From NCBI GenBank assembly GCA_963922205.1, contig CAWUHX010000077.1, forward strand, positions 992,001 through 1,056,000: a DNA stretch of 64,000 bases, in the 5' to 3' direction. The first letter of the stretch is position 1; every line of letters starts with the position of its first letter. The notes under the pieces were generated by a model. It was given only the letters and a program-made list of their open reading frames with translations. It was not told the DNA's origin and did not search any database. The position numbers and the translations under genes are program-made. Below are positions 1 through 64,000 of this stretch, piece after piece. The stretch is from Romanomermis culicivorax. Lineage: Eukaryota > Nematoda > Enoplea > Mermithida > Mermithidae.

Positions 1-460
1 GCTATAAACGTAAAGACAGAACGGTATTTCTCAGTCTTGCACTCGAGAAAATTGTGAAATATACAAATTGTTTGAGATTCGGAGTTACTAACCCAAAAAT
101 TTTCAATTATCTGTTTAATGTATTTCCTGAACGGGAGACTCATGAAATCAAGAGCGTTCTCAGATTTATAAGTACACACCATGCAAGTTGGTGCATAAAT
201 TTAGTTTTACAGCCTAAAATTGGGTTATCTATGTGCAAAAAAACTTGTGCGCCTCAAAATATAAGGAGAATACATCAGTTTTCAATTATCTCTACGAATA
301 CGATCCAGAATCACTGTCTTTCCGCACAAATCGCGCCTTTTGGGGGAAAAAATCGGAAAACGAAAACACATTTTGGCTCTTTCCTCATTTCGGGAAGAAA
401 ATTTTGGGGATCATACACAGAAAATATGTATTTTGGTGCATTTTAGAAGGTCCAAATCTC

Positions 461-490
461 AAAATTTTCCGGTGCTCCGCGCTGGTTAGA
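461..490. repeat. Short GC palindrome repeat, copy 1
   Basis: An A/T run followed by an imperfect GC palindrome with core GGTGCTCCGCGCTGG. It shares its layout with copies near 827, 57400 and 57841. The function is unknown. Confidence 0.45.
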
Positions 491-826
491 TTTTTAATAG
501 TCATTATCATTTATTACATAGCTCAAACGCAACTTTTAGCATGTCTACCCTCAATTACCATTAAATCCTTAACAATTTTCATAATCATTAACGACTGTTC
601 CTTTCATAACTTAAATTGAATTCGAAGACTACATGGAAGTATTTTTGGAGAATTTCTGTTCTTCTTACTGACAGGTTTTTAGTCAAATTTACGAAAGTTT
701 ACGATTAAATTACAGATTTTAAATTTTTTTGAAATGGTAAATTTGTATGCAGAGAAAATTCGAATCTAATTTTTGAAATAAATGTTCGACAAATTTATTT
801 TCCAGCCTCGCAGAATGTCAATACCT

Positions 827-860
827 TAAATTTTTTCCAGTGCTTAGCGCCGGAAAGATT
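827..860. repeat. Short GC palindrome repeat, copy 2
   Basis: A T-rich lead is followed by TGCTTAGCGCCGGAAAG. Together with about 27 bases upstream it aligns by eye with 57800-57862, so the repeat unit is longer than the palindrome. Confidence 0.45.
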
Positions 861-904
861 TATCGTTTTTTTGGTGCCTTAGCGGTTCATTTCTCATGTA
901 ATTT

Positions 905-908
905 AAAG
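905..908. repeat. Target-site duplication of element B (left)
   Basis: AAAG directly before the left LTR matches AAAG at 35489-35492 directly after the right LTR. A 4-bp duplication fits Ty3/gypsy integration and shows that the two LTRs, 34 kb apart, belong to one insertion. Confidence 0.85.
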
Positions 909-1498
909 TGTCGTGCGTGAGAAAATAGAAGTGAATAGATGACGACGCAGATGAGAATTTAGCTGTGTAGCTTGACGATTTATCGCGCCTTTAGAAGAGA
1001 CGTACGGAACGTAGAAGAGCGTGCGGAATGCTATAGACGAAACACTCGGAGTGTTCAACGGAATCAAGGCAACGATAGTCGAACGCAGGAGATTGACGGG
1101 CTCGTAGAGAGCGCTGTGTCAATTTATCCAGGGATCTTCGCTCAGGTCGTCAAAGGTTTTCGGATGCCAAAACTCGGGCCGTGCTATCTTAACCGCTTAG
1201 GAGTTTCACTCGCTTACTCAAAGTATTTTCCAAATAGTTTGACTCAATCTAGAACACACTTTTCACACGATTTACTAATGTACAAAACAGCCGCCTCACA
1301 CCTTTTCAGACAAACACAAAAAAAACACAACCGTTTGGCTACAGTACAACGCAATCTAATGAAAAACACTTTCATAATTTCTTCACGTTGTAGCCACGCC
1401 TCTTCGGTGGTCTCTTCACGATCTTTCTTATTCAAACTTGCTGATCTTTTTTCGCAAACGACACGAGCTTTACAACTACGCCAAATCGCTCCACAACA
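909..1498 (-). repeat. Element B 3' LTR
   Basis: 590 bp, matching 34899-35488 with about nine substitutions and no indels noticed. On the - strand it starts TGTTGTGG and ends with CA, canonical LTR ends. Open frames inside it are incidental because both copies carry them as LTR sequence. Confidence 0.93.
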
Positions 1499-1513
1499 CT
1501 CCTCCCCCTTTCG
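1499..1513 (-). other. Element B polypurine tract
   Basis: On the - strand an uninterrupted purine run, AAAGGGGGAGGAG, abuts the 3' LTR start (TGTTGTGG). This is the expected plus-strand primer position and fixes the LTR boundary. Confidence 0.88.
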
Positions 1514-1846
1514 ATGTAAATCCCCTCAAGCGACTTCGATGTGTCGTGGTGAATTGACGTTTTGATCGAATGAGAGCGTTTAGCTCGTTTTTTAGGCAAG
1601 TTTCTTTCGACGGTTTGTCTTTCTTGTTTCTCTACTCTGCGGCACATACTACACAAACAAAGAAAGTTTAAACAATGTTATCACAAAAATGTTACGGCAC
1701 AAAATGATGAGCAAATGAAAACTAGTATTTCACACCGAGAAATTTAAAATTTTTAGAGATTTGAAAGAAAAGATTCTAGTGGAAAAAGAATAAACTAGTG
1801 AAAGGAAAAGAGATGCGTTAGCATCGTGATACTTATCCAATTCGAC
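1514..1846 (-). other. Element B 3' untranslated region
   Basis: Lies between the end of the accessory frame and the polypurine tract. It is AT-rich, and I see no coding signal. Confidence 0.6.
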
Positions 1847-2884
1847 TCATTTCGGCGGAAATCCGCGACCTTTAGGCAAAACTTTGACCGGGGTTTTGCT
1901 CGCTTTCAGAATACCCGGCGGAGGCATCTGTATCGGTTGGCTTGTAGTCGGCGCACGTGGGGCCAAAGCTCGTTGCGCGGCGCCCAATGATGTTCGAACT
2001 CCAACCGTCGATGGTTGAGTCGTCGCGGCCGTTGTCATAGTGATGATGGGAGCCGGTGTCATTTGATACTTTTGCGGTACGACTGCTTTTGCCTTTATCA
2101 TCACGTCTTTCTTTTTCTTTTCTTTGGCTCGCTTGTCCATTTCGATTTGATACTCGCGATGTATATCTCGGATGATGGCCTTTCTTTCTTCAGTTGCCGG
2201 ATAATTCGGGGCTCGCGTATCGGTGAGGCATTGCAAAATGTAGCGTAGAGCCATCGAATACAAATTATCGGTCGTTTTGTAATCGTAGGCCTGTCTGGCA
2301 TGGAAGAGGAACAGCGTGAGCTGTGTTATCACGATTGCGTTTTCAGCGCCGTAATACTTGTAGTAGTCACACATCCAACTTAGAAGAACTGCAGTAAGTT
2401 CTTCTGTGCAATGTGGATCTCGTCGCAAATATCGCGCTTGGAAATAGTCAGGAAAGTCCTGCGCTATTTGTTGCGAAGCCGCAGTGGCTTGACGTAAAAT
2501 GACGGGATCAAAATCCAAATGAGCACGATTGAAATAATTAATGATAATTACTTCATCGGTCGTTCTCGGTTGGATTTGGGCCGTAATAGGCGCTGTAGGT
2601 ACGCTGGGGTACCGTTGTTCAGGTGGTGTACGCTGTCTACTGTGTCGTCGATATGGAACTTTATATTCTCGGACGGTTCGTTGCGATTTTTGTTGTTCGC
2701 CAGTCGTTTCCGCTTGTTGCGACGTTGTTGGTTCGTGGATCATCGGTTCGGAGCCAGCCGTCGGAGGCTGTTGGCCCTCTAACTGTTCTTTTCGCAATTG
2801 ATCGCGTTTCAAGGCACTAGCCCATTCGATTCTCTTTTGTCGATCTTTTGATTCGCTAGGATGTTCTCGTCCATATTCGCGATC
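1847..2884 (-). pseudogene. Element B accessory gene, C-terminal helical domain
   Basis: Open frame after the TGA at 2885-2887 and in the same frame as the segment before it. The charged R/E/S/K composition runs on across the stop, so I read both as one gene interrupted by a point mutation; the alternative is an independent protein starting at a TTG or internal codon. It has a Gln/Pro/Thr-rich stretch, then about 130 residues predicted by eye to be helical (motifs include IIINYFNRAHLDFDPV and LTLFLFHARQAYDYK), a lysine-rich segment (KEKKKKDV) and a basic Pro-rich tail. I do not recognise the family. The accessory gene of element C2 has a similar-looking domain in the same place (48400-48950), which suggests a conserved part of this gene. 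Confidence 0.6.
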
Positions 2885-3805
2885 TCAGTGAAATTTTCTA
2901 GGACGCTCGTTTGACGCGTATTCACCATGTCGATATTTTCGACTGTCATAATCGTCGCTTTCCTTTCGGGCAGTAGACCGCGAGGGTCGTTCTCGTGACC
3001 GTGATTCGGTTTCTTTTCGTTCTCTACTACGTGTATCTTCCCATGATTCGCGTTGTTTTTTAGGTGGAGGCACGTAATTAGGATCTTCTGGGTGAGTGTC
3101 CAGATAATCCTGTATTGTGCACAATTGTTTATCGATAGCATTTCGTCTGCGAAACAGTGACAACTGATACGCTCTGACGTTGCGAATGGGTACACCGTGT
3201 TCGTCGCACAGTCGATCGTCTTTCACCTCCAAAACTGGAGTGGCGGTTTCGGTACTGATAGGAGTAGAGGTGTCTTCCTCGTTTTTCTTCGGTATTCGGT
3301 ATCGCGTAGGTACTATTTTTGGAGGTACCATTTTCGTTTCGTCTTCTTCTACGTCATCCATTCGCGAGATATCGTACATTGAAGTGGTTTTTACCAGCGC
3401 GGCTTTTTCTTGTATGTTTTGATTTTTTAGCGCTTCTGATTCCAATTCGAATGTGCTGTACGATAAGTTTTTGGATAACGGAGTTAACGAGGACCTGGTT
3501 TTAGTCGTCGTTATAGGAGTAGTAGTATCAGCTGTGGATACGTCTTCTTCTTCGCTTTCGAGTTGTATAACGTCGGTTTCGGACGGTAGTTCCGTTTTTA
3601 CCGTGAATGATTCTTCAGCGGTTTGTTTGAGCAACGAATCGAAGGCCATCGCCGTTTCCGTGTCAAATTCGGTATTCGCGATGGATTGTGTAGGAGCCTG
3701 TGTAGGCGTTTTCGTCGGACTCAATCCCGTCAATATAGCAGTCCGTATTACGGGCAAATTCGAACTCATTGTTAGAATATGGCTCGGCGGGAAACAAATG
3801 AGTTG
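2885..3805 (-). pseudogene. Element B accessory gene, middle segment (acidic and RS-rich linker)
   Basis: Continues the exonuclease frame on the far side of the nested array: with the array and one CTCG copy set aside, codon phase is kept across the junction. About 306 residues up to a TGA at 2885-2887. The first half is Thr/Ser/Glu-rich ([20 protein letters not shown]). Then comes a compact stretch containing [19 protein letters not shown] and a basic RS/RE-rich part. Such composition is common in disordered RNA-associated linkers, but no enzymatic motif is visible. The first M of the isolated frame (3817) lies in the LTR and is not a real start. Confidence 0.65.
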
Positions 3806-3809
3806 CTCG
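3806..3809. repeat. Target-site duplication of the element A array (left)
   Basis: CTCG next to LTR 1, matched by CTCG at 26126-26129 after LTR 4. No such duplication is present at the internal LTRs, so the whole triplet derives from one integration event. Confidence 0.85.
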
Positions 3810-4201
3810 TATAACAATAACGATATATTAAGCTTTTATTGGGTAGCCGTAATACAAAGCCAATATCGTAAATGTTGAGTAGCCGTTACAATATAGCGTA
3901 AGGCAACTAAAGTTATGGCGAATCACACTGATAGATCGGCTCTAGCTCTCTCTCTAATCTATCATTATGACAAAGGTTTATAAGCAGTAAAACAGCTAAG
4001 TAAATATTATTCCCGTTAGAACGATCGAGCTCCGATAGATAGCTAATTATAGCAAAATTATAGCGATAGAGTAAACACAAAACATGGAATCAAACTAGAA
4101 ACGTTAGTTATGGAAAAGCGATAGATTGGACATTACAGAAAATTGTACAAGGAAGTTAAAACGAGAAATAATGAATATCAACGAATAAACCATTCGTTAC
4201 A
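3810..4201 (-). repeat. Element A LTR 1 (3' LTR of the array)
   Basis: 392 bp. On the - strand it contains TATAAA (about 3976-3981) and AATAAA (3835-3840), in the order expected for transcription start and poly(A) signal. Distinctive bases on the + strand: A at 3816 and T at 4144; the other LTRs have G at the first position. Confidence 0.92.
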
Positions 4202-4212
4202 CCTCACCCCTT
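4202..4212 (-). other. Element A unit 1 polypurine tract
   Basis: AAGGGGTGAGG on the - strand abuts the LTR start TGTAAC. There is one pyrimidine interruption. Identical tracts occur at 11510-11520 and 18818-18828. Confidence 0.7.
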
Positions 4213-4241
4213 AAGAAAAACCTACACCGAAATATACAATT

Positions 4242-6849
4242 TCACAAAGGCTTGGTCTCTGTGGTGAATAGTCGTAACCGATTGACATGAACAACTTCGA
4301 GGCGACTATCTGGCTTTGTTATAAGTCGTATGTGGGCATTGGGTGGGTCCATCTTCATGATTCGATATGGTCCATACCAACATACCGTATATTTGGGGCA
4401 CTTCCCCTGCTTTACGGTCGGATTATGCAAATAAACTATATCTCCTTTCTTGAAGATTACAATCTTGACTGTTTTATCATATTGGGTTTTCTGCAGTCGT
4501 TGTGCTTGTTGTATGTGTTCTGATGCTATTTGCCATGCCACAGTCAGTCGATCTTGAAGCTCTTCTTTGTATGATGAAAAGCTCTCAACATAGGGGCTTC
4601 GGTACACTGCAAAGTTTTCATCTGCAGGAATCCGGGCATCACGTCCATATAGTAAGTAGAAGGGTGTTTCCTTGGTGGATTCATGGACTGATGTTCGATA
4701 GGCGAAAAGGGCATATGGTAAGTGAGCATCCCAATTATCATGGGTTGTAGATACATACATTTTCAGCATATTTGTCAGTGTGCGATTGAAACGCTCTACC
4801 ATACCATCGCTTTGGGGGTGGTACGGTGTTGTTAGTTTCTGTTCCGTTTCGCAAAGTCGTGCTATTTCTCGAAATAACTTTGATGTAAAATTTGTACCAC
4901 AGTCAGAGAGGATTTGACGTGGACTACCAAAGCGACAAACTATATTTTCTACAAAAAGTCTCGCTGTTATCTCTGCTGTGACATTATTCACTGCAAATAC
5001 CTCGGGCCACTTAGTAAAGTAGTCCATGAAAACAACAAGATATTTGTTACCATGCTCTGTGAGAGGCAAGGGACCCATAACATCAACTGCAATCATTGAA
5101 AAGGGAGTCCCAGGGATCAATATGGATTGCATTGGAACTTTTGTCTTTTGATTCGGTTGCTTGTAGGAGAAGCATTTTATGCACTCCTTGCACATCTTAT
5201 GAATGTCATTATTCAGGTTGTGCCAATAGAATCTTTTGGAAATTTTGGCAAGCGTTTTCATAAATCCTAAATGACCACTAAACTTGTCTTCATGGTACAA
5301 TTTGAATATTTTTGTTGTCAGGGACTGTGGGACTACTATACGAGGTGATCGGTTATCTTTGTTACCTCTACGATACAGTAGATTGTCCAAAATCATATAA
5401 TGAGAGGCTTCAGCTGATAAGAACTGGATATCTTCAGCAGACATCGTAGGATCAATGTATGCTTTCCCGAGATAATCTATTATCCATTTGCAGAATCTAT
5501 CAGTTCTTTGCCCTTGGGCAACCACGTTGTGACTTCCACTGTCATCCTCTTCATTTGAACTATCATCTTCTTCTTCGATTCCTTGTATCATATTTATTTT
5601 TTCATCATCCATTCTGATACGAGACAGGGCATCTGCATCATTGTTATTCTTTCCTGGTTTGTATTTAATGGAGATATTATATTCCAACAGCGCCATCTTC
5701 CATCTTGTCAATCTCGAGCTGGTAGATGGATTCTTGTAAATGTACTGCAGTGGTGCATGATCCGTGACAAGGATGCATTCCTGACCATAAATGTAAGGTC
5801 GGAGGGTCTTTATTGCCCAGACAATAGCAAGTGCCTCTAGTTCAATTACAGCATAGTTCTTTTCATGCTTGCATAATGCTCGGCTGATGTACGCAATTGG
5901 CTTTTCATTATCATTGTGAATTTGAGCAAGTACTGCTCCTAGAGCATCTTTACTTGCATCAGTTTTGATGATGAAGGGTTTAGTATAGTCAGGGTAAGCC
6001 AGTACAGGAGCTGTAATTAATGCCTGCTTGAGTTGTTGGAAAGCTTGCTCACAAGAATCTGTCCAATGGAATAGTACGGCTTTACAGAGAAGTTTGTGAA
6101 GCGGGTGAGCAATATCTGCAAAAACTGGGAATGAATTTTCTATAGAAGGATGCTAGTCCTAGAAAGGATTTTAGCTGTGTTGTATCCTTGGGCTGTGGAA
6201 ACTCCTTGACAGCTTTAATTTTTGAATCATCAGCTTTCAAGCCCATAGCAGTGACTTTATATCCGAGGAAACTGACCTCCTCCTGCAAAAATTGACATTT
6301 TTTCAACTTCAACTTGAGATTTGTCAATCGCAGCCATTTAAAAACTTCTTCAAGCACTTCTTTATGCTTCTCGACTGTCTCTGTGCAGACCAAAATGTCA
6401 TCCAGATAAACAAAACAGTTTTTCCATTCGAGGCCAGCCAAAACTTTGTTCATGGTTCTTTGGAATGTCGCTGGGGCATTGCAAAGTCCAAATGGCATAA
6501 CATTGAATTCCTATAATCCTGAATAGGTTGTGAATGCCGTTTTTTCACGATCTGTTTGATCTACTTCCACCTGCCAGTAGCCTGAGGCAAGATCCAATGT
6601 GGAAAAGTATCTAGATTTCCCTACAGTGTCAAGTATATCATCAATACGAGGTAGCGGAAATACATCTTTCTTTGTGATGTCATTGAGCTTACGGTAGTTG
6701 ACACAGAATCTTATAGATCCATCTTTCTTTTTGACAGGTACTACAGGACTTGACCATGGGCTGGTTGATGGTTGTATGAGTTTCCTACTCAAAAGATCCT
6801 GTACATTATCATCAATGATTTTTCTTTGGGAAAAAGGGACACGATAAGG
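4242..6849 (-). pseudogene. pol: Element A unit 1 pol: RT-RNase H-integrase, disrupted
   Basis: Copies RNA into DNA and integrates it. RT block: KKDGSIRFCVNYRKLND, STLDLASGYWQV, active site YLDDILV. RNase H: TDAS, an ELEAL-type Glu and TDHAPL, in the stretch 5750-5990. Integrase: His/Cys zinc finger (CKECIKC), catalytic Asp in VDVMGPLP, Asp in ILSDCG, Glu in GMVERFN, and a C-terminal YGPY (GPY/F) motif; no chromodomain seen. Lesions: TGA at 6850-6852 (where family alignments expect Arg in KQ-x-PYRVP), TAG at 6511-6513 just before EFNVMPFG, and one extra base in a homopolymer at 6120-6124 that shifts the frame at the RT/RNase H junction. Otherwise open to 4242. All three units carry the same lesions. 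Confidence 0.9.
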
Positions 6850-9492
6850 TCATTGTTTTATTGGTGGATGATCATGGGTTTCTATGTTATGCTTCGTTAT
6901 ATCAGTTCTTCCGAGGTCAGCATCAGAGAGGGCAAAAATGTCCATATTATTGATTAAAAATTGGCTCATAATATCATATTGATTAGCTGGACAGTTTCTT
7001 AGCTTTTGTTCAATGAGGTTTTCAGCTGAGCTATTGATATCTTTATCTTCAATGAATAGGATGGACTCCATTTTTACAACATTGCTCTGGCTAAACGTTT
7101 CTATATACCCTAGTGTCGTATTTTTGAACAATTTTACCGGTGCTACAGTTGGGTTTTGACAGATGACTTCAATAGGTGTATTCTGGGTTACCAGCATTTC
7201 TTTAATAATCAGATTATTTCGTTGCATCAGAGTGTCTGCAGGTGAGACAAGGTTGACTTGTTCTGGCAAATTTGGGGCCTTTTGTAGTGTAGTTAACTTG
7301 ATAATACTACGAGGTGGTACAATTTTCGATTCAGATAAATGGATGGGCATTTTCTTTACTTTTGGCATTTCCCCCTGTGTTGGACAGGATTTGAGGCCTT
7401 CAATTAAGGGAATCTGAGACCCGACATCAAAACGAACCCATTTTCTTATGATATCAATGGTCATTTTACCACCTACCTGGACAAGAAAATCGTTGCCCAA
7501 AATCATTTGTTGAGGACAGTTGTCCATTACAAAAACTTTCATCATTATTTGAAAATCGTTGATTACAGTAGGTAGCTGTACGTGACCAGCCAATTGTACA
7601 ATGTGACCCGTTAAAGAGGTTGCACCTAGTGGCAGGTCAATTAAATTGATGATGGGTTGATTTTTGGAAACATTGTTCTGATATATTTTTTGGAGATGGC
7701 TCTTACTCAGCAAAGATAGTGTGGCTCCAGTGTCAATCAAGGCTAATGTACCAGTACCACTAGCAGTGACAAATATCAATGGCTGTTTTATGTTAGAGTT
7801 GCCATCAGCAACGTATGAAATGGACGCTTCTCTATTTGCTGGTAGGAGTCTTGGTATTTGATTATTTCTCAATGGTTCATAACCAGAGATTGTTACTGTG
7901 TCACGTGCACCATTGAAAAGTATTTTCTGGTTTCCAACTCTGTGGTTTTTGTGCCTCAAAAATGTTGGCATTGAAAAACATCGAAAGCAATAACCAAGCT
8001 TTGATTTTACTATTAGATAGACGATGAAAACTATCCCGAATAGTGCTGCAACCGTGACTATTAGGTTAAATATCAGTTGTAATGGTCCAGCTAACAGCCT
8101 ATTGGCTAATTCAGCAGTTCCCTTTGTGGCACTACCAATTAAATGTTCAAGACTTCTACTGGGTACCTGCATCATTTTACTTGCAGCATTTCCAGCACCT
8201 TCAATCATTTCTTTGAGAGCTGATGGATGTAGTGACAAAGCAGAATTGTATTCTATAAGTTGGTTCATTTGTGTTTGAAGTTTCATCACTTTACTCATGT
8301 AATTTTTGAACATTCCCAGGCCATTAATGGTGCCTTCTAATTGGTCATAAAATATTGCTGGCGCATTGAATATAGTTACATTAGGCACTGAATGCATCAA
8401 CAATTCTGCGGGGAGCATGCTTACATGGACAGGTCCCCGTTCAGTTCTCCAATCCTGTGGGGTGTTTTGAAAGATTCCACTTATATGATGGTTACAATTT
8501 ATGGTAAGTGAAGTGGAAACTAAATCGTGACTGCCTGGGGTAGCAAACATTAATTTGTTGTTAATAAGGACAGGAAGGAGCTCATAGCATGTTCCATTAA
8601 CTTGGTAGTCCCAGAAGATTTTAGATGCTGTATACTTTTTGCATTCCCATACTAATAAAGCTTCTCCAGCAAACTTGGCGTGAATGTCCTTTCCGTTGAG
8701 GAGTACTCGAGCTCCAAGGATTGCATCTAATTGTAATAGCTGGTGGATTATATTTATCTGTCGGTTGTTCATGTGGCAAAAGTTTGACCACACTTCACGA
8801 AAATCATTTGTTTCTAATGCCAATATTTTGGCTTCCAAGTACTGTAGCTTAGCATTGACTGGATCAACTGGTTTGGGTGGTTGTGGTCGTGAGGGACGAG
8901 AGGGATTGGAGGCTCTTTTTGTTCTGTACCTATTAATGATTTTTAGGGCTACACCTTGATGAGTTAAGATGGCATCAACAGGTAAGCAGTGGCGTCCTTT
9001 TATCTCACTCAGTGGTACATTGAGAATTGAGAATGCACCCTGAATGGCATCAATAACATAGAATGAGCTGCTATAAACTGCTGAATATGTCCGTAGTTCA
9101 ACATATTTCCAAGGAGAGACTATCTTTGATGCATCCCATACTATCACTCCGTCTTGGGTGTCACAGTACCCGCTGGGTGCATAACATGATCCCATATTGC
9201 CAAGATCACTTGATAAGGTGTGACCATCGGTGGTGGCAATCTGTCCTTTCTCCAGAATTAAATTCTCTACAGTGAAACATTTATCTCGACAACACCATTC
9301 AAACCGAACATCGAGCGTAAGATTGGTCGTCCAGGATTCATTGGAAGCAAGTGGGACTAGGAGATGATCCCGATAATGTTTGGTTTCAATAACGGCTTTA
9401 CATTCACCCATGATAAGAGGCCTTTCTTTGATTTGATCCAACATGATTCCTTTTGCACCGAAGAATCCAACATTGGTGCAGATTGTTCTTTG
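6850..9492 (-). CDS. Element A unit 1 envelope-like glycoprotein fused in frame to protease
   Basis: A long open frame (864 codons from the first Met at 9444) in the same frame as the upstream gag, separated from it by TGA at 9493-9495. The first 480 residues look like a viral fusion glycoprotein ectodomain: many Cys, N-glycosylation sequons (NES, NLT, NGT, NVT), a furin-like site RYRTKR near residue 172, then one long hydrophobic anchor at about 456-480 with a Cys-rich tail (YCFRCF). It is followed directly by an aspartic protease: LALIDTGATLSLL near 567-579 and the second motif MILGNDFL near 647-654. The N-terminal signal sequence lies upstream, inside the gag frame. I cannot assign the glycoprotein to a viral family. 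A spliced mRNA probably makes it, but no junction is proven. Confidence 0.82.
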   Translation of the reverse strand, partial: QRTICTNVGFFGAKGIMLDQIKERPLIMGECKAVIETKHYRDHLLVPLASNESWTTNLTLDVRFEWCCRDKCFTVENLILEKGQIATTDGHTLSSDLGNMGSCYAPSGYCDTQDGVIVWDASKIVSPWKYVELRTYSAVYSSSFYVIDAIQGAFSILNVPLSEIKGRHCLPVDAILTHQGVALKIINRYRTKRASNPSRPSRPQPPKPVDPVNAKLQYLEAKILALETNDFREVWSNFCHMNNRQINIIHQLLQLDAILGARVLLNGKDIHAKFAGEALLVWECKKYTASKIFWDYQVNGTCYELLPVLINNKLMFATPGSHDLVSTSLTINCNHHISGIFQNTPQDWRTERGPVHVSMLPAELLMHSVPNVTIFNAPAIFYDQLEGTINGLGMFKNYMSKVMKLQTQMNQLIEYNSALSLHPSALKEMIEGAGNAASKMMQVPSRSLEHLIGSATKGTAELANRLLAGPLQLIFNLIVTVAALFGIVFIVYLIVKSKLGYCFRCFSMPTFLRHKNHRVGNQKILFNGARDTVTISGYEPLRNNQIPRLLPANREASISYVADGNSNIKQPLIFVTASGTGTLALIDTGATLSLLSKSHLQKIYQNNVSKNQPIINLIDLPLGATSLTGHIVQLAGHVQLPTVINDFQIMMKVFVMDNCPQQMILGNDFLVQVGGKMTIDIIRKWVRFDVGSQIPLIEGLKSCPTQGEMPKVKKMPIHLSESKIVPPRSIIKLTTLQKAPNLPEQVNLVSPADTLMQRNNLIIKEMLVTQNTPIEVICQNPTVAPVKLFKNTTLGYIETFSQSNVVKMESILFIEDKDINSSAENLIEQKLRNCPANQYDIMSQFLINNMDIFALSDADLGRTDITKHNIETHDHPPIKQ

Positions 9493-11082
9493 TCAAAGTC
9501 TGCATTTCCATGCTTCGATTGTGGCTGGTTTGTGGTTTGGCTGGTAGAGCTTCAGTTGGACCTTCTTTGGCACTTCCTTTGAAGGCATTTTGCAATCCAT
9601 TGTCTTTGGTATTGCGATTGGATGGCCGCTGCGGCCATGACCACATTGGTAGAAATCATGCTCTACTCCAACAGTCAATGGGCATATTATTGCCATAATA
9701 ATAATTCCTACGATCATTCCCACTTGAAGGGAGAGGGATTTGGTGGGAGTATACTTTTCATACCATCGTATACTTGAACGATTTTTGTTATCACTAGTTG
9801 ACACTTTGTTCCTAGCCTTGGACTGCAACTTATTCTTAGAAGTTGACTTTTTTTTATTCGTTCTGCTACTCTTGTGAATATCTACTGGAAAATCGTCCAC
9901 ATTCTGGTCAGTGGGATACTGTAGCACAATGTCTGATCCACATTTGTAAGTAGGTAGCTGTGCAGAACACTGAGATGCCATATCTTTCTCAGGGAAGGCA
10001 GGTTGTGCAGTTACACTGAATGATGGATTTTGTGAGAAATTTTGCGACATCTGTTCAAGTTGTCGCCTTAAGCTTTCAACTTCCTGTTCTAGGAGATGTT
10101 CCCTACTGGGTGGTGTGCGCTCAGGTTGGACTAAAGGCTGTGCAACATGGACACTATGGTTCCCAGGCTTAATTCTAGGAAGCGAGGATTTGGGCATTCT
10201 ATATGCTGATTGACCCATGGAAACTGCCATGTGTGTGCCATTTTGAATGTCTCTTTGCCTTTTGCGACATACCGAAATAAAATGACCTGCTTTTTTGCAA
10301 TAATGACAGGTTTGTTTCTCCGTCTTCTCATGTCGATTCCCTGCTGGACTATGATAATTATTGGGTCGACTGTTTTGGGTTTTTATGGTATTTACCCGGT
10401 GGCAACCTGACCATTCCTTATTTTCTCTATCTCTCAACTGTGATTCAATTAGTAGTTGGGTTTCTAGCTGCCTAGCCAAAATTTCTGCTTCAGAAAACGT
10501 TGTGGGGCTACGTTTCATCACATCAGGGCGTAAGTCCTGGTTTAATCCATTAATGAAGAATCTTTTACAGAGCGTATCTATAGCATCAGGTGGCAAACCT
10601 GGATATGATTCAAGAACTAATTTTTGTATGGCAATACTGAAATCTGTAACACTTTCAGACGATTTTTGACGGCGAGCATGAAGCTCTATGGATCGAATGT
10701 CACTAATATGTGGTGGCCGAAATCTTTGTCGGAAAAGCTCTGTAAGAGCTAGAAAATCAAGTTGGGTGCGTTGGGTGTCACTAAGACTATTATAAACTAT
10801 TTCTGCTGCGTCCCGCAACAAGGTTGGGAAAACTAGTCGTTTATATGTTTCATCCCATTTTTGTGCTTGTGCAACTAAGTTAAACCGATTCAACCAAGAC
10901 TCGAAATTTTCAGTGGGCCGACCATGAAAGAAATCTGGCTCAAACCGAATAAGATTGGGTCGCGGGGTCTGGAGTGCATTGAGCTGCTGATTCTGGATAC
11001 CTAGCTCCTGACGAACCTGTTCCCGCAACAAATCTAAATTAGTACGTACCTCGTCCAATGTCATTGCTCGTGTAATTGGCAT
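9493..11082 (-). CDS. gag: Element A unit 1 Gag plus envelope signal/N-terminus
   Basis: 529 residues from the ATG at 11082, only 35 bases after the 5' LTR. Residues about 45-215 look like a retrotransposon capsid (FHGRPTENFESWLNRFN, then helices). Residues 259-272 form a canonical CCHC zinc knuckle (CHYCKKAGHFISVC) for RNA packaging. A Gln/Glu coiled-coil-like stretch lies near 325-350 and a basic region near 405-430. Residues about 452-472 (VGMIVGIIIMAIICPLTVGV) are a strong hydrophobic signal-like segment followed by Cys-containing sequence, which I read as the start of the glycoprotein, not Gag. The frame ends at TGA 9493-9495 and continues open behind it, so readthrough, mutation or splicing must separate the products. 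Confidence 0.88.
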   Translation of the reverse strand: MPITRAMTLDEVRTNLDLLREQVRQELGIQNQQLNALQTPRPNLIRFEPDFFHGRPTENFESWLNRFNLVAQAQKWDETYKRLVFPTLLRDAAEIVYNSLSDTQRTQLDFLALTELFRQRFRPPHISDIRSIELHARRQKSSESVTDFSIAIQKLVLESYPGLPPDAIDTLCKRFFINGLNQDLRPDVMKRSPTTFSEAEILARQLETQLLIESQLRDRENKEWSGCHRVNTIKTQNSRPNNYHSPAGNRHEKTEKQTCHYCKKAGHFISVCRKRQRDIQNGTHMAVSMGQSAYRMPKSSLPRIKPGNHSVHVAQPLVQPERTPPSREHLLEQEVESLRRQLEQMSQNFSQNPSFSVTAQPAFPEKDMASQCSAQLPTYKCGSDIVLQYPTDQNVDDFPVDIHKSSRTNKKKSTSKNKLQSKARNKVSTSDNKNRSSIRWYEKYTPTKSLSLQVGMIVGIIIMAIICPLTVGVEHDFYQCGHGRSGHPIAIPKTMDCKMPSKEVPKKVQLKLYQPNHKPATIEAWKCRL

Positions 11083-11099
11083 ACAAAATTCGAATAATT

Positions 11100-11117
11100 A
11101 GTTTTGATGACCCCCCA
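11100..11117 (-). other. Element A unit 1 primer binding site
   Basis: TGGGGGGTCATCAAAACT begins immediately after the LTR end (GTTATA). The leading TGG complements a tRNA CCA end. The tRNA identity cannot be read here. The same site recurs at 18408-18425 and 25716-25733. Confidence 0.6.
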
Positions 11118-11509
11118 TATAACGATAACGATATATTAAGCTTTTATTGGGTAGCCGTAATACAAAGCCAATATCGTAAATGTTGAGTAGCCGTTACAAT
11201 ATAGCGTAAGGCAACTAAAGTTATGGCGAATCACACTGATAGATCGGCTCTAGCTCTCTCTCTAATCTATCATTATGACAAAGGTTTATAAGCAGTAAAA
11301 CAGCTAAGTAAATATTATTCCCGTTAGAACGATCGAGCTCCGATAGATAGCTAATTATAGCAAAATTATAGCGATAGAGTAAACACAAAACATGGAATCA
11401 AACTAGAAACGTTAGTTATGGAAAAGCGATAGATTGGACATTACAGAAAATTGTACAAGGAAGTTAAAACGAGAAATAATGAATATCAACGAATAAACCA
11501 TTCGTTACA
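11118..11509 (-). repeat. Element A LTR 2 (internal, hybrid)
   Basis: Shared by units 1 and 2. It has G at 11124 like LTR 4 and T at 11452 like LTR 1, i.e. the pattern of a recombinant between the outer LTRs. No target duplication flanks it. Confidence 0.92.
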
Positions 11510-11520
11510 CCTCACCCCTT
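11510..11520 (-). other. Element A unit 2 polypurine tract
   Basis: Same tract as in unit 1, abutting LTR 2. Confidence 0.7.
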
Positions 11521-11549
11521 AAGAAAAACCTACACCGAAATATACAATT

Positions 11550-14157
11550 TCACAAAGGCTTGGTCTCTGTGGTGAATAGTCGTAACCGATTGACATGAAC
11601 AACTTCGAGGCGACTATCTGGCTTTGTTATAAGTCGTATGTGGGCATTGGGTGGGTCCATCTTCATGATTCGATATGGTCCATACCAACATACCGTATAT
11701 TTGGGGCACTTCCCCTGCTTTACGGTCGGATTATGCAAATAAACTATATCTCCTTTCTTGAAGATTACAATCTTGACTGTTTTATCATATTGGGTTTTCT
11801 GCAGTCGTTGTGCTTGTTGTATGTGTTCTGATGCTATTTGCCATGCCACAGTCAGTCGATCTTGAAGCTCTTCTTTGTATGATGAAAAGCTCTCAACATA
11901 GGGGCTTCGGTACACTGCAAAGTTTTCATCTGCAGGAATCCGGGCATCACGTCCATATAGTAAGTAGAAGGGTGTTTCCTTGGTGGATTCATGGACTGAT
12001 GTTCGATAGGCGAAAAGGGCATATGGTAAGTGAGCATCCCAATTATCATGGGTTGTAGATACATACATTTTCAGCATATTTGTCAGTGTGCGATTGAAAC
12101 GCTCTACCATACCATCGCTTTGGGGGTGGTACGGTGTTGTTAGTTTCTGTTCCGTTTCGCAAAGTCGTGCTATTTCTCGAAATAACTTTGATGTAAAATT
12201 TGTACCACAGTCAGAGAGGATTTGACGTGGACTACCAAAGCGACAAACTATATTTTCTACAAAAAGTCTCGCTGTTATCTCTGCTGTGACATTATTCACT
12301 GCAAATACCTCGGGCCACTTAGTAAAGTAGTCCATGAAAACAACAAGATATTTGTTACCATGCTCTGTGAGAGGCAAGGGACCCATAACATCAACTGCAA
12401 TCATTGAAAAGGGAGTCCCAGGGATCAATATGGATTGCATTGGAACTTTTGTCTTTTGATTCGGTTGCTTGTAGGAGAAGCATTTTATGCACTCCTTGCA
12501 CATCTTATGAATGTCATTATTCAGGTTGTGCCAATAGAATCTTTTGGAAATTTTGGCAAGCGTTTTCATAAATCCTAAATGACCACTAAACTTGTCTTCA
12601 TGGTACAATTTGAATATTTTTGTTGTCAGGGACTGTGGGACTACTATACGAGGTGATCGGTTATCTTTGTTACCTCTACGATACAGTAGATTGTCCAAAA
12701 TCATATAATGAGAGGCTTCAGCTGATAAGAACTGGATATCTTCAGCAGACATCGTAGGATCAATGTATGCTTTCCCGAGATAATCTATTATCCATTTGCA
12801 GAATCTATCAGTTCTTTGCCCTTGGGCAACCACGTTGTGACTTCCACTGTCATCCTCTTCATTTGAACTATCATCTTCTTCTTCGATTCCTTGTATCATA
12901 TTTATTTTTTCATCATCCATTCTGATACGAGACAGGGCATCTGCATCATTGTTATTCTTTCCTGGTTTGTATTTAATGGAGATATTATATTCCAACAGCG
13001 CCATCTTCCATCTTGTCAATCTCGAGCTGGTAGATGGATTCTTGTAAATGTACTGCAGTGGTGCATGATCCGTGACAAGGATGCATTCCTGACCATAAAT
13101 GTAAGGTCGGAGGGTCTTTATTGCCCAGACAATAGCAAGTGCCTCTAGTTCAATTACAGCATAGTTCTTTTCATGCTTGCATAATGCTCGGCTGATGTAC
13201 GCAATTGGCTTTTCATTATCATTGTGAATTTGAGCAAGTACTGCTCCTAGAGCATCTTTACTTGCATCAGTTTTGATGATGAAGGGTTTAGTATAGTCAG
13301 GGTAAGCCAGTACAGGAGCTGTAATTAATGCCTGCTTGAGTTGTTGGAAAGCTTGCTCACAAGAATCTGTCCAATGGAATAGTACGGCTTTACAGAGAAG
13401 TTTGTGAAGCGGGTGAGCAATATCTGCAAAAACTGGGAATGAATTTTCTATAGAAGGATGCTAGTCCTAGAAAGGATTTTAGCTGTGTTGTATCCTTGGG
13501 CTGTGGAAACTCCTTGACAGCTTTAATTTTTGAATCATCAGCTTTCAAGCCCATAGCAGTGACTTTATATCCGAGGAAACTGACCTCCTCCTGCAAAAAT
13601 TGACATTTTTTCAACTTCAACTTGAGATTTGTCAATCGCAGCCATTTAAAAACTTCTTCAAGCACTTCTTTATGCTTCTCGACTGTCTCTGTGCAGACCA
13701 AAATGTCATCCAGATAAACAAAACAGTTTTTCCATTCGAGGCCAGCCAAAACTTTGTTCATGGTTCTTTGGAATGTCGCTGGGGCATTGCAAAGTCCAAA
13801 TGGCATAACATTGAATTCCTATAATCCTGAATAGGTTGTGAATGCCGTTTTTTCACGATCTGTTTGATCTACTTCCACCTGCCAGTAGCCTGAGGCAAGA
13901 TCCAATGTGGAAAAGTATCTAGATTTCCCTACAGTGTCAAGTATATCATCAATACGAGGTAGCGGAAATACATCTTTCTTTGTGATGTCATTGAGCTTAC
14001 GGTAGTTGACACAGAATCTTATAGATCCATCTTTCTTTTTGACAGGTACTACAGGACTTGACCATGGGCTGGTTGATGGTTGTATGAGTTTCCTACTCAA
14101 AAGATCCTGTACATTATCATCAATGATTTTTCTTTGGGAAAAAGGGACACGATAAGG
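11550..14157 (-). pseudogene. pol: Element A unit 2 pol: RT-RNase H-integrase, disrupted
   Basis: Conceptually identical to unit 1 pol, including TGA at 14158-14160, TAG at 13819-13821 and the homopolymer frameshift at 13428-13432. Identity of the lesions shows that the units were copied after the damage occurred. Confidence 0.9.
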
Positions 14158-16800
14158 TCATTGTTTTATTGGTGGATGATCATGGGTTTCTATGTTATGC
14201 TTCGTTATATCAGTTCTTCCGAGGTCAGCATCAGAGAGGGCAAAAATGTCCATATTATTGATTAAAAATTGGCTCATAATATCATATTGATTAGCTGGAC
14301 AGTTTCTTAGCTTTTGTTCAATGAGGTTTTCAGCTGAGCTATTGATATCTTTATCTTCAATGAATAGGATGGACTCCATTTTTACAACATTGCTCTGGCT
14401 AAACGTTTCTATATACCCTAGTGTCGTATTTTTGAACAATTTTACCGGTGCTACAGTTGGGTTTTGACAGATGACTTCAATAGGTGTATTCTGGGTTACC
14501 AGCATTTCTTTAATAATCAGATTATTTCGTTGCATCAGAGTGTCTGCAGGTGAGACAAGGTTGACTTGTTCTGGCAAATTTGGGGCCTTTTGTAGTGTAG
14601 TTAACTTGATAATACTACGAGGTGGTACAATTTTCGATTCAGATAAATGGATGGGCATTTTCTTTACTTTTGGCATTTCCCCCTGTGTTGGACAGGATTT
14701 GAGGCCTTCAATTAAGGGAATCTGAGACCCGACATCAAAACGAACCCATTTTCTTATGATATCAATGGTCATTTTACCACCTACCTGGACAAGAAAATCG
14801 TTGCCCAAAATCATTTGTTGAGGACAGTTGTCCATTACAAAAACTTTCATCATTATTTGAAAATCGTTGATTACAGTAGGTAGCTGTACGTGACCAGCCA
14901 ATTGTACAATGTGACCCGTTAAAGAGGTTGCACCTAGTGGCAGGTCAATTAAATTGATGATGGGTTGATTTTTGGAAACATTGTTCTGATATATTTTTTG
15001 GAGATGGCTCTTACTCAGCAAAGATAGTGTGGCTCCAGTGTCAATCAAGGCTAATGTACCAGTACCACTAGCAGTGACAAATATCAATGGCTGTTTTATG
15101 TTAGAGTTGCCATCAGCAACGTATGAAATGGACGCTTCTCTATTTGCTGGTAGGAGTCTTGGTATTTGATTATTTCTCAATGGTTCATAACCAGAGATTG
15201 TTACTGTGTCACGTGCACCATTGAAAAGTATTTTCTGGTTTCCAACTCTGTGGTTTTTGTGCCTCAAAAATGTTGGCATTGAAAAACATCGAAAGCAATA
15301 ACCAAGCTTTGATTTTACTATTAGATAGACGATGAAAACTATCCCGAATAGTGCTGCAACCGTGACTATTAGGTTAAATATCAGTTGTAATGGTCCAGCT
15401 AACAGCCTATTGGCTAATTCAGCAGTTCCCTTTGTGGCACTACCAATTAAATGTTCAAGACTTCTACTGGGTACCTGCATCATTTTACTTGCAGCATTTC
15501 CAGCACCTTCAATCATTTCTTTGAGAGCTGATGGATGTAGTGACAAAGCAGAATTGTATTCTATAAGTTGGTTCATTTGTGTTTGAAGTTTCATCACTTT
15601 ACTCATGTAATTTTTGAACATTCCCAGGCCATTAATGGTGCCTTCTAATTGGTCATAAAATATTGCTGGCGCATTGAATATAGTTACATTAGGCACTGAA
15701 TGCATCAACAATTCTGCGGGGAGCATGCTTACATGGACAGGTCCCCGTTCAGTTCTCCAATCCTGTGGGGTGTTTTGAAAGATTCCACTTATATGATGGT
15801 TACAATTTATGGTAAGTGAAGTGGAAACTAAATCGTGACTGCCTGGGGTAGCAAACATTAATTTGTTGTTAATAAGGACAGGAAGGAGCTCATAGCATGT
15901 TCCATTAACTTGGTAGTCCCAGAAGATTTTAGATGCTGTATACTTTTTGCATTCCCATACTAATAAAGCTTCTCCAGCAAACTTGGCGTGAATGTCCTTT
16001 CCGTTGAGGAGTACTCGAGCTCCAAGGATTGCATCTAATTGTAATAGCTGGTGGATTATATTTATCTGTCGGTTGTTCATGTGGCAAAAGTTTGACCACA
16101 CTTCACGAAAATCATTTGTTTCTAATGCCAATATTTTGGCTTCCAAGTACTGTAGCTTAGCATTGACTGGATCAACTGGTTTGGGTGGTTGTGGTCGTGA
16201 GGGACGAGAGGGATTGGAGGCTCTTTTTGTTCTGTACCTATTAATGATTTTTAGGGCTACACCTTGATGAGTTAAGATGGCATCAACAGGTAAGCAGTGG
16301 CGTCCTTTTATCTCACTCAGTGGTACATTGAGAATTGAGAATGCACCCTGAATGGCATCAATAACATAGAATGAGCTGCTATAAACTGCTGAATATGTCC
16401 GTAGTTCAACATATTTCCAAGGAGAGACTATCTTTGATGCATCCCATACTATCACTCCGTCTTGGGTGTCACAGTACCCGCTGGGTGCATAACATGATCC
16501 CATATTGCCAAGATCACTTGATAAGGTGTGACCATCGGTGGTGGCAATCTGTCCTTTCTCCAGAATTAAATTCTCTACAGTGAAACATTTATCTCGACAA
16601 CACCATTCAAACCGAACATCGAGCGTAAGATTGGTCGTCCAGGATTCATTGGAAGCAAGTGGGACTAGGAGATGATCCCGATAATGTTTGGTTTCAATAA
16701 CGGCTTTACATTCACCCATGATAAGAGGCCTTTCTTTGATTTGATCCAACATGATTCCTTTTGCACCGAAGAATCCAACATTGGTGCAGATTGTTCTTTG
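14158..16800 (-). CDS. Element A unit 2 envelope-like glycoprotein-protease
   Basis: Identical translation to unit 1 (864 codons from Met at 16752): glycoprotein ectodomain, transmembrane anchor, then DTG protease. Confidence 0.82.
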   Translation of the reverse strand, partial: QRTICTNVGFFGAKGIMLDQIKERPLIMGECKAVIETKHYRDHLLVPLASNESWTTNLTLDVRFEWCCRDKCFTVENLILEKGQIATTDGHTLSSDLGNMGSCYAPSGYCDTQDGVIVWDASKIVSPWKYVELRTYSAVYSSSFYVIDAIQGAFSILNVPLSEIKGRHCLPVDAILTHQGVALKIINRYRTKRASNPSRPSRPQPPKPVDPVNAKLQYLEAKILALETNDFREVWSNFCHMNNRQINIIHQLLQLDAILGARVLLNGKDIHAKFAGEALLVWECKKYTASKIFWDYQVNGTCYELLPVLINNKLMFATPGSHDLVSTSLTINCNHHISGIFQNTPQDWRTERGPVHVSMLPAELLMHSVPNVTIFNAPAIFYDQLEGTINGLGMFKNYMSKVMKLQTQMNQLIEYNSALSLHPSALKEMIEGAGNAASKMMQVPSRSLEHLIGSATKGTAELANRLLAGPLQLIFNLIVTVAALFGIVFIVYLIVKSKLGYCFRCFSMPTFLRHKNHRVGNQKILFNGARDTVTISGYEPLRNNQIPRLLPANREASISYVADGNSNIKQPLIFVTASGTGTLALIDTGATLSLLSKSHLQKIYQNNVSKNQPIINLIDLPLGATSLTGHIVQLAGHVQLPTVINDFQIMMKVFVMDNCPQQMILGNDFLVQVGGKMTIDIIRKWVRFDVGSQIPLIEGLKSCPTQGEMPKVKKMPIHLSESKIVPPRSIIKLTTLQKAPNLPEQVNLVSPADTLMQRNNLIIKEMLVTQNTPIEVICQNPTVAPVKLFKNTTLGYIETFSQSNVVKMESILFIEDKDINSSAENLIEQKLRNCPANQYDIMSQFLINNMDIFALSDADLGRTDITKHNIETHDHPPIKQ

Positions 16801-18390
16801 TCAAAGTCTGCATTTCCATGCTTCGATTGTGGCTGGTTTGTGGTTTGGCTGGTAGAGCTTCAGTTGGACCTTCTTTGGCACTTCCTTTGAAGGCATTTTG
16901 CAATCCATTGTCTTTGGTATTGCGATTGGATGGCCGCTGCGGCCATGACCACATTGGTAGAAATCATGCTCTACTCCAACAGTCAATGGGCATATTATTG
17001 CCATAATAATAATTCCTACGATCATTCCCACTTGAAGGGAGAGGGATTTGGTGGGAGTATACTTTTCATACCATCGTATACTTGAACGATTTTTGTTATC
17101 ACTAGTTGACACTTTGTTCCTAGCCTTGGACTGCAACTTATTCTTAGAAGTTGACTTTTTTTTATTCGTTCTGCTACTCTTGTGAATATCTACTGGAAAA
17201 TCGTCCACATTCTGGTCAGTGGGATACTGTAGCACAATGTCTGATCCACATTTGTAAGTAGGTAGCTGTGCAGAACACTGAGATGCCATATCTTTCTCAG
17301 GGAAGGCAGGTTGTGCAGTTACACTGAATGATGGATTTTGTGAGAAATTTTGCGACATCTGTTCAAGTTGTCGCCTTAAGCTTTCAACTTCCTGTTCTAG
17401 GAGATGTTCCCTACTGGGTGGTGTGCGCTCAGGTTGGACTAAAGGCTGTGCAACATGGACACTATGGTTCCCAGGCTTAATTCTAGGAAGCGAGGATTTG
17501 GGCATTCTATATGCTGATTGACCCATGGAAACTGCCATGTGTGTGCCATTTTGAATGTCTCTTTGCCTTTTGCGACATACCGAAATAAAATGACCTGCTT
17601 TTTTGCAATAATGACAGGTTTGTTTCTCCGTCTTCTCATGTCGATTCCCTGCTGGACTATGATAATTATTGGGTCGACTGTTTTGGGTTTTTATGGTATT
17701 TACCCGGTGGCAACCTGACCATTCCTTATTTTCTCTATCTCTCAACTGTGATTCAATTAGTAGTTGGGTTTCTAGCTGCCTAGCCAAAATTTCTGCTTCA
17801 GAAAACGTTGTGGGGCTACGTTTCATCACATCAGGGCGTAAGTCCTGGTTTAATCCATTAATGAAGAATCTTTTACAGAGCGTATCTATAGCATCAGGTG
17901 GCAAACCTGGATATGATTCAAGAACTAATTTTTGTATGGCAATACTGAAATCTGTAACACTTTCAGACGATTTTTGACGGCGAGCATGAAGCTCTATGGA
18001 TCGAATGTCACTAATATGTGGTGGCCGAAATCTTTGTCGGAAAAGCTCTGTAAGAGCTAGAAAATCAAGTTGGGTGCGTTGGGTGTCACTAAGACTATTA
18101 TAAACTATTTCTGCTGCGTCCCGCAACAAGGTTGGGAAAACTAGTCGTTTATATGTTTCATCCCATTTTTGTGCTTGTGCAACTAAGTTAAACCGATTCA
18201 ACCAAGACTCGAAATTTTCAGTGGGCCGACCATGAAAGAAATCTGGCTCAAACCGAATAAGATTGGGTCGCGGGGTCTGGAGTGCATTGAGCTGCTGATT
18301 CTGGATACCTAGCTCCTGACGAACCTGTTCCCGCAACAAATCTAAATTAGTACGTACCTCGTCCAATGTCATTGCTCGTGTAATTGGCAT
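16801..18390 (-). CDS. gag: Element A unit 2 Gag plus envelope N-terminus
   Basis: 529 residues, identical to unit 1, with the CCHC knuckle and the C-terminal hydrophobic segment; ends at the same TGA. Confidence 0.88.
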   Translation of the reverse strand: MPITRAMTLDEVRTNLDLLREQVRQELGIQNQQLNALQTPRPNLIRFEPDFFHGRPTENFESWLNRFNLVAQAQKWDETYKRLVFPTLLRDAAEIVYNSLSDTQRTQLDFLALTELFRQRFRPPHISDIRSIELHARRQKSSESVTDFSIAIQKLVLESYPGLPPDAIDTLCKRFFINGLNQDLRPDVMKRSPTTFSEAEILARQLETQLLIESQLRDRENKEWSGCHRVNTIKTQNSRPNNYHSPAGNRHEKTEKQTCHYCKKAGHFISVCRKRQRDIQNGTHMAVSMGQSAYRMPKSSLPRIKPGNHSVHVAQPLVQPERTPPSREHLLEQEVESLRRQLEQMSQNFSQNPSFSVTAQPAFPEKDMASQCSAQLPTYKCGSDIVLQYPTDQNVDDFPVDIHKSSRTNKKKSTSKNKLQSKARNKVSTSDNKNRSSIRWYEKYTPTKSLSLQVGMIVGIIIMAIICPLTVGVEHDFYQCGHGRSGHPIAIPKTMDCKMPSKEVPKKVQLKLYQPNHKPATIEAWKCRL

Positions 18391-18407
18391 ACAAAATTCG
18401 AATAATT

Positions 18408-18425
18408 AGTTTTGATGACCCCCCA
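18408..18425 (-). other. Element A unit 2 primer binding site
   Basis: TGG-initiated site directly inside LTR 3, as in unit 1. Confidence 0.6.
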
Positions 18426-18817
18426 TATAACGATAACGATATATTAAGCTTTTATTGGGTAGCCGTAATACAAAGCCAATATCGTAAATGTTGAGTAGCC
18501 GTTACAATATAGCGTAAGGCAACTAAAGTTATGGCGAATCACACTGATAGATCGGCTCTAGCTCTCTCTCTAATCTATCATTATGACAAAGGTTTATAAG
18601 CAGTAAAACAGCTAAGTAAATATTATTCCCGTTAGAACGATCGAGCTCCGATAGATAGCTAATTATAGCAAAATTATAGCGATAGAGTAAACACAAAACA
18701 TGGAATCAAACTAGAAACGTTAGTTATGGAAAAGCGATAGATTGGACATTACAGAAAATTGTACAAGGAAGTTAAAACGAGAAATAATGAATATCAACGA
18801 ATAAACCATTCGTTACA
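18426..18817 (-). repeat. Element A LTR 3 (internal, hybrid)
   Basis: Same hybrid state as LTR 2: G at 18432 and T at 18760. Confidence 0.92.
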
Positions 18818-18828
18818 CCTCACCCCTT
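18818..18828 (-). other. Element A unit 3 polypurine tract
   Basis: Same tract as in unit 1, abutting LTR 3. Confidence 0.7.
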
Positions 18829-18857
18829 AAGAAAAACCTACACCGAAATATACAATT

Positions 18858-21465
18858 TCACAAAGGCTTGGTCTCTGTGGTGAATAGTCGTAACCGATTG
18901 ACATGAACAACTTCGAGGCGACTATCTGGCTTTGTTATAAGTCGTATGTGGGCATTGGGTGGGTCCATCTTCATGATTCGATATGGTCCATACCAACATA
19001 CCGTATATTTGGGGCACTTCCCCTGCTTTACGGTCGGATTATGCAAATAAACTATATCTCCTTTCTTGAAGATTACAATCTTGACTGTTTTATCATATTG
19101 GGTTTTCTGCAGTCGTTGTGCTTGTTGTATGTGTTCTGATGCTATTTGCCATGCCACAGTCAGTCGATCTTGAAGCTCTTCTTTGTATGATGAAAAGCTC
19201 TCAACATAGGGGCTTCGGTACACTGCAAAGTTTTCATCTGCAGGAATCCGGGCATCACGTCCATATAGTAAGTAGAAGGGTGTTTCCTTGGTGGATTCAT
19301 GGACTGATGTTCGATAGGCGAAAAGGGCATATGGTAAGTGAGCATCCCAATTATCATGGGTTGTAGATACATACATTTTCAGCATATTTGTCAGTGTGCG
19401 ATTGAAACGCTCTACCATACCATCGCTTTGGGGGTGGTACGGTGTTGTTAGTTTCTGTTCCGTTTCGCAAAGTCGTGCTATTTCTCGAAATAACTTTGAT
19501 GTAAAATTTGTACCACAGTCAGAGAGGATTTGACGTGGACTACCAAAGCGACAAACTATATTTTCTACAAAAAGTCTCGCTGTTATCTCTGCTGTGACAT
19601 TATTCACTGCAAATACCTCGGGCCACTTAGTAAAGTAGTCCATGAAAACAACAAGATATTTGTTACCATGCTCTGTGAGAGGCAAGGGACCCATAACATC
19701 AACTGCAATCATTGAAAAGGGAGTCCCAGGGATCAATATGGATTGCATTGGAACTTTTGTCTTTTGATTCGGTTGCTTGTAGGAGAAGCATTTTATGCAC
19801 TCCTTGCACATCTTATGAATGTCATTATTCAGGTTGTGCCAATAGAATCTTTTGGAAATTTTGGCAAGCGTTTTCATAAATCCTAAATGACCACTAAACT
19901 TGTCTTCATGGTACAATTTGAATATTTTTGTTGTCAGGGACTGTGGGACTACTATACGAGGTGATCGGTTATCTTTGTTACCTCTACGATACAGTAGATT
20001 GTCCAAAATCATATAATGAGAGGCTTCAGCTGATAAGAACTGGATATCTTCAGCAGACATCGTAGGATCAATGTATGCTTTCCCGAGATAATCTATTATC
20101 CATTTGCAGAATCTATCAGTTCTTTGCCCTTGGGCAACCACGTTGTGACTTCCACTGTCATCCTCTTCATTTGAACTATCATCTTCTTCTTCGATTCCTT
20201 GTATCATATTTATTTTTTCATCATCCATTCTGATACGAGACAGGGCATCTGCATCATTGTTATTCTTTCCTGGTTTGTATTTAATGGAGATATTATATTC
20301 CAACAGCGCCATCTTCCATCTTGTCAATCTCGAGCTGGTAGATGGATTCTTGTAAATGTACTGCAGTGGTGCATGATCCGTGACAAGGATGCATTCCTGA
20401 CCATAAATGTAAGGTCGGAGGGTCTTTATTGCCCAGACAATAGCAAGTGCCTCTAGTTCAATTACAGCATAGTTCTTTTCATGCTTGCATAATGCTCGGC
20501 TGATGTACGCAATTGGCTTTTCATTATCATTGTGAATTTGAGCAAGTACTGCTCCTAGAGCATCTTTACTTGCATCAGTTTTGATGATGAAGGGTTTAGT
20601 ATAGTCAGGGTAAGCCAGTACAGGAGCTGTAATTAATGCCTGCTTGAGTTGTTGGAAAGCTTGCTCACAAGAATCTGTCCAATGGAATAGTACGGCTTTA
20701 CAGAGAAGTTTGTGAAGCGGGTGAGCAATATCTGCAAAAACTGGGAATGAATTTTCTATAGAAGGATGCTAGTCCTAGAAAGGATTTTAGCTGTGTTGTA
20801 TCCTTGGGCTGTGGAAACTCCTTGACAGCTTTAATTTTTGAATCATCAGCTTTCAAGCCCATAGCAGTGACTTTATATCCGAGGAAACTGACCTCCTCCT
20901 GCAAAAATTGACATTTTTTCAACTTCAACTTGAGATTTGTCAATCGCAGCCATTTAAAAACTTCTTCAAGCACTTCTTTATGCTTCTCGACTGTCTCTGT
21001 GCAGACCAAAATGTCATCCAGATAAACAAAACAGTTTTTCCATTCGAGGCCAGCCAAAACTTTGTTCATGGTTCTTTGGAATGTCGCTGGGGCATTGCAA
21101 AGTCCAAATGGCATAACATTGAATTCCTATAATCCTGAATAGGTTGTGAATGCCGTTTTTTCACGATCTGTTTGATCTACTTCCACCTGCCAGTAGCCTG
21201 AGGCAAGATCCAATGTGGAAAAGTATCTAGATTTCCCTACAGTGTCAAGTATATCATCAATACGAGGTAGCGGAAATACATCTTTCTTTGTGATGTCATT
21301 GAGCTTACGGTAGTTGACACAGAATCTTATAGATCCATCTTTCTTTTTGACAGGTACTACAGGACTTGACCATGGGCTGGTTGATGGTTGTATGAGTTTC
21401 CTACTCAAAAGATCCTGTACATTATCATCAATGATTTTTCTTTGGGAAAAAGGGACACGATAAGG
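18858..21465 (-). pseudogene. pol: Element A unit 3 pol: RT-RNase H-integrase, disrupted
   Basis: Conceptually identical to units 1 and 2, with TGA at 21466-21468, TAG at 21127-21129 and the frameshift run at 20736-20740. Confidence 0.9.
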
Positions 21466-24108
21466 TCATTGTTTTATTGGTGGATGATCATGGGTTTCTA
21501 TGTTATGCTTCGTTATATCAGTTCTTCCGAGGTCAGCATCAGAGAGGGCAAAAATGTCCATATTATTGATTAAAAATTGGCTCATAATATCATATTGATT
21601 AGCTGGACAGTTTCTTAGCTTTTGTTCAATGAGGTTTTCAGCTGAGCTATTGATATCTTTATCTTCAATGAATAGGATGGACTCCATTTTTACAACATTG
21701 CTCTGGCTAAACGTTTCTATATACCCTAGTGTCGTATTTTTGAACAATTTTACCGGTGCTACAGTTGGGTTTTGACAGATGACTTCAATAGGTGTATTCT
21801 GGGTTACCAGCATTTCTTTAATAATCAGATTATTTCGTTGCATCAGAGTGTCTGCAGGTGAGACAAGGTTGACTTGTTCTGGCAAATTTGGGGCCTTTTG
21901 TAGTGTAGTTAACTTGATAATACTACGAGGTGGTACAATTTTCGATTCAGATAAATGGATGGGCATTTTCTTTACTTTTGGCATTTCCCCCTGTGTTGGA
22001 CAGGATTTGAGGCCTTCAATTAAGGGAATCTGAGACCCGACATCAAAACGAACCCATTTTCTTATGATATCAATGGTCATTTTACCACCTACCTGGACAA
22101 GAAAATCGTTGCCCAAAATCATTTGTTGAGGACAGTTGTCCATTACAAAAACTTTCATCATTATTTGAAAATCGTTGATTACAGTAGGTAGCTGTACGTG
22201 ACCAGCCAATTGTACAATGTGACCCGTTAAAGAGGTTGCACCTAGTGGCAGGTCAATTAAATTGATGATGGGTTGATTTTTGGAAACATTGTTCTGATAT
22301 ATTTTTTGGAGATGGCTCTTACTCAGCAAAGATAGTGTGGCTCCAGTGTCAATCAAGGCTAATGTACCAGTACCACTAGCAGTGACAAATATCAATGGCT
22401 GTTTTATGTTAGAGTTGCCATCAGCAACGTATGAAATGGACGCTTCTCTATTTGCTGGTAGGAGTCTTGGTATTTGATTATTTCTCAATGGTTCATAACC
22501 AGAGATTGTTACTGTGTCACGTGCACCATTGAAAAGTATTTTCTGGTTTCCAACTCTGTGGTTTTTGTGCCTCAAAAATGTTGGCATTGAAAAACATCGA
22601 AAGCAATAACCAAGCTTTGATTTTACTATTAGATAGACGATGAAAACTATCCCGAATAGTGCTGCAACCGTGACTATTAGGTTAAATATCAGTTGTAATG
22701 GTCCAGCTAACAGCCTATTGGCTAATTCAGCAGTTCCCTTTGTGGCACTACCAATTAAATGTTCAAGACTTCTACTGGGTACCTGCATCATTTTACTTGC
22801 AGCATTTCCAGCACCTTCAATCATTTCTTTGAGAGCTGATGGATGTAGTGACAAAGCAGAATTGTATTCTATAAGTTGGTTCATTTGTGTTTGAAGTTTC
22901 ATCACTTTACTCATGTAATTTTTGAACATTCCCAGGCCATTAATGGTGCCTTCTAATTGGTCATAAAATATTGCTGGCGCATTGAATATAGTTACATTAG
23001 GCACTGAATGCATCAACAATTCTGCGGGGAGCATGCTTACATGGACAGGTCCCCGTTCAGTTCTCCAATCCTGTGGGGTGTTTTGAAAGATTCCACTTAT
23101 ATGATGGTTACAATTTATGGTAAGTGAAGTGGAAACTAAATCGTGACTGCCTGGGGTAGCAAACATTAATTTGTTGTTAATAAGGACAGGAAGGAGCTCA
23201 TAGCATGTTCCATTAACTTGGTAGTCCCAGAAGATTTTAGATGCTGTATACTTTTTGCATTCCCATACTAATAAAGCTTCTCCAGCAAACTTGGCGTGAA
23301 TGTCCTTTCCGTTGAGGAGTACTCGAGCTCCAAGGATTGCATCTAATTGTAATAGCTGGTGGATTATATTTATCTGTCGGTTGTTCATGTGGCAAAAGTT
23401 TGACCACACTTCACGAAAATCATTTGTTTCTAATGCCAATATTTTGGCTTCCAAGTACTGTAGCTTAGCATTGACTGGATCAACTGGTTTGGGTGGTTGT
23501 GGTCGTGAGGGACGAGAGGGATTGGAGGCTCTTTTTGTTCTGTACCTATTAATGATTTTTAGGGCTACACCTTGATGAGTTAAGATGGCATCAACAGGTA
23601 AGCAGTGGCGTCCTTTTATCTCACTCAGTGGTACATTGAGAATTGAGAATGCACCCTGAATGGCATCAATAACATAGAATGAGCTGCTATAAACTGCTGA
23701 ATATGTCCGTAGTTCAACATATTTCCAAGGAGAGACTATCTTTGATGCATCCCATACTATCACTCCGTCTTGGGTGTCACAGTACCCGCTGGGTGCATAA
23801 CATGATCCCATATTGCCAAGATCACTTGATAAGGTGTGACCATCGGTGGTGGCAATCTGTCCTTTCTCCAGAATTAAATTCTCTACAGTGAAACATTTAT
23901 CTCGACAACACCATTCAAACCGAACATCGAGCGTAAGATTGGTCGTCCAGGATTCATTGGAAGCAAGTGGGACTAGGAGATGATCCCGATAATGTTTGGT
24001 TTCAATAACGGCTTTACATTCACCCATGATAAGAGGCCTTTCTTTGATTTGATCCAACATGATTCCTTTTGCACCGAAGAATCCAACATTGGTGCAGATT
24101 GTTCTTTG
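21466..24108 (-). CDS. Element A unit 3 envelope-like glycoprotein-protease
   Basis: Identical translation to units 1 and 2 (Met at 24060). Confidence 0.82.
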   Translation of the reverse strand, partial: QRTICTNVGFFGAKGIMLDQIKERPLIMGECKAVIETKHYRDHLLVPLASNESWTTNLTLDVRFEWCCRDKCFTVENLILEKGQIATTDGHTLSSDLGNMGSCYAPSGYCDTQDGVIVWDASKIVSPWKYVELRTYSAVYSSSFYVIDAIQGAFSILNVPLSEIKGRHCLPVDAILTHQGVALKIINRYRTKRASNPSRPSRPQPPKPVDPVNAKLQYLEAKILALETNDFREVWSNFCHMNNRQINIIHQLLQLDAILGARVLLNGKDIHAKFAGEALLVWECKKYTASKIFWDYQVNGTCYELLPVLINNKLMFATPGSHDLVSTSLTINCNHHISGIFQNTPQDWRTERGPVHVSMLPAELLMHSVPNVTIFNAPAIFYDQLEGTINGLGMFKNYMSKVMKLQTQMNQLIEYNSALSLHPSALKEMIEGAGNAASKMMQVPSRSLEHLIGSATKGTAELANRLLAGPLQLIFNLIVTVAALFGIVFIVYLIVKSKLGYCFRCFSMPTFLRHKNHRVGNQKILFNGARDTVTISGYEPLRNNQIPRLLPANREASISYVADGNSNIKQPLIFVTASGTGTLALIDTGATLSLLSKSHLQKIYQNNVSKNQPIINLIDLPLGATSLTGHIVQLAGHVQLPTVINDFQIMMKVFVMDNCPQQMILGNDFLVQVGGKMTIDIIRKWVRFDVGSQIPLIEGLKSCPTQGEMPKVKKMPIHLSESKIVPPRSIIKLTTLQKAPNLPEQVNLVSPADTLMQRNNLIIKEMLVTQNTPIEVICQNPTVAPVKLFKNTTLGYIETFSQSNVVKMESILFIEDKDINSSAENLIEQKLRNCPANQYDIMSQFLINNMDIFALSDADLGRTDITKHNIETHDHPPIKQ

Positions 24109-25698
24109 TCAAAGTCTGCATTTCCATGCTTCGATTGTGGCTGGTTTGTGGTTTGGCTGGTAGAGCTTCAGTTGGACCTTCTTTGGCACTTCCTTTGAAG
24201 GCATTTTGCAATCCATTGTCTTTGGTATTGCGATTGGATGGCCGCTGCGGCCATGACCACATTGGTAGAAATCATGCTCTACTCCAACAGTCAATGGGCA
24301 TATTATTGCCATAATAATAATTCCTACGATCATTCCCACTTGAAGGGAGAGGGATTTGGTGGGAGTATACTTTTCATACCATCGTATACTTGAACGATTT
24401 TTGTTATCACTAGTTGACACTTTGTTCCTAGCCTTGGACTGCAACTTATTCTTAGAAGTTGACTTTTTTTTATTCGTTCTGCTACTCTTGTGAATATCTA
24501 CTGGAAAATCGTCCACATTCTGGTCAGTGGGATACTGTAGCACAATGTCTGATCCACATTTGTAAGTAGGTAGCTGTGCAGAACACTGAGATGCCATATC
24601 TTTCTCAGGGAAGGCAGGTTGTGCAGTTACACTGAATGATGGATTTTGTGAGAAATTTTGCGACATCTGTTCAAGTTGTCGCCTTAAGCTTTCAACTTCC
24701 TGTTCTAGGAGATGTTCCCTACTGGGTGGTGTGCGCTCAGGTTGGACTAAAGGCTGTGCAACATGGACACTATGGTTCCCAGGCTTAATTCTAGGAAGCG
24801 AGGATTTGGGCATTCTATATGCTGATTGACCCATGGAAACTGCCATGTGTGTGCCATTTTGAATGTCTCTTTGCCTTTTGCGACATACCGAAATAAAATG
24901 ACCTGCTTTTTTGCAATAATGACAGGTTTGTTTCTCCGTCTTCTCATGTCGATTCCCTGCTGGACTATGATAATTATTGGGTCGACTGTTTTGGGTTTTT
25001 ATGGTATTTACCCGGTGGCAACCTGACCATTCCTTATTTTCTCTATCTCTCAACTGTGATTCAATTAGTAGTTGGGTTTCTAGCTGCCTAGCCAAAATTT
25101 CTGCTTCAGAAAACGTTGTGGGGCTACGTTTCATCACATCAGGGCGTAAGTCCTGGTTTAATCCATTAATGAAGAATCTTTTACAGAGCGTATCTATAGC
25201 ATCAGGTGGCAAACCTGGATATGATTCAAGAACTAATTTTTGTATGGCAATACTGAAATCTGTAACACTTTCAGACGATTTTTGACGGCGAGCATGAAGC
25301 TCTATGGATCGAATGTCACTAATATGTGGTGGCCGAAATCTTTGTCGGAAAAGCTCTGTAAGAGCTAGAAAATCAAGTTGGGTGCGTTGGGTGTCACTAA
25401 GACTATTATAAACTATTTCTGCTGCGTCCCGCAACAAGGTTGGGAAAACTAGTCGTTTATATGTTTCATCCCATTTTTGTGCTTGTGCAACTAAGTTAAA
25501 CCGATTCAACCAAGACTCGAAATTTTCAGTGGGCCGACCATGAAAGAAATCTGGCTCAAACCGAATAAGATTGGGTCGCGGGGTCTGGAGTGCATTGAGC
25601 TGCTGATTCTGGATACCTAGCTCCTGACGAACCTGTTCCCGCAACAAATCTAAATTAGTACGTACCTCGTCCAATGTCATTGCTCGTGTAATTGGCAT
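24109..25698 (-). CDS. gag: Element A unit 3 Gag plus envelope N-terminus
   Basis: Identical translation to units 1 and 2. This unit is next to the outermost 5' LTR, so it is the one whose gag lies first behind the array promoter. Confidence 0.88.
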   Translation of the reverse strand: MPITRAMTLDEVRTNLDLLREQVRQELGIQNQQLNALQTPRPNLIRFEPDFFHGRPTENFESWLNRFNLVAQAQKWDETYKRLVFPTLLRDAAEIVYNSLSDTQRTQLDFLALTELFRQRFRPPHISDIRSIELHARRQKSSESVTDFSIAIQKLVLESYPGLPPDAIDTLCKRFFINGLNQDLRPDVMKRSPTTFSEAEILARQLETQLLIESQLRDRENKEWSGCHRVNTIKTQNSRPNNYHSPAGNRHEKTEKQTCHYCKKAGHFISVCRKRQRDIQNGTHMAVSMGQSAYRMPKSSLPRIKPGNHSVHVAQPLVQPERTPPSREHLLEQEVESLRRQLEQMSQNFSQNPSFSVTAQPAFPEKDMASQCSAQLPTYKCGSDIVLQYPTDQNVDDFPVDIHKSSRTNKKKSTSKNKLQSKARNKVSTSDNKNRSSIRWYEKYTPTKSLSLQVGMIVGIIIMAIICPLTVGVEHDFYQCGHGRSGHPIAIPKTMDCKMPSKEVPKKVQLKLYQPNHKPATIEAWKCRL

Positions 25699-25715
25699 AC
25701 AAAATTCGAATAATT

Positions 25716-25733
25716 AGTTTTGATGACCCCCCA
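25716..25733 (-). other. Element A unit 3 primer binding site
   Basis: TGG-initiated site directly inside LTR 4, as in the other units. Confidence 0.6.
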
Positions 25734-26125
25734 TATAACGATAACGATATATTAAGCTTTTATTGGGTAGCCGTAATACAAAGCCAATATCGTAAATGTT
25801 GAGTAGCCGTTACAATATAGCGTAAGGCAACTAAAGTTATGGCGAATCACACTGATAGATCGGCTCTAGCTCTCTCTCTAATCTATCATTATGACAAAGG
25901 TTTATAAGCAGTAAAACAGCTAAGTAAATATTATTCCCGTTAGAACGATCGAGCTCCGATAGATAGCTAATTATAGCAAAATTATAGCGATAGAGTAAAC
26001 ACAAAACATGGAATCAAACTAGAAACGTTAGTTATGGAAAAGCGATAGATTGGACATTACAGAAAATCGTACAAGGAAGTTAAAACGAGAAATAATGAAT
26101 ATCAACGAATAAACCATTCGTTACA
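25734..26125 (-). repeat. Element A LTR 4 (5' LTR of the array)
   Basis: 392 bp. G at 25740 (as in internal LTRs) and C at 26068, where the other three LTRs have T. Confidence 0.92.
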
Positions 26126-26129
26126 CTCG
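26126..26129. repeat. Target-site duplication of the element A array (right)
   Basis: CTCG, pair of 3806-3809. Confidence 0.85.
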
Positions 26130-27978
26130 CATTTTCTCGACGTCAAAATCGGTGAATTGTATGAAAAATAGTAGTAGGGATTTCCCCTATACTTCTTTTT
26201 CGTTACGAGATCGGTTTCGTTGGAGACAGGGAAGCTGTCGTTTTTAAATACGATTTGGCGCATAAAATATTGATTCGCGTATATCCGTTGTTTATTGTCG
26301 CTGCGACTCTTTTCCTTATAGGGCAAGCGACTAGCCCATTCCATTAGTTCGAATTCGAACGTTCTGTCTCGTTTCACCCAATTTTGTTCGCAAATGAGAT
26401 CTATGTCGATACTGTCACTTTTCGATAACAGTTTCGAGATCTCATTTTTGATGATGGCTCGCAATTCCATTTTGGAATGTGGGGAGCAGACGTGAGCGAC
26501 TAGCGGCATAGTTCCGCGAACAGCATTCATCCATTGATGATGATTCGGAAGCGCGTAGAGCGGCGTTAGAGCCGGCTTTTCGGCGATCTGATGATCGCAT
26601 TTTATTTCGTAGATCGGCCACGTTTCGGGAGTACCGTAGGTCGTGAACGGATCGTTTACGACTAAGTTGAAGTTTATTTGTTTCGCTTCGTCGCTCGTCA
26701 CCATGTTTTGATCTATTTCGGAAAGAAATAGTAACGACATAGGAGCGCCGACTTCGTGATGAATACTAACTACGTCATTGGAGCGTAAAGCTTGCTCTAT
26801 AACTCTCGCGCATACAGCGGCGTCGTCGTATGGTTCAATTTTTCTGTCGTCGGTCAAAGAAGACGTGTTGTTTCTGCTACCCTTTATCATCGGTAGTTTT
26901 GTAGGGTGCATTTTCAATCTGAGTGGTTTAGTGAAGTGCTCCACGTTTACGTGATTATACATGCAGAATCGCATGTTCGGGACGTTGTAGTCGTAGTATA
27001 TGATTCGATTTAACGCTAAGATTTCGTCGCGCATGATCGCATGCAACATACTTTTCGAGAGCGTCGGATCTACGACGCCGAAAGCGCCCTTTTCGTCGCC
27101 TTCGCGGTCGACGTTTGCGTTGTCATACAAATTTTGCGTAGCAATGTGTATGTATTCGGGCGGCAAGAAATCATGTGGGAAGATTTGTATATTGTCGTAG
27201 ACGCTGTCTACGAAGCCGTAGCGCCCGTACGCTAAAAACATTAGTATCGGATAATACGCGTCTAGAATCGAATACGTCAACACTTGTTCGTTGGGTTTGC
27301 CTGCTTGGGCGATGCGATCGTTCGCTTGCGGAAAGTACAATGTGTAGCGTTCTACGTCTAGCGCGAACGCGTCGGCCACGATTCCTTTCAATTTTTTGTT
27401 CTCGGGGTACAAGCGGATCAGACGAGCTCTTTCCCACTTTTCGGGTGAGCGTTCGATATTTTCTAGTATTATCTGGACGTCGACCAGAATACTAGGCGCG
27501 AGCATGTTAGAGTGCGTTTTTCGAGCGTTGGAAGAGTAATACTCGCGTCCGTGCATGTCTTTGAGACATTTCCAATCATCAGCTTGATCGAATCCGATTA
27601 CGATTGTTTTAGGGGCTGACACGAACTCGTAGAAGGCCGTCCAATCCTCGGGTGTCGCCGCTAAGGCGTCGAACATTATAGTGTATCCAGTGGGAAAACC
27701 CAGCTGGACGAACCGAGCGACGTGGGTCGCGTTCTGGTTCACTATATTCATCTTCGTTTTCTTGTGTATGTATAGTTGATTAGTCGAGATTTTTTCGACG
27801 TCGAATCCGACTAGCACGTGGCCGCGGAAGTTTGGTTTTGCGTATGCCGATAGGGCGCCTTTCAACTCTCCGCTCTCAACGTATTGGGGATCGCGTAGGA
27901 CATTGAGCAGTCTTGCATATACCGTCTCGAACCACCGTTCGAATTCCGTGATCAGAATCATTCTTTTGATATTGTATT
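26126..27978 (-). pseudogene. Element B accessory gene, exon 2: DEDDy 3'-5' exonuclease domain, interrupted by the element A array
   Basis: Counting from Met at 27961: Exo I motif GFDVEK (Asp54, Glu56), Exo [15 protein letters not shown] (Asp128 in the D-x-W-K context of RNase D/WRN/MUT-7-type enzymes), a further Asp near 161 (ILVDVQIIL), [16 protein letters not shown], and Exo [11 protein letters not shown] (Tyr230-x3-Asp234). All four acidic residues and the Tyr of the DEDDy class are present, so the domain may once have been active as a 3'-5' exonuclease on RNA or DNA. About 360 unrecognised residues follow. The frame runs into the LTR at 26125 and resumes in phase at 3805. It follows integrase, in the place where errantiviruses carry env. 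I found no signal peptide or membrane segment. Confidence 0.8.
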
Positions 27979-28191
27979 CTATAAAATATCATAAAATTTC
28001 GATTATTTTTTGTGAGATTTAGTTTCGCATGGAAACGTCACTCTTTCGAATCGCGGCGTGCAAATCTTCTAGCGATGTTACCACGACTCACATTTTTTAT
28101 CGACGGATCGATACTTTACTCTTCCCAGGGGAAGTGAAACCCAGAGTTTCTTTTTTAGAGACTTTAGTCTATTTGGCAGTGCAGAACTTAC
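27979..28191 (-). other. Predicted intron of the element B accessory gene
   Basis: 213 bp. Donor G|GTAAGT at 28191, acceptor ATTTTATAG ending at 27979. It is phase 1 and joins the upstream small frame to the exonuclease frame without a stop. The same phase-1 arrangement is seen in element C2 at 45004-45444. Confidence 0.65.
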
Positions 28192-28354
28192 CATCCGCAA
28201 AGAAAAATCTGTCGTCTTGATGGTATTGCTTTTTCTGATACGCCACGTATCGGTCTTGATCATTAAAATATTTTTTAAATATAGGCGGCGGATTTATTAG
28301 CGATGTGGATATCGCCGATCCTTGCGACGTTGTCGCCTCCGATTCGCTCCCCAT
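28192..28354 (-). CDS. Element B accessory gene, predicted exon 1
   Basis: 54 codons plus one base from the ATG at 28354 (start MGSESEATTSQGSA), including PPPIFKKYFNDQDRYVAYQK. The frame would close soon after the donor, which supports splicing at 28191/28192. A similar small exon lies ahead of the exonuclease in element C2. Its function is unknown. Having its own start and intron suggests expression from a subgenomic, spliced mRNA. Confidence 0.6.
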
Positions 28355-28840
28355 CGGTTTTCTCTATCAACTTTGTTTTTGAACAATTTCAAATTGATGC
28401 GACCGTTCTCTATCGTTTCAATTCTCCGAAATGAAAATATAAGCCAAACTATCTTGCTAAAAGATGAAGGTGTAAAGTGGAAAGTTGTTAAACCACGAAT
28501 TTAAATTTTCATGCACATGGCGAAAAATGTAATGTTCAGATTGGGTGGGACCAGAGGAAGATTTTCCTACGGCACGCGCTATCTACTCATTTTCTTTTCT
28601 GCGCAACTACTTATGGAAGGTCAATTTATTTGAAATGGACGTGAATAATACAAAATTACACGATAATATCACACACATTCCTTTCACTCATTCCACAATG
28701 AATCTGTATGAGCGCGTTTAGCGCGTTTTAAATATTCGAAAATTTATACTCATCGCTTTGCTCACGATCATTAAATAGTTAGAATTTATTTAACAAAATT
28801 AAAAATTAATGTTAGTTGAAATATATCAAAATTAACAGTT
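28355..28840 (-). other. Spacer between integrase and accessory gene of element B
   Basis: AT-rich, no coding frame. It contains a GC palindrome GAGCGCGTTTAGCGCG near 28710. Possible promoter or splice-control region for the accessory gene; nothing specific is proven. Confidence 0.45.
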
Positions 28841-30382
28841 TTAATTTTTATGAAGTTTTGGAGGACCGTTGTCTTCCGTTTCTAAGATTGCCGATGCCGT
28901 ACGTGGCATGTATGGCTTTACACGAGAAAGTGAGACTTTCTGAGATTGTCCGGGACAATCTAGACTATCAATTCTTATGACGTTTTTCGAAATTTCGGAG
29001 TTTTCGACCACTACGAAGGGTCCGATGTAGTCTTTGTCGATTTTAGTTGCTTTTTTGTTGTTAAGCAACAGTATGAGATCGTTTAGATCGTATTTCTGGG
29101 CTTTCGCCTTTTTATCGAAGTATCGTTTATGTGATTCGGACGTGGTTTTTAAGTTTTCGGAAACTTCGTTATATAGCGTTAGTTGGGCTTGCGTGAAGAT
29201 ATACTGGTACGCATCGTAGTTTAGCGGTAACGTTAGACTTTTAGCGCAGTTGAAATCAATAGCGATTCTGGGTTCATACCCTCCCAAAAGTCGAAACGGA
29301 GAGAAGTGAGTAGCTGTGTGAGGAACAGCGTTATAGGCGAATGTCGCGAAAGGTAAATACCGTTCCCAATTATCGGGGTCTTCAGCGGTGAATTTTTTGA
29401 GTTGCGAAATTAGGGTTTGATTGAATCTTTCTACCATTCCGTTACATTGCGGGTGATACGCAGTGGTATTGATTTTCTGAACTTTTAGGAGTTTCGCGAT
29501 GTCTTTCATCAAGTTTGAAGTGAATCCTGAACCCTGATCTGATAGTAGATGTTTCGGGCTGCCATGAACCAAAACTACATTGTTTGCGAAACTTTCAACT
29601 ATAGTTGCTGCTTTTTGATCCCGAATCAAATGAGCGCTTACCCATTTTGTGAAGTAGTCTTGAAATACGATGACGTATGATCTTTTCTCACCCAAAGGAG
29701 ATATGTTTACTATGTCGGTCACGACGATTTCAAATGGATATTTCGGTTGAATCGTCATCAACGGAGGTGGTTTCGGCAACTGAGAAGTTGTTTGTTGACA
29801 TGTTTTACATGTTTTAATCCACTTTATTATCGATTCTTCCATTTTCGGCCACCAGAAATGTTGACGAATCATCGCTGTAGTGCGTCTATGACCTTGATGA
29901 CTTAAAATCTTTGCGCCATGAAATTGATACAAAACACTTTCTATCAAAGTAGTCGGAACTACTATCGTGGAAGCTGTATTAGCTTGTTTCGATGTTCGGT
30001 ACACTATTTCGTTTTCGGTATGAAAAGCAGAGGAAATCATAGAGATTTGGTTTTGTTCTAGAACTTTTATCAACTTCGCGATGTACGGATCTTTTCTTTG
30101 AGCTTCTATGATTTCTTCTGGTGATTCTATGGTTACTAGCCGTTTCTCAGGCTGTTGGAAGTCTTCTTCGAATCTCGGCACTTTATTTCTTTCTTCTTTT
30201 TGCGTCATTGACCTTGTTATGGCCGCTGCGACAGTCTTTTTTCCTTCGCGAAACGTTGGTCTGAATATTTCATTCGTTACTTCTTCGCTAGTCTTTGACT
30301 TCACTTTAGCGCGAGGCTCATTTCGTGATAGAAAATCAGCACAAGCATTTTCTTTGCCTTTCACATATTCAACTCGATAGTC
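28841..30382 (-). CDS. Element B integrase region
   Basis: Integrase inserts the cDNA into the genome. About 510 residues after the TAG at 30383-30385; start of the frame includes VEYVKGKEN from the RNase H/IN linker (ADFLSR). Zinc-binding domain with paired His ([11 protein letters not shown]) and CKTCQ. Catalytic triad: Asp in VVTDIV, Asp in [11 protein letters not shown], Glu in [10 protein letters not shown]-terminal IGPFVVVE is the GPY/F motif. No lesion inside this stretch. Closest relative in the window is the decayed integrase of C1 (40331-41533). Confidence 0.88.
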
Positions 30383-30796
30383 CTAGTCTTGAAGTTTTAT
30401 TGCGAAGTTCTGAAGTCGTGAATTTCGATGTTTTTCTTCTTCGATCCATTGCAAAGGTTTATGGTCAGTTCTGACCGTTACTTTTTGACCATAGACACAG
30501 TGTCTGTACCAACGAAAAGCTTCTACAATTGCTAGACATTCGTGCTCAGTCGTACTGTAGCGGGTTTCTACATCAGACAGAACTCTACTGTTGTAAGCGA
30601 TGACCCATTGATCAGTTTCATTTTCTTGATACAAAATCGCGCCGATAGCAGTTGTGCTAGCATCAGTTTGTATGATGAATTTCGATTTTTCGTCATTATA
30701 GACAGGATATCGCAAAAAAGGAGTTGAGGTTAGAGATATTTTAATCTCGTTAAAAGCTATACGATGTTCTTCGCTTATTTCATATTTTGCATTTTT
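30383..30796 (-). pseudogene. Element B RNase H domain
   Basis: Degrades RNA in RNA-DNA hybrids. Motifs: IIQTDASTTAIGAIL, TEHECLAIVEAF, RTDHKPLQW, in one frame with RT and integrase. Bounded by TGA at 30797-30799 upstream and TAG at 30383-30385 downstream; both are single in-frame stops with no frame change. Confidence 0.85.
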
Positions 30797-31840
30797 TCAT
30801 AATAGTTGATAGAGCGGTCGCGAAAGAGTGGCAAGATTTGGTATGAATCGTCTACACCATTGGACAAGGCCCAAAAAACTTTGAAGATCTTTTACCGTTT
30901 TTGGCATTTCATAGTGTACGATCGCAGAGACCTTTTCGGGATCAGGCGAGATTCCATTTTCGCTTAGCAAGTGACCAAGAAACTTTACTTGTTTCGGCAC
31001 GAAATCGCATTTATCTGGTCTTAGCGTTAGATTCCCGTCACGGAGAGCATCAAAGATCAGTTGAATATGTGCCAGATGATCGTTATATGTTTGCCAAAAG
31101 ACTATGATATCGTCGATATAGACCAAACAGATTTTCCAGATATATGGATGCAGGATCCGTTCCATTAGTCTTTGAAATTCAGCGGGAGCATTTTTCAAAC
31201 CAAAAGGTAGAACTTTGAAACGAAATAAGCCTTCTTGACTGACGAAAGTAGTTTTATCGCGTGAAGCGATGTTTAAAGGGATTTGCCAATACCCTGCTTT
31301 CAAATCTAGAGTTGAGAAAAATCGTGCATTGCCTAAAGCATCTAGATAGTCATCGATTCTCGGGATCGGAAACTTATCACTAGGAGTAACTTCATTTATA
31401 CCTCTATAATCGACTATGGGTCGCCAACTTCCATCTTTTTTGGTTACCAGAAACATAGGTGCAGCCCACGGTGATCACGAAGGTTCAATGAGGCCTTTTT
31501 CTAGCATTTCTTGGATTTTCTGATGAACCATTGGTCTTTGTTCAATCGGCGCACGATAGTAGTGTTTCGCGACTGGTTTTGCAACACCGGTGTCTATAGA
31601 GACCGTTAACTCGTGAGTGAGAGTAGGCTGATCTCCAGGGAGACTGAAAACATCGCAATATTGCTTGAAGACTTCGATAGCGATTTTTCTATCTTCATCG
31701 TCGATATTCGATTTTTCGGTCATTTTTTCGAGAGCGAGTTGAAGTTTTTCTTCTTCCGACATAGTTGACTGGTCTTTAACCAATGTTGCTGGTTCATAGT
31801 CTTCTTCATGATCCCTTAGGGACGCGACGGTCATTTTCGA
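30797..31840 (-). pseudogene. Element B reverse transcriptase
   Basis: Frame includes the pre-RT linker (CDVFSLPGDQPTLTH), VTKKDGSWRPIVDYR, STLDLKAGYWQIP, FKVLPFGLKNAPAEFQR and the active site LVYIDDIIVF. In-frame stops: TAA at 31841-31843 between protease and RT, TGA at 31475-31477 inside EPS-x-SPWAAP, TGA at 30797-30799 after LYQLL. Apart from these the RT is full length with all catalytic motifs. Confidence 0.88.
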
Positions 31841-33502
31841 TTATTCGAGTTTGAATTTAACTTCAGCGATGAGCTGGTTAGGTTGCAGATGGATACCGTT
31901 TGCACTATTATTGACAAATAATAGTGGACATTTGCCTTCAGTTATGTTGATTATCGTAAGTTCGATCGGATATTCGCAGTTTTCATTTCCGAAGTTCACG
32001 GGTTGAACTATAACGCTTTTGAAGCTTTCGTTTGTGAAAGGAAAGATTTTTCCGTTAACCCACGTTTGACAATTCGGTTCTACGTAGCATGATGAGATAT
32101 TCAAAATCGGTAGCAATCTGTCGATTTTTACGATTTGCGTTTGACTTTGTCCCGTAGAAGTATTTGAAAATACTTTGTCGTAGGGCGTTTTTTCGATCGG
32201 TTTCAAAACTAGGTTTAGTTCTTGCTGAACGTCTCCGATTCTGATGAAATTTTCACTAAAGTTTATTACGGCTCGAACACTCGGATGCACTAGGAAATCG
32301 GTTCCTAGGAGGCATTGCTCTCCTGTTGTAGGTAGAATCCAGCATCGTACTAGATGCGTTCCGAAAGATGAACTGATTTTGAAGATTATCGGACCTCTGG
32401 CATCGATGATAGCACCGTCGGCTACTTTTATCTGCGCGGATGTTTCCAAAGTATCATAGTCAATCCCCAAAGAGCGTTGAGCTAGACATGAGGAAATGAC
32501 TGAACACTGAGCACCGGTATCGATTAACGCTTTCGTTGTGATTTTTCCGATTTCGGCATCGATATGAAAAGCACGAGTAGGAGCGTATAAGCTCAGAAGT
32601 TTGATATCTTTTTGCGAACATTCTTCAATTCGACACACGCTAGATCTTGCGATCCACGGTTCAGTAGGTTTTTCGATTGTGAAATCAGTGATTCCCGGAG
32701 CGACGAAGAAGTTTGTAGCTTTAGAAGCTTCTGTCGGTTCAAGCATATTAGCTGTACTGGTCGTCGGTTTCATCGGAACAAAAGTTGTAGGTGAGTTGGA
32801 CACCGTTTTGGTTTCTGATGACAAAACTTGTTGCGAAGATTTCGGAGAAGTTAGCTGAGTCTGTATAGACTGTGAGTTATTCATCGGATAGTAGTAGTGC
32901 TTCTCGATTATCTTTTCTTGTCGGGATTCGGAATCGCAAAGAGAAATGTTTGCAACATCTCTCTGATAGTTTCGATTATCGCGATTGAAAAATCGGTCAT
33001 TTCGGTCAAAATTTTGATTCTGATTGAGGGTGTAGTTACGCGTATTTTGTTGAAAACGAGGACGCCAATTATGGTTATTTTGCCATTGATGATTCGGTTG
33101 CTGTTGCCGAGGCTGAGAAGCCTGTGGTTTTAATTGATAGCATTCGGAGCTGTCGTGTTTACACTGACCATGATAGGTGCAATATTTTACTGGTCGTTCA
33201 CGTGACTGATTTCGTTGGAAGTTTCGATTCTGAGAGAAATCCCGTATAGGAATGTTTTCTCTGTTCCGAAAATTCGGACTCGTTCCGCGATCGAATCGCG
33301 ATCTTCGATTTTCGAAATTATTAGCATTTTGCGAATTTTCTCGGATTCCGAACTTTTCTAGGACTCGTTTTATGCTTTCTTCCAATTCTTTCGTCTTTGT
33401 TAGAGTCGAATTTTCTTGAAACCTCACACTATTTCGCTGTCTAGAGTCATCTCTGTTTGGGGATTGTTTTGGGATTATCTCTGAATCGAGGTTTCGAATC
33501 AT
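31841..33502 (-). CDS. Element B nucleocapsid-protease
   Basis: 553 residues. The N-terminal half is Asn/Arg/Gln-rich and includes a Cys/His cluster CTYHGQCKHDSSEC near 108-121, a divergent zinc knuckle. The protease has KALIDTGAQCSVIS near 324-337 and CLLGTDFL near 394. The frame is shifted +1 relative to gag and overlaps it by at least 56 nt (33447-33502). This may be programmed frameshifting, as known for Ty3, or an indel. It ends at a TAA in the same frame as RT. Confidence 0.85.
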   Translation of the reverse strand: MIRNLDSEIIPKQSPNRDDSRQRNSVRFQENSTLTKTKELEESIKRVLEKFGIRENSQNANNFENRRSRFDRGTSPNFRNRENIPIRDFSQNRNFQRNQSRERPVKYCTYHGQCKHDSSECYQLKPQASQPRQQQPNHQWQNNHNWRPRFQQNTRNYTLNQNQNFDRNDRFFNRDNRNYQRDVANISLCDSESRQEKIIEKHYYYPMNNSQSIQTQLTSPKSSQQVLSSETKTVSNSPTTFVPMKPTTSTANMLEPTEASKATNFFVAPGITDFTIEKPTEPWIARSSVCRIEECSQKDIKLLSLYAPTRAFHIDAEIGKITTKALIDTGAQCSVISSCLAQRSLGIDYDTLETSAQIKVADGAIIDARGPIIFKISSSFGTHLVRCWILPTTGEQCLLGTDFLVHPSVRAVINFSENFIRIGDVQQELNLVLKPIEKTPYDKVFSNTSTGQSQTQIVKIDRLLPILNISSCYVEPNCQTWVNGKIFPFTNESFKSVIVQPVNFGNENCEYPIELTIINITEGKCPLLFVNNSANGIHLQPNQLIAEVKFKLE

Positions 33503-34823
33503 CTCTGAAGCGCGACTGAGCTGGTTGCTCTTCCGACGAATTTTCGAGTGTATTAACCAGTATAGGTTGTTCTACTCTAACAGTTGACTGTTTATTCGCT
33601 CGCTGAATTTTCTGAACTTTCGCGACGGCTATAGCTAAGTCAGTGATCGTTTCTAGAGTACTCGCGTCAATTGAGACTCTGTAAATTTCCGGCATTTTCC
33701 AAAGAAAAGTTGTGATAACTTTTCTATGGCGATACTGAGCGCTTCTGTCATAGTACAGTAGATGTACGTAAGTACTGATTCGATTTAAGAAAGCTGACGG
33801 ATCTTCGGTTTCAAACGGAGCAATAGACTGGAGCTCGCATTGGAGCGTATCTTGGTCGCAATTCGGTGCATTCATACACATCAAAATCTGTTTCGCTTCA
33901 TCATAGGATCGGACATCTCTTATGGTGTTCAGGGCACCATCACAAGTCAAGTGACGCAAAGTGTGAAGTTTCACATACTCAGACGCATCAAGGCGGAACT
34001 CGTTTTCGAGCGCAATGAAGAATTTCAAAACTTGTTGATTTCGGGTCGAATTATCTAATTTTTGCGGCGCTATCTTTTTACAGATAGTCTTAATCCTCGT
34101 TTCATCATCGGCCAAAGATCTATGCACCTGAGAAGGTGGGATAGACGGAAAATTTATCTGAGAGTTTAGCGCGTTTAGCGCGTTAGAGCGGTCAAACGTT
34201 TGTGTCCGGATGATTAGATCATCATCATCGTCGATTATACTGCCAAAACTTAGTTGACTTTTTCGATCGCTAGTGGCGTTTTTCGGTTTTGTTGATTTCT
34301 GAGACTGAGCGTAAGAGCTCCTAGGTCTTGCGATATTTTCAATTTCAGGAACATTCGGTTTCGTTAGCTCTTCTTTCTGAGCTCTCATCGCTTCGATTTC
34401 GGTTTTAAACTCATCGAGAAGTTTTCATTGTTGAGTCGCTATTGTAACCATTTCGCTTAACGCGTTAGTAGCGTCGCCACGAAAATTTATCATTTCTGCA
34501 TCACATTTTTGCATTACGTCGATGTACGCATCATTATCGAAGATTTTTCGAGGATCGGTATCCTTCGGTTTCGGTTTTAAAAAGTTGAATTTTCGGTTTT
34601 TGACGATTTTCGGAGATAGAGATCGTGAAGTTTTTCGCGTTTTTAGCGGAGCGGACGTTTCTGGTAGATCGAAATTACGCTTATCTGCTTCGTAGAGAAG
34701 CGGTAGATTCGCGTTTTCGCAGTCGAAATTTTCGATTTCTAGATTAGCGGGATTCGCTAGTTTCTTGTAGAAACCTTTTTCGTAACCGAGCGCTGTAGAG
34801 CGACGCGTGCGGTTTTCTTCCAT
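33447..34823 (-). pseudogene. gag: Element B gag
   Basis: Starts at the ATG at 34823 (MEENRTRRST), 76 bases inside the LTR. An in-frame TGA at 34425-34427 splits it into 132 and 313+ residues. The second part contains the capsid-like region (LKFFIALENEFRLDASEYVK ... AFLNRISTYVHLLYYDRSAQ). The C-terminal RFRD repeats run out where the protease frame takes over. It assembles the particle in active relatives; this copy would need readthrough of the TGA. Confidence 0.8.
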
Positions 34824-34874
34824 TTTTCGGATTTTCGATTTTTCGCAAATTTTGGCGTTTCCTCAACCTTTAGA

Positions 34875-34893
34875 CGAGCTGGTACGGTCACCA
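34875..34893 (-). other. Element B primer binding site candidate
   Basis: TGGTGACCGTACCAGCTCG starts five bases inside the 5' LTR end. TGG fits a tRNA CCA terminus; the tRNA is not identified. Confidence 0.5.
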
Positions 34894-34898
34894 AATTA

Positions 34899-35488
34899 TG
34901 TCTTGCGTGAGAAAATAGAAGTGAATAGATGACGATGCAGACGAGAATTTAGCTGTGTAGCTTGACGATTTATCGCGCCTTTAGAAGAGACGTACGGAAC
35001 GTAGAAGAGCGTGCGGAACGCTATAGACGAAACACTCGGAGTGTTCAACGGAATCAACGCAACGATAGTCGAACGCAGGAGATTGACGGGCTCGTAGAGA
35101 GCGCTGTGTCAATTTATCCAGGGATCTTCGCTCAGGTCGTCAAAGGTTTTCGGATGCCGAAACTCGGGCCGTGCTATCTTAACCACTTAGGAGTTTCACT
35201 CGCTTACTCAAAGTATTTTCCAAATAGTTTGACTCAATCTAGAACACACTTTTCGCACGATTTACTAATGTACAAAACAGCCGCCTCACACCTTTTCAGA
35301 CAAACACAAAAAAAACACAACCGTTTGGCTACAGTACAACGCAATCTAATGAAAAACACTTTCATAATTTCTTCACGTTGTAGCCACGCCTCTTCGGTGG
35401 TCTCTTCACGATCTTTCTTATTCAAACTTGCCGATCTTTTTTCGCAAACGACACGAGCTTTACAACTACGCCAAATCGCTCCACAACA
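34899..35488 (-). repeat. Element B 5' LTR
   Basis: 590 bp, pair of 909-1498. It lies upstream of gag in the coding direction and should hold the promoter. Confidence 0.93.
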
Positions 35489-35492
35489 AAAG
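35489..35492. repeat. Target-site duplication of element B (right)
   Basis: AAAG, pair of 905-908. Confidence 0.85.
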
Positions 35493-36230
35493 TCTTTAGC
35501 ATTGGATAATTTCCTGGATTTTTGCTTCACAAAGTTTGTAGATTAGACTTCAAGTTTGAAAGTTTCATTTTTTGTGTTAACTTTAATAAATTAACGGCTT
35601 TTAAACTATTAGAATGGTTTAAAAAGCTCAAAAATACTTAAATAAAGATGTATGAAGATTTTCAAGCGAAAAAATGACTCGCGGAAAATGGGGAAAAAAA
35701 TTTTAACCAATTTATTCATTTGGTGCAAAGGCCCGGGGGAAAAACCAGTGTCCAGAATACGATTTCAGAAAAGCGCTGATCAATACTTTTTCTGTCTCTA
35801 AATTCGAAACAAAACCTTGTCTCAAGGTTAGTTTCTGACTTATTCAAAAATTCCAAATAAGTCACTTTACCATGGAAAAGTCAGAAAAAGACAGCGACGT
35901 TCCATTTTTTGATTCTGCTGATCAGCTGGAGCAGCATCAAATTTACATACAAAAATTATATGCGCGGAAAGCCCAAAATTTTTGTCCACTCTGATTTCAA
36001 ACCTGACAAACCGAAGGACGCGCTTTTTGATGGAGGGATAGTTTTTTGAGAATTCTATTGACTACAGTAAAACATGAAATAGATTCAGAAGTACTAAAAG
36101 TACCCGAGAATTATTGATTTTTGGCGAAGGCGGTCACATGACACCCAATGGCAGATTGAAAATACCGGTTGAAATAGCAATCATTGCTACACAGGTTCTT
36201 TATCTTGGTGTATACTTTTGCTTACAGGTG
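35493..36230. other. Right flank of element B, non-coding
   Basis: AT-rich DNA without a recognisable gene. A TTTTGCTTACAG acceptor-like site ends near 36229, directly before the next frame. Confidence 0.4.
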
Positions 36231-36504
36231 AGAATCATTGCTGGCCAGAGGCATCACAAAGTTTTGCCTCTATCTTTGCAGAAAGATTATCATTGAATGG
36301 CAGAGAAAATCGCCAGGAGACTATATTCAACAATGTAGAACCAACAAGTCCTTCAAATATGGATTCGGAAGTTGTAGACTCAAATTATCCTGTTCTTGGG
36401 GTCCTGAGGATGCCAAAGGGGTTGCATAGATCATGTGAGCTCCCAGATTCATTGTTTAAAGTTGTGAAATCTTATATCAGTGAACTTAACATCTATCCTA
36501 AGTG
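36230..36504 (+). other. Possible terminal exon, unknown protein
   Basis: A frame open from an acceptor-like TTACAG to a stop at about 36504, about 90 residues, including NVEPTSPSNMDSEVVDSNYP and SLFKVVKSYISELNIYPK. I do not recognise it. It could be a remnant of a host gene 3' exon or chance. No upstream exon was found. Confidence 0.25.
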
Positions 36505-36609
36505 AATGCCATGTGCTCCTCTGTTATGAACAAATTATACTTATGCAGAGTTCTATTTTTATTCTTGTAACTTAATCAAATTGTGCCATCAACTCAATGA
36601 AGTTTCTTA

Positions 36610-37060
36610 CATTCATTCTGCTGTTAGGCATCCTGTTGCTGGCAACGTCATGATCGGGAAGTCGACATGCAAATCAACAAAGTGGACAACGTGGATGCAT
36701 ATTGTCGACAATAGTTTTGATTCCACTGCCTTCTTCATGGTGGGATATGTGCAGCAAGTCGTACCTGTGTTGTGGATGATCGTAATAGTCATCTGGAGGG
36801 TAATCAGAGAAACCAAATGGGTAGACTGGGGGCAGTGGGCATCTCTGCGGTATGGCATGGGAAACTTTGTGTTTGCTGTGCGCGGTGCGGGAAAATTCGT
36901 GATTATACAAGGTATCCATTGATGGTGCCTCCAGTTTAACGTGTGAGGGCAGCCTACCGAAAACCAAAGCTGGTTCAGTTTCATGGAGAGTTTCGTTTGG
37001 GATATAAATATCATGCATCTCCTTGCTGTGAAACGGTAAGCTGTGAAACGGTAAGGTCAC
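36610..37060 (-). pseudogene. Degenerate retroelement-like ORF, unknown
   Basis: Two overlapping - strand frames of about 130 residues. The one with PLPPVYPFGFSDYPPDDYYD has biased, protein-like composition (Pro/Tyr/Asp/His). It lies downstream of the 37080-38085 ORF and may be the same decayed gene. The function is unknown. Confidence 0.3.
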
Positions 37061-37079
37061 CAGCAGTGGTCATGGTGTG

Positions 37080-38085
37080 GGCGGGTTGCGTGCAATGGAC
37101 GCGGCGGTGGTTGTAGAAATCAGTTGTTGCATCTGTTCGGCCGGGGCGGCAAAGTGCAGGTTTGTAGATTGAACTTGTTCTTGAATCTCACGTTGGATGC
37201 ATAATTGTTGAGCTTGTAATTGGTCAGAAATGGCGCCAATATTTTGATCGATTGTTTGAACAGTTGGGACGTTATTGGTGATTTGCGCAGCGGCAGCACT
37301 GAGTTGTTCTAATGCATCGCGTGCTTCAATCCGAAAATTGTGTACACTTTGTTTGTGTTTGTGATTGCTAAACTGCTGTGTTGATCACTTATGGATGCTC
37401 GGGTGGCTTTTGGGGCCTGCGGCGGATCAATATTGATGAAGGAGTCCGAAGAGTTGGTACGGGCAACAATTGTGTAATTGTTGGCATGCGCTGCAGTGCT
37501 GGGCAGCAGTATCTGAGATACGGCCGATGCGCTAGCACATGTGGCAGCCACAGTAGTTGAATTTTGACTGAGAGATGACGGCACATAGGAATTGGCTGGC
37601 GCGGACACACTGGAAATGAGCGGTACCTGTGCTGGAGCAGTCCCGTCTAACGCGGAGTTACTGAAAATATACAAGAGGGGGTTAGAGGGCGGGAGGCTTA
37701 CCGCAGGTAGCGCTGATGATTGCGTAATATTTGTAGTCAGTGGCGGCATTATTTGGTCAAAATTCAAAGCGTGGCACACGGCCATTGCTGCATTTGGCGA
37801 GCTTGATCCGGATGGGAGGTGTGTATGATCAGGCGGTATATGGCTTACTTTCGGCATCTTTTTTTGTAGAGTATAGGAGCCTTTTTTGTAACCTTGGGTG
37901 CAAATATGGCGTGGTCGATTTTTGCAATTGGAAACCCTGCTCAGATGCAGCACAATAGCATGGAAAGGAAGCGTGCAATCCAAACGGTCAATAATGTTAT
38001 ATCTGAAAGGTTGTCGGGGCTTGCTGATTTTGGCAGGAGTGGGAGTCCAGGGTTCGTCCTTAATGCATGTATTCCCAACACCCAT
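37080..38085 (-). pseudogene. Ser/Thr/Pro/Ala-rich ORF followed by a coiled-coil-like segment, possible gag remnant
   Basis: A 258-residue frame (38085-37309) rich in Ser, Pro, Ala and Asn with no catalytic motif. After a frame change the - strand continues with an Ala/Gln-rich helix-like stretch (LEQLSAAAAQITNNVPTVQT, then SDQLQAQQLCIQREIQEQ). Such layout occurs in retroelement gag proteins, but I cannot name the family. GTAAG donor-like sites lie within it (about 37697 and 37849), so a spliced host gene is the alternative. Confidence 0.35.
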
Positions 38086-38099
38086 GCTTACCCAATTAA

Positions 38100-38519
38100 A
38101 TTACTAAATGTACTTAAACCTGTCACAAATTACCCAACAGATTAAGGAAGATTAATTCCTTACTCTGTCTCCCAATTAAAATAAGAAAGAATAAAGGAGA
38201 GTTCTCTCCGAATTTTACCTGACGCAAAATATAAACACTTACTGATACAAAATGAGGCGGCAAGATAACAATCACTCTCAAGCACTACGAGAAAAATATG
38301 AAGAAAGAGGTGGGTGCACTGGGAGGCGGTGAGTACGCATAAAAATAAACAATGGTAAGTACATAAGAAAAAGTTAACACACAAGAGAGAGCAACCAAAC
38401 GCACACGATCTGACATGTGCTACAGTAAGATGACTGTCAATGGTCGGCATTGCTCACTCCAATTTGTACTTGCCGGCCTCTTACAAAAATTGATAAATTT
38501 TACAAATGACTAGCAAAAT
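38100..38519. other. Intergenic, no feature seen
   Basis: AT-rich sequence between the - strand ORF and the C1 pol remnant. No LTR pair could be matched to it by eye. Confidence 0.4.
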
Positions 38520-41500
38520 CGGCAGAAACACACTACAACAAAAACGATGAGAAAGAATTTAGGGAAGCTTTGTACAAGATCTTAGCTAAATCCAATATAC
38601 CTTCTGATCAGTTAGAACAAGCTTTAAAGTGTCTCCCGAAATAAAGAGACATATTTAGCTTGCCCAATGATCGGCCAACTACTACACCCTATTCGACTTG
38701 TGAAATTAATACAGGCAATGCAGCACTTGTGGCTAAACGCTACCACATTACAGCTATTAATTTAAGGCTGCATGTTTGTGAGTATGTGCAAGACATGCTA
38801 AAAAATGCTGTTATAGAACCATGAAAATCGCCCTGGGCAGCACCTTTATTTTTGGTAGGAAAAAAGGATGGTACCAAACAATCAGTAGTGGGTTTCAGGG
38901 GTATAAATGAAGTCACAAAGGATGACAAGTATCCCTTTCCTAGAATGGACGATTATCAAGACTGTTTAGGAAGAGCTAAATTTTATACCACCTTGGATCT
39001 AAAGTCAGGTTACTGGCAAGTCCATATGGATGAAGAATGGCTCAGTTGACCCTAAAACCAGAGAAGTGTGAATTCCTCCCTGAGAGAGTCTATTTTCTGG
39101 GACATGTTTTAAATTGCGATAGAGTTTCCCCAGATTTGAATAAGGTCAGAGCCATTAAGGAGTTTCCCTTTCCAGAATTTAAGAAAAAAATTCAAAGGTT
39201 TCTAGGAATGCTTCAATGGTGCAAAAAATTTATACTACGGTTAGCTAGACTAGTAGAACTTTTGTACAAGTTGACAAGAAAAAATTGTGTTCAGGAAATC
39301 ACATAGGTTCATCACCAGGATTTTTAAAGCCTAAAGGAGGCATTGTTGTCAGTGCCTTTTCTGAGGTACCCAGTTTTGGATGGGTCTGCCGACTATGTCC
39401 TTCAGACGGATGCCAGGGGAATGGCACTGGGAGCTGTTCTGTATCAGGAGACCAAGTCCGACCACTCGGTGATAGCCTATAATAGTAGGATTCTTAAAGC
39501 CGATGAAAAGAAATGGTCAGCCATGAAAAGGGAGTACCTGGCTATAGTCTATGGCATGAAGTTATATAAGCACAATGTGGTAGGTCATAAAGTAATCATA
39601 AGAATGGATCACAAGCCTTTGCTCTCAATGAAAGTAAATGCAATGACGGATAGTAAGCTTAGAGATGATATTCATTCATCTCACTGTTCAACCTTAAGCT
39701 AGAGTGTGTGCCTGGTAAACAGAATGCTATGGCAGATTTCCTCTCAAGGATGAATGAACCAGATGATCAAACCAAGAAAATAACGCAAAATGGGAACATA
39801 TGTTCTCCAAGGATAGCTGAGAGTCAGACCTGAAAGATCAGGAAGCACAGAAAATTGACAAACTCATCTCAATTTGCGAAAGAGAATCAGAATTCGGACA
39901 GATCAGAATCCTCAAGATATACTCTATTATATCCAGAGCTGAAAAGCAAGGATCAAATCTGGAATAATCAAATACTTGACACAATTCCAGAGTCACCCAG
40001 ATATATTCTGAAGAATCTGAGGGTGATCCAGAATCTACCTTGCCAGCAAACTTGATAAATGCCATCACTACAAGGAGCATGGTGAGTGAAGCAGAAAAAA
40101 ATAATCAGGCTCAAGTGCAGCCTGATGACAATCAAGGGCAAGTAAAAGAAAAAGAGAATAACCAGGAAAAAGGTAAGGAAAAAAGAGTAATGTGGTTATA
40201 TCCTGAAAAGGAACCAGAATTTAATTTGGCAGACCCAAAAGAAGATGAGCTGCCAAAAGGGCTAATCAGAGATGATCTCATGGTCCCCTTGTAGAGAAAC
40301 AATGAGGTATCAAAACCTTATTTTGATAGATTGGGTCTGAATGGGACTACCAAGTATCACAGTGGATTTTATATCCAGAATGAAGTGTTATACTGGGAAG
40401 CCAGACAGGGAACTGATGATCAAGTGGTCGTTCCATTTTGGCTCAAAGACAATACTTTACACCAGTATCACAGTGCCATTATAATGACTCATCAAGGGTG
40501 TGTGGGCAAAAAAAAAGTGGGTGGGCAAAAAAATAAAAAAAGTTGTGGAAGCTAATTTTTCATACAAAATATGCACAAAAATCATGAAAAAACCTGTCTT
40601 GGAAAAAGTTCAGGATGGGGATGTTTGGCAATTTTTTTTCGACCAAGAGAGGTGACCAGGATATCAGGCATGGGGCTTTACCCCCTACCCCCCCCCCCCC
40701 TTATGGGCATGTATGATCAGTGGACATAGTGGGTATATTTCCACTAAGGGAAAAGAGATGGTATATAGTAGTTTTTCAGGACTATTTTACAAAATGGTTT
40801 GAAGCTGAACTGATCACTAATCAGTTAGCTAGCACGGTTGTGGATAAATTCCTACAAGTCATTGTATTTAGACATGGGACTCCACTGAGGCTACTCAGCC
40901 ATAGAGGAGGTTGTTTCACCTCAGATCTAATGAAGAATATCTGCAAGTTATTAGAGTGCAAAAAATTTTTACAAGTGCTTACCATACCCGAGGAAATGGT
41001 ATGGTTGAAAGATTTAATCAGACACTCAAAAAAGCAGATCAGAAAAGCAGCAATTGAAAAAAAGACAACTGGTCAGGATATTTGAAACAGTGGTCTTTGC
41101 CTACAAAGCTACGCCACATGCAGCAACGGGTCAATCCCCATTTTCATTGCTTAGAGGTCATGAGGCAAACTTTGGGTTAAACTTTTGGAAAGCCTACGAT
41201 ATCATCATGCCAGATGTCAATGCAGAGGCATACAAATTTGTGTTGATACACCATCTAGCCAAACTTTATGAGGATATTGCAAAGAACATCCAGAGTGCTG
41301 CAGAAAAATCAAAGAAATACTTCAATAAAAAGTCCAAGGAACAAAAGTTCCAAGAAATTGACTGGGTTCTGCTGCAAGTAGATGAGCAGAAAAACTTAGG
41401 CCTCTCATGGTCCAGTCGGTTCATAGTTTCAGATGAATTACGAGTAGCAGAAAATATTGTCACCATTATCCTTTGGGACAAACCCCTAAATCCCAAAATT

Positions 41501-41533
41501 TTTTCAATCAGCAGGTTGAAATATTTTTGTTAG
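38520..41533 (+). pseudogene. pol: Element C1: decayed pol (RT-RNase H-integrase), relative of element B
   Basis: Starts with a pre-RT linker matching element B (IFSLPNDRPTTTP), then APLFLVGKKDGTKQ and TTLDLKSGYWQVHMDEE. At about 39033 the sequence jumps to LTLKPEKCEFLPERVYFLGH, so the RT part with the Tyr-x-Asp-Asp box is deleted. RNase H follows (LQTDARGMALGAVL, MDHKPLL), then ADFLSR. Integrase: zinc-domain His pair (HQYHSAIIMTHQG), an interrupting 210-bp segment, FQDYFTKW, then LLSHRGGCFTSDL where the second catalytic Asp is His, a frameshift before [11 protein letters not shown], and a C-terminal part to 41533. Several stops (38821, 39048, 39700, 40292). Clearly dead. Confidence 0.85.
40510..40719 (+). 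other. Non-homologous segment in C1 integrase with a 13-base poly-C run
   Basis: Replaces the stretch between the two halves of the integrase zinc/catalytic domain. It contains repeated AAAAAAA tracts and a run of 13 C at about 40688-40700. Probably an insertion or local rearrangement. Confidence 0.4.
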
Positions 41534-41889
41534 GAGACCACTAGGGTCTTGCCATGAATAGTGTGAGCCAATCAAGATGCGCCAGGCAAAGAAAAAGACA
41601 TAAATTCCAATATGGTGCATGCAGTTACAACCGGAGTGCAAAATCTCGCCATTTCATTGGGAAATTTGGCTCAGGGTGGATATCTGTGCAAATTTGCACT
41701 GAAATTGTGTATATATCTTGTGCGCTAGGTACATATTTTAAATTATGTTGTAAATTTATTAATATTTATTGTGTTTGTGTATTATTCATACTAATTTGGT
41801 TAAATTTCCCTCATATTTCAGACTTTGGGAAAAATTCTTCAGAATTTTATACCAAAGTGACAAACAAAAACTTTTCCAACTGAAAAGGA
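41534..41889. other. Spacer between C1 and C2
   Basis: AT-rich. It may contain LTR remnants, but no repeat partner was recognised. Confidence 0.35.
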
Positions 41890-43985
41890 AAGAGAACAGA
41901 TGATAATCACACAATTTTACAGCAAATATTCTCCTGTGATACAGGCCAGGATGGATAAACACAAAGGACAAATCGTTTTGCTCCAGGATTTGGTAAGTTC
42001 TGCGACAACTCGGGGAAAGAATTGAAGATTCAAGATGAATTGTTTGAGCAGTAATTGCAGAAACACCATGGCCTCGCGATCAATGAAACAAAGCTGCCAG
42101 AGCAAGTGAGCCATGTAGCTAATCAGGATTCCATGCCACCATCACAATCTTTTAACAAATTCAGAGGTAACAATTTCAGAAATTCAAACAGTAATGTATC
42201 CTATAAAGGACGAGGGAACCAAAAATCCACGCAGCAGTTATAGTAATAATTCTTTCTGGTGTCAGAACACAACCACCCCCTGCGCCACCTCTTGTGCCAC
42301 CAACTCGTGCACCTGTGCTGCAACCTAGTAATGATGCTATTTTGACTAATAACAGGCTTCTTGGCCAACTTATAGACCTTTTGCAAAAAAATCAAATCGC
42401 ACCACAGACACCAGCAGCACCCACTGCAGTGCTGCATCCACCAGGTATTTCTAAGACACGCCTTTATTGTGGGTATCACTGTATGTTCAGCCACTCAACT
42501 GAGCAATGAGTAAAATTCCAAGAGTATGCAGCACAAAACCCCAAAGAGGACATTTCAGTTTACTATCCCAACACCCTGGAAAATTCATATCAACTATGCG
42601 CGCCCCCACAAACCTCAACCCAGTCCCATTATGTGACCCCTTCTACTACTCGTGGAGGTTATGGTAGTTATACCACACCTCCTGGGAGACTACCTATGTG
42701 TAAACCCATCACATATTACAGTAACCAGCACATACAATGAATATCCAAAGTATAGGTGAGAACACAAATTCGAAAAACCGATTCCTGCCTCAATATTATA
42801 ATCCCAATTAGGTCATATCTTTTCCACCCTCATCTTCCACTCAGGATCAAATTACTACGGCCCCATTTGTACAATATAACCCTATTCATACTTCTAGGAA
42901 TAAGTTACAGGCAAACATTAAGCAAGAGTCAAACACCAACAATGGTAAAGAAAATGAATGGATGTCATTTTATAGCAACAATTGTATACCTCAGACAGAT
43001 AAAACTAGAGGTAATAAAATTGAAAATTCACAAAATGTAACTATTTTTCAGGATACCATGGATCAATTCGAAAACAACATTTCTACCCTCAGTGCCACTG
43101 AGAGAAACCCCAAATATTTCCGTCAATTAATGCTGAGCAAAAGTATGTTTTTCCAAAAGTATTACAAGACGCACCACCTAGAAATTGTAGTCAAGATAGG
43201 TAATTGGAGTGGCTTGGCATTACTGGACACTGGGACATGACTTCTGTTAATGGATCTAATGTGTATTAACACATAACTCATATGGACCCCAGTAATCTAT
43301 CCACATCAGGGTATATAATAATGACGAATAGGCAATGGGTTCCCATCTTGATACTGGTCAATTTTTACACAAAACTGGAAGATTTGGGTACTCATAGTAT
43401 CCATTACACTGTGTTGGTATCCCCTAAACCCACAATTTAGTGCATGAGGATATGGGAGTGATTTTTGATTTCCCAAACAGAACCCTCACTATCGGGAACA
43501 AACAAGTAACTTTTAATATTCAACGTCCAGAGTCACCATTAAGGGCATGAATGCTACCTCTGCTATGGACTCCACCAACATTAACTCCTCCTACGCCATC
43601 AACATCATCCATTAATGTAATTACATTGGCACTTCCAGTAATATCAATAAAAAACGTTCTAATCCAACCTTATACAGACCACATCATTTTGGGTACTATT
43701 TGGTCAGGGGATAGATTAAAAGCTCTGTCCCCATGTGTTGTGTCCTCTGACGACAACATGTCTTCATCATCATCAATCAAACCAGCTATTATCAACCCCC
43801 ATGCTGAACAATTCCCAGTTGTGATTATAAACAACTCAAGCGAAACCATCAAGGTAAGTAAAAACAAAGTTATAGGCAAAATTGCTATGCTTGTGTATGA
43901 GGTCATGACCTCATCTAACCTCAATACTAAACCTAATGACAAAACATTCAAAACTTCCTTCCTTACGTGGAGAAAATGGTGGTGA
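41890..43985 (+). pseudogene. Element C2: decayed gag (nucleocapsid) and protease
   Basis: Reading frames change repeatedly. Recognisable parts: Asn/Arg-rich FNKFRGNNFRNSNSNVSY, a knuckle remnant LYCGYHCMFSHSTEQ whose last Cys position is a TGA, Pro/Thr-rich linker, a protease with LALLDTGT at 43216-43239 followed directly by TGA, and a second protease motif DHIILGTIW near 43680. Order and motifs match the nucleocapsid-protease of element B (C-x5-C-x-H knuckle, DTG, ILG). Confidence 0.7.
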
Positions 43986-44331
43986 AATCCAATTTAAACA
44001 TTGCCCAAAAAGACTTCTCATCAATAATTTTGATACATATCAATACTTACTTTTTGAAAATCTAACTGCAATTCATAAGGAGATCCTGAAAGAGTTGTGG
44101 GCGTCCGAAGTGGCGTCAAAAAAACAGTTTGATCAGAAGGCATGCATTCGTGATTATACTGTAGGTGATCTCATTTTGTTGCATTGTGAAATGGGAAAAA
44201 GTAAAATGCATTTTTATTGGAGCAGTCCATTTATTGTCACTCTAATTGATGAACAAGATAAAAAACATGATTACTATCCCACATGTAAAAAATATTTTGA
44301 ATTCCCGCATAGTCAGGATTTGCAGAGTTAA
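43986..44331 (+). pseudogene. Element C2: integrase C-terminal remnant
   Basis: FDTYQYLLFENLTAIHKEIL and YTVGDLILLHCEMGKSKM correspond to the end of the element B integrase (YDAYQYIF ... YDLNDLILL), ending in a degenerate GPF motif (YWSSPFIV). RT, RNase H and integrase core are missing between protease and this piece, so C2 has a large internal deletion. Confidence 0.75.
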
Positions 44332-44885
44332 ACTCTTCATCAAACGTTTTCCCATGCAACAGTAGCCCATTATCGATTTTTAAAACATCCATTTCTTCCA
44401 TGCTAGTCTTATTATATTATTTTTCGATAGTCAGTCATATATCCTGTTTCTCTTTCCAAATTATATCATCGATTTATTTACACAGTATAGGTAATATTTA
44501 GCCTTATTTATGTAAATTTTTTGCATTTTTGCCTTATTTAGCGCTATTCTTTATTGTTTAGGCATTGTGTCACCTTTCTTTTGTGGTGACTCGATTTGAA
44601 TACCATGTTTTCATGTAGTTTTCCCATTATTTGCGAGTGCTGCTATGGCGAGAATCGGATATTCATAATTTTTGCATAGTACAAATTACTTGAATCTTGT
44701 CAGAAAATATTTCTTTCTCAATTGGGAAACTTATTCTGTAGGTGTATGCTTTATTTTGTGAGGCAACTTCAATTTGAACCTCTACTCTAAAACATTTTCA
44801 ATTCTTCAAACAAATATTATTCATCTCACTTCCAAAAAACTTCCCACTTCTTATATTCAGAAAATTGAAGTTGTTTAGCGCTGGT
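44332..44885 (+). other. Spacer between integrase remnant and accessory gene of C2
   Basis: AT-rich, no coding frame. It takes the same place as 28355-28840 in element B and is a similar length. Confidence 0.45.
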
Positions 44886-45003
44886 ATGCAGTCGAGAGCT
44901 GGTGCTTCCCCTAGTGGTATGTGCCGCAAACAAGCATACTTTGACCCTATTCTGCCAAATCATAATCGCATGGCACGGAGTTATCGCCATTTTCATAATG
45001 TTG
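44886..45003 (+). pseudogene. C2 accessory gene, predicted exon 1
   Basis: 39 codons plus one base from an ATG at 44886 (MQSRAGASPSGM), ending G|GTAAGC. Placement before the exonuclease, length and phase 1 match element B exon 1, with weak similarity (YFDP, RMARSYRHFH). An upstream in-frame ATG at 44865 is the alternative start. Confidence 0.5.
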
Positions 45004-45444
45004 GTAAGCTAAATTATGTATTTTGTTTGGAAAATAATTTGGGTGTTCCCCCAACAAAAACTCAAATTATAAAATTTTAAAATCATACACTCTCAATTAT
45101 TTTTCTTGTTTATTCACCAAACTTCATAAATAATACCTCCTACAAGGTCCTCCTTCCCTCCTATGCCTCTGTTACCTCTGTTGACCTCTATTTCCCATTT
45201 CTAAAACCAAACAGTTACTTATAACCTCTTATGTACTTTACTTCTTTCATTTAAGTCCACAAAATGCCGACATTATTTGAACACATAAGTTATGTGTAGG
45301 GTGAAGTGAGTGCATGCATCTTCATGCCCTAATGCTTTGGGTTGTGGTGTAAACTAAATATAACGTGTGATCTGCCTGTTAATTAATAATATTCCACCTC
45401 CTCCTCTGCATTTCTTATATTAGTTTTATTCTTTTGCTTCTCAG
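45004..45444 (+). other. Predicted intron of the C2 accessory gene
   Basis: 441 bp, donor GTAAGC, acceptor CTTTTGCTTCTCAG. Phase 1, as in element B, and the downstream frame is the exonuclease frame. Confidence 0.5.
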
Positions 45445-46490
45445 ATATTAATTGAAAGCAAATTACTCGTTTCTTGCATTTGGATCGCTATTTAGAGACA
45501 AGGTTCAACTGCATGGTCATAATAGTCCACTTACCTACCCCTGCCACAGATGCAATGGTTCCTTAAATAATACAACTATTATGTGAATCTTCTTAATTCT
45601 GTGGAATCAAAGTTATTGGCATTGATATTGAGCAAGTTTCGGGGTACCAATATGAAACGTTCGAGAAAATTGTCCACAATAAATGGTTGCCAATGCCAAG
45701 TGACAAAATGTATGCACTGTTAGTCACTATATCTACCATGTCTGGTCATAATTTTATTTTCAATGCCGCGACTATATCTCCATCTGCCTGGCACTGCATC
45801 ACAGCAGAAATTTTTATGGAAGAATATGTAATAGTGGGATTTCAAATGAAACAGGATATCCAGGCTATTCTTTGGACATTTGGTTTTTTCATTTCTATCC
45901 CCAAAAAACGAACTTCTGAAGAGCATATTGATCACTTCATAGCTTCTATAAAAGCAGTTCTTTACCATTTATGAACTCAAATTATGGAAAAAACAAAGGA
46001 ATCCCCAGTGATTTTTAGCCAATTGAGAATAATGCCACAAGTCCAGGGCTTAAAGGGGCTTGCCTCTGAGTTCTTGGGCATGGATCCTACCCCTTTCATT
46101 GTTAGATTCAATAGTCAAGCAATAAAGAATCATTTGTTAACACCTGTCCTTGTCAAACAGTTAGAATATTATGCTACTCTCGATAGTCATCTTACTTTAA
46201 ATTTATTTTTCGCATGTTTCACTTTCATTTGTGTGATAACATTGAAAATATGTTTCCAGCTTTGGCACACAACTTTCACATGGCATCAAATATTGCTTAT
46301 TTGGCGAATCAAATCCGTGAAATGCTAATGCCTCAACCCATTAAGGGCTATGATGTGGACATTTTAAGAGTGACTGCAAATAAGCTTCCTTTCTTGTTGA
46401 GAGCCACTTTTTATATGTGGCAAGAAGCAATCAAACCTTTTATCAATCATATTGATCAAGAATCATCAGGGTCTTATTGCTCCTACTGAA
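45445..46490 (+). pseudogene. C2 accessory gene, exon 2: DEDDy exonuclease domain, decayed
   Basis: Exo I VIGIDIEQ (Asp codon 45624-45626, Glu 45630-45632). Exo II YVIVGFQMKQDIQAIL (Asp codon 45855-45857), aligning with [13 protein letters not shown] of element B. Then, after a TGA at 45972-45974, GLKGLASEFLGMDP and Exo III QLEYYATLDSHLTL with the Tyr-x3-Asp spacing. All in one frame from 45445 to about 46230, with several stops, then a frameshift and continuation with NIENMFPALAHNFHMASN, which resembles [18 protein letters not shown] of element B. This shows common descent of the two accessory genes. Confidence 0.72.
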
Positions 46491-46576
46491 AAATAAGTCA
46501 TGAAATTGTTTTACAGATTGACCCTTTTCCAACAGGGTTTCAAAATCACGTAATGGCCGATTGATCTACTAAGCTG

Positions 46577-47601
46577 ATGCCTTTCGTTAGAAATCCAAAA
46601 AAGACACCGCAAGAATTAGAAGAAGAAGATGATGAAATGTATGCTCAAATGAATGAAATGAAACGGCAACAGGTTACAGATCCAGACATTCAAAGAGAAT
46701 ACAAAGCTCTTGGAGGGTATTTATCATCTGACCCTCTTTTGGACCAGGCTTTGTATGAAACAACAGTATACCAGCTCCCACAACGTTTTCTGATGGAATC
46801 GGACAATATCATTTGAAAATGCTCTCCCATATATTCGATTCAATGAACATTTGTAATGCCAATAGAGTGGCCAATGAATTGAGCCCTATTTTGTATTATT
46901 TCTGGCCAGGTAGCCTCGAAGAAGGCCGAAAATTAAAAGCTGACATTTGGCAACATTTCGAATGCCTAAGAGTAGCTGACAAAACAGTCAAATGAATTAT
47001 CGGCAAAGGCCCGACACCTGTAGCTAAACAACAAAATGACATGGTTATGACTACCTCATAGAACAAGAACCACATGGAGTATCTACAAAAACTACCAACT
47101 ATATGTTCGATATTGTGCCGATTATTTCCAAGGAGTGCAAAGCATACACCCGAGGGGACCAATATAACAATCGACCATAGATATGATAACAATTGCTGGT
47201 TTTTCGAGACCACCAGATGTCACTGGGAAAGTCTCTTTTTGCATGAGCCATTTATGCTCACTGATTACAATGGCGATGATAGGCTTCCAAAGTCTAAACC
47301 TTTGGAGGATTATGATTCTGACCTCATGGAAGCAATTCAGATAATGGCAGACAAAGAAGCTGAGGAAGCAGCACGCTGTGAATATACACATAGGCAGCAA
47401 GAAATTGAAGCAGGGCTAGGCAACAACCCCTCCTTGCCCACCGAACAGCCTGAATCGCAATTGGATAAATTTTTGGAAATGATCACATCTCAACCCTCCT
47501 CCGAAGAATTCATTTTGGACACCGAATTGACCAGTCAGAATGTGTATGGTCTGGTGATCACCACAACTGGCAATGAAACTAGTGGAAAAAATCGACTTTG
47601 A
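46577..47601 (+). pseudogene. C2 accessory gene, middle region
   Basis: Frames 46577-46816, 46813-46995 and 47074-47601. No known domain. Contains KKTPQELEEEDDEMYAQMNE and, toward the end, acidic/Gln-rich sequence. Position equals the unassigned region after the exonuclease and the acidic linker in element B. Confidence 0.5.
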
Positions 47602-49134
47602 TGCCACCAAAATCAGAAGCTACCAAAGAAACCAAAAAACCTAGGGTTGTGATTGTGGAAGAAACACCACCACCTCTGCAAACTACCGTGGTGGTTGAAG
47701 AATGTGAAGAAAGTGATTATGTAGTGGAAATAGAGGACCAAATTGGCCACAGAGCCAAGAATGCCACAGATTAACCACCTGCAAATCCAAACGACTATGG
47801 TGAAATCCAGTCTAATAGATATTGAAAGAAATATGATAACAGCAGCAACCTTTGGAAATGTCCATCCCACTGCCACCTGGCAAAATTTACAAGGGGTATC
47901 TATATGTTCCAGTGCCAGGCAACATTCTCAACCATCCCAACTGCAACCAGCACCAATGGGTATTTGGATGTGAATGTGATGTACATTGCCAGGGCCGCAA
48001 ATAGTTCACCTGACACTACAGTATCAGCCTCAAACGCCACTTTTGAACTGTCGGCAATGTGTTTTGGACTTGCAGCATCAGCAAGAAGTCAGACTGTTGG
48101 AGTTGGTGCACATGAATTTGCCAGTAATGTTAGCAAACGCACCTATTTCTCAAGCACAGCCTGTGATCCAAGCACCACCTTCACAAAGTTTATGGACATC
48201 CAATTCGACAATTATCCGGCACACTACTGAAGCTACGCAATTGCCTCCACCACCTCTGCAGTTCCAATCGCAAGCGGGTATGCAAATGAACACTGAATGT
48301 ACTAAAAAAAACCACAAACATAAATATGAAGAAGCAAAGGCTAGAAAAGTGCAAATAGACCAGCAACTAGCCTTTACTCAATGGCCAGGGACCAGCAAAC
48401 AGGCCAGTAAGGATGCCCAAAATGAAATACGTGACCATGCCATATTGGCTCGCCTTTATGATCAACAGCCTGGACCCACTTTTTTACAAACTGTCGCCAT
48501 ACAAGAATTTTTAGCAGCCCTTATGTTGCCTTTATCGGACAAACAACTTGCTGAAATTCAGCAAGCTGTTATACAGATTTACAACACCAACAATTATCGT
48601 TTTGAAGTAATGCAATCACAGCATGGGGCCTTTGCCAGCTATGGTAATTATTCCATGCAATGTCTGACGAACAAATTGTGGTTACAAATGGAACAGTTTA
48701 TTAATAATTGGTTTGGCCAATGGCTGCTGACATCAGCATTGAGGGGAACTAATTTATTAATGGCGCTATTATTACACAAATTTGCTCATGCTGCCCGCTC
48801 ACCCCGACAAATTTGGTCTAATTATCAGCGAGTGGAACATTTTATACCGAATTACCTTAGATCTGTGGCCCAACAGGGCAAGTATCGATATTTATTGGAC
48901 GCAATGGAACAAATCCAGAGCAAGCATCAAAAGGAATTTGAAAGAATTGCCAACACCATAAAAGATAGCGACCAAGTCATTTTGCTGGAGAAAACACCGA
49001 ATCCACCAGTGGTTAGTGGGGTGGGGGGAAAACATGCTTCCCATTATACAATCACCCTGTCCCCTAATCAACCCGCCTGCCAACTACCTTCTGACGAACA
49101 TCATCAAAGCAAAGATTGCCACAAATCCTCTTAG
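47602..49134 (+). pseudogene. C2 accessory gene, Pro/Gln linker and C-terminal helical domain
   Basis: Starts with frame-changing low-complexity sequence. A Cys/His cluster ([18 protein letters not shown], 47930-47985) is readable in one frame. The 382-codon frame 47986-49134 ends in a helical domain with LMLPLSDKQLAEIQQAVIQI and LLMALLLHKFAHAARSPRQI. The order (Gln/Pro linker, then about 150 helical residues around a Trp and a hydrophobic helix) parallels the C-terminal domain of the element B accessory gene at 1847-2812, which I take as remote homology. Confidence 0.5.
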
Positions 49135-49429
49135 AGGTGATACTACAACAATTGCAGCTCTGACTATATGCAGCACAAAACGTTTTCGCCACTCGCAATC
49201 CCTATCCCCGCTGCTACCACAAATAAAAGTTACCTTTAATCACTACATCCCTCATTCTGTAGTTGACTACTGCCACGGATGCCACTGATTTGTGATAATT
49301 AGATGCAAAAAAAAATTTTGAAAACATACATATATATTAAAGAAACTGTGCATTTATTTTGTATGTGATTTGTTTTCTTGCCTCATTTTTCTAGTTTTTC
49401 AAACTCTAATTTAAAAAACAGCCCCTGAA
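49135..49429. other. Spacer, AT-rich
   Basis: Contains the end of C2 and an A-rich stretch near 49305. No LTR was recognised. Confidence 0.35.
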
Positions 49430-50420
49430 GTGTCAGGCGTAGATGTTAGACTGGACAAAATGCAGAAAACATATCGAGAAATAGCTGTCCAGTCCAAGGA
49501 CCCCAAAGCAGATGACCTGCAAGCTACATGTGAGGCCCTTCAGGCCAAAATTCAAGAACAGAAACACCTGGTGCAGCTGGAATTCCTGCGCCAGCAGGCA
49601 TTACAAAAACAGCTGAAAGAACAGTCCTATTCCGATGATGGGTCAGATACAGCTGTTGCAGCAACAGACCTGTTGAGAAAGGGGAGACCTTGAGAAGAAG
49701 GAATCCCGGGAGTATATACTCCTGAAAGATTCCAGCAAATGTTGGCCAAAGGAATGTCCGAAAAATTCATTTGAAAATTGGCCAAGGAGAAAATCAAGCA
49801 CAGTGCATGACTTAACAAAGCGCATCAGCATAGACAAGTAAATACCAGTGCACAGAGGCCAAAAGCCCAGGTAAGTTTAAGCTGCCTAAGCATCTGCCTG
49901 CTAAAAAACAACAGCCATTGATGCAACAGTCATCAAGCTCAACCAGCCAGAGGTCGTATGTGAAGCCCTCTACTTCCCCCTGCTAAAGTCAAACTTCAAA
50001 ATCTCAATCATCGTCTTCTAAATCTTCAAATTCAACTTTTCGGCAACCAAATCAACAATATAGCAGCTCCACAAGCAGGGGAGCAGCACGGAGGCAACAG
50101 GGGAGAGATGATGCATTCACAAACCCTGCCCCATACCAAAGTAGACCAGGGTATGGTGAAGGCTGAGCTAGAGCTGGTTTGCAAGGGCGCATCCCACGAC
50201 CCTATGGAGACTGAGGAAATTGGCAATGCCCAATTCTGCAATTTGAATTTGGAACCACATGGTAGATGTAATCAGAACCAAGGAGGTCAAGATCAGGGCC
50301 AAGAAGGAGGTCAGACCCATAGCCAAGGCCAAAGAGGAGGCAACCCCAATTATTGAGGAAGTCCTTGAGGAGGTTATAGAGGTGGGGGCAGCAGCAGTAA
50401 TTAGTCACATAATTTTGGCC
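49430..50420 (+). pseudogene. Degenerate gag-like gene with coiled coil and Ser/Gly/Gln-rich tail
   Basis: The first 87 residues are a clear heptad-like coiled coil (LQAKIQEQKHLVQLEFLRQQ). Later frames, broken by several stops, give Ser-rich sequence and a Gly/Gln/Arg-rich tail (NQGGQDQGQEGGQTHSQGQ). Coiled coil plus RGG-like tail occurs in gag proteins of several retroelement classes, but there is no zinc knuckle. The family is not recognised. Confidence 0.35.
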
Positions 50421-52344
50421 CAAAATTTTCTTTATTACATATTATTTCACTTATTCCATAAAATACAAAATCCAAAAACACTAATAAAATCACAAAAAAC
50501 CCAAAAATATTATTTAAATTTTTAGTGCTGCTAGACTACAAAAAATTCTCTTTGCTAACTGGTGCAAAAAGCCACCATAAAATTTTTTTTCAAATTTTTT
50601 GGCCACAATTTTGCTCGATTTTTAGCATATTTTTAATTTTGTGATACTTGTACATTCCTGTGACATTTTTTTTTGTATTGCAAATATAATATCATAAATT
50701 AGTTTATTTTAGAAAAATTGAATGTGGGAAAGGAATTTGTATGCTCAACTAAACCAACATCGTTGCCACATCATGCAGACCACAAGACTGAACCCAAAAT
50801 CGACCCAATTCAGCATGGATGGCAACATCAACTCCTTAGGGCAGGAGGTCATTGTTTCACCAAAGCCGAGGTCAACATGGACATCACTTGTGAGCCATTG
50901 TGGCACAGCCCTTGGTATTTGTTGTGTCCAGGCGATTTAGCAAGTACGGGACCAGTTCACTGGGAGTCCCTCAAACTACACTACCAGGCTAAATTAACCG
51001 TCTATGCCAGTTGCATCCAGGACGCGTCTGGAATGCGTCCAGGACGCACCCAGGATGCAAAAAGCACACTATACTGACAATAAAATTGACAGGCCATGTG
51101 CTTGTTTCATACAAAGCCAAAGAATTTAGCTGATGCTTCCTTCTTACCTCCTTATAGAAAGCACACATTATTTACCAGATATAAACGAAAGGTCAACTGT
51201 TGTCATACTGTAGGTCAAAACAAAGTGCATATCCACGACACATTATGACAAAACTATGATTGACAGTTATTGCATGAATGTCAATTACTAAGAAAGATGA
51301 AAGTTTTCTTTGTGCTGCCAAAAAAACGCATTCCGGACACGACCTGGACACGTCCAGCACACGTTCCAGACGCGAATTTTTGAGGGTTAGTTTCGCCTGG
51401 TAGTATAGGGTGGATATTTTGATTATGCCAGGGCAAGAAACCTGCATTTTCACAATTTTTATGGTCTGATTTTTGACATTTTTAAACTTCCTAAAAAGTG
51501 TAAATAGCAAAATTCAGAAAACAATTTCATACCACATTATAGAGCATTGTATTCTGCATCAGTTGCACAGTCAATAATAAAATTGCTAAATGCCTCGGCC
51601 GATATATCTCAAGTCACGTAAATAGACAGAAAAATGCTAAAAAAGCTGAAAATTCCGAAATTTGGGATACTGTAGTTCTGCAAACTTATTTTTTTATGAG
51701 TTTAGGAATTACACTAATGTTCACCATACGAAACTTGTATTACTGTCTCATTTTTAAAATTTATCAAACTCCAGTAGTTCCACAGTGGAGGTCAGAACTT
51801 CCAAAAAATACAATTATAAGATAGTGTTCAAACTTCAGGTTGAATTTCCGTAATTTTTTGTCACCAGGTAGAAGGCATCGTAAGCTATCTATTTTATTGG
51901 GAATTTTTTTATCCTTCTGAGCTTTAGCAGTATATATGGTGATTTATCGGAAAAAATGACAATATTTGCTCTATAAATTTGATATTTCAAGCACCACTGT
52001 ATTCCTAATAAGCACTTTACACTAATGAATCCTACAGTAAATTGTGGCCCATCCATTGGCATAATATTGGGTAAATTTTTAGAACATGATGTCTGATGTA
52101 CCTAAATTCGCAAAAGTTAAAAGAATTATATGTCAAAAATCGAAAAAATCGAAAATCTTCAACTTTCGTTCTACTGTAGCTATGTGAGTTTTGATTTTCA
52201 GACGAAATGAATACCATCTTCGTTCTTAGCCGATCAAGTTACACATAATATGTGATTTTCAGGTAGGGTTAATTTTTTACTTATCACAACTCTCTGTATA
52301 AAAAGCTGAATTCTCTCAGACATTGTCTCTTTAAAAAAAGTAAA
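50421..52344. other. Non-coding repeat-rich DNA
   Basis: AT-rich. The frame at 50718-51077 overlaps the foldback element below and has no recognisable domain. No gene supported. Confidence 0.4.
50980..51404. mobile_element. Foldback/MITE-like element 1
   Basis: About 90-bp imperfect inverted repeats, both starting ACTACCAGGC (or GG-C variant) at 50980 and, reversed, at 51404. The inner arm carries GGACGCG/CGTCC repeats. No coding capacity; a non-autonomous DNA element is the simplest reading. Confidence 0.55.
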
Positions 52345-52653
52345 AAATCGCATTTGAGATTGCACCCCCAAGATGCTTAGCCCAAAGTATGGAGGTTGGA
52401 TATGGCACATCCATTGCTGGGCATTGTGGAACTGGGAGCTCTCGAAAAGTGCGTTTTTCGCATGTTTTTGGGGCTCCACCGAGCACCACTTACAGATAGA
52501 GGCGAAATGACAAACGGCACACCATAGTTTTTCCCTATCCCCGAGTTTATGAAAAAACCCGAAGGTTCTTGCTCTTACCGTTTTGGCTCTAGGGTGGGGG
52601 GACATAAAATTTTTGGGCCAAGTATATTATAGGTTGATGCTATCGCGCCACCT
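52345..52653. repeat. 300-bp dispersed repeat, copy 1
   Basis: Direct repeat of 55489-55788. Shared blocks include CATTTGAGATTGCACCCCCA, GCAGATAGAGGCGAAATGAC (one base different) and CTATCGCGCCACC. About 80% similar by eye. Confidence 0.75.
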
Positions 52654-52826
52654 ACGATTATTATATACACCGAGCATCTACGGACAGTAAAAGGCTGGTG
52701 ACAAATCGTCATATCAGTTTTCAGCAACCATAAGTATCTATGGTGAGATAACTCAGCTTGATCTAGAACACTTGCTATGCCCAGTATGGTATATCAAAAG
52801 CCGGAGGCTCGACGTATATTACTGTA

Positions 52827-53832
52827 CTAGTTTATTAGAAAATGCCCCAATGGGACAGAAAAAAGAAGAATTTACTTGCTTGGATAGCTGATCAGCTAGA
52901 GGAAAAAGCGGACTAGATTTTTGAGAATTTGGGTAACAGTTGGAAAAATTCACTTTCGTTACATTAGATTTTCATTATTTCCCAAACAAAATTTGCATGT
53001 CTGCGAAAAAGTATATTCTGCAGCATCGTGCATTTTGTCCTTCCTCTGGCATCAACTACAGTAAAATTTCTCTATATGAAACTTATTTGCACATGACTAC
53101 AAATGTAGAGAAACGGTAGACCAATAGCATTCTAACTCCAGACCGATTCAGAGCTCCTGCCTCTCACACTAGCTGAAAAATAGTAAGGGAGGCATATTAT
53201 AGTCATTTTCAGAACTATAAAGAAACCAGGGGCTGGTTGCACTAACCCAACATGAGGATGATTTCAACAAATTAACATAGGGATTAAATTAATGATCCTG
53301 AGTTTGAGCTAATCGCAATGTCCAAATTATTTTCTTCCAATGCACAAATAATACTCACTTCAGGATTACTGGAATTTAGGTTCGAGTTTGGGAATTGCAG
53401 ACATTTTCATATTTATTTGCTTTACAGATGACAAAATTATGCGAAAATGTCAGTGCAACCCGACAGCTCGAGCTGGGGATAATCTCGACATTGAGCTCGT
53501 ATAATGCCGACGACATTCAATTTATACCGAACTTGAGATCAAACCGAGTCGCCTTGCTATTCGAGATTATCTTGAATTCGAGTGTAGACTCCTTTAGTGC
53601 AACTGGGCCTTGGTTGGAAAGTGTTGATGCACTCAGCTGCAGAATATACCTTAATACAGATATGGAAAATTTTTTTAAGAAAGAATGAAAATCCAATATA
53701 ACGAAAGTAAATTTTCCCAACTGTTACCCAAATTCTCAAAAATCTAGTCCGCTTTTTTTCTAGTTCGGCAGTTATCCAAGCAAGTATATTCTTCTTTTTT
53801 CTGCCCCATCGGGGCATTTTCTAATAAACTGG
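52827..53832. mobile_element. Foldback/MITE-like element 2
   Basis: Inverted repeats 52827-52976 and 53684-53832, about 150 bp each and about 90% similar (e.g. AGCGGACTAGATTTTTGAGA in both arms). The 700-bp centre has no convincing gene. Target duplication not clear. Confidence 0.75.
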
Positions 53833-53999
53833 TCCATCTTTTTTAGTGGGCTCCAGTCATGCATGAAAACCTTCGTAGAAGCACATTGAAGTTTTAAATT
53901 TGGTCATCTTCACATCAAAGAAATAATAAAAAGCAATTTTAAAGCTACGAATTCTCACTTTTGGTAATAGTAAAAGATACGTGCATAAAACTGGAAACA

Positions 54000-55290
54000 T
54001 GTTGTAAACAGAGGGTGAAGTGACCATTTCCATTGAATTCCCATGATCAAGAACCGCTCAACACAAAAACCTCAGAAAATCTTTGTTTACACGCAGAACA
54101 ATTTTTTGTGTGAAGTGACTGTGTCCATTGAATTGAATTTTCCATGGTCAGAAACCCTTTCCTCCAAAAATCGCTGAAATACAATTGTATACACTCAATA
54201 TAATTTTGTGTGTAAAGTGATCGTGTTCATTAAATTCCCTGTGGTCGAAAACCCTTTTTTCAAGGAATCACGAAAACACGTGTGTTTACACACCTGACCA
54301 TTTTTTGTGTAAAGTGACCGCATTTATTGAATTCCCTATTGTCCAAAACTCCTTACCCCATATTATCACGAAAATACGCTTGTTTACACTCTGATAATTT
54401 TTCGTGTGGAATGACGGCGTCTATTGGATTCTTAATGGTCAAAAGCCGCTTCCTCCAAAAATTCACGGGATCATCTTTCTTTACATTAATTTTTTGTGTA
54501 AAGTGACCGCATCCATTCAATTCGTTTCGGTCGAAGGCCCCTCCAGCCAAAAAAATCACGGAAATACGCTTGTTTATGCTGGGGATGATTTTTTTTGTGT
54601 AAAGTGATCACATTCATTAAATTACCAGTGGTCGAAAACCCTTCCCCATAGAAATCACGAAAATACGCTTGTTTACACCCCAAATAATTTTTTTGTGTAA
54701 AGTGATGCATCCATTGAATTAACCATGGTCAGAAACCTCTTACCCCCAAAGTCGCAGATATACATTTGTTTACACTCAATTTACTGTCGTGTGTATAGTG
54801 ATCGCATCCATCAAATTCTCCGTGGTCGAAAACACCTTCCCCAAAAAGCCACGAAAATATGCTTGTTTACACCCGAGATATTTTATTGTGTAAAGTGACG
54901 CATCTATTTAATTAACCATGGTCAGAAAACCCCCAAAATCGCAGGAATACATCAATTTAATGTTATGTGTAAAGTGATCGTAAAGTGATTCCACCAAAAA
55001 ATCATGAAAATACGCTTGTTTGCGCGCGAGATAGCTTTTTGCGTAAACTGATCACATTCATTGAATTCCCCGTGGTCGAAAACCCCTTATCCCAAATAAT
55101 CACGAAAATACGGTCGTTTGCACCCGAGATAATTTCGCTTGTAAAGTGACCGCGTCCGTCGACTTCCGAATGGTCGAAAACCACTTCCTCCAAAAAGTCA
55201 GGGAGTACCTTCATTTACATTAATGATGTTTTTTGTGTAAAGTGATCGCGTCCATTGAATTCTCCATGATCGAAAACCCTTACACCCCGA
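54000..55290. repeat. Degenerate tandem satellite, about 97-bp period, about 13 units
   Basis: Recurring blocks: GTGTAAAGTGATCG, CATTGAATTCCC, GGTCGAAAACCC, AAATCACGAAAATACGCTTG, TTTACAC. Consecutive GTAAAGTGA blocks lie near 54205, 54308, 54497, 54597, 54693, 54889, 54966, 55140 and 55235. Units vary in length and base content, so it is an old array. Open frames here are a by-product of the repeat. Confidence 0.8.
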
Positions 55291-55488
55291 AAATCCCAAA
55301 ATGGCTACAATTTGAAACTGTAAAAAATTTGATTGAAACTGCAAAAAATTCAGGTACCGTAGTGCATTATGCTGCAAAAAAATTTTTTTGAAGCCGTTAA
55401 GTTTATACAACAAAATTGCCAAATTTCGCAGTTTCCGGGACTTTGGACCACCATATAATTGAATTGAGGCCATATTTTAGAAAAATGA

Positions 55489-55788
55489 AAAATCCTCATT
55501 TGAGATTGCACCCCCAAGATGCTTAGGCCGAACTATGGAGCTTGGATATGGTACACCCATTGCGGGGCGTGGTGGAACTGGGGGCCCTTAAAAAGTGCGT
55601 TTTTTGCATGTTTTTGGGGCCCCACGAGCACCACTTGCAGATAGAGGCGAAATGACAAAAGGCACCCCATAGTGCCCGAAATTATGAAAAAAACCCGAAG
55701 GTTCTAGCTCTAACCGTTTTGGCTCTAGAGGTGGGGACATGAAATTTGGGCGCCAAGTATATTTTAGGTTGACGCTATCGCGCCACCT
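55489..55788. repeat. 300-bp dispersed repeat, copy 2
   Basis: Partner of 52345-52653 in the same orientation; the two copies enclose foldback element 2 and the satellite. Confidence 0.75.
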
Positions 55789-56840
55789 TATGATGCATCG
55801 CAAAAATCTCAAGATACATCGCAAAAAATTAGGAGCTTTTCCATGTTCGACTTTCTTCCCAAGCACATCGCAATTTTTTCAAGTGCATCGCATTTTTTCA
55901 AAGATGATCTCAAAAAAATCAAAATGTCACCTTTAAAAAATCAAAATCATCTTTAAAAAAATCAAGATCTTATCTTGAAAAAATTAAAATCCAGTTTGGA
56001 AAAGAAGTTAGATGTCACCTTGAAAAAATCAGGATCCTATTTTTAAAAAATCGAGATTCCATCTTGAAAAAAAATCAAGATGGGCGGCACATCAGAGGAT
56101 GAAAGCTAGCCAATCAAAGGCGTCGCTCCGCCTCCTATATTTGTATATACGGGAACCCTTCAAAGCGGATTTTCAAAGTGGCGGCTTGCTGGCGGAGGGC
56201 GCCCTTGATTTACATGGGAAGGGCAGAGGTGGGAGATCTTTCGTAAAAATTCATGTTTTTCGAGGGTTTTCAGAAAAACATCAAAAATGCTTGTTTTCAA
56301 CCCGAAATGCAGTAATTCGGGAAGATAATCAAAACTTATGGACTTTGTCGGCTGCTCTATAGCCATTCTCTACCTGCTCAGGAACCTTTTTTCTGAAGTT
56401 ATTGCATTTTGGAGGAAAAACAAGCATTTTTCGACGTTTTCCTGAAAAATTAATGTCCGTCGGATTCTCTGTGCAAGATCCCCGTCCACCGTAAAAACCA
56501 AGAGCGAACTCTGCTAGTAAGCCATGACCTCAGAAATTTACTTTGAAGTTTACCGTAAACATAGGAAGCGGAGCAACGCCTTCCATTGGCTAGTTTCCGT
56601 CCTTTGATGTGTTGCTCATCTTGATTTTTTCCAAGATGGAATTTTGATTTTTTTCAAGACGACATCTTGTTTTTTTAAGATGGCATTTTTATTTTTTTCA
56701 AAATTATCATGAAAAAATGAGATGCACTTAAAAAGAAAGTTCTTACATCTTGATTTTTTCGTGATGCAAATTTTTTTGAAGCATCTTGAAATTTTCGCGA
56801 TGCACTTTGAAAAAATGTTGTGCATCATGTTCGAAGGTAA
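55789..56840. mobile_element. Foldback/MITE-like element 3
   Basis: Long imperfect inverted arms. The outer parts are AT-rich runs of AAAAAATCAAGAT-type repeats and, in the other arm, their complement. The inner arm pair GCTAGCCAATCAAAGGCGTC (56105-56125) and its complement near 56580-56600 are clearest. The spacer 56160-56540 has no recognised gene. Confidence 0.6.
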
Positions 56841-57399
56841 CGATTTTCTCAAGTGTTAACAAATTTTTTAAAGTGGTAGCGATTTTCTCGTATTCCGTAC
56901 CTACGAATCACACTGGGTCAAGTTGTGCATTTCTGGTTCGATTCCTCCCTACTGGAGAAATGATCTTAATAAGAAAAAAACAAAAAACCTACAAAAATTG
57001 AAATTGTTCAAGATTCACATCAAAATGTTACTGTACGTTCACAATATATTCATAAAATTTCTCGTATATATAACAATCAAATCACTTGAAATCACGCAAC
57101 AACGAAGAGAGGAAAACGAACAACACAATGAAATTTCCGCTCTCTGGCCAATAACAAATAACCGAAAAACCACCAAAATGCGCGAGTAAAATTTGAAACA
57201 TTTATGAATATCATAACTGATATTGCTTCCCGGTTCCAGGGTTTTTTTCGCACACAGCAACCAAATTTCGGGCTGTGGGACCAAATTTTTTCTGCCAAGT
57301 TGCACAGTGCGACTTGAGGCCTGACTGCTCTTTTGATTAGATCATATGGTTTTCTGTCCGGAGATGCATTTTTATGTGTTCTAAAATGGAAAAAAGGGA

Positions 57400-57430
57400 A
57401 AAAATTTCGGCGCTTGGCGCCGGGTTTTAA
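57400..57430. repeat. Short GC palindrome repeat, copy 3
   Basis: CGGCGCTTGGCGCCG after an A/T run (AAAAAATTT); nearly perfect palindrome. Confidence 0.55.
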
Positions 57431-57840
57431 TTCGTTAATAATTTTTTGTATTATTCTAGTGCGCGGTTAAAAAATGTTATTCTAGTTGGTGCTTATAGGT
57501 TCTAATTATCAACATATTATGGATAAACGTTTGATCCTGTATTGCTTTTTGGCGAATTTGATGAAAACTAACATTTTTCTGGGTCATTTTCCCAAAATAT
57601 TTTTGTTATCTTCAAAGAAATTCTGACTTTCATGTGATTAAAACATTTTGAGCGTAAGACAATGCTAGAAATTCTTGCCGGTTGAGAGATCCAAATTCTT
57701 AGTCGCTTGCCTAATTTTTGAATTTTAGTTTGTCCGACCGAAAATTAATTAAATTCACTTAGAAATCAAACCTTCTGTCTGGGAAATAAAATCTGGAAAG
57801 ATTCATTTTCCAGCGTTCTAGAAAATTGAAATTCAGAAAA

Positions 57841-57866
57841 AATTTTCGGCGCTACGCGCCGAACAG
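57841..57866. repeat. Short GC palindrome repeat, copy 4
   Basis: TTCGGCGCTACGCGCCGAA, a perfect inverted repeat around a 3-base loop. Confidence 0.6.
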
Positions 57867-59358
57867 ATTGCTCTAGTCTAGTCATATTAATCTTTTCATT
57901 TTCTCTCCAAAACTCAGAAAATTGGGCTTTAAAAGCCGAAAACCGACGCGCACCGAATGAAATTCAAGAAAACTAGTTTACGATAGTTTTTCCGATAAAA
58001 TTAAGCAAATTTATTGATTTTAGAATGAGCAACAAAAAATTTATCTGTGCAAACAAAATTTTTCCCCAAGTTGCACATTGCAACCTGGCCTGTGCAAAAA
58101 AATCCTGCCTGGTTCTACTTCGACCTTCGGAAATGGTTGTTTCCGGAACCTGAACAAATGATAGTAATATCTTCGCATGCCTCAGTTTTAATACGTTCGA
58201 ATTCGTGGAAAATTTTTTCTTTTCCAGGTACGAAACTTTGTTGTGGACAATTGCTTGTCTTTGTCTACGTGGTAACTTTTATTGTCGGATACAGTAAGAA
58301 AACATAAAATTCCTGCAACATAGCGCGGCGAATGTCAACCAGTAGGTAAACGAAAAACAGAACAGAACACGTATGTAACCCTTCCTATGAACTTCTGAGA
58401 CCGGCTTCTCAGTTTCGTGGTTTAGCAAGAAATGTGATAACGTTATCAAAATGAGTCAGCATGATAGCCAGCGTTTTTTAATTTTTCTATTGAAAAACTT
58501 TTAGCTACGAAGACTTGAACGCAGAGATACTGTGGTTAAAATGTAGATGGAGAACGGGAGCTACAAGGAAAGTTCCCATCCTAAAATGATATGGATGAGT
58601 AAAAATGTTGAGCATTTTATGATCGTTCGAGTTTTTTGACGTAGATAGTTGGAACTCGAGCTCAGCTCGGTCTTAACTGGACCATAGCTCGTTCTCTGGT
58701 CATTCGTGATCTCAACATTTCAACTGTAACGCAAAACATATCAAGAGAAGGGAGTCAAGATTGAGCAAATGGGTTCATTACGACAGTGAACCAGTCCAAT
58801 AATGCGTAATCTTTTTATGAAATGTCTTCAAATTCAATCTCAAATATAATGAGTTATTTTTCCCTTAATTTTTTATGTTCTATACACCAAACAGACTTTT
58901 GATTCTTCTAGGGGGACGAATGACGTATAATTCTTTACAAAATTCTTTTACTTTCTCCTATTTATCCCAATATTTTGTTTGTTCTGCATGTTTAGCACTA
59001 AAAATTATGAATGACGCTAGTGCTCAGAATTTACCTCAAGGATGTTGTCTCCCCCATCCCTCTATTTTCCTCATACCAGTGGATTCAAAAACTTGTGCAG
59101 CTCTAAGTACCTATGCTCTTTTCTTCTCTTCTCCAATCTTGTTTCCTAGTCCTGAAAGTTTATGACGAGCATGTGTATTGGAGGAAAAGCAGAAAATTTA
59201 AGTCTTAAGATTTTTCTTAGATAGAATTTTTCGTAGAATTGACGACACTCTTCCCTAGAAGATGCAGTGGAGAGAAGTAGAGAGAACATCTTTCGCCTAT
59301 GTCCCTTGCATTTTTCATCTGACTTTCTTTCTAAGCCCAAAAAAACTTTCTTCGATTC

Positions 59359-59360
59359 TC

Positions 59361-59392
<32 letters not shown>
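59359..59392. repeat. (GA)n microsatellite
   Basis: GAGAGAAAGAGAG followed by an uninterrupted GA run. Confidence 0.9.
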
Positions 59393-59498
59393 TTTATGCG
59401 CCTTTCCGAATTTTTCGCTCTCAGAATTCTTCCATTACTAGCTAAAGGTTTAGAATTTTTGGGCGGGGAAAATTATTGCGTTTTCCTGCTGCTTTCGC

Positions 59499-59541
<43 letters not shown>
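59499..59541. repeat. (CA)n(TA)n microsatellite
   Basis: CACACACACACA passing into a TA run, about 80 bases before the light-chain start codon. Confidence 0.9.
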
Positions 59542-59544
<3 letters not shown>

Positions 59545-59619
59545 ATTCACATTTTTAAGCTTTAGTTAATTAGCATATTTATAATACAACATTTCCATAT
59601 TCCGCGCGCCCTAGAAATT

Positions 59620-62600
59620 ATGGTATGGGAATTTGTCTTTTCCACTCATTATCGTTGTTGTTTTCTTTTTGACAATCTTTTCCTTTTTTTACAGTCAAGC
59701 AAATCGAAAGCTAAATCGAGGCCGTCCCGAGCGAAAGGCGATTCATCGCAGGCGTTCGATCAACGACAAATCACTGAGTTCAAAGAAGTAAAATCAAATG
59801 ATTACAGTAGATCGCGAACTTGGACCTGCAACAACAATTTTCTCCCTATAAATACAGGCATTTCAACTTATGGACGGTAATAAAGACGGAATAATCGATA
59901 AAGCTGACTTGAAAGATTTGTACGCTTCATTAGGTGAGAAACTTTTTCACAATATTTCAAGGATTAAAGTCGATTAACATTCCTATCAATTTCTGATCTG
60001 AATTCGCAGATTTCGACAGTGACTTATAAAACAATCTGCGGTTCTCTATACCTGTACATGCATAACTTGAAAACCGAGTCCATTCTTCCACGTGAGTCTT
60101 GCAACGCCAGTTCATACAAAGAATAAAAGACGTGCGTACGCGACTACGCTTTTTCTCGGATTGACGCAGCAATCCGGACTGCAACTTCAGAGATGAAAAT
60201 AGTGGAAAACCATGCAGATTTATCTACTGCCCGCGGATTTCTCTTTAATCCGAGGAGCGTTTTCATTTTCAACTAAACAGTCAGCATTATGACATACAAA
60301 TAAACCTTTATATTCCTAAGCATGATCGGCTCACGATTCTTGCCCATTTATAGAATATGGGAATCTTTGATTTCTGAGGCTATTCAAGACGTCAACTTTT
60401 TATGATGAAACCCAGAGAGTAGAAAAATAATAGAAAATTTAGAACCAATCTGTAAGCATATTTATCAAGTGGGTTTCAAAGAAGATAATCCTAAAATGTT
60501 CAACCGAATTTTGCACTGCTATATAAATGAGCGTAAAATCCAGATTAGTTTTAGAATTTCAAAATCTCAACCATTCTTGGGGCACATTATTTGATCTGCT
60601 GGAACAGCTCCACGTGCAATAACAAACTTGGTGCACCTTGTCACTAATAGTATAAAGATACCTACTCAGGTTTCCGATCCTAATATTATTCTTTTCCTAT
60701 AGTTACAATATCTCATGACTGAACTGCAGAAAGCGGACAGATACTAACGTCAGTTTTTTAGCTTTCGATGCGAATCAGATTGATTTGTATATTTCCATTT
60801 CAGATCTGTGGCTTTGCAATAATTAAATCCTTCATTCCCTTTCAACTATCACTACATATTCAGTATCACCTAATGGAACGGACAACCAAGTTGCAGGCTT
60901 TTTATTTGCTAAAATTAAGTAAAGGAGGTCAACTACTGCGATGCATTCTTTCAATTACCGTCAATCACCAGATAAAATCAGTTATTCTTTTATAAAAGCA
61001 ATGTCTGACTATGACGAATGTGAACTTTATTTGTCCTGGAAAGCCGAAAAAAGTCTGAATCGGTGAGAGAAACTATATTTTCTTAATTTTATTTTGAACG
61101 ATTATATATATACGTTGTTTGTTCGTGTCGTATTAATTTCAACTGTAGTATTGCATTCATGAGTTTAGGTTCGCATAGAGAGTTTCCATGTAAGTACCGT
61201 GGTCTATTAGCATTGTATTCAACTGGACATACAATTATCTGAATAACAGGTTGAAGTGAGTGGCTACTGGAATGGCAGAAAGTTTGATGTGAAAGTTGTA
61301 TTTGCCAATACAATTTTACGGGACAGTATTCAAAAATGGTTCAGCATACACCGTGCATAATACAAAGTAGGGAAAACTGAAGTAAACTGAACACTAAACT
61401 ACGAAATTCTGCCACAGTATTACTTTGCGGGCTTTCGATTTCTGAAAACTTCAAGAGGAAAATGAAAAGTTCTATACTCCATTCATTTTGAAATAATCGA
61501 TAATTTTATTCAAAATACGGAAGGTTCATTGCCTGATCAATAAATTTTTTCCATCATGATACAGGGTCCTTGATGATCACTCTTTCCTATCGTTTCCAGA
61601 TTATCTAAAGAAGTTTCCTGATCTCTAGTAAACGTGCGTTTGCCAAAACTCCGTCCGCGACATCGATTATTTCAAAATGAGTTATAGTATAGTTACTTAT
61701 AGCGACTCACGACTTTCTCATTCTGTTTGGAAAGGATCAAATTAAGCTGATCAAGTAGGAAACTTTTTCAATGCCGAATTATTTTCTTTTTCTAGGTCAA
61801 ATCCCGCCGGATTCACAATTGGATTCTATGCTGAAAGAAGCCGATGGACCTATCAATTTCACGACCTTTTTGACACTTTTCGGTGACAGATTAACAGGTT
61901 TGTACAGTATTTTTTCAAAATCTAGGTGTAATATCTGAAACACCATGTACAAAAAGGAACCGATCCCGAAGACATAATCGTCGGAGCCTTCAAAATGTTC
62001 GACAAACGAGACACCGGTTACATTTCCGAGGACGAGTAAATTGAATTATCGCAAAACTGACAGTAAACATAACGTTTTATGCACATTTTCAGACTACGAA
62101 GAATTTTGTTCCATTTTCGGGGTGAGCCATTCGACGACAACGAAGTAAGATTTTTTGAATATTCAAGAGATCAGGGTAATCAGTTGTTCCACTGTTTTGA
62201 GAAGATTTAGTTTTGTTTTGATCAGCTTTCAAGAGTCGCTTGAATCCTGACGTTGGCGTACTTCTGAAATTCTCGTGTGTGTGTGATTCAATAGTTTCTT
62301 AAAGTAGACTTTGCAATCTATACTGTGTTTGACGCCCAAAATGGGAAAAAGACAGTAAGGACCTGGGGCCAGTTTCGTCAAAGAGACTTAAGGGTCATTT
62401 ATTCTTGCCTTTTTTGACGGAACGGAACTGAACCGATCGCCAATAGCTTGAAACGTTCAGCCTGAAAATCAACTTTCGATCGCAAAGGATAATTGCAATT
62501 CTCTAGAAAATGACCGACGGTAACCTCCAACCGAACCGAACGGAAATTTTCCTTTCGTTCGGTAACGTTGTGTCGATTGCATTCCGTTCCGCCGAAAAAG

Positions 62601-63039
62601 GCAAGTATAAATGACCCTTTAAGCTCCAGCTGAGCTGCAGCTTAAGCTGTAGCTTAGCTCCGTATGTTATATCATTGCCGTTAAGCTGCAGCTCAGCCAT
62701 AGCTTCTCATGCACACAAAACATAACGAGAAAGTTAACCTGCAGCTGACTAGAGCTTGAGTCTCTTTGATGAAACCGGCCCCTGAAATATAAGTTTGATA
62801 AAGTCAAAGACTATGTTGAAGACCAAATTTTGATGCGAATGAAAATTAATCATGATATACAAATTATGAAATCACGTCAGTGCTTTGATAATGGATATAA
62901 TTTGATTCTTTTTATCCATGTATTCCAGTTAAAAGCCATGTATCAAGGAAAACCACCAATTTCCGAAGGTCAAGTGGACTATAAGGCCTTCGCCAAATTG
63001 ATAACGACCGGGGCCCAAGAAGAATTAGCTAACGCTTAG
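59620..63039 (+). CDS. mlc: Myosin regulatory light chain, muscle type (MLC-1/MLC-2-like), seven exons
   Basis: Binds the IQ region of the myosin heavy-chain neck and regulates actomyosin. Predicted exons: 59620-59622, 59695-59787, 59858-59933, 61796-61897, 61957-62035, 62093-62144, 62929-63039; 516 nt, 171 residues plus stop, matching the usual 170. Exon 1 is just the ATG before a GTATGG donor. Basic Ser-containing N-terminus ([20 protein letters not shown], the area of the kinase site), then EF-hand 1 with a complete Ca/Mg loop [12 protein letters not shown] (38-49), then [19 protein letters not shown], and a C-terminal half ending [18 protein letters not shown]. Intron 3 is 1.86 kb, the others mostly 57-75 bp, with a 784-bp last intron. 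The exon 5 acceptor is weak (CAAAAAG). No lesion seen. Nematode origin is inferred from close likeness to nematode MLC-1/2. Confidence 0.93.
59934..61795 (+). other. Large intron 3 of the light-chain gene
   Basis: 1862 bp, donor GTGAGA, acceptor TTTTCTTTTTCTAG. No nested gene was recognised. Unusually long next to the short introns around it, so it may hold enhancers or old repeats. Confidence 0.75.
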
Positions 63040-64000
63040 TGTGACTGCGTGACCCCAAATTTTCATTTTCGAGGAATTTTTTTTTGTTGAAAGACGAAAA
63101 TTTTCTACTTCTTGGTCAAAACTTTTTTTTCTAGTTTTTCGCGAAAAATATGTTGTTATTTTGTATGAAGCAATTATCTTTTATGTCTTTTTATGCGTTT
63201 TCGCGCCATAGTCCAAATTTCTTTTGTATATTTTTAGTTTTTTTTTAATTTTTCTCTAAAAAGGCCTGTCTTTAGCACAAAATAGCTTCATACACGCTAT
63301 ACATTCATTCGGTTAAAACAAAGTATGTATACTAATTAGCCGATTGGCGAACCTTTCGATCGTCAATAACACCGAAAAATATCCGCCCCGAGACGCCGGA
63401 GCTGGTGGCTTTCGAGAACATCCATTCCAATAGAAGAGAAAGAATGTGACAAATTTGAAACGATGATAATCGTACCTATATGCATTGATGCAATCATGTG
63501 TTTCAATAGCAAATGTCAGGTATACTGTAAGGAACGCGTTTTTACTACCACACCATATATGTCTAGAAATTCGCCAGCTTCGGAGTAAAGAACGTTTACT
63601 TTTACGTTTATTTAGATGCAAAGTTCTTCATGTATTTTTTCAAGTGCTTTTTTGATTTCGTTTAGACTTGTGCATGAAATTGCAAATATTCTTAGAACTT
63701 CATCTATGTTTTTCTCCAAACCGCGAAAATAAAGTCAGTGGCTTGTCTAATTTTAGGAGCAGGAATTTTGCTTTTTGGAAGCGGATTCATGAAATCTGAA
63801 AAAATATACTGATATGTAATCATGTCTTAGTTTACTTTTATAAATTTGGGAAATTGCTAGTGATGTCGTATTATGTGCTCGTATACCCTCGGCTACCTAG
63901 CTGCAGTTCTTGGGAGATCCAATCTGGTACGGCCCCTGACGCTAACCCGGTGCTAGATACAATCCTACTGCCGGTCACAGAGACTTGAGAAACAAAGATA
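63040..64000. other. 3' untranslated region and downstream flank
   Basis: A T-rich 3' UTR follows the stop; AATAAA occurs near 63728. The last 110 bases are more GC-rich (63888-63980) without a recognised gene. Confidence 0.5.

What the first reader, a model, noticed from the sequence alone, without database searches (positions are those of the whole stretch)
26126..28354. Ty3/gypsy-type retrotransposon carrying a DEDDy 3'-5' exonuclease gene downstream of integrase
Sequence: [19 protein letters not shown] and YSILDAYY lie in order in one frame, inside one LTR-bounded element with its own target duplication. Known: these are the Exo I-III signatures of the RNase D/WRN/MUT-7 superfamily. Inference: the element captured and kept a cellular exonuclease; possible roles are trimming of reverse-transcription ends or interference with small-RNA silencing, in which nematode MUT-7 takes part. 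I know of no described LTR element with this gene in this place.
Basis: partly seen in the sequence, partly recalled or inferred. Interest (0 to 1): 0.92.

Follow-up and report, generated by a model that had tools for sequence, protein, structure and literature searches.

The report
Exonuclease gene in nematode LTR retrotransposons
A family of jumping genes in what is very probably the mosquito-parasitic worm Romanomermis culicivorax carries, after its integrase gene, an extra gene for an RNA- or DNA-trimming enzyme that natural selection has kept intact; the same kind of extra gene was already known from jumping genes of rotifers, so this extends a known oddity to another animal phylum.

Summary
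On the minus strand of a contig that is very probably Romanomermis culicivorax, a Ty3/gypsy-type element (LTRs 909-1498 and 34899-35488, 98.5% identical, TSD AAAG) carries, after integrase, an ORF3 with the DEDDy motifs in order. A nested array (3810-26125) cuts this copy's ORF3 at 26126.

Pfam finds nothing in the window protein, and two AlphaFold2 runs failed. The identification rests on a bridge. Two more retroelement families of the genome (F2, F3) have an ORF after integrase that passes the PF01612 cut-off. The window family (F1) is clearly homologous to F3 (hhalign E 7.6e-8; 0 of 500 shuffles reach its score).

ORF3 belongs to the element: 10 of 10 fetched F1 copies have integrase upstream and an LTR downstream. 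The five motif residues are intact in 18 of 19 copies; dN/dS over the exonuclease is 0.069, against 0.074 for integrase.

The novelty claim fails: DEDDy-exonuclease ORF3s after integrase were published for bdelloid rotifer elements in 2017 (PMC5408684). New here: the nematode host, several lineages, a predicted intron, strong purifying selection, and a host reported to lack PIWI.

Most likely a trans-acting 3'-5' exoribonuclease; its target is unresolved.

The parts
909..35488 (-). Outer Ty3/gypsy-type LTR retrotransposon (family F1), 5' to 3' on the minus strand, interrupted by a nested array at 3810-26125; TSD AAAG at 905-908 and 35489-35492
   Evidence: LTR pair and flanks; Pfam domains
34899..35488 (-). 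5' LTR
   Evidence: 590-column match, 98.475% identity to 909-1498
34881..34893 (-). likely tRNA primer-binding site (TGGTGACCGTACC), 5 nt after the 5' LTR
   Evidence: read from sequence printed; PBS assignment by recalled convention, no tRNA matched
33450..34862 (-). gag region, two stop-free pieces (34862-34428, 34424-33450)
   Evidence: no Pfam match, assigned by position
32291..32563 (-). aspartic protease domain within ORF 31841-33502
   Evidence: PF13975 E 1.7e-11
30971..31444 (-). reverse transcriptase domain; the pol frame of this copy has in-frame stops at 31843-31841, 31477-31475, 30799-30797 and 30385-30383 (not compared with other copies)
   Evidence: PF00078 E 1.8e-36; frame pieces
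30389..30691 (-). RNase H domain
   Evidence: PF17917 E 3.5e-34
28841..30364 (-). integrase ORF (H2C2 zinc-binding and rve core)
   Evidence: PF17921 E 7e-19, PF00665 E 4.3e-12
28192..28354 (-). ORF3 exon 1 (54 codons plus 1 nt), predicted
   Evidence: conserved in 11 of 11 copies; same junction in R. culicivorax gene model P0004
27979..28191 (-). predicted ORF3 intron, G^GTAAGT ... AG^A
   Evidence: no RNA evidence
26127..27978 (-). ORF3 exon 2, N-terminal part up to the nested insertion
27251..27808 (-). DEDDy exonuclease core: Exo I D 27802-27800 and E 27796-27794, Exo II D 27577-27575, Exo III Y 27274-27272 and D 27262-27260
   Evidence: homology F1-F3; F3-PF01612
1847..3809 (-). ORF3, C-terminal part beyond the insertion, ending at stop 1849-1847; in-frame stop in this copy at 2887-2885
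   Evidence: matched by 10 of 10 fetched copies
2837..3061 (-). Arg/Ser-rich stretch of ORF3 (75 aa, 27% Arg and 15% Ser in copy L021)
   Evidence: end coordinate set by the length in L021
1499..1511 (-). likely polypurine tract AAAGGGGGAGGAG
   Evidence: sequence printed; assignment by convention
909..1498 (-). 3' LTR
3810..26125 (-). nested head-to-tail array of another LTR element (4 LTRs, 3 internal regions, period 7308), TSD CTCG at 3806-3809 and 26126-26129, which interrupts ORF3

Best explanation
SHOWN: ORF3 is a third gene of a repeated Ty3/gypsy-type LTR retrotransposon (at least 72 matches in the genome, very probably Romanomermis culicivorax). It sits between integrase and the 3' LTR, encodes a diverged DEDDy 3'-5' exonuclease domain with intact catalytic residues, and among intact copies is under purifying selection as strong as that on integrase. 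INFERRED: it is made from its own spliced mRNA, separate from Gag-Pol. It works in trans as an accessory 3'-5' exoribonuclease, probably in the nucleus (the F1 tail is Arg/Ser-rich; the F2 tail has an SV40-like basic stretch, motif recalled). It removes or trims RNA from the 3' end to the element's benefit. My leading single target is RNA of the RdRP/Dicer siRNA silencing pathway (about 35%), with 3'-end maturation of the element's own RNA or cDNA about as likely (about 30%). The confidence below is for 'selected, catalytically competent accessory DEDDy exonuclease of the element', not for the target.
For: Place: integrase upstream and LTR downstream in 10 of 10 fetched F1 copies. Homology: F1 versus F3 hhalign probability 94.5, E 7.6e-8 over 278 columns with the motifs in register; pairwise score 124 against a shuffled mean of 33, 0 of 500 shuffles reach it. 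F3 passes the PF01612 cut-off (L043: 31.8 bits against 23.6, E 1.5e-7, residues 7-206 matching profile 20-166 of 173; L049: 30.3 bits). F2 passes it too (E 1.7e-13 to 2e-10 in 3 of 3 scanned). A search of the whole genome with PF01612 listed 80 places, all over the cut-off; of the 24 I read, 16 were F2, 8 F3, 0 anything else, and 15 of 24 show integrase within the 0.9-1.6 kb held upstream. Selection: dN/dS 0.069 (exonuclease), 0.101 (middle), 0.118 (C-terminus), 36 pairs of 9 copies; integrase 0.074, 45 pairs of 10 copies; in the four full-length F2 ORFs compared, exonuclease 0.040 versus 0.160 for the rest (6 pairs). Residues: DEDYD in 18 of 19. Splice sites 11 of 11. No transmembrane-like segment in exon 2 of F1 or in F2: best 19-residue hydropathy 1.31 and 1.66, against 3.01 for the glycoprotein of the nested element. 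Host: R. culicivorax is reported to lack PRG-1/PIWI and triphosphorylated small RNAs; its clade has an RRF-3-type RdRP; [quoted passage not shown]
Against: The window protein, the one full-length copy scanned (L021) and five R. culicivorax relatives that include the motifs or part of them (P0001, P0004, P0005, P0011, P0012) have no PF01612 match, although the database names P0011 and P0012 '3'-5' exonuclease domain-containing'. The F1, F1+F3 and F3 profiles match no PDB exonuclease. Both AlphaFold2 models are unusable (mean pLDDT 28.5 and 37.9), and fold searches with the second gave 0 matches at E <= 0.001 in either library. F1 and F2 are not detectably related pairwise (19 of 500 shuffles reach the score) and only weakly by profile (hhalign probability 5.1%). 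The copies used for dN/dS were chosen because their frames are intact. No expression, splicing, localisation or activity data were available. Several R. culicivorax gene models have lost motif residues (P0001 DRNYD, P0002 DENA-, P0004 DGNYD), which I read as decayed copies but did not test.
Confidence: 0.8

Rival explanations
1. Counter-silencing: the exonuclease degrades or trims small RNAs, or the RNA templates and products of the RdRP/Dicer pathway, and so protects the element from siRNA and RNA-directed DNA methylation.
For: The gene sits apart from pol in the position typical of accessory genes and has its own predicted intron; R. culicivorax is reported to lack PIWI, and in its clade (Trichinella) transposons are reported as targets of Dicer-made siRNAs, with CpG methylation enriched at LTR elements (PMC4323106); F1 is repeated (72 matches scored out of 3519 first-look candidates, the rest unscored); the F1 tail is Arg/Ser-rich.
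Against: No small-RNA data on these copies; a high copy number has many causes; the rotifer authors found no unambiguous correlation of ORF3 with copy number (PMC5408684).
Confidence: 0.35
2. Replication aid: the enzyme trims 3' ends of the element's RNA or reverse-transcription intermediates (tails, mismatched primer ends) before integration.
For: The DEDDy family acts on RNA and single-stranded DNA 3' ends (stated in PMC5408684); the exonuclease is as constrained as integrase; an F2 copy with 99.84% identical LTRs has no RT or protease match in its long frame (Pfam to E 1) yet keeps the exonuclease frame.
Against: It is not part of the gag-pol frame, so nothing shows packaging into particles; nearly all LTR elements do without it (general knowledge).
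Confidence: 0.3
3. RNA-binding pseudoenzyme in the manner of Maelstrom or EXD1: a DEDD fold kept for binding, not cleavage.
For: F1 is so diverged that PF01612 does not detect it; such derivatives exist in piRNA biology (PMC5408684; PMC2628886, search listing only).
Against: All five catalytic residues kept in 18 of 19 copies.
Confidence: 0.12
4. Envelope-like ORF3 or a neutral passenger with no catalytic role.
For: ORF3 occupies the env position; unrelated ORF3s occur there in rotifers.
Against: No transmembrane-like segment in F1 exon 2 or in F2; dN/dS 0.069; F2 exonuclease more constrained than the rest of its ORF (0.040 versus 0.160).
Confidence: 0.05
5. Chance resemblance: ORF3 is an unrelated protein whose motifs mimic Exo I-III.
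For: No direct Pfam or PDB match for F1; failed structure predictions.
Against: F1-F3 homology over 278 columns with motifs in register, and F3 passes the PF01612 cut-off.
Confidence: 0.04

Closest known systems
Juno and Vesta LTR retrotransposons of bdelloid rotifers with DEDDy-exonuclease ORF3 (Rodriguez, Kenefick, Arkhipova 2017, PMC5408684; abstract and passages seen)
   Same: LTR element; separate ORF3 downstream of pol/integrase; RNase D-like DEDDy exonuclease; present in more than one pol lineage of one genome.
   Different: Host is a nematode; no dUTPase detected in the PR-RT stretch scanned, whereas Juno and Vesta carry one; F1 ORF3 is about 1324 aa with a predicted intron and an Arg/Ser-rich tail; the window family is too diverged for PF01612. 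Strong purifying selection is measured here; [quoted passage not shown] Kinship with the rotifer ORF3s could not be tested: no rotifer sequence was at hand.
Athena/Terminon (Penelope-like) retroelements of rotifers with DEDDy ORFs (PMC5408684, PMC6431247; passages)
   Same: A retroelement that carries a DEDDy exonuclease ORF.
   Different: Different retroelement class, telomeric, no LTR or integrase.
Cellular DEDDy exonucleases: MUT-7, WRN, Rrp6, RNase D
   Same: Exo I, II and III residues; F2 ORF3 matches the solved Exonuclease mut-7 homolog domain and WRN best (profile E 1.9e-4 and 5.4e-4).
   Different: Element-borne; F1 and F3 find no solved relative by sequence.
Env-carrying Ty3/gypsy elements (errantivirus type; recalled)
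   Same: Third ORF in the same place; env mRNA is spliced (recalled).
   Different: ORF3 here has no transmembrane-like segment in exon 2 and no glycoprotein match, and its predicted intron lies within the ORF.

Membership tests
DEDDy 3'-5' exonuclease (PF01612-type) | Exo I D-x-E, Exo II D, Exo III Y-x3-D in order in one domain | tested here: met
   Window residues D63, E65, D138, Y239, D243 of the frame from 27988; DEDYD in 18 of 19 other F1 copies, DENYD in 1
DEDDy 3'-5' exonuclease (PF01612-type) | profile match to PF01612 by the protein itself | tested here: not met
   no match for the window protein or its exonuclease piece, nor for copy L021
DEDDy 3'-5' exonuclease (PF01612-type) | homology to proteins that match PF01612 | tested here: met
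   F1-F3 hhalign E 7.6e-8, 0 of 500 shuffles; F3 31.8 bits against cut-off 23.6
DEDDy 3'-5' exonuclease (PF01612-type) | RNase H-like (DnaQ) fold | tested here: inconclusive
   AlphaFold2 mean pLDDT 28.5 and 37.9; no fold match at E <= 0.001
DEDDy 3'-5' exonuclease (PF01612-type) | metal-dependent 3'-5' exonuclease activity | not testable with these tools
   needs purified protein
LTR retrotransposon, Ty3/gypsy type | LTR pair, short TSD, domain order PR-RT-RH-IN | tested here: met
   no tree of RT was built, so the clade within Ty3/gypsy is not assigned
DEDDy-ORF3 LTR retrotransposons (Juno/Vesta kind) | separate ORF3 between integrase and 3' LTR encoding a DEDDy exonuclease | tested here: met
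   10 of 10 fetched copies have integrase, ORF3 and LTR in order
DEDDy-ORF3 LTR retrotransposons (Juno/Vesta kind) | dUTPase domain between PR and RT (present in Juno and Vesta) | tested here: not met
   no dUTPase in ORF 31841-33502 (E up to 0.1) or in 31478-31840 (E up to 1). So it is not a Juno or Vesta element; it is the same kind of composite
DEDDy-ORF3 LTR retrotransposons (Juno/Vesta kind) | ORF3 closest to other retroelement DEDDy ORFs rather than to cellular ones | not tested
   75 of 75 hits (E up to 10) of the profile search are R. culicivorax; rotifer sequences not held

The most novel reading that the evidence does not exclude
In a nematode lineage without PIWI, several Ty3/gypsy lineages have acquired or exchanged DEDDy exonuclease ORFs and use them as encoded suppressors of the RdRP/Dicer siRNA-DNA-methylation pathway: a retrotransposon-borne nuclease weapon against the host's remaining small-RNA defence, maintained by selection as strong as that on integrase, and kept even by a recently moved element in whose long frame no RT is detectable.
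Probability: 0.2. Interest if true: 0.85.

Novelty: new member of a known kind. Interest (0 to 1): 0.5.

Why it matters
In the papers I found, DEDDy exonuclease ORF3s were known only from rotifer retroelements, and it was unclear whether they help the element. A second animal phylum with three retroelement families carrying such an ORF, and a clear signature of purifying selection on the nuclease domain, argues that these genes do something for the element. R. culicivorax is reported to lack PIWI, so the silencing-suppressor idea becomes testable in a simpler small-RNA background.

Tried and rejected
Rejected: (1) 'No described LTR element has this gene': refuted by PMC5408684. My searches for print precedents were 20 of 41 papers listed; 15 of 20; 10 of 10; 5 of 5; 6 of 6; 10 of 25. 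The listings held the rotifer paper and reviews that cite it, and no title or abstract start reporting this gene in a nematode LTR element; the library holds open-licence PMC papers only. (2) A host gene lying between two elements: ruled out by 10 of 10 copies with the same neighbours. (3) Common origin of the C-terminal parts of F1 and F2: an apparent shared motif was not significant (25 of 500 shuffles reach the score), so I do not claim it. (4) Env-like function: no transmembrane-like segment.

Led nowhere: AlphaFold2 on the 611-aa piece and on the 256-aa domain; Foldseek on the second model; PDB profile searches with F1, F1+F3 and F3 (best hits spectrin E 0.67, none, and ribosomal protein L1 E 1.1); NCBIfam (nothing for F1 or F3, only matches far below the cut-off for F2); LTRs of the F3 copy on C130 (none seen in the fetched flanks, only tandem repeats). 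My first motif count by regular expression was badly written and missed motifs that are present; one search replaces it. A first Arg/Ser count used wrong residue limits; one search replaces it. A first F2 comparison outside the exonuclease (0.250) included frameshifted ends of L031 and L033; one search replaces it.
Full report
WHAT THE SEQUENCE IS. The window lies at 992001-1056000 of contig C77 in an assembly of 359,112,060 bases and 595 contigs. This equals the published R. culicivorax v2 assembly (359.1 Mb, 595 scaffolds; PMC10879605, passages seen). The first protein search returned 9 of 9 hits from R. culicivorax. Identity of the organism is therefore inferred, with high confidence.

ANATOMY. 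On the minus strand lies one LTR element from 35488 to 909: LTRs 34899-35488 and 909-1498 (98.475% identity, 590-column alignment) and AAAG on both flanks. [quoted passage not shown] The pol frame of this copy has four in-frame stops (I did not compare them with other copies). At 26126 the element is interrupted by a head-to-tail array of a different LTR element, 3810-26125, flanked by CTCG. The finding's ORF lies directly upstream of this insertion and continues beyond it at 3809-1847, with a further stop at 2887-2885. This copy's ORF3 is disrupted, and the copy is probably dead.

ORF3 IN OTHER COPIES. A search of the own genome with the 611-aa piece scored 72 matches (of 3519 first-look candidates, the rest unscored; the window's own is among the 72), 91-100% identical, many with an uninterrupted 1273-aa frame. 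I fetched 7.6 kb around 10 such copies, chosen for long open frames: 10 of 10 have integrase, ORF3 and LTR in the same order. Upstream of the long frame is a 54-codon exon that ends ..GAT G^GTAAGT and joins ..AG^A(G/A)TAC. The sites are conserved in 11 of 11 copies, the window included, and the same junction appears in gene model P0004 of R. culicivorax. A splice is predicted, not shown.

IS IT A DEDDy EXONUCLEASE? The direct test fails: Pfam finds nothing in the window protein, in the one full-length copy scanned (L021) or in the window's C-terminal pieces. Two database relatives, P0011 and P0012, are named '3'-5' exonuclease domain-containing' by their source, but Pfam here does not find PF01612 in them either. 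AlphaFold2 failed twice, and the fold searches gave 0 matches at E <= 0.001.

The identification comes from the genome itself. Searching it with PF01612 listed 80 places, all over the curated cut-off. I read 24 of them: 16 belong to one repeated family (F2, 608-614 aa ORF in the longest copies), 8 to another (F3), none to anything else. In 15 of 24 an integrase is found in the 0.9-1.6 kb held upstream (12 of 16 F2, 3 of 8 F3; two of the 15 are the loci that supplied integrase queries). One F2 copy, on C69, is bounded by LTRs 99.84% identical over 620 bp with TSD GGTG; its 1155-aa frame matches a zinc knuckle, RNase H and, just under the cut-off, integrase H2C2, but no protease, RT or rve core at E up to 1. 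LTRs of F3 were not found.

In protein scans F2 passes PF01612 in 3 of 3. F3 passes in 2 of 4 pieces; the other two, partial, reach 21.0 and 14.4 bits against 23.6. F1 and F3 are homologous: pairwise score 124 against a shuffled mean of 33 (0 of 500); hhalign probability 94.5, E 7.6e-8. The alignment puts GFDVEK on AIDAEQ, GFDQADD on GFQMKQD and YSILD on YATLD. F1 and F2 are not detectably similar pairwise; their profiles align weakly (E 0.0077, probability 5.1%).

SELECTION. Over 9 intact F1 copies (36 pairs) dN/dS is 0.069 in the exonuclease, 0.101 in the middle and 0.118 in the C-terminal part. Integrase of 10 copies (45 pairs) gives 0.074. In F2 the exonuclease gives 0.055 over 7 copies (21 pairs, dS 0.08-2.5, so saturated for some). 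In the four full-length F2 ORFs it gives 0.040, against 0.160 for the rest of the ORF (6 pairs). The F1 copies were picked for open frames, which lowers dN/dS somewhat, but integrase was measured on nearly the same copies. The five catalytic residues are DEDYD in 18 of 19 F1 copies, DENYD in one; some database gene models have lost one or more of them.

LINEAGES. Among the integrases compared, F1 is nearest F3 (46% identity) and farther from F2 copy L055 (32%); F2 L055 is nearer that of the nested array element (40%). RT of the F3 copy on C130 is 57% identical to F1 RT. So F1 and F3 look like sisters whose ORF3 was probably inherited together, while F2 is another pol lineage with its own DEDDy ORF. 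No tree was built. Whether F2 acquired its ORF separately or by exchange is open.

MECHANISM. The gene is outside the gag-pol frame, probably expressed from a spliced mRNA, has no transmembrane-like segment in exon 2, keeps its catalytic residues and is strongly selected. This fits an accessory enzyme acting in trans. An Arg/Ser-rich stretch (27% Arg, 15% Ser over 75 residues) in F1 and a basic SV40-like stretch in F2 (by eye; motif recalled) suggest, but do not show, a nuclear or RNA-bound location. R. culicivorax is reported to lack PRG-1/PIWI and triphosphorylated small RNAs; clade I nematodes are listed as having an RRF-3-type RdRP; Trichinella siRNAs target transposons and its CpG methylation is enriched at LTR elements; and the methylation machinery is present in R. 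culicivorax (PMC4323106, passages). I therefore rank interference with RdRP/Dicer RNAs first (about 0.35) and 3'-end maturation of the element's own nucleic acids second (about 0.3). Neither was tested here.

WHAT IS KNOWN. The same composite, an LTR element with a DEDDy ORF3 after integrase, is described in bdelloid rotifers, in two lineages (Juno, Vesta) and also in Penelope-like Athena elements (PMC5408684). Later papers cite it or mention the rotifer DEDDy ORFs (PMC5718144; PMC6431247; PMC6338049; passages only). The nematode element of the window differs in lacking a detectable dUTPase between PR and RT, in the size and predicted intron of ORF3, and in measured purifying selection. Kinship with the rotifer genes could not be tested. 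I found no report of such an ORF in nematode LTR elements (listings; open-licence papers only).

VERDICT. A real, selected, but not unprecedented feature: a new, nematode member of a known kind.

Noticed in passing
window 21466-25698 (and its two further copies in the array 3810-26125), minus strand: The nested LTR element appears to carry an envelope-like glycoprotein (PF24664 Monjiviricetes_fusion, E 2.4e-11; strong transmembrane segment) BETWEEN gag and protease, in one 864-aa ORF with the protease, instead of after integrase. A similar-looking fragment lies on the minus strand of L042 (by eye).
   Followed up: partly
window 3810-26125: Head-to-tail array of four LTRs and three internal regions, period 7308, 99.97-99.99% identical in the long matches, with a single TSD CTCG: either a genuine tandem multimer of an LTR element or an assembly artefact.
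   Followed up: partly
L041, L038, L042 (G000:C69, about 273025-280547): F2 copy with nearly identical LTRs (99.84%) and an open 1155-aa frame with zinc knuckle and RNase H matches and a sub-cut-off integrase H2C2 match but no protease, RT or rve match, followed by the intact exonuclease ORF: possibly a recently mobile non-autonomous element that keeps the nuclease.
   Followed up: partly
protein P0010 (R. culicivorax): A database gene model that joins a TREX-like DEDDh exonuclease (by eye) to part of an F2 element ORF; likely a gene-prediction fusion.
   Followed up: no
window 52330-56734: Cluster of imperfect direct and inverted repeats (about 71-86% identity), not examined.
   Followed up: no
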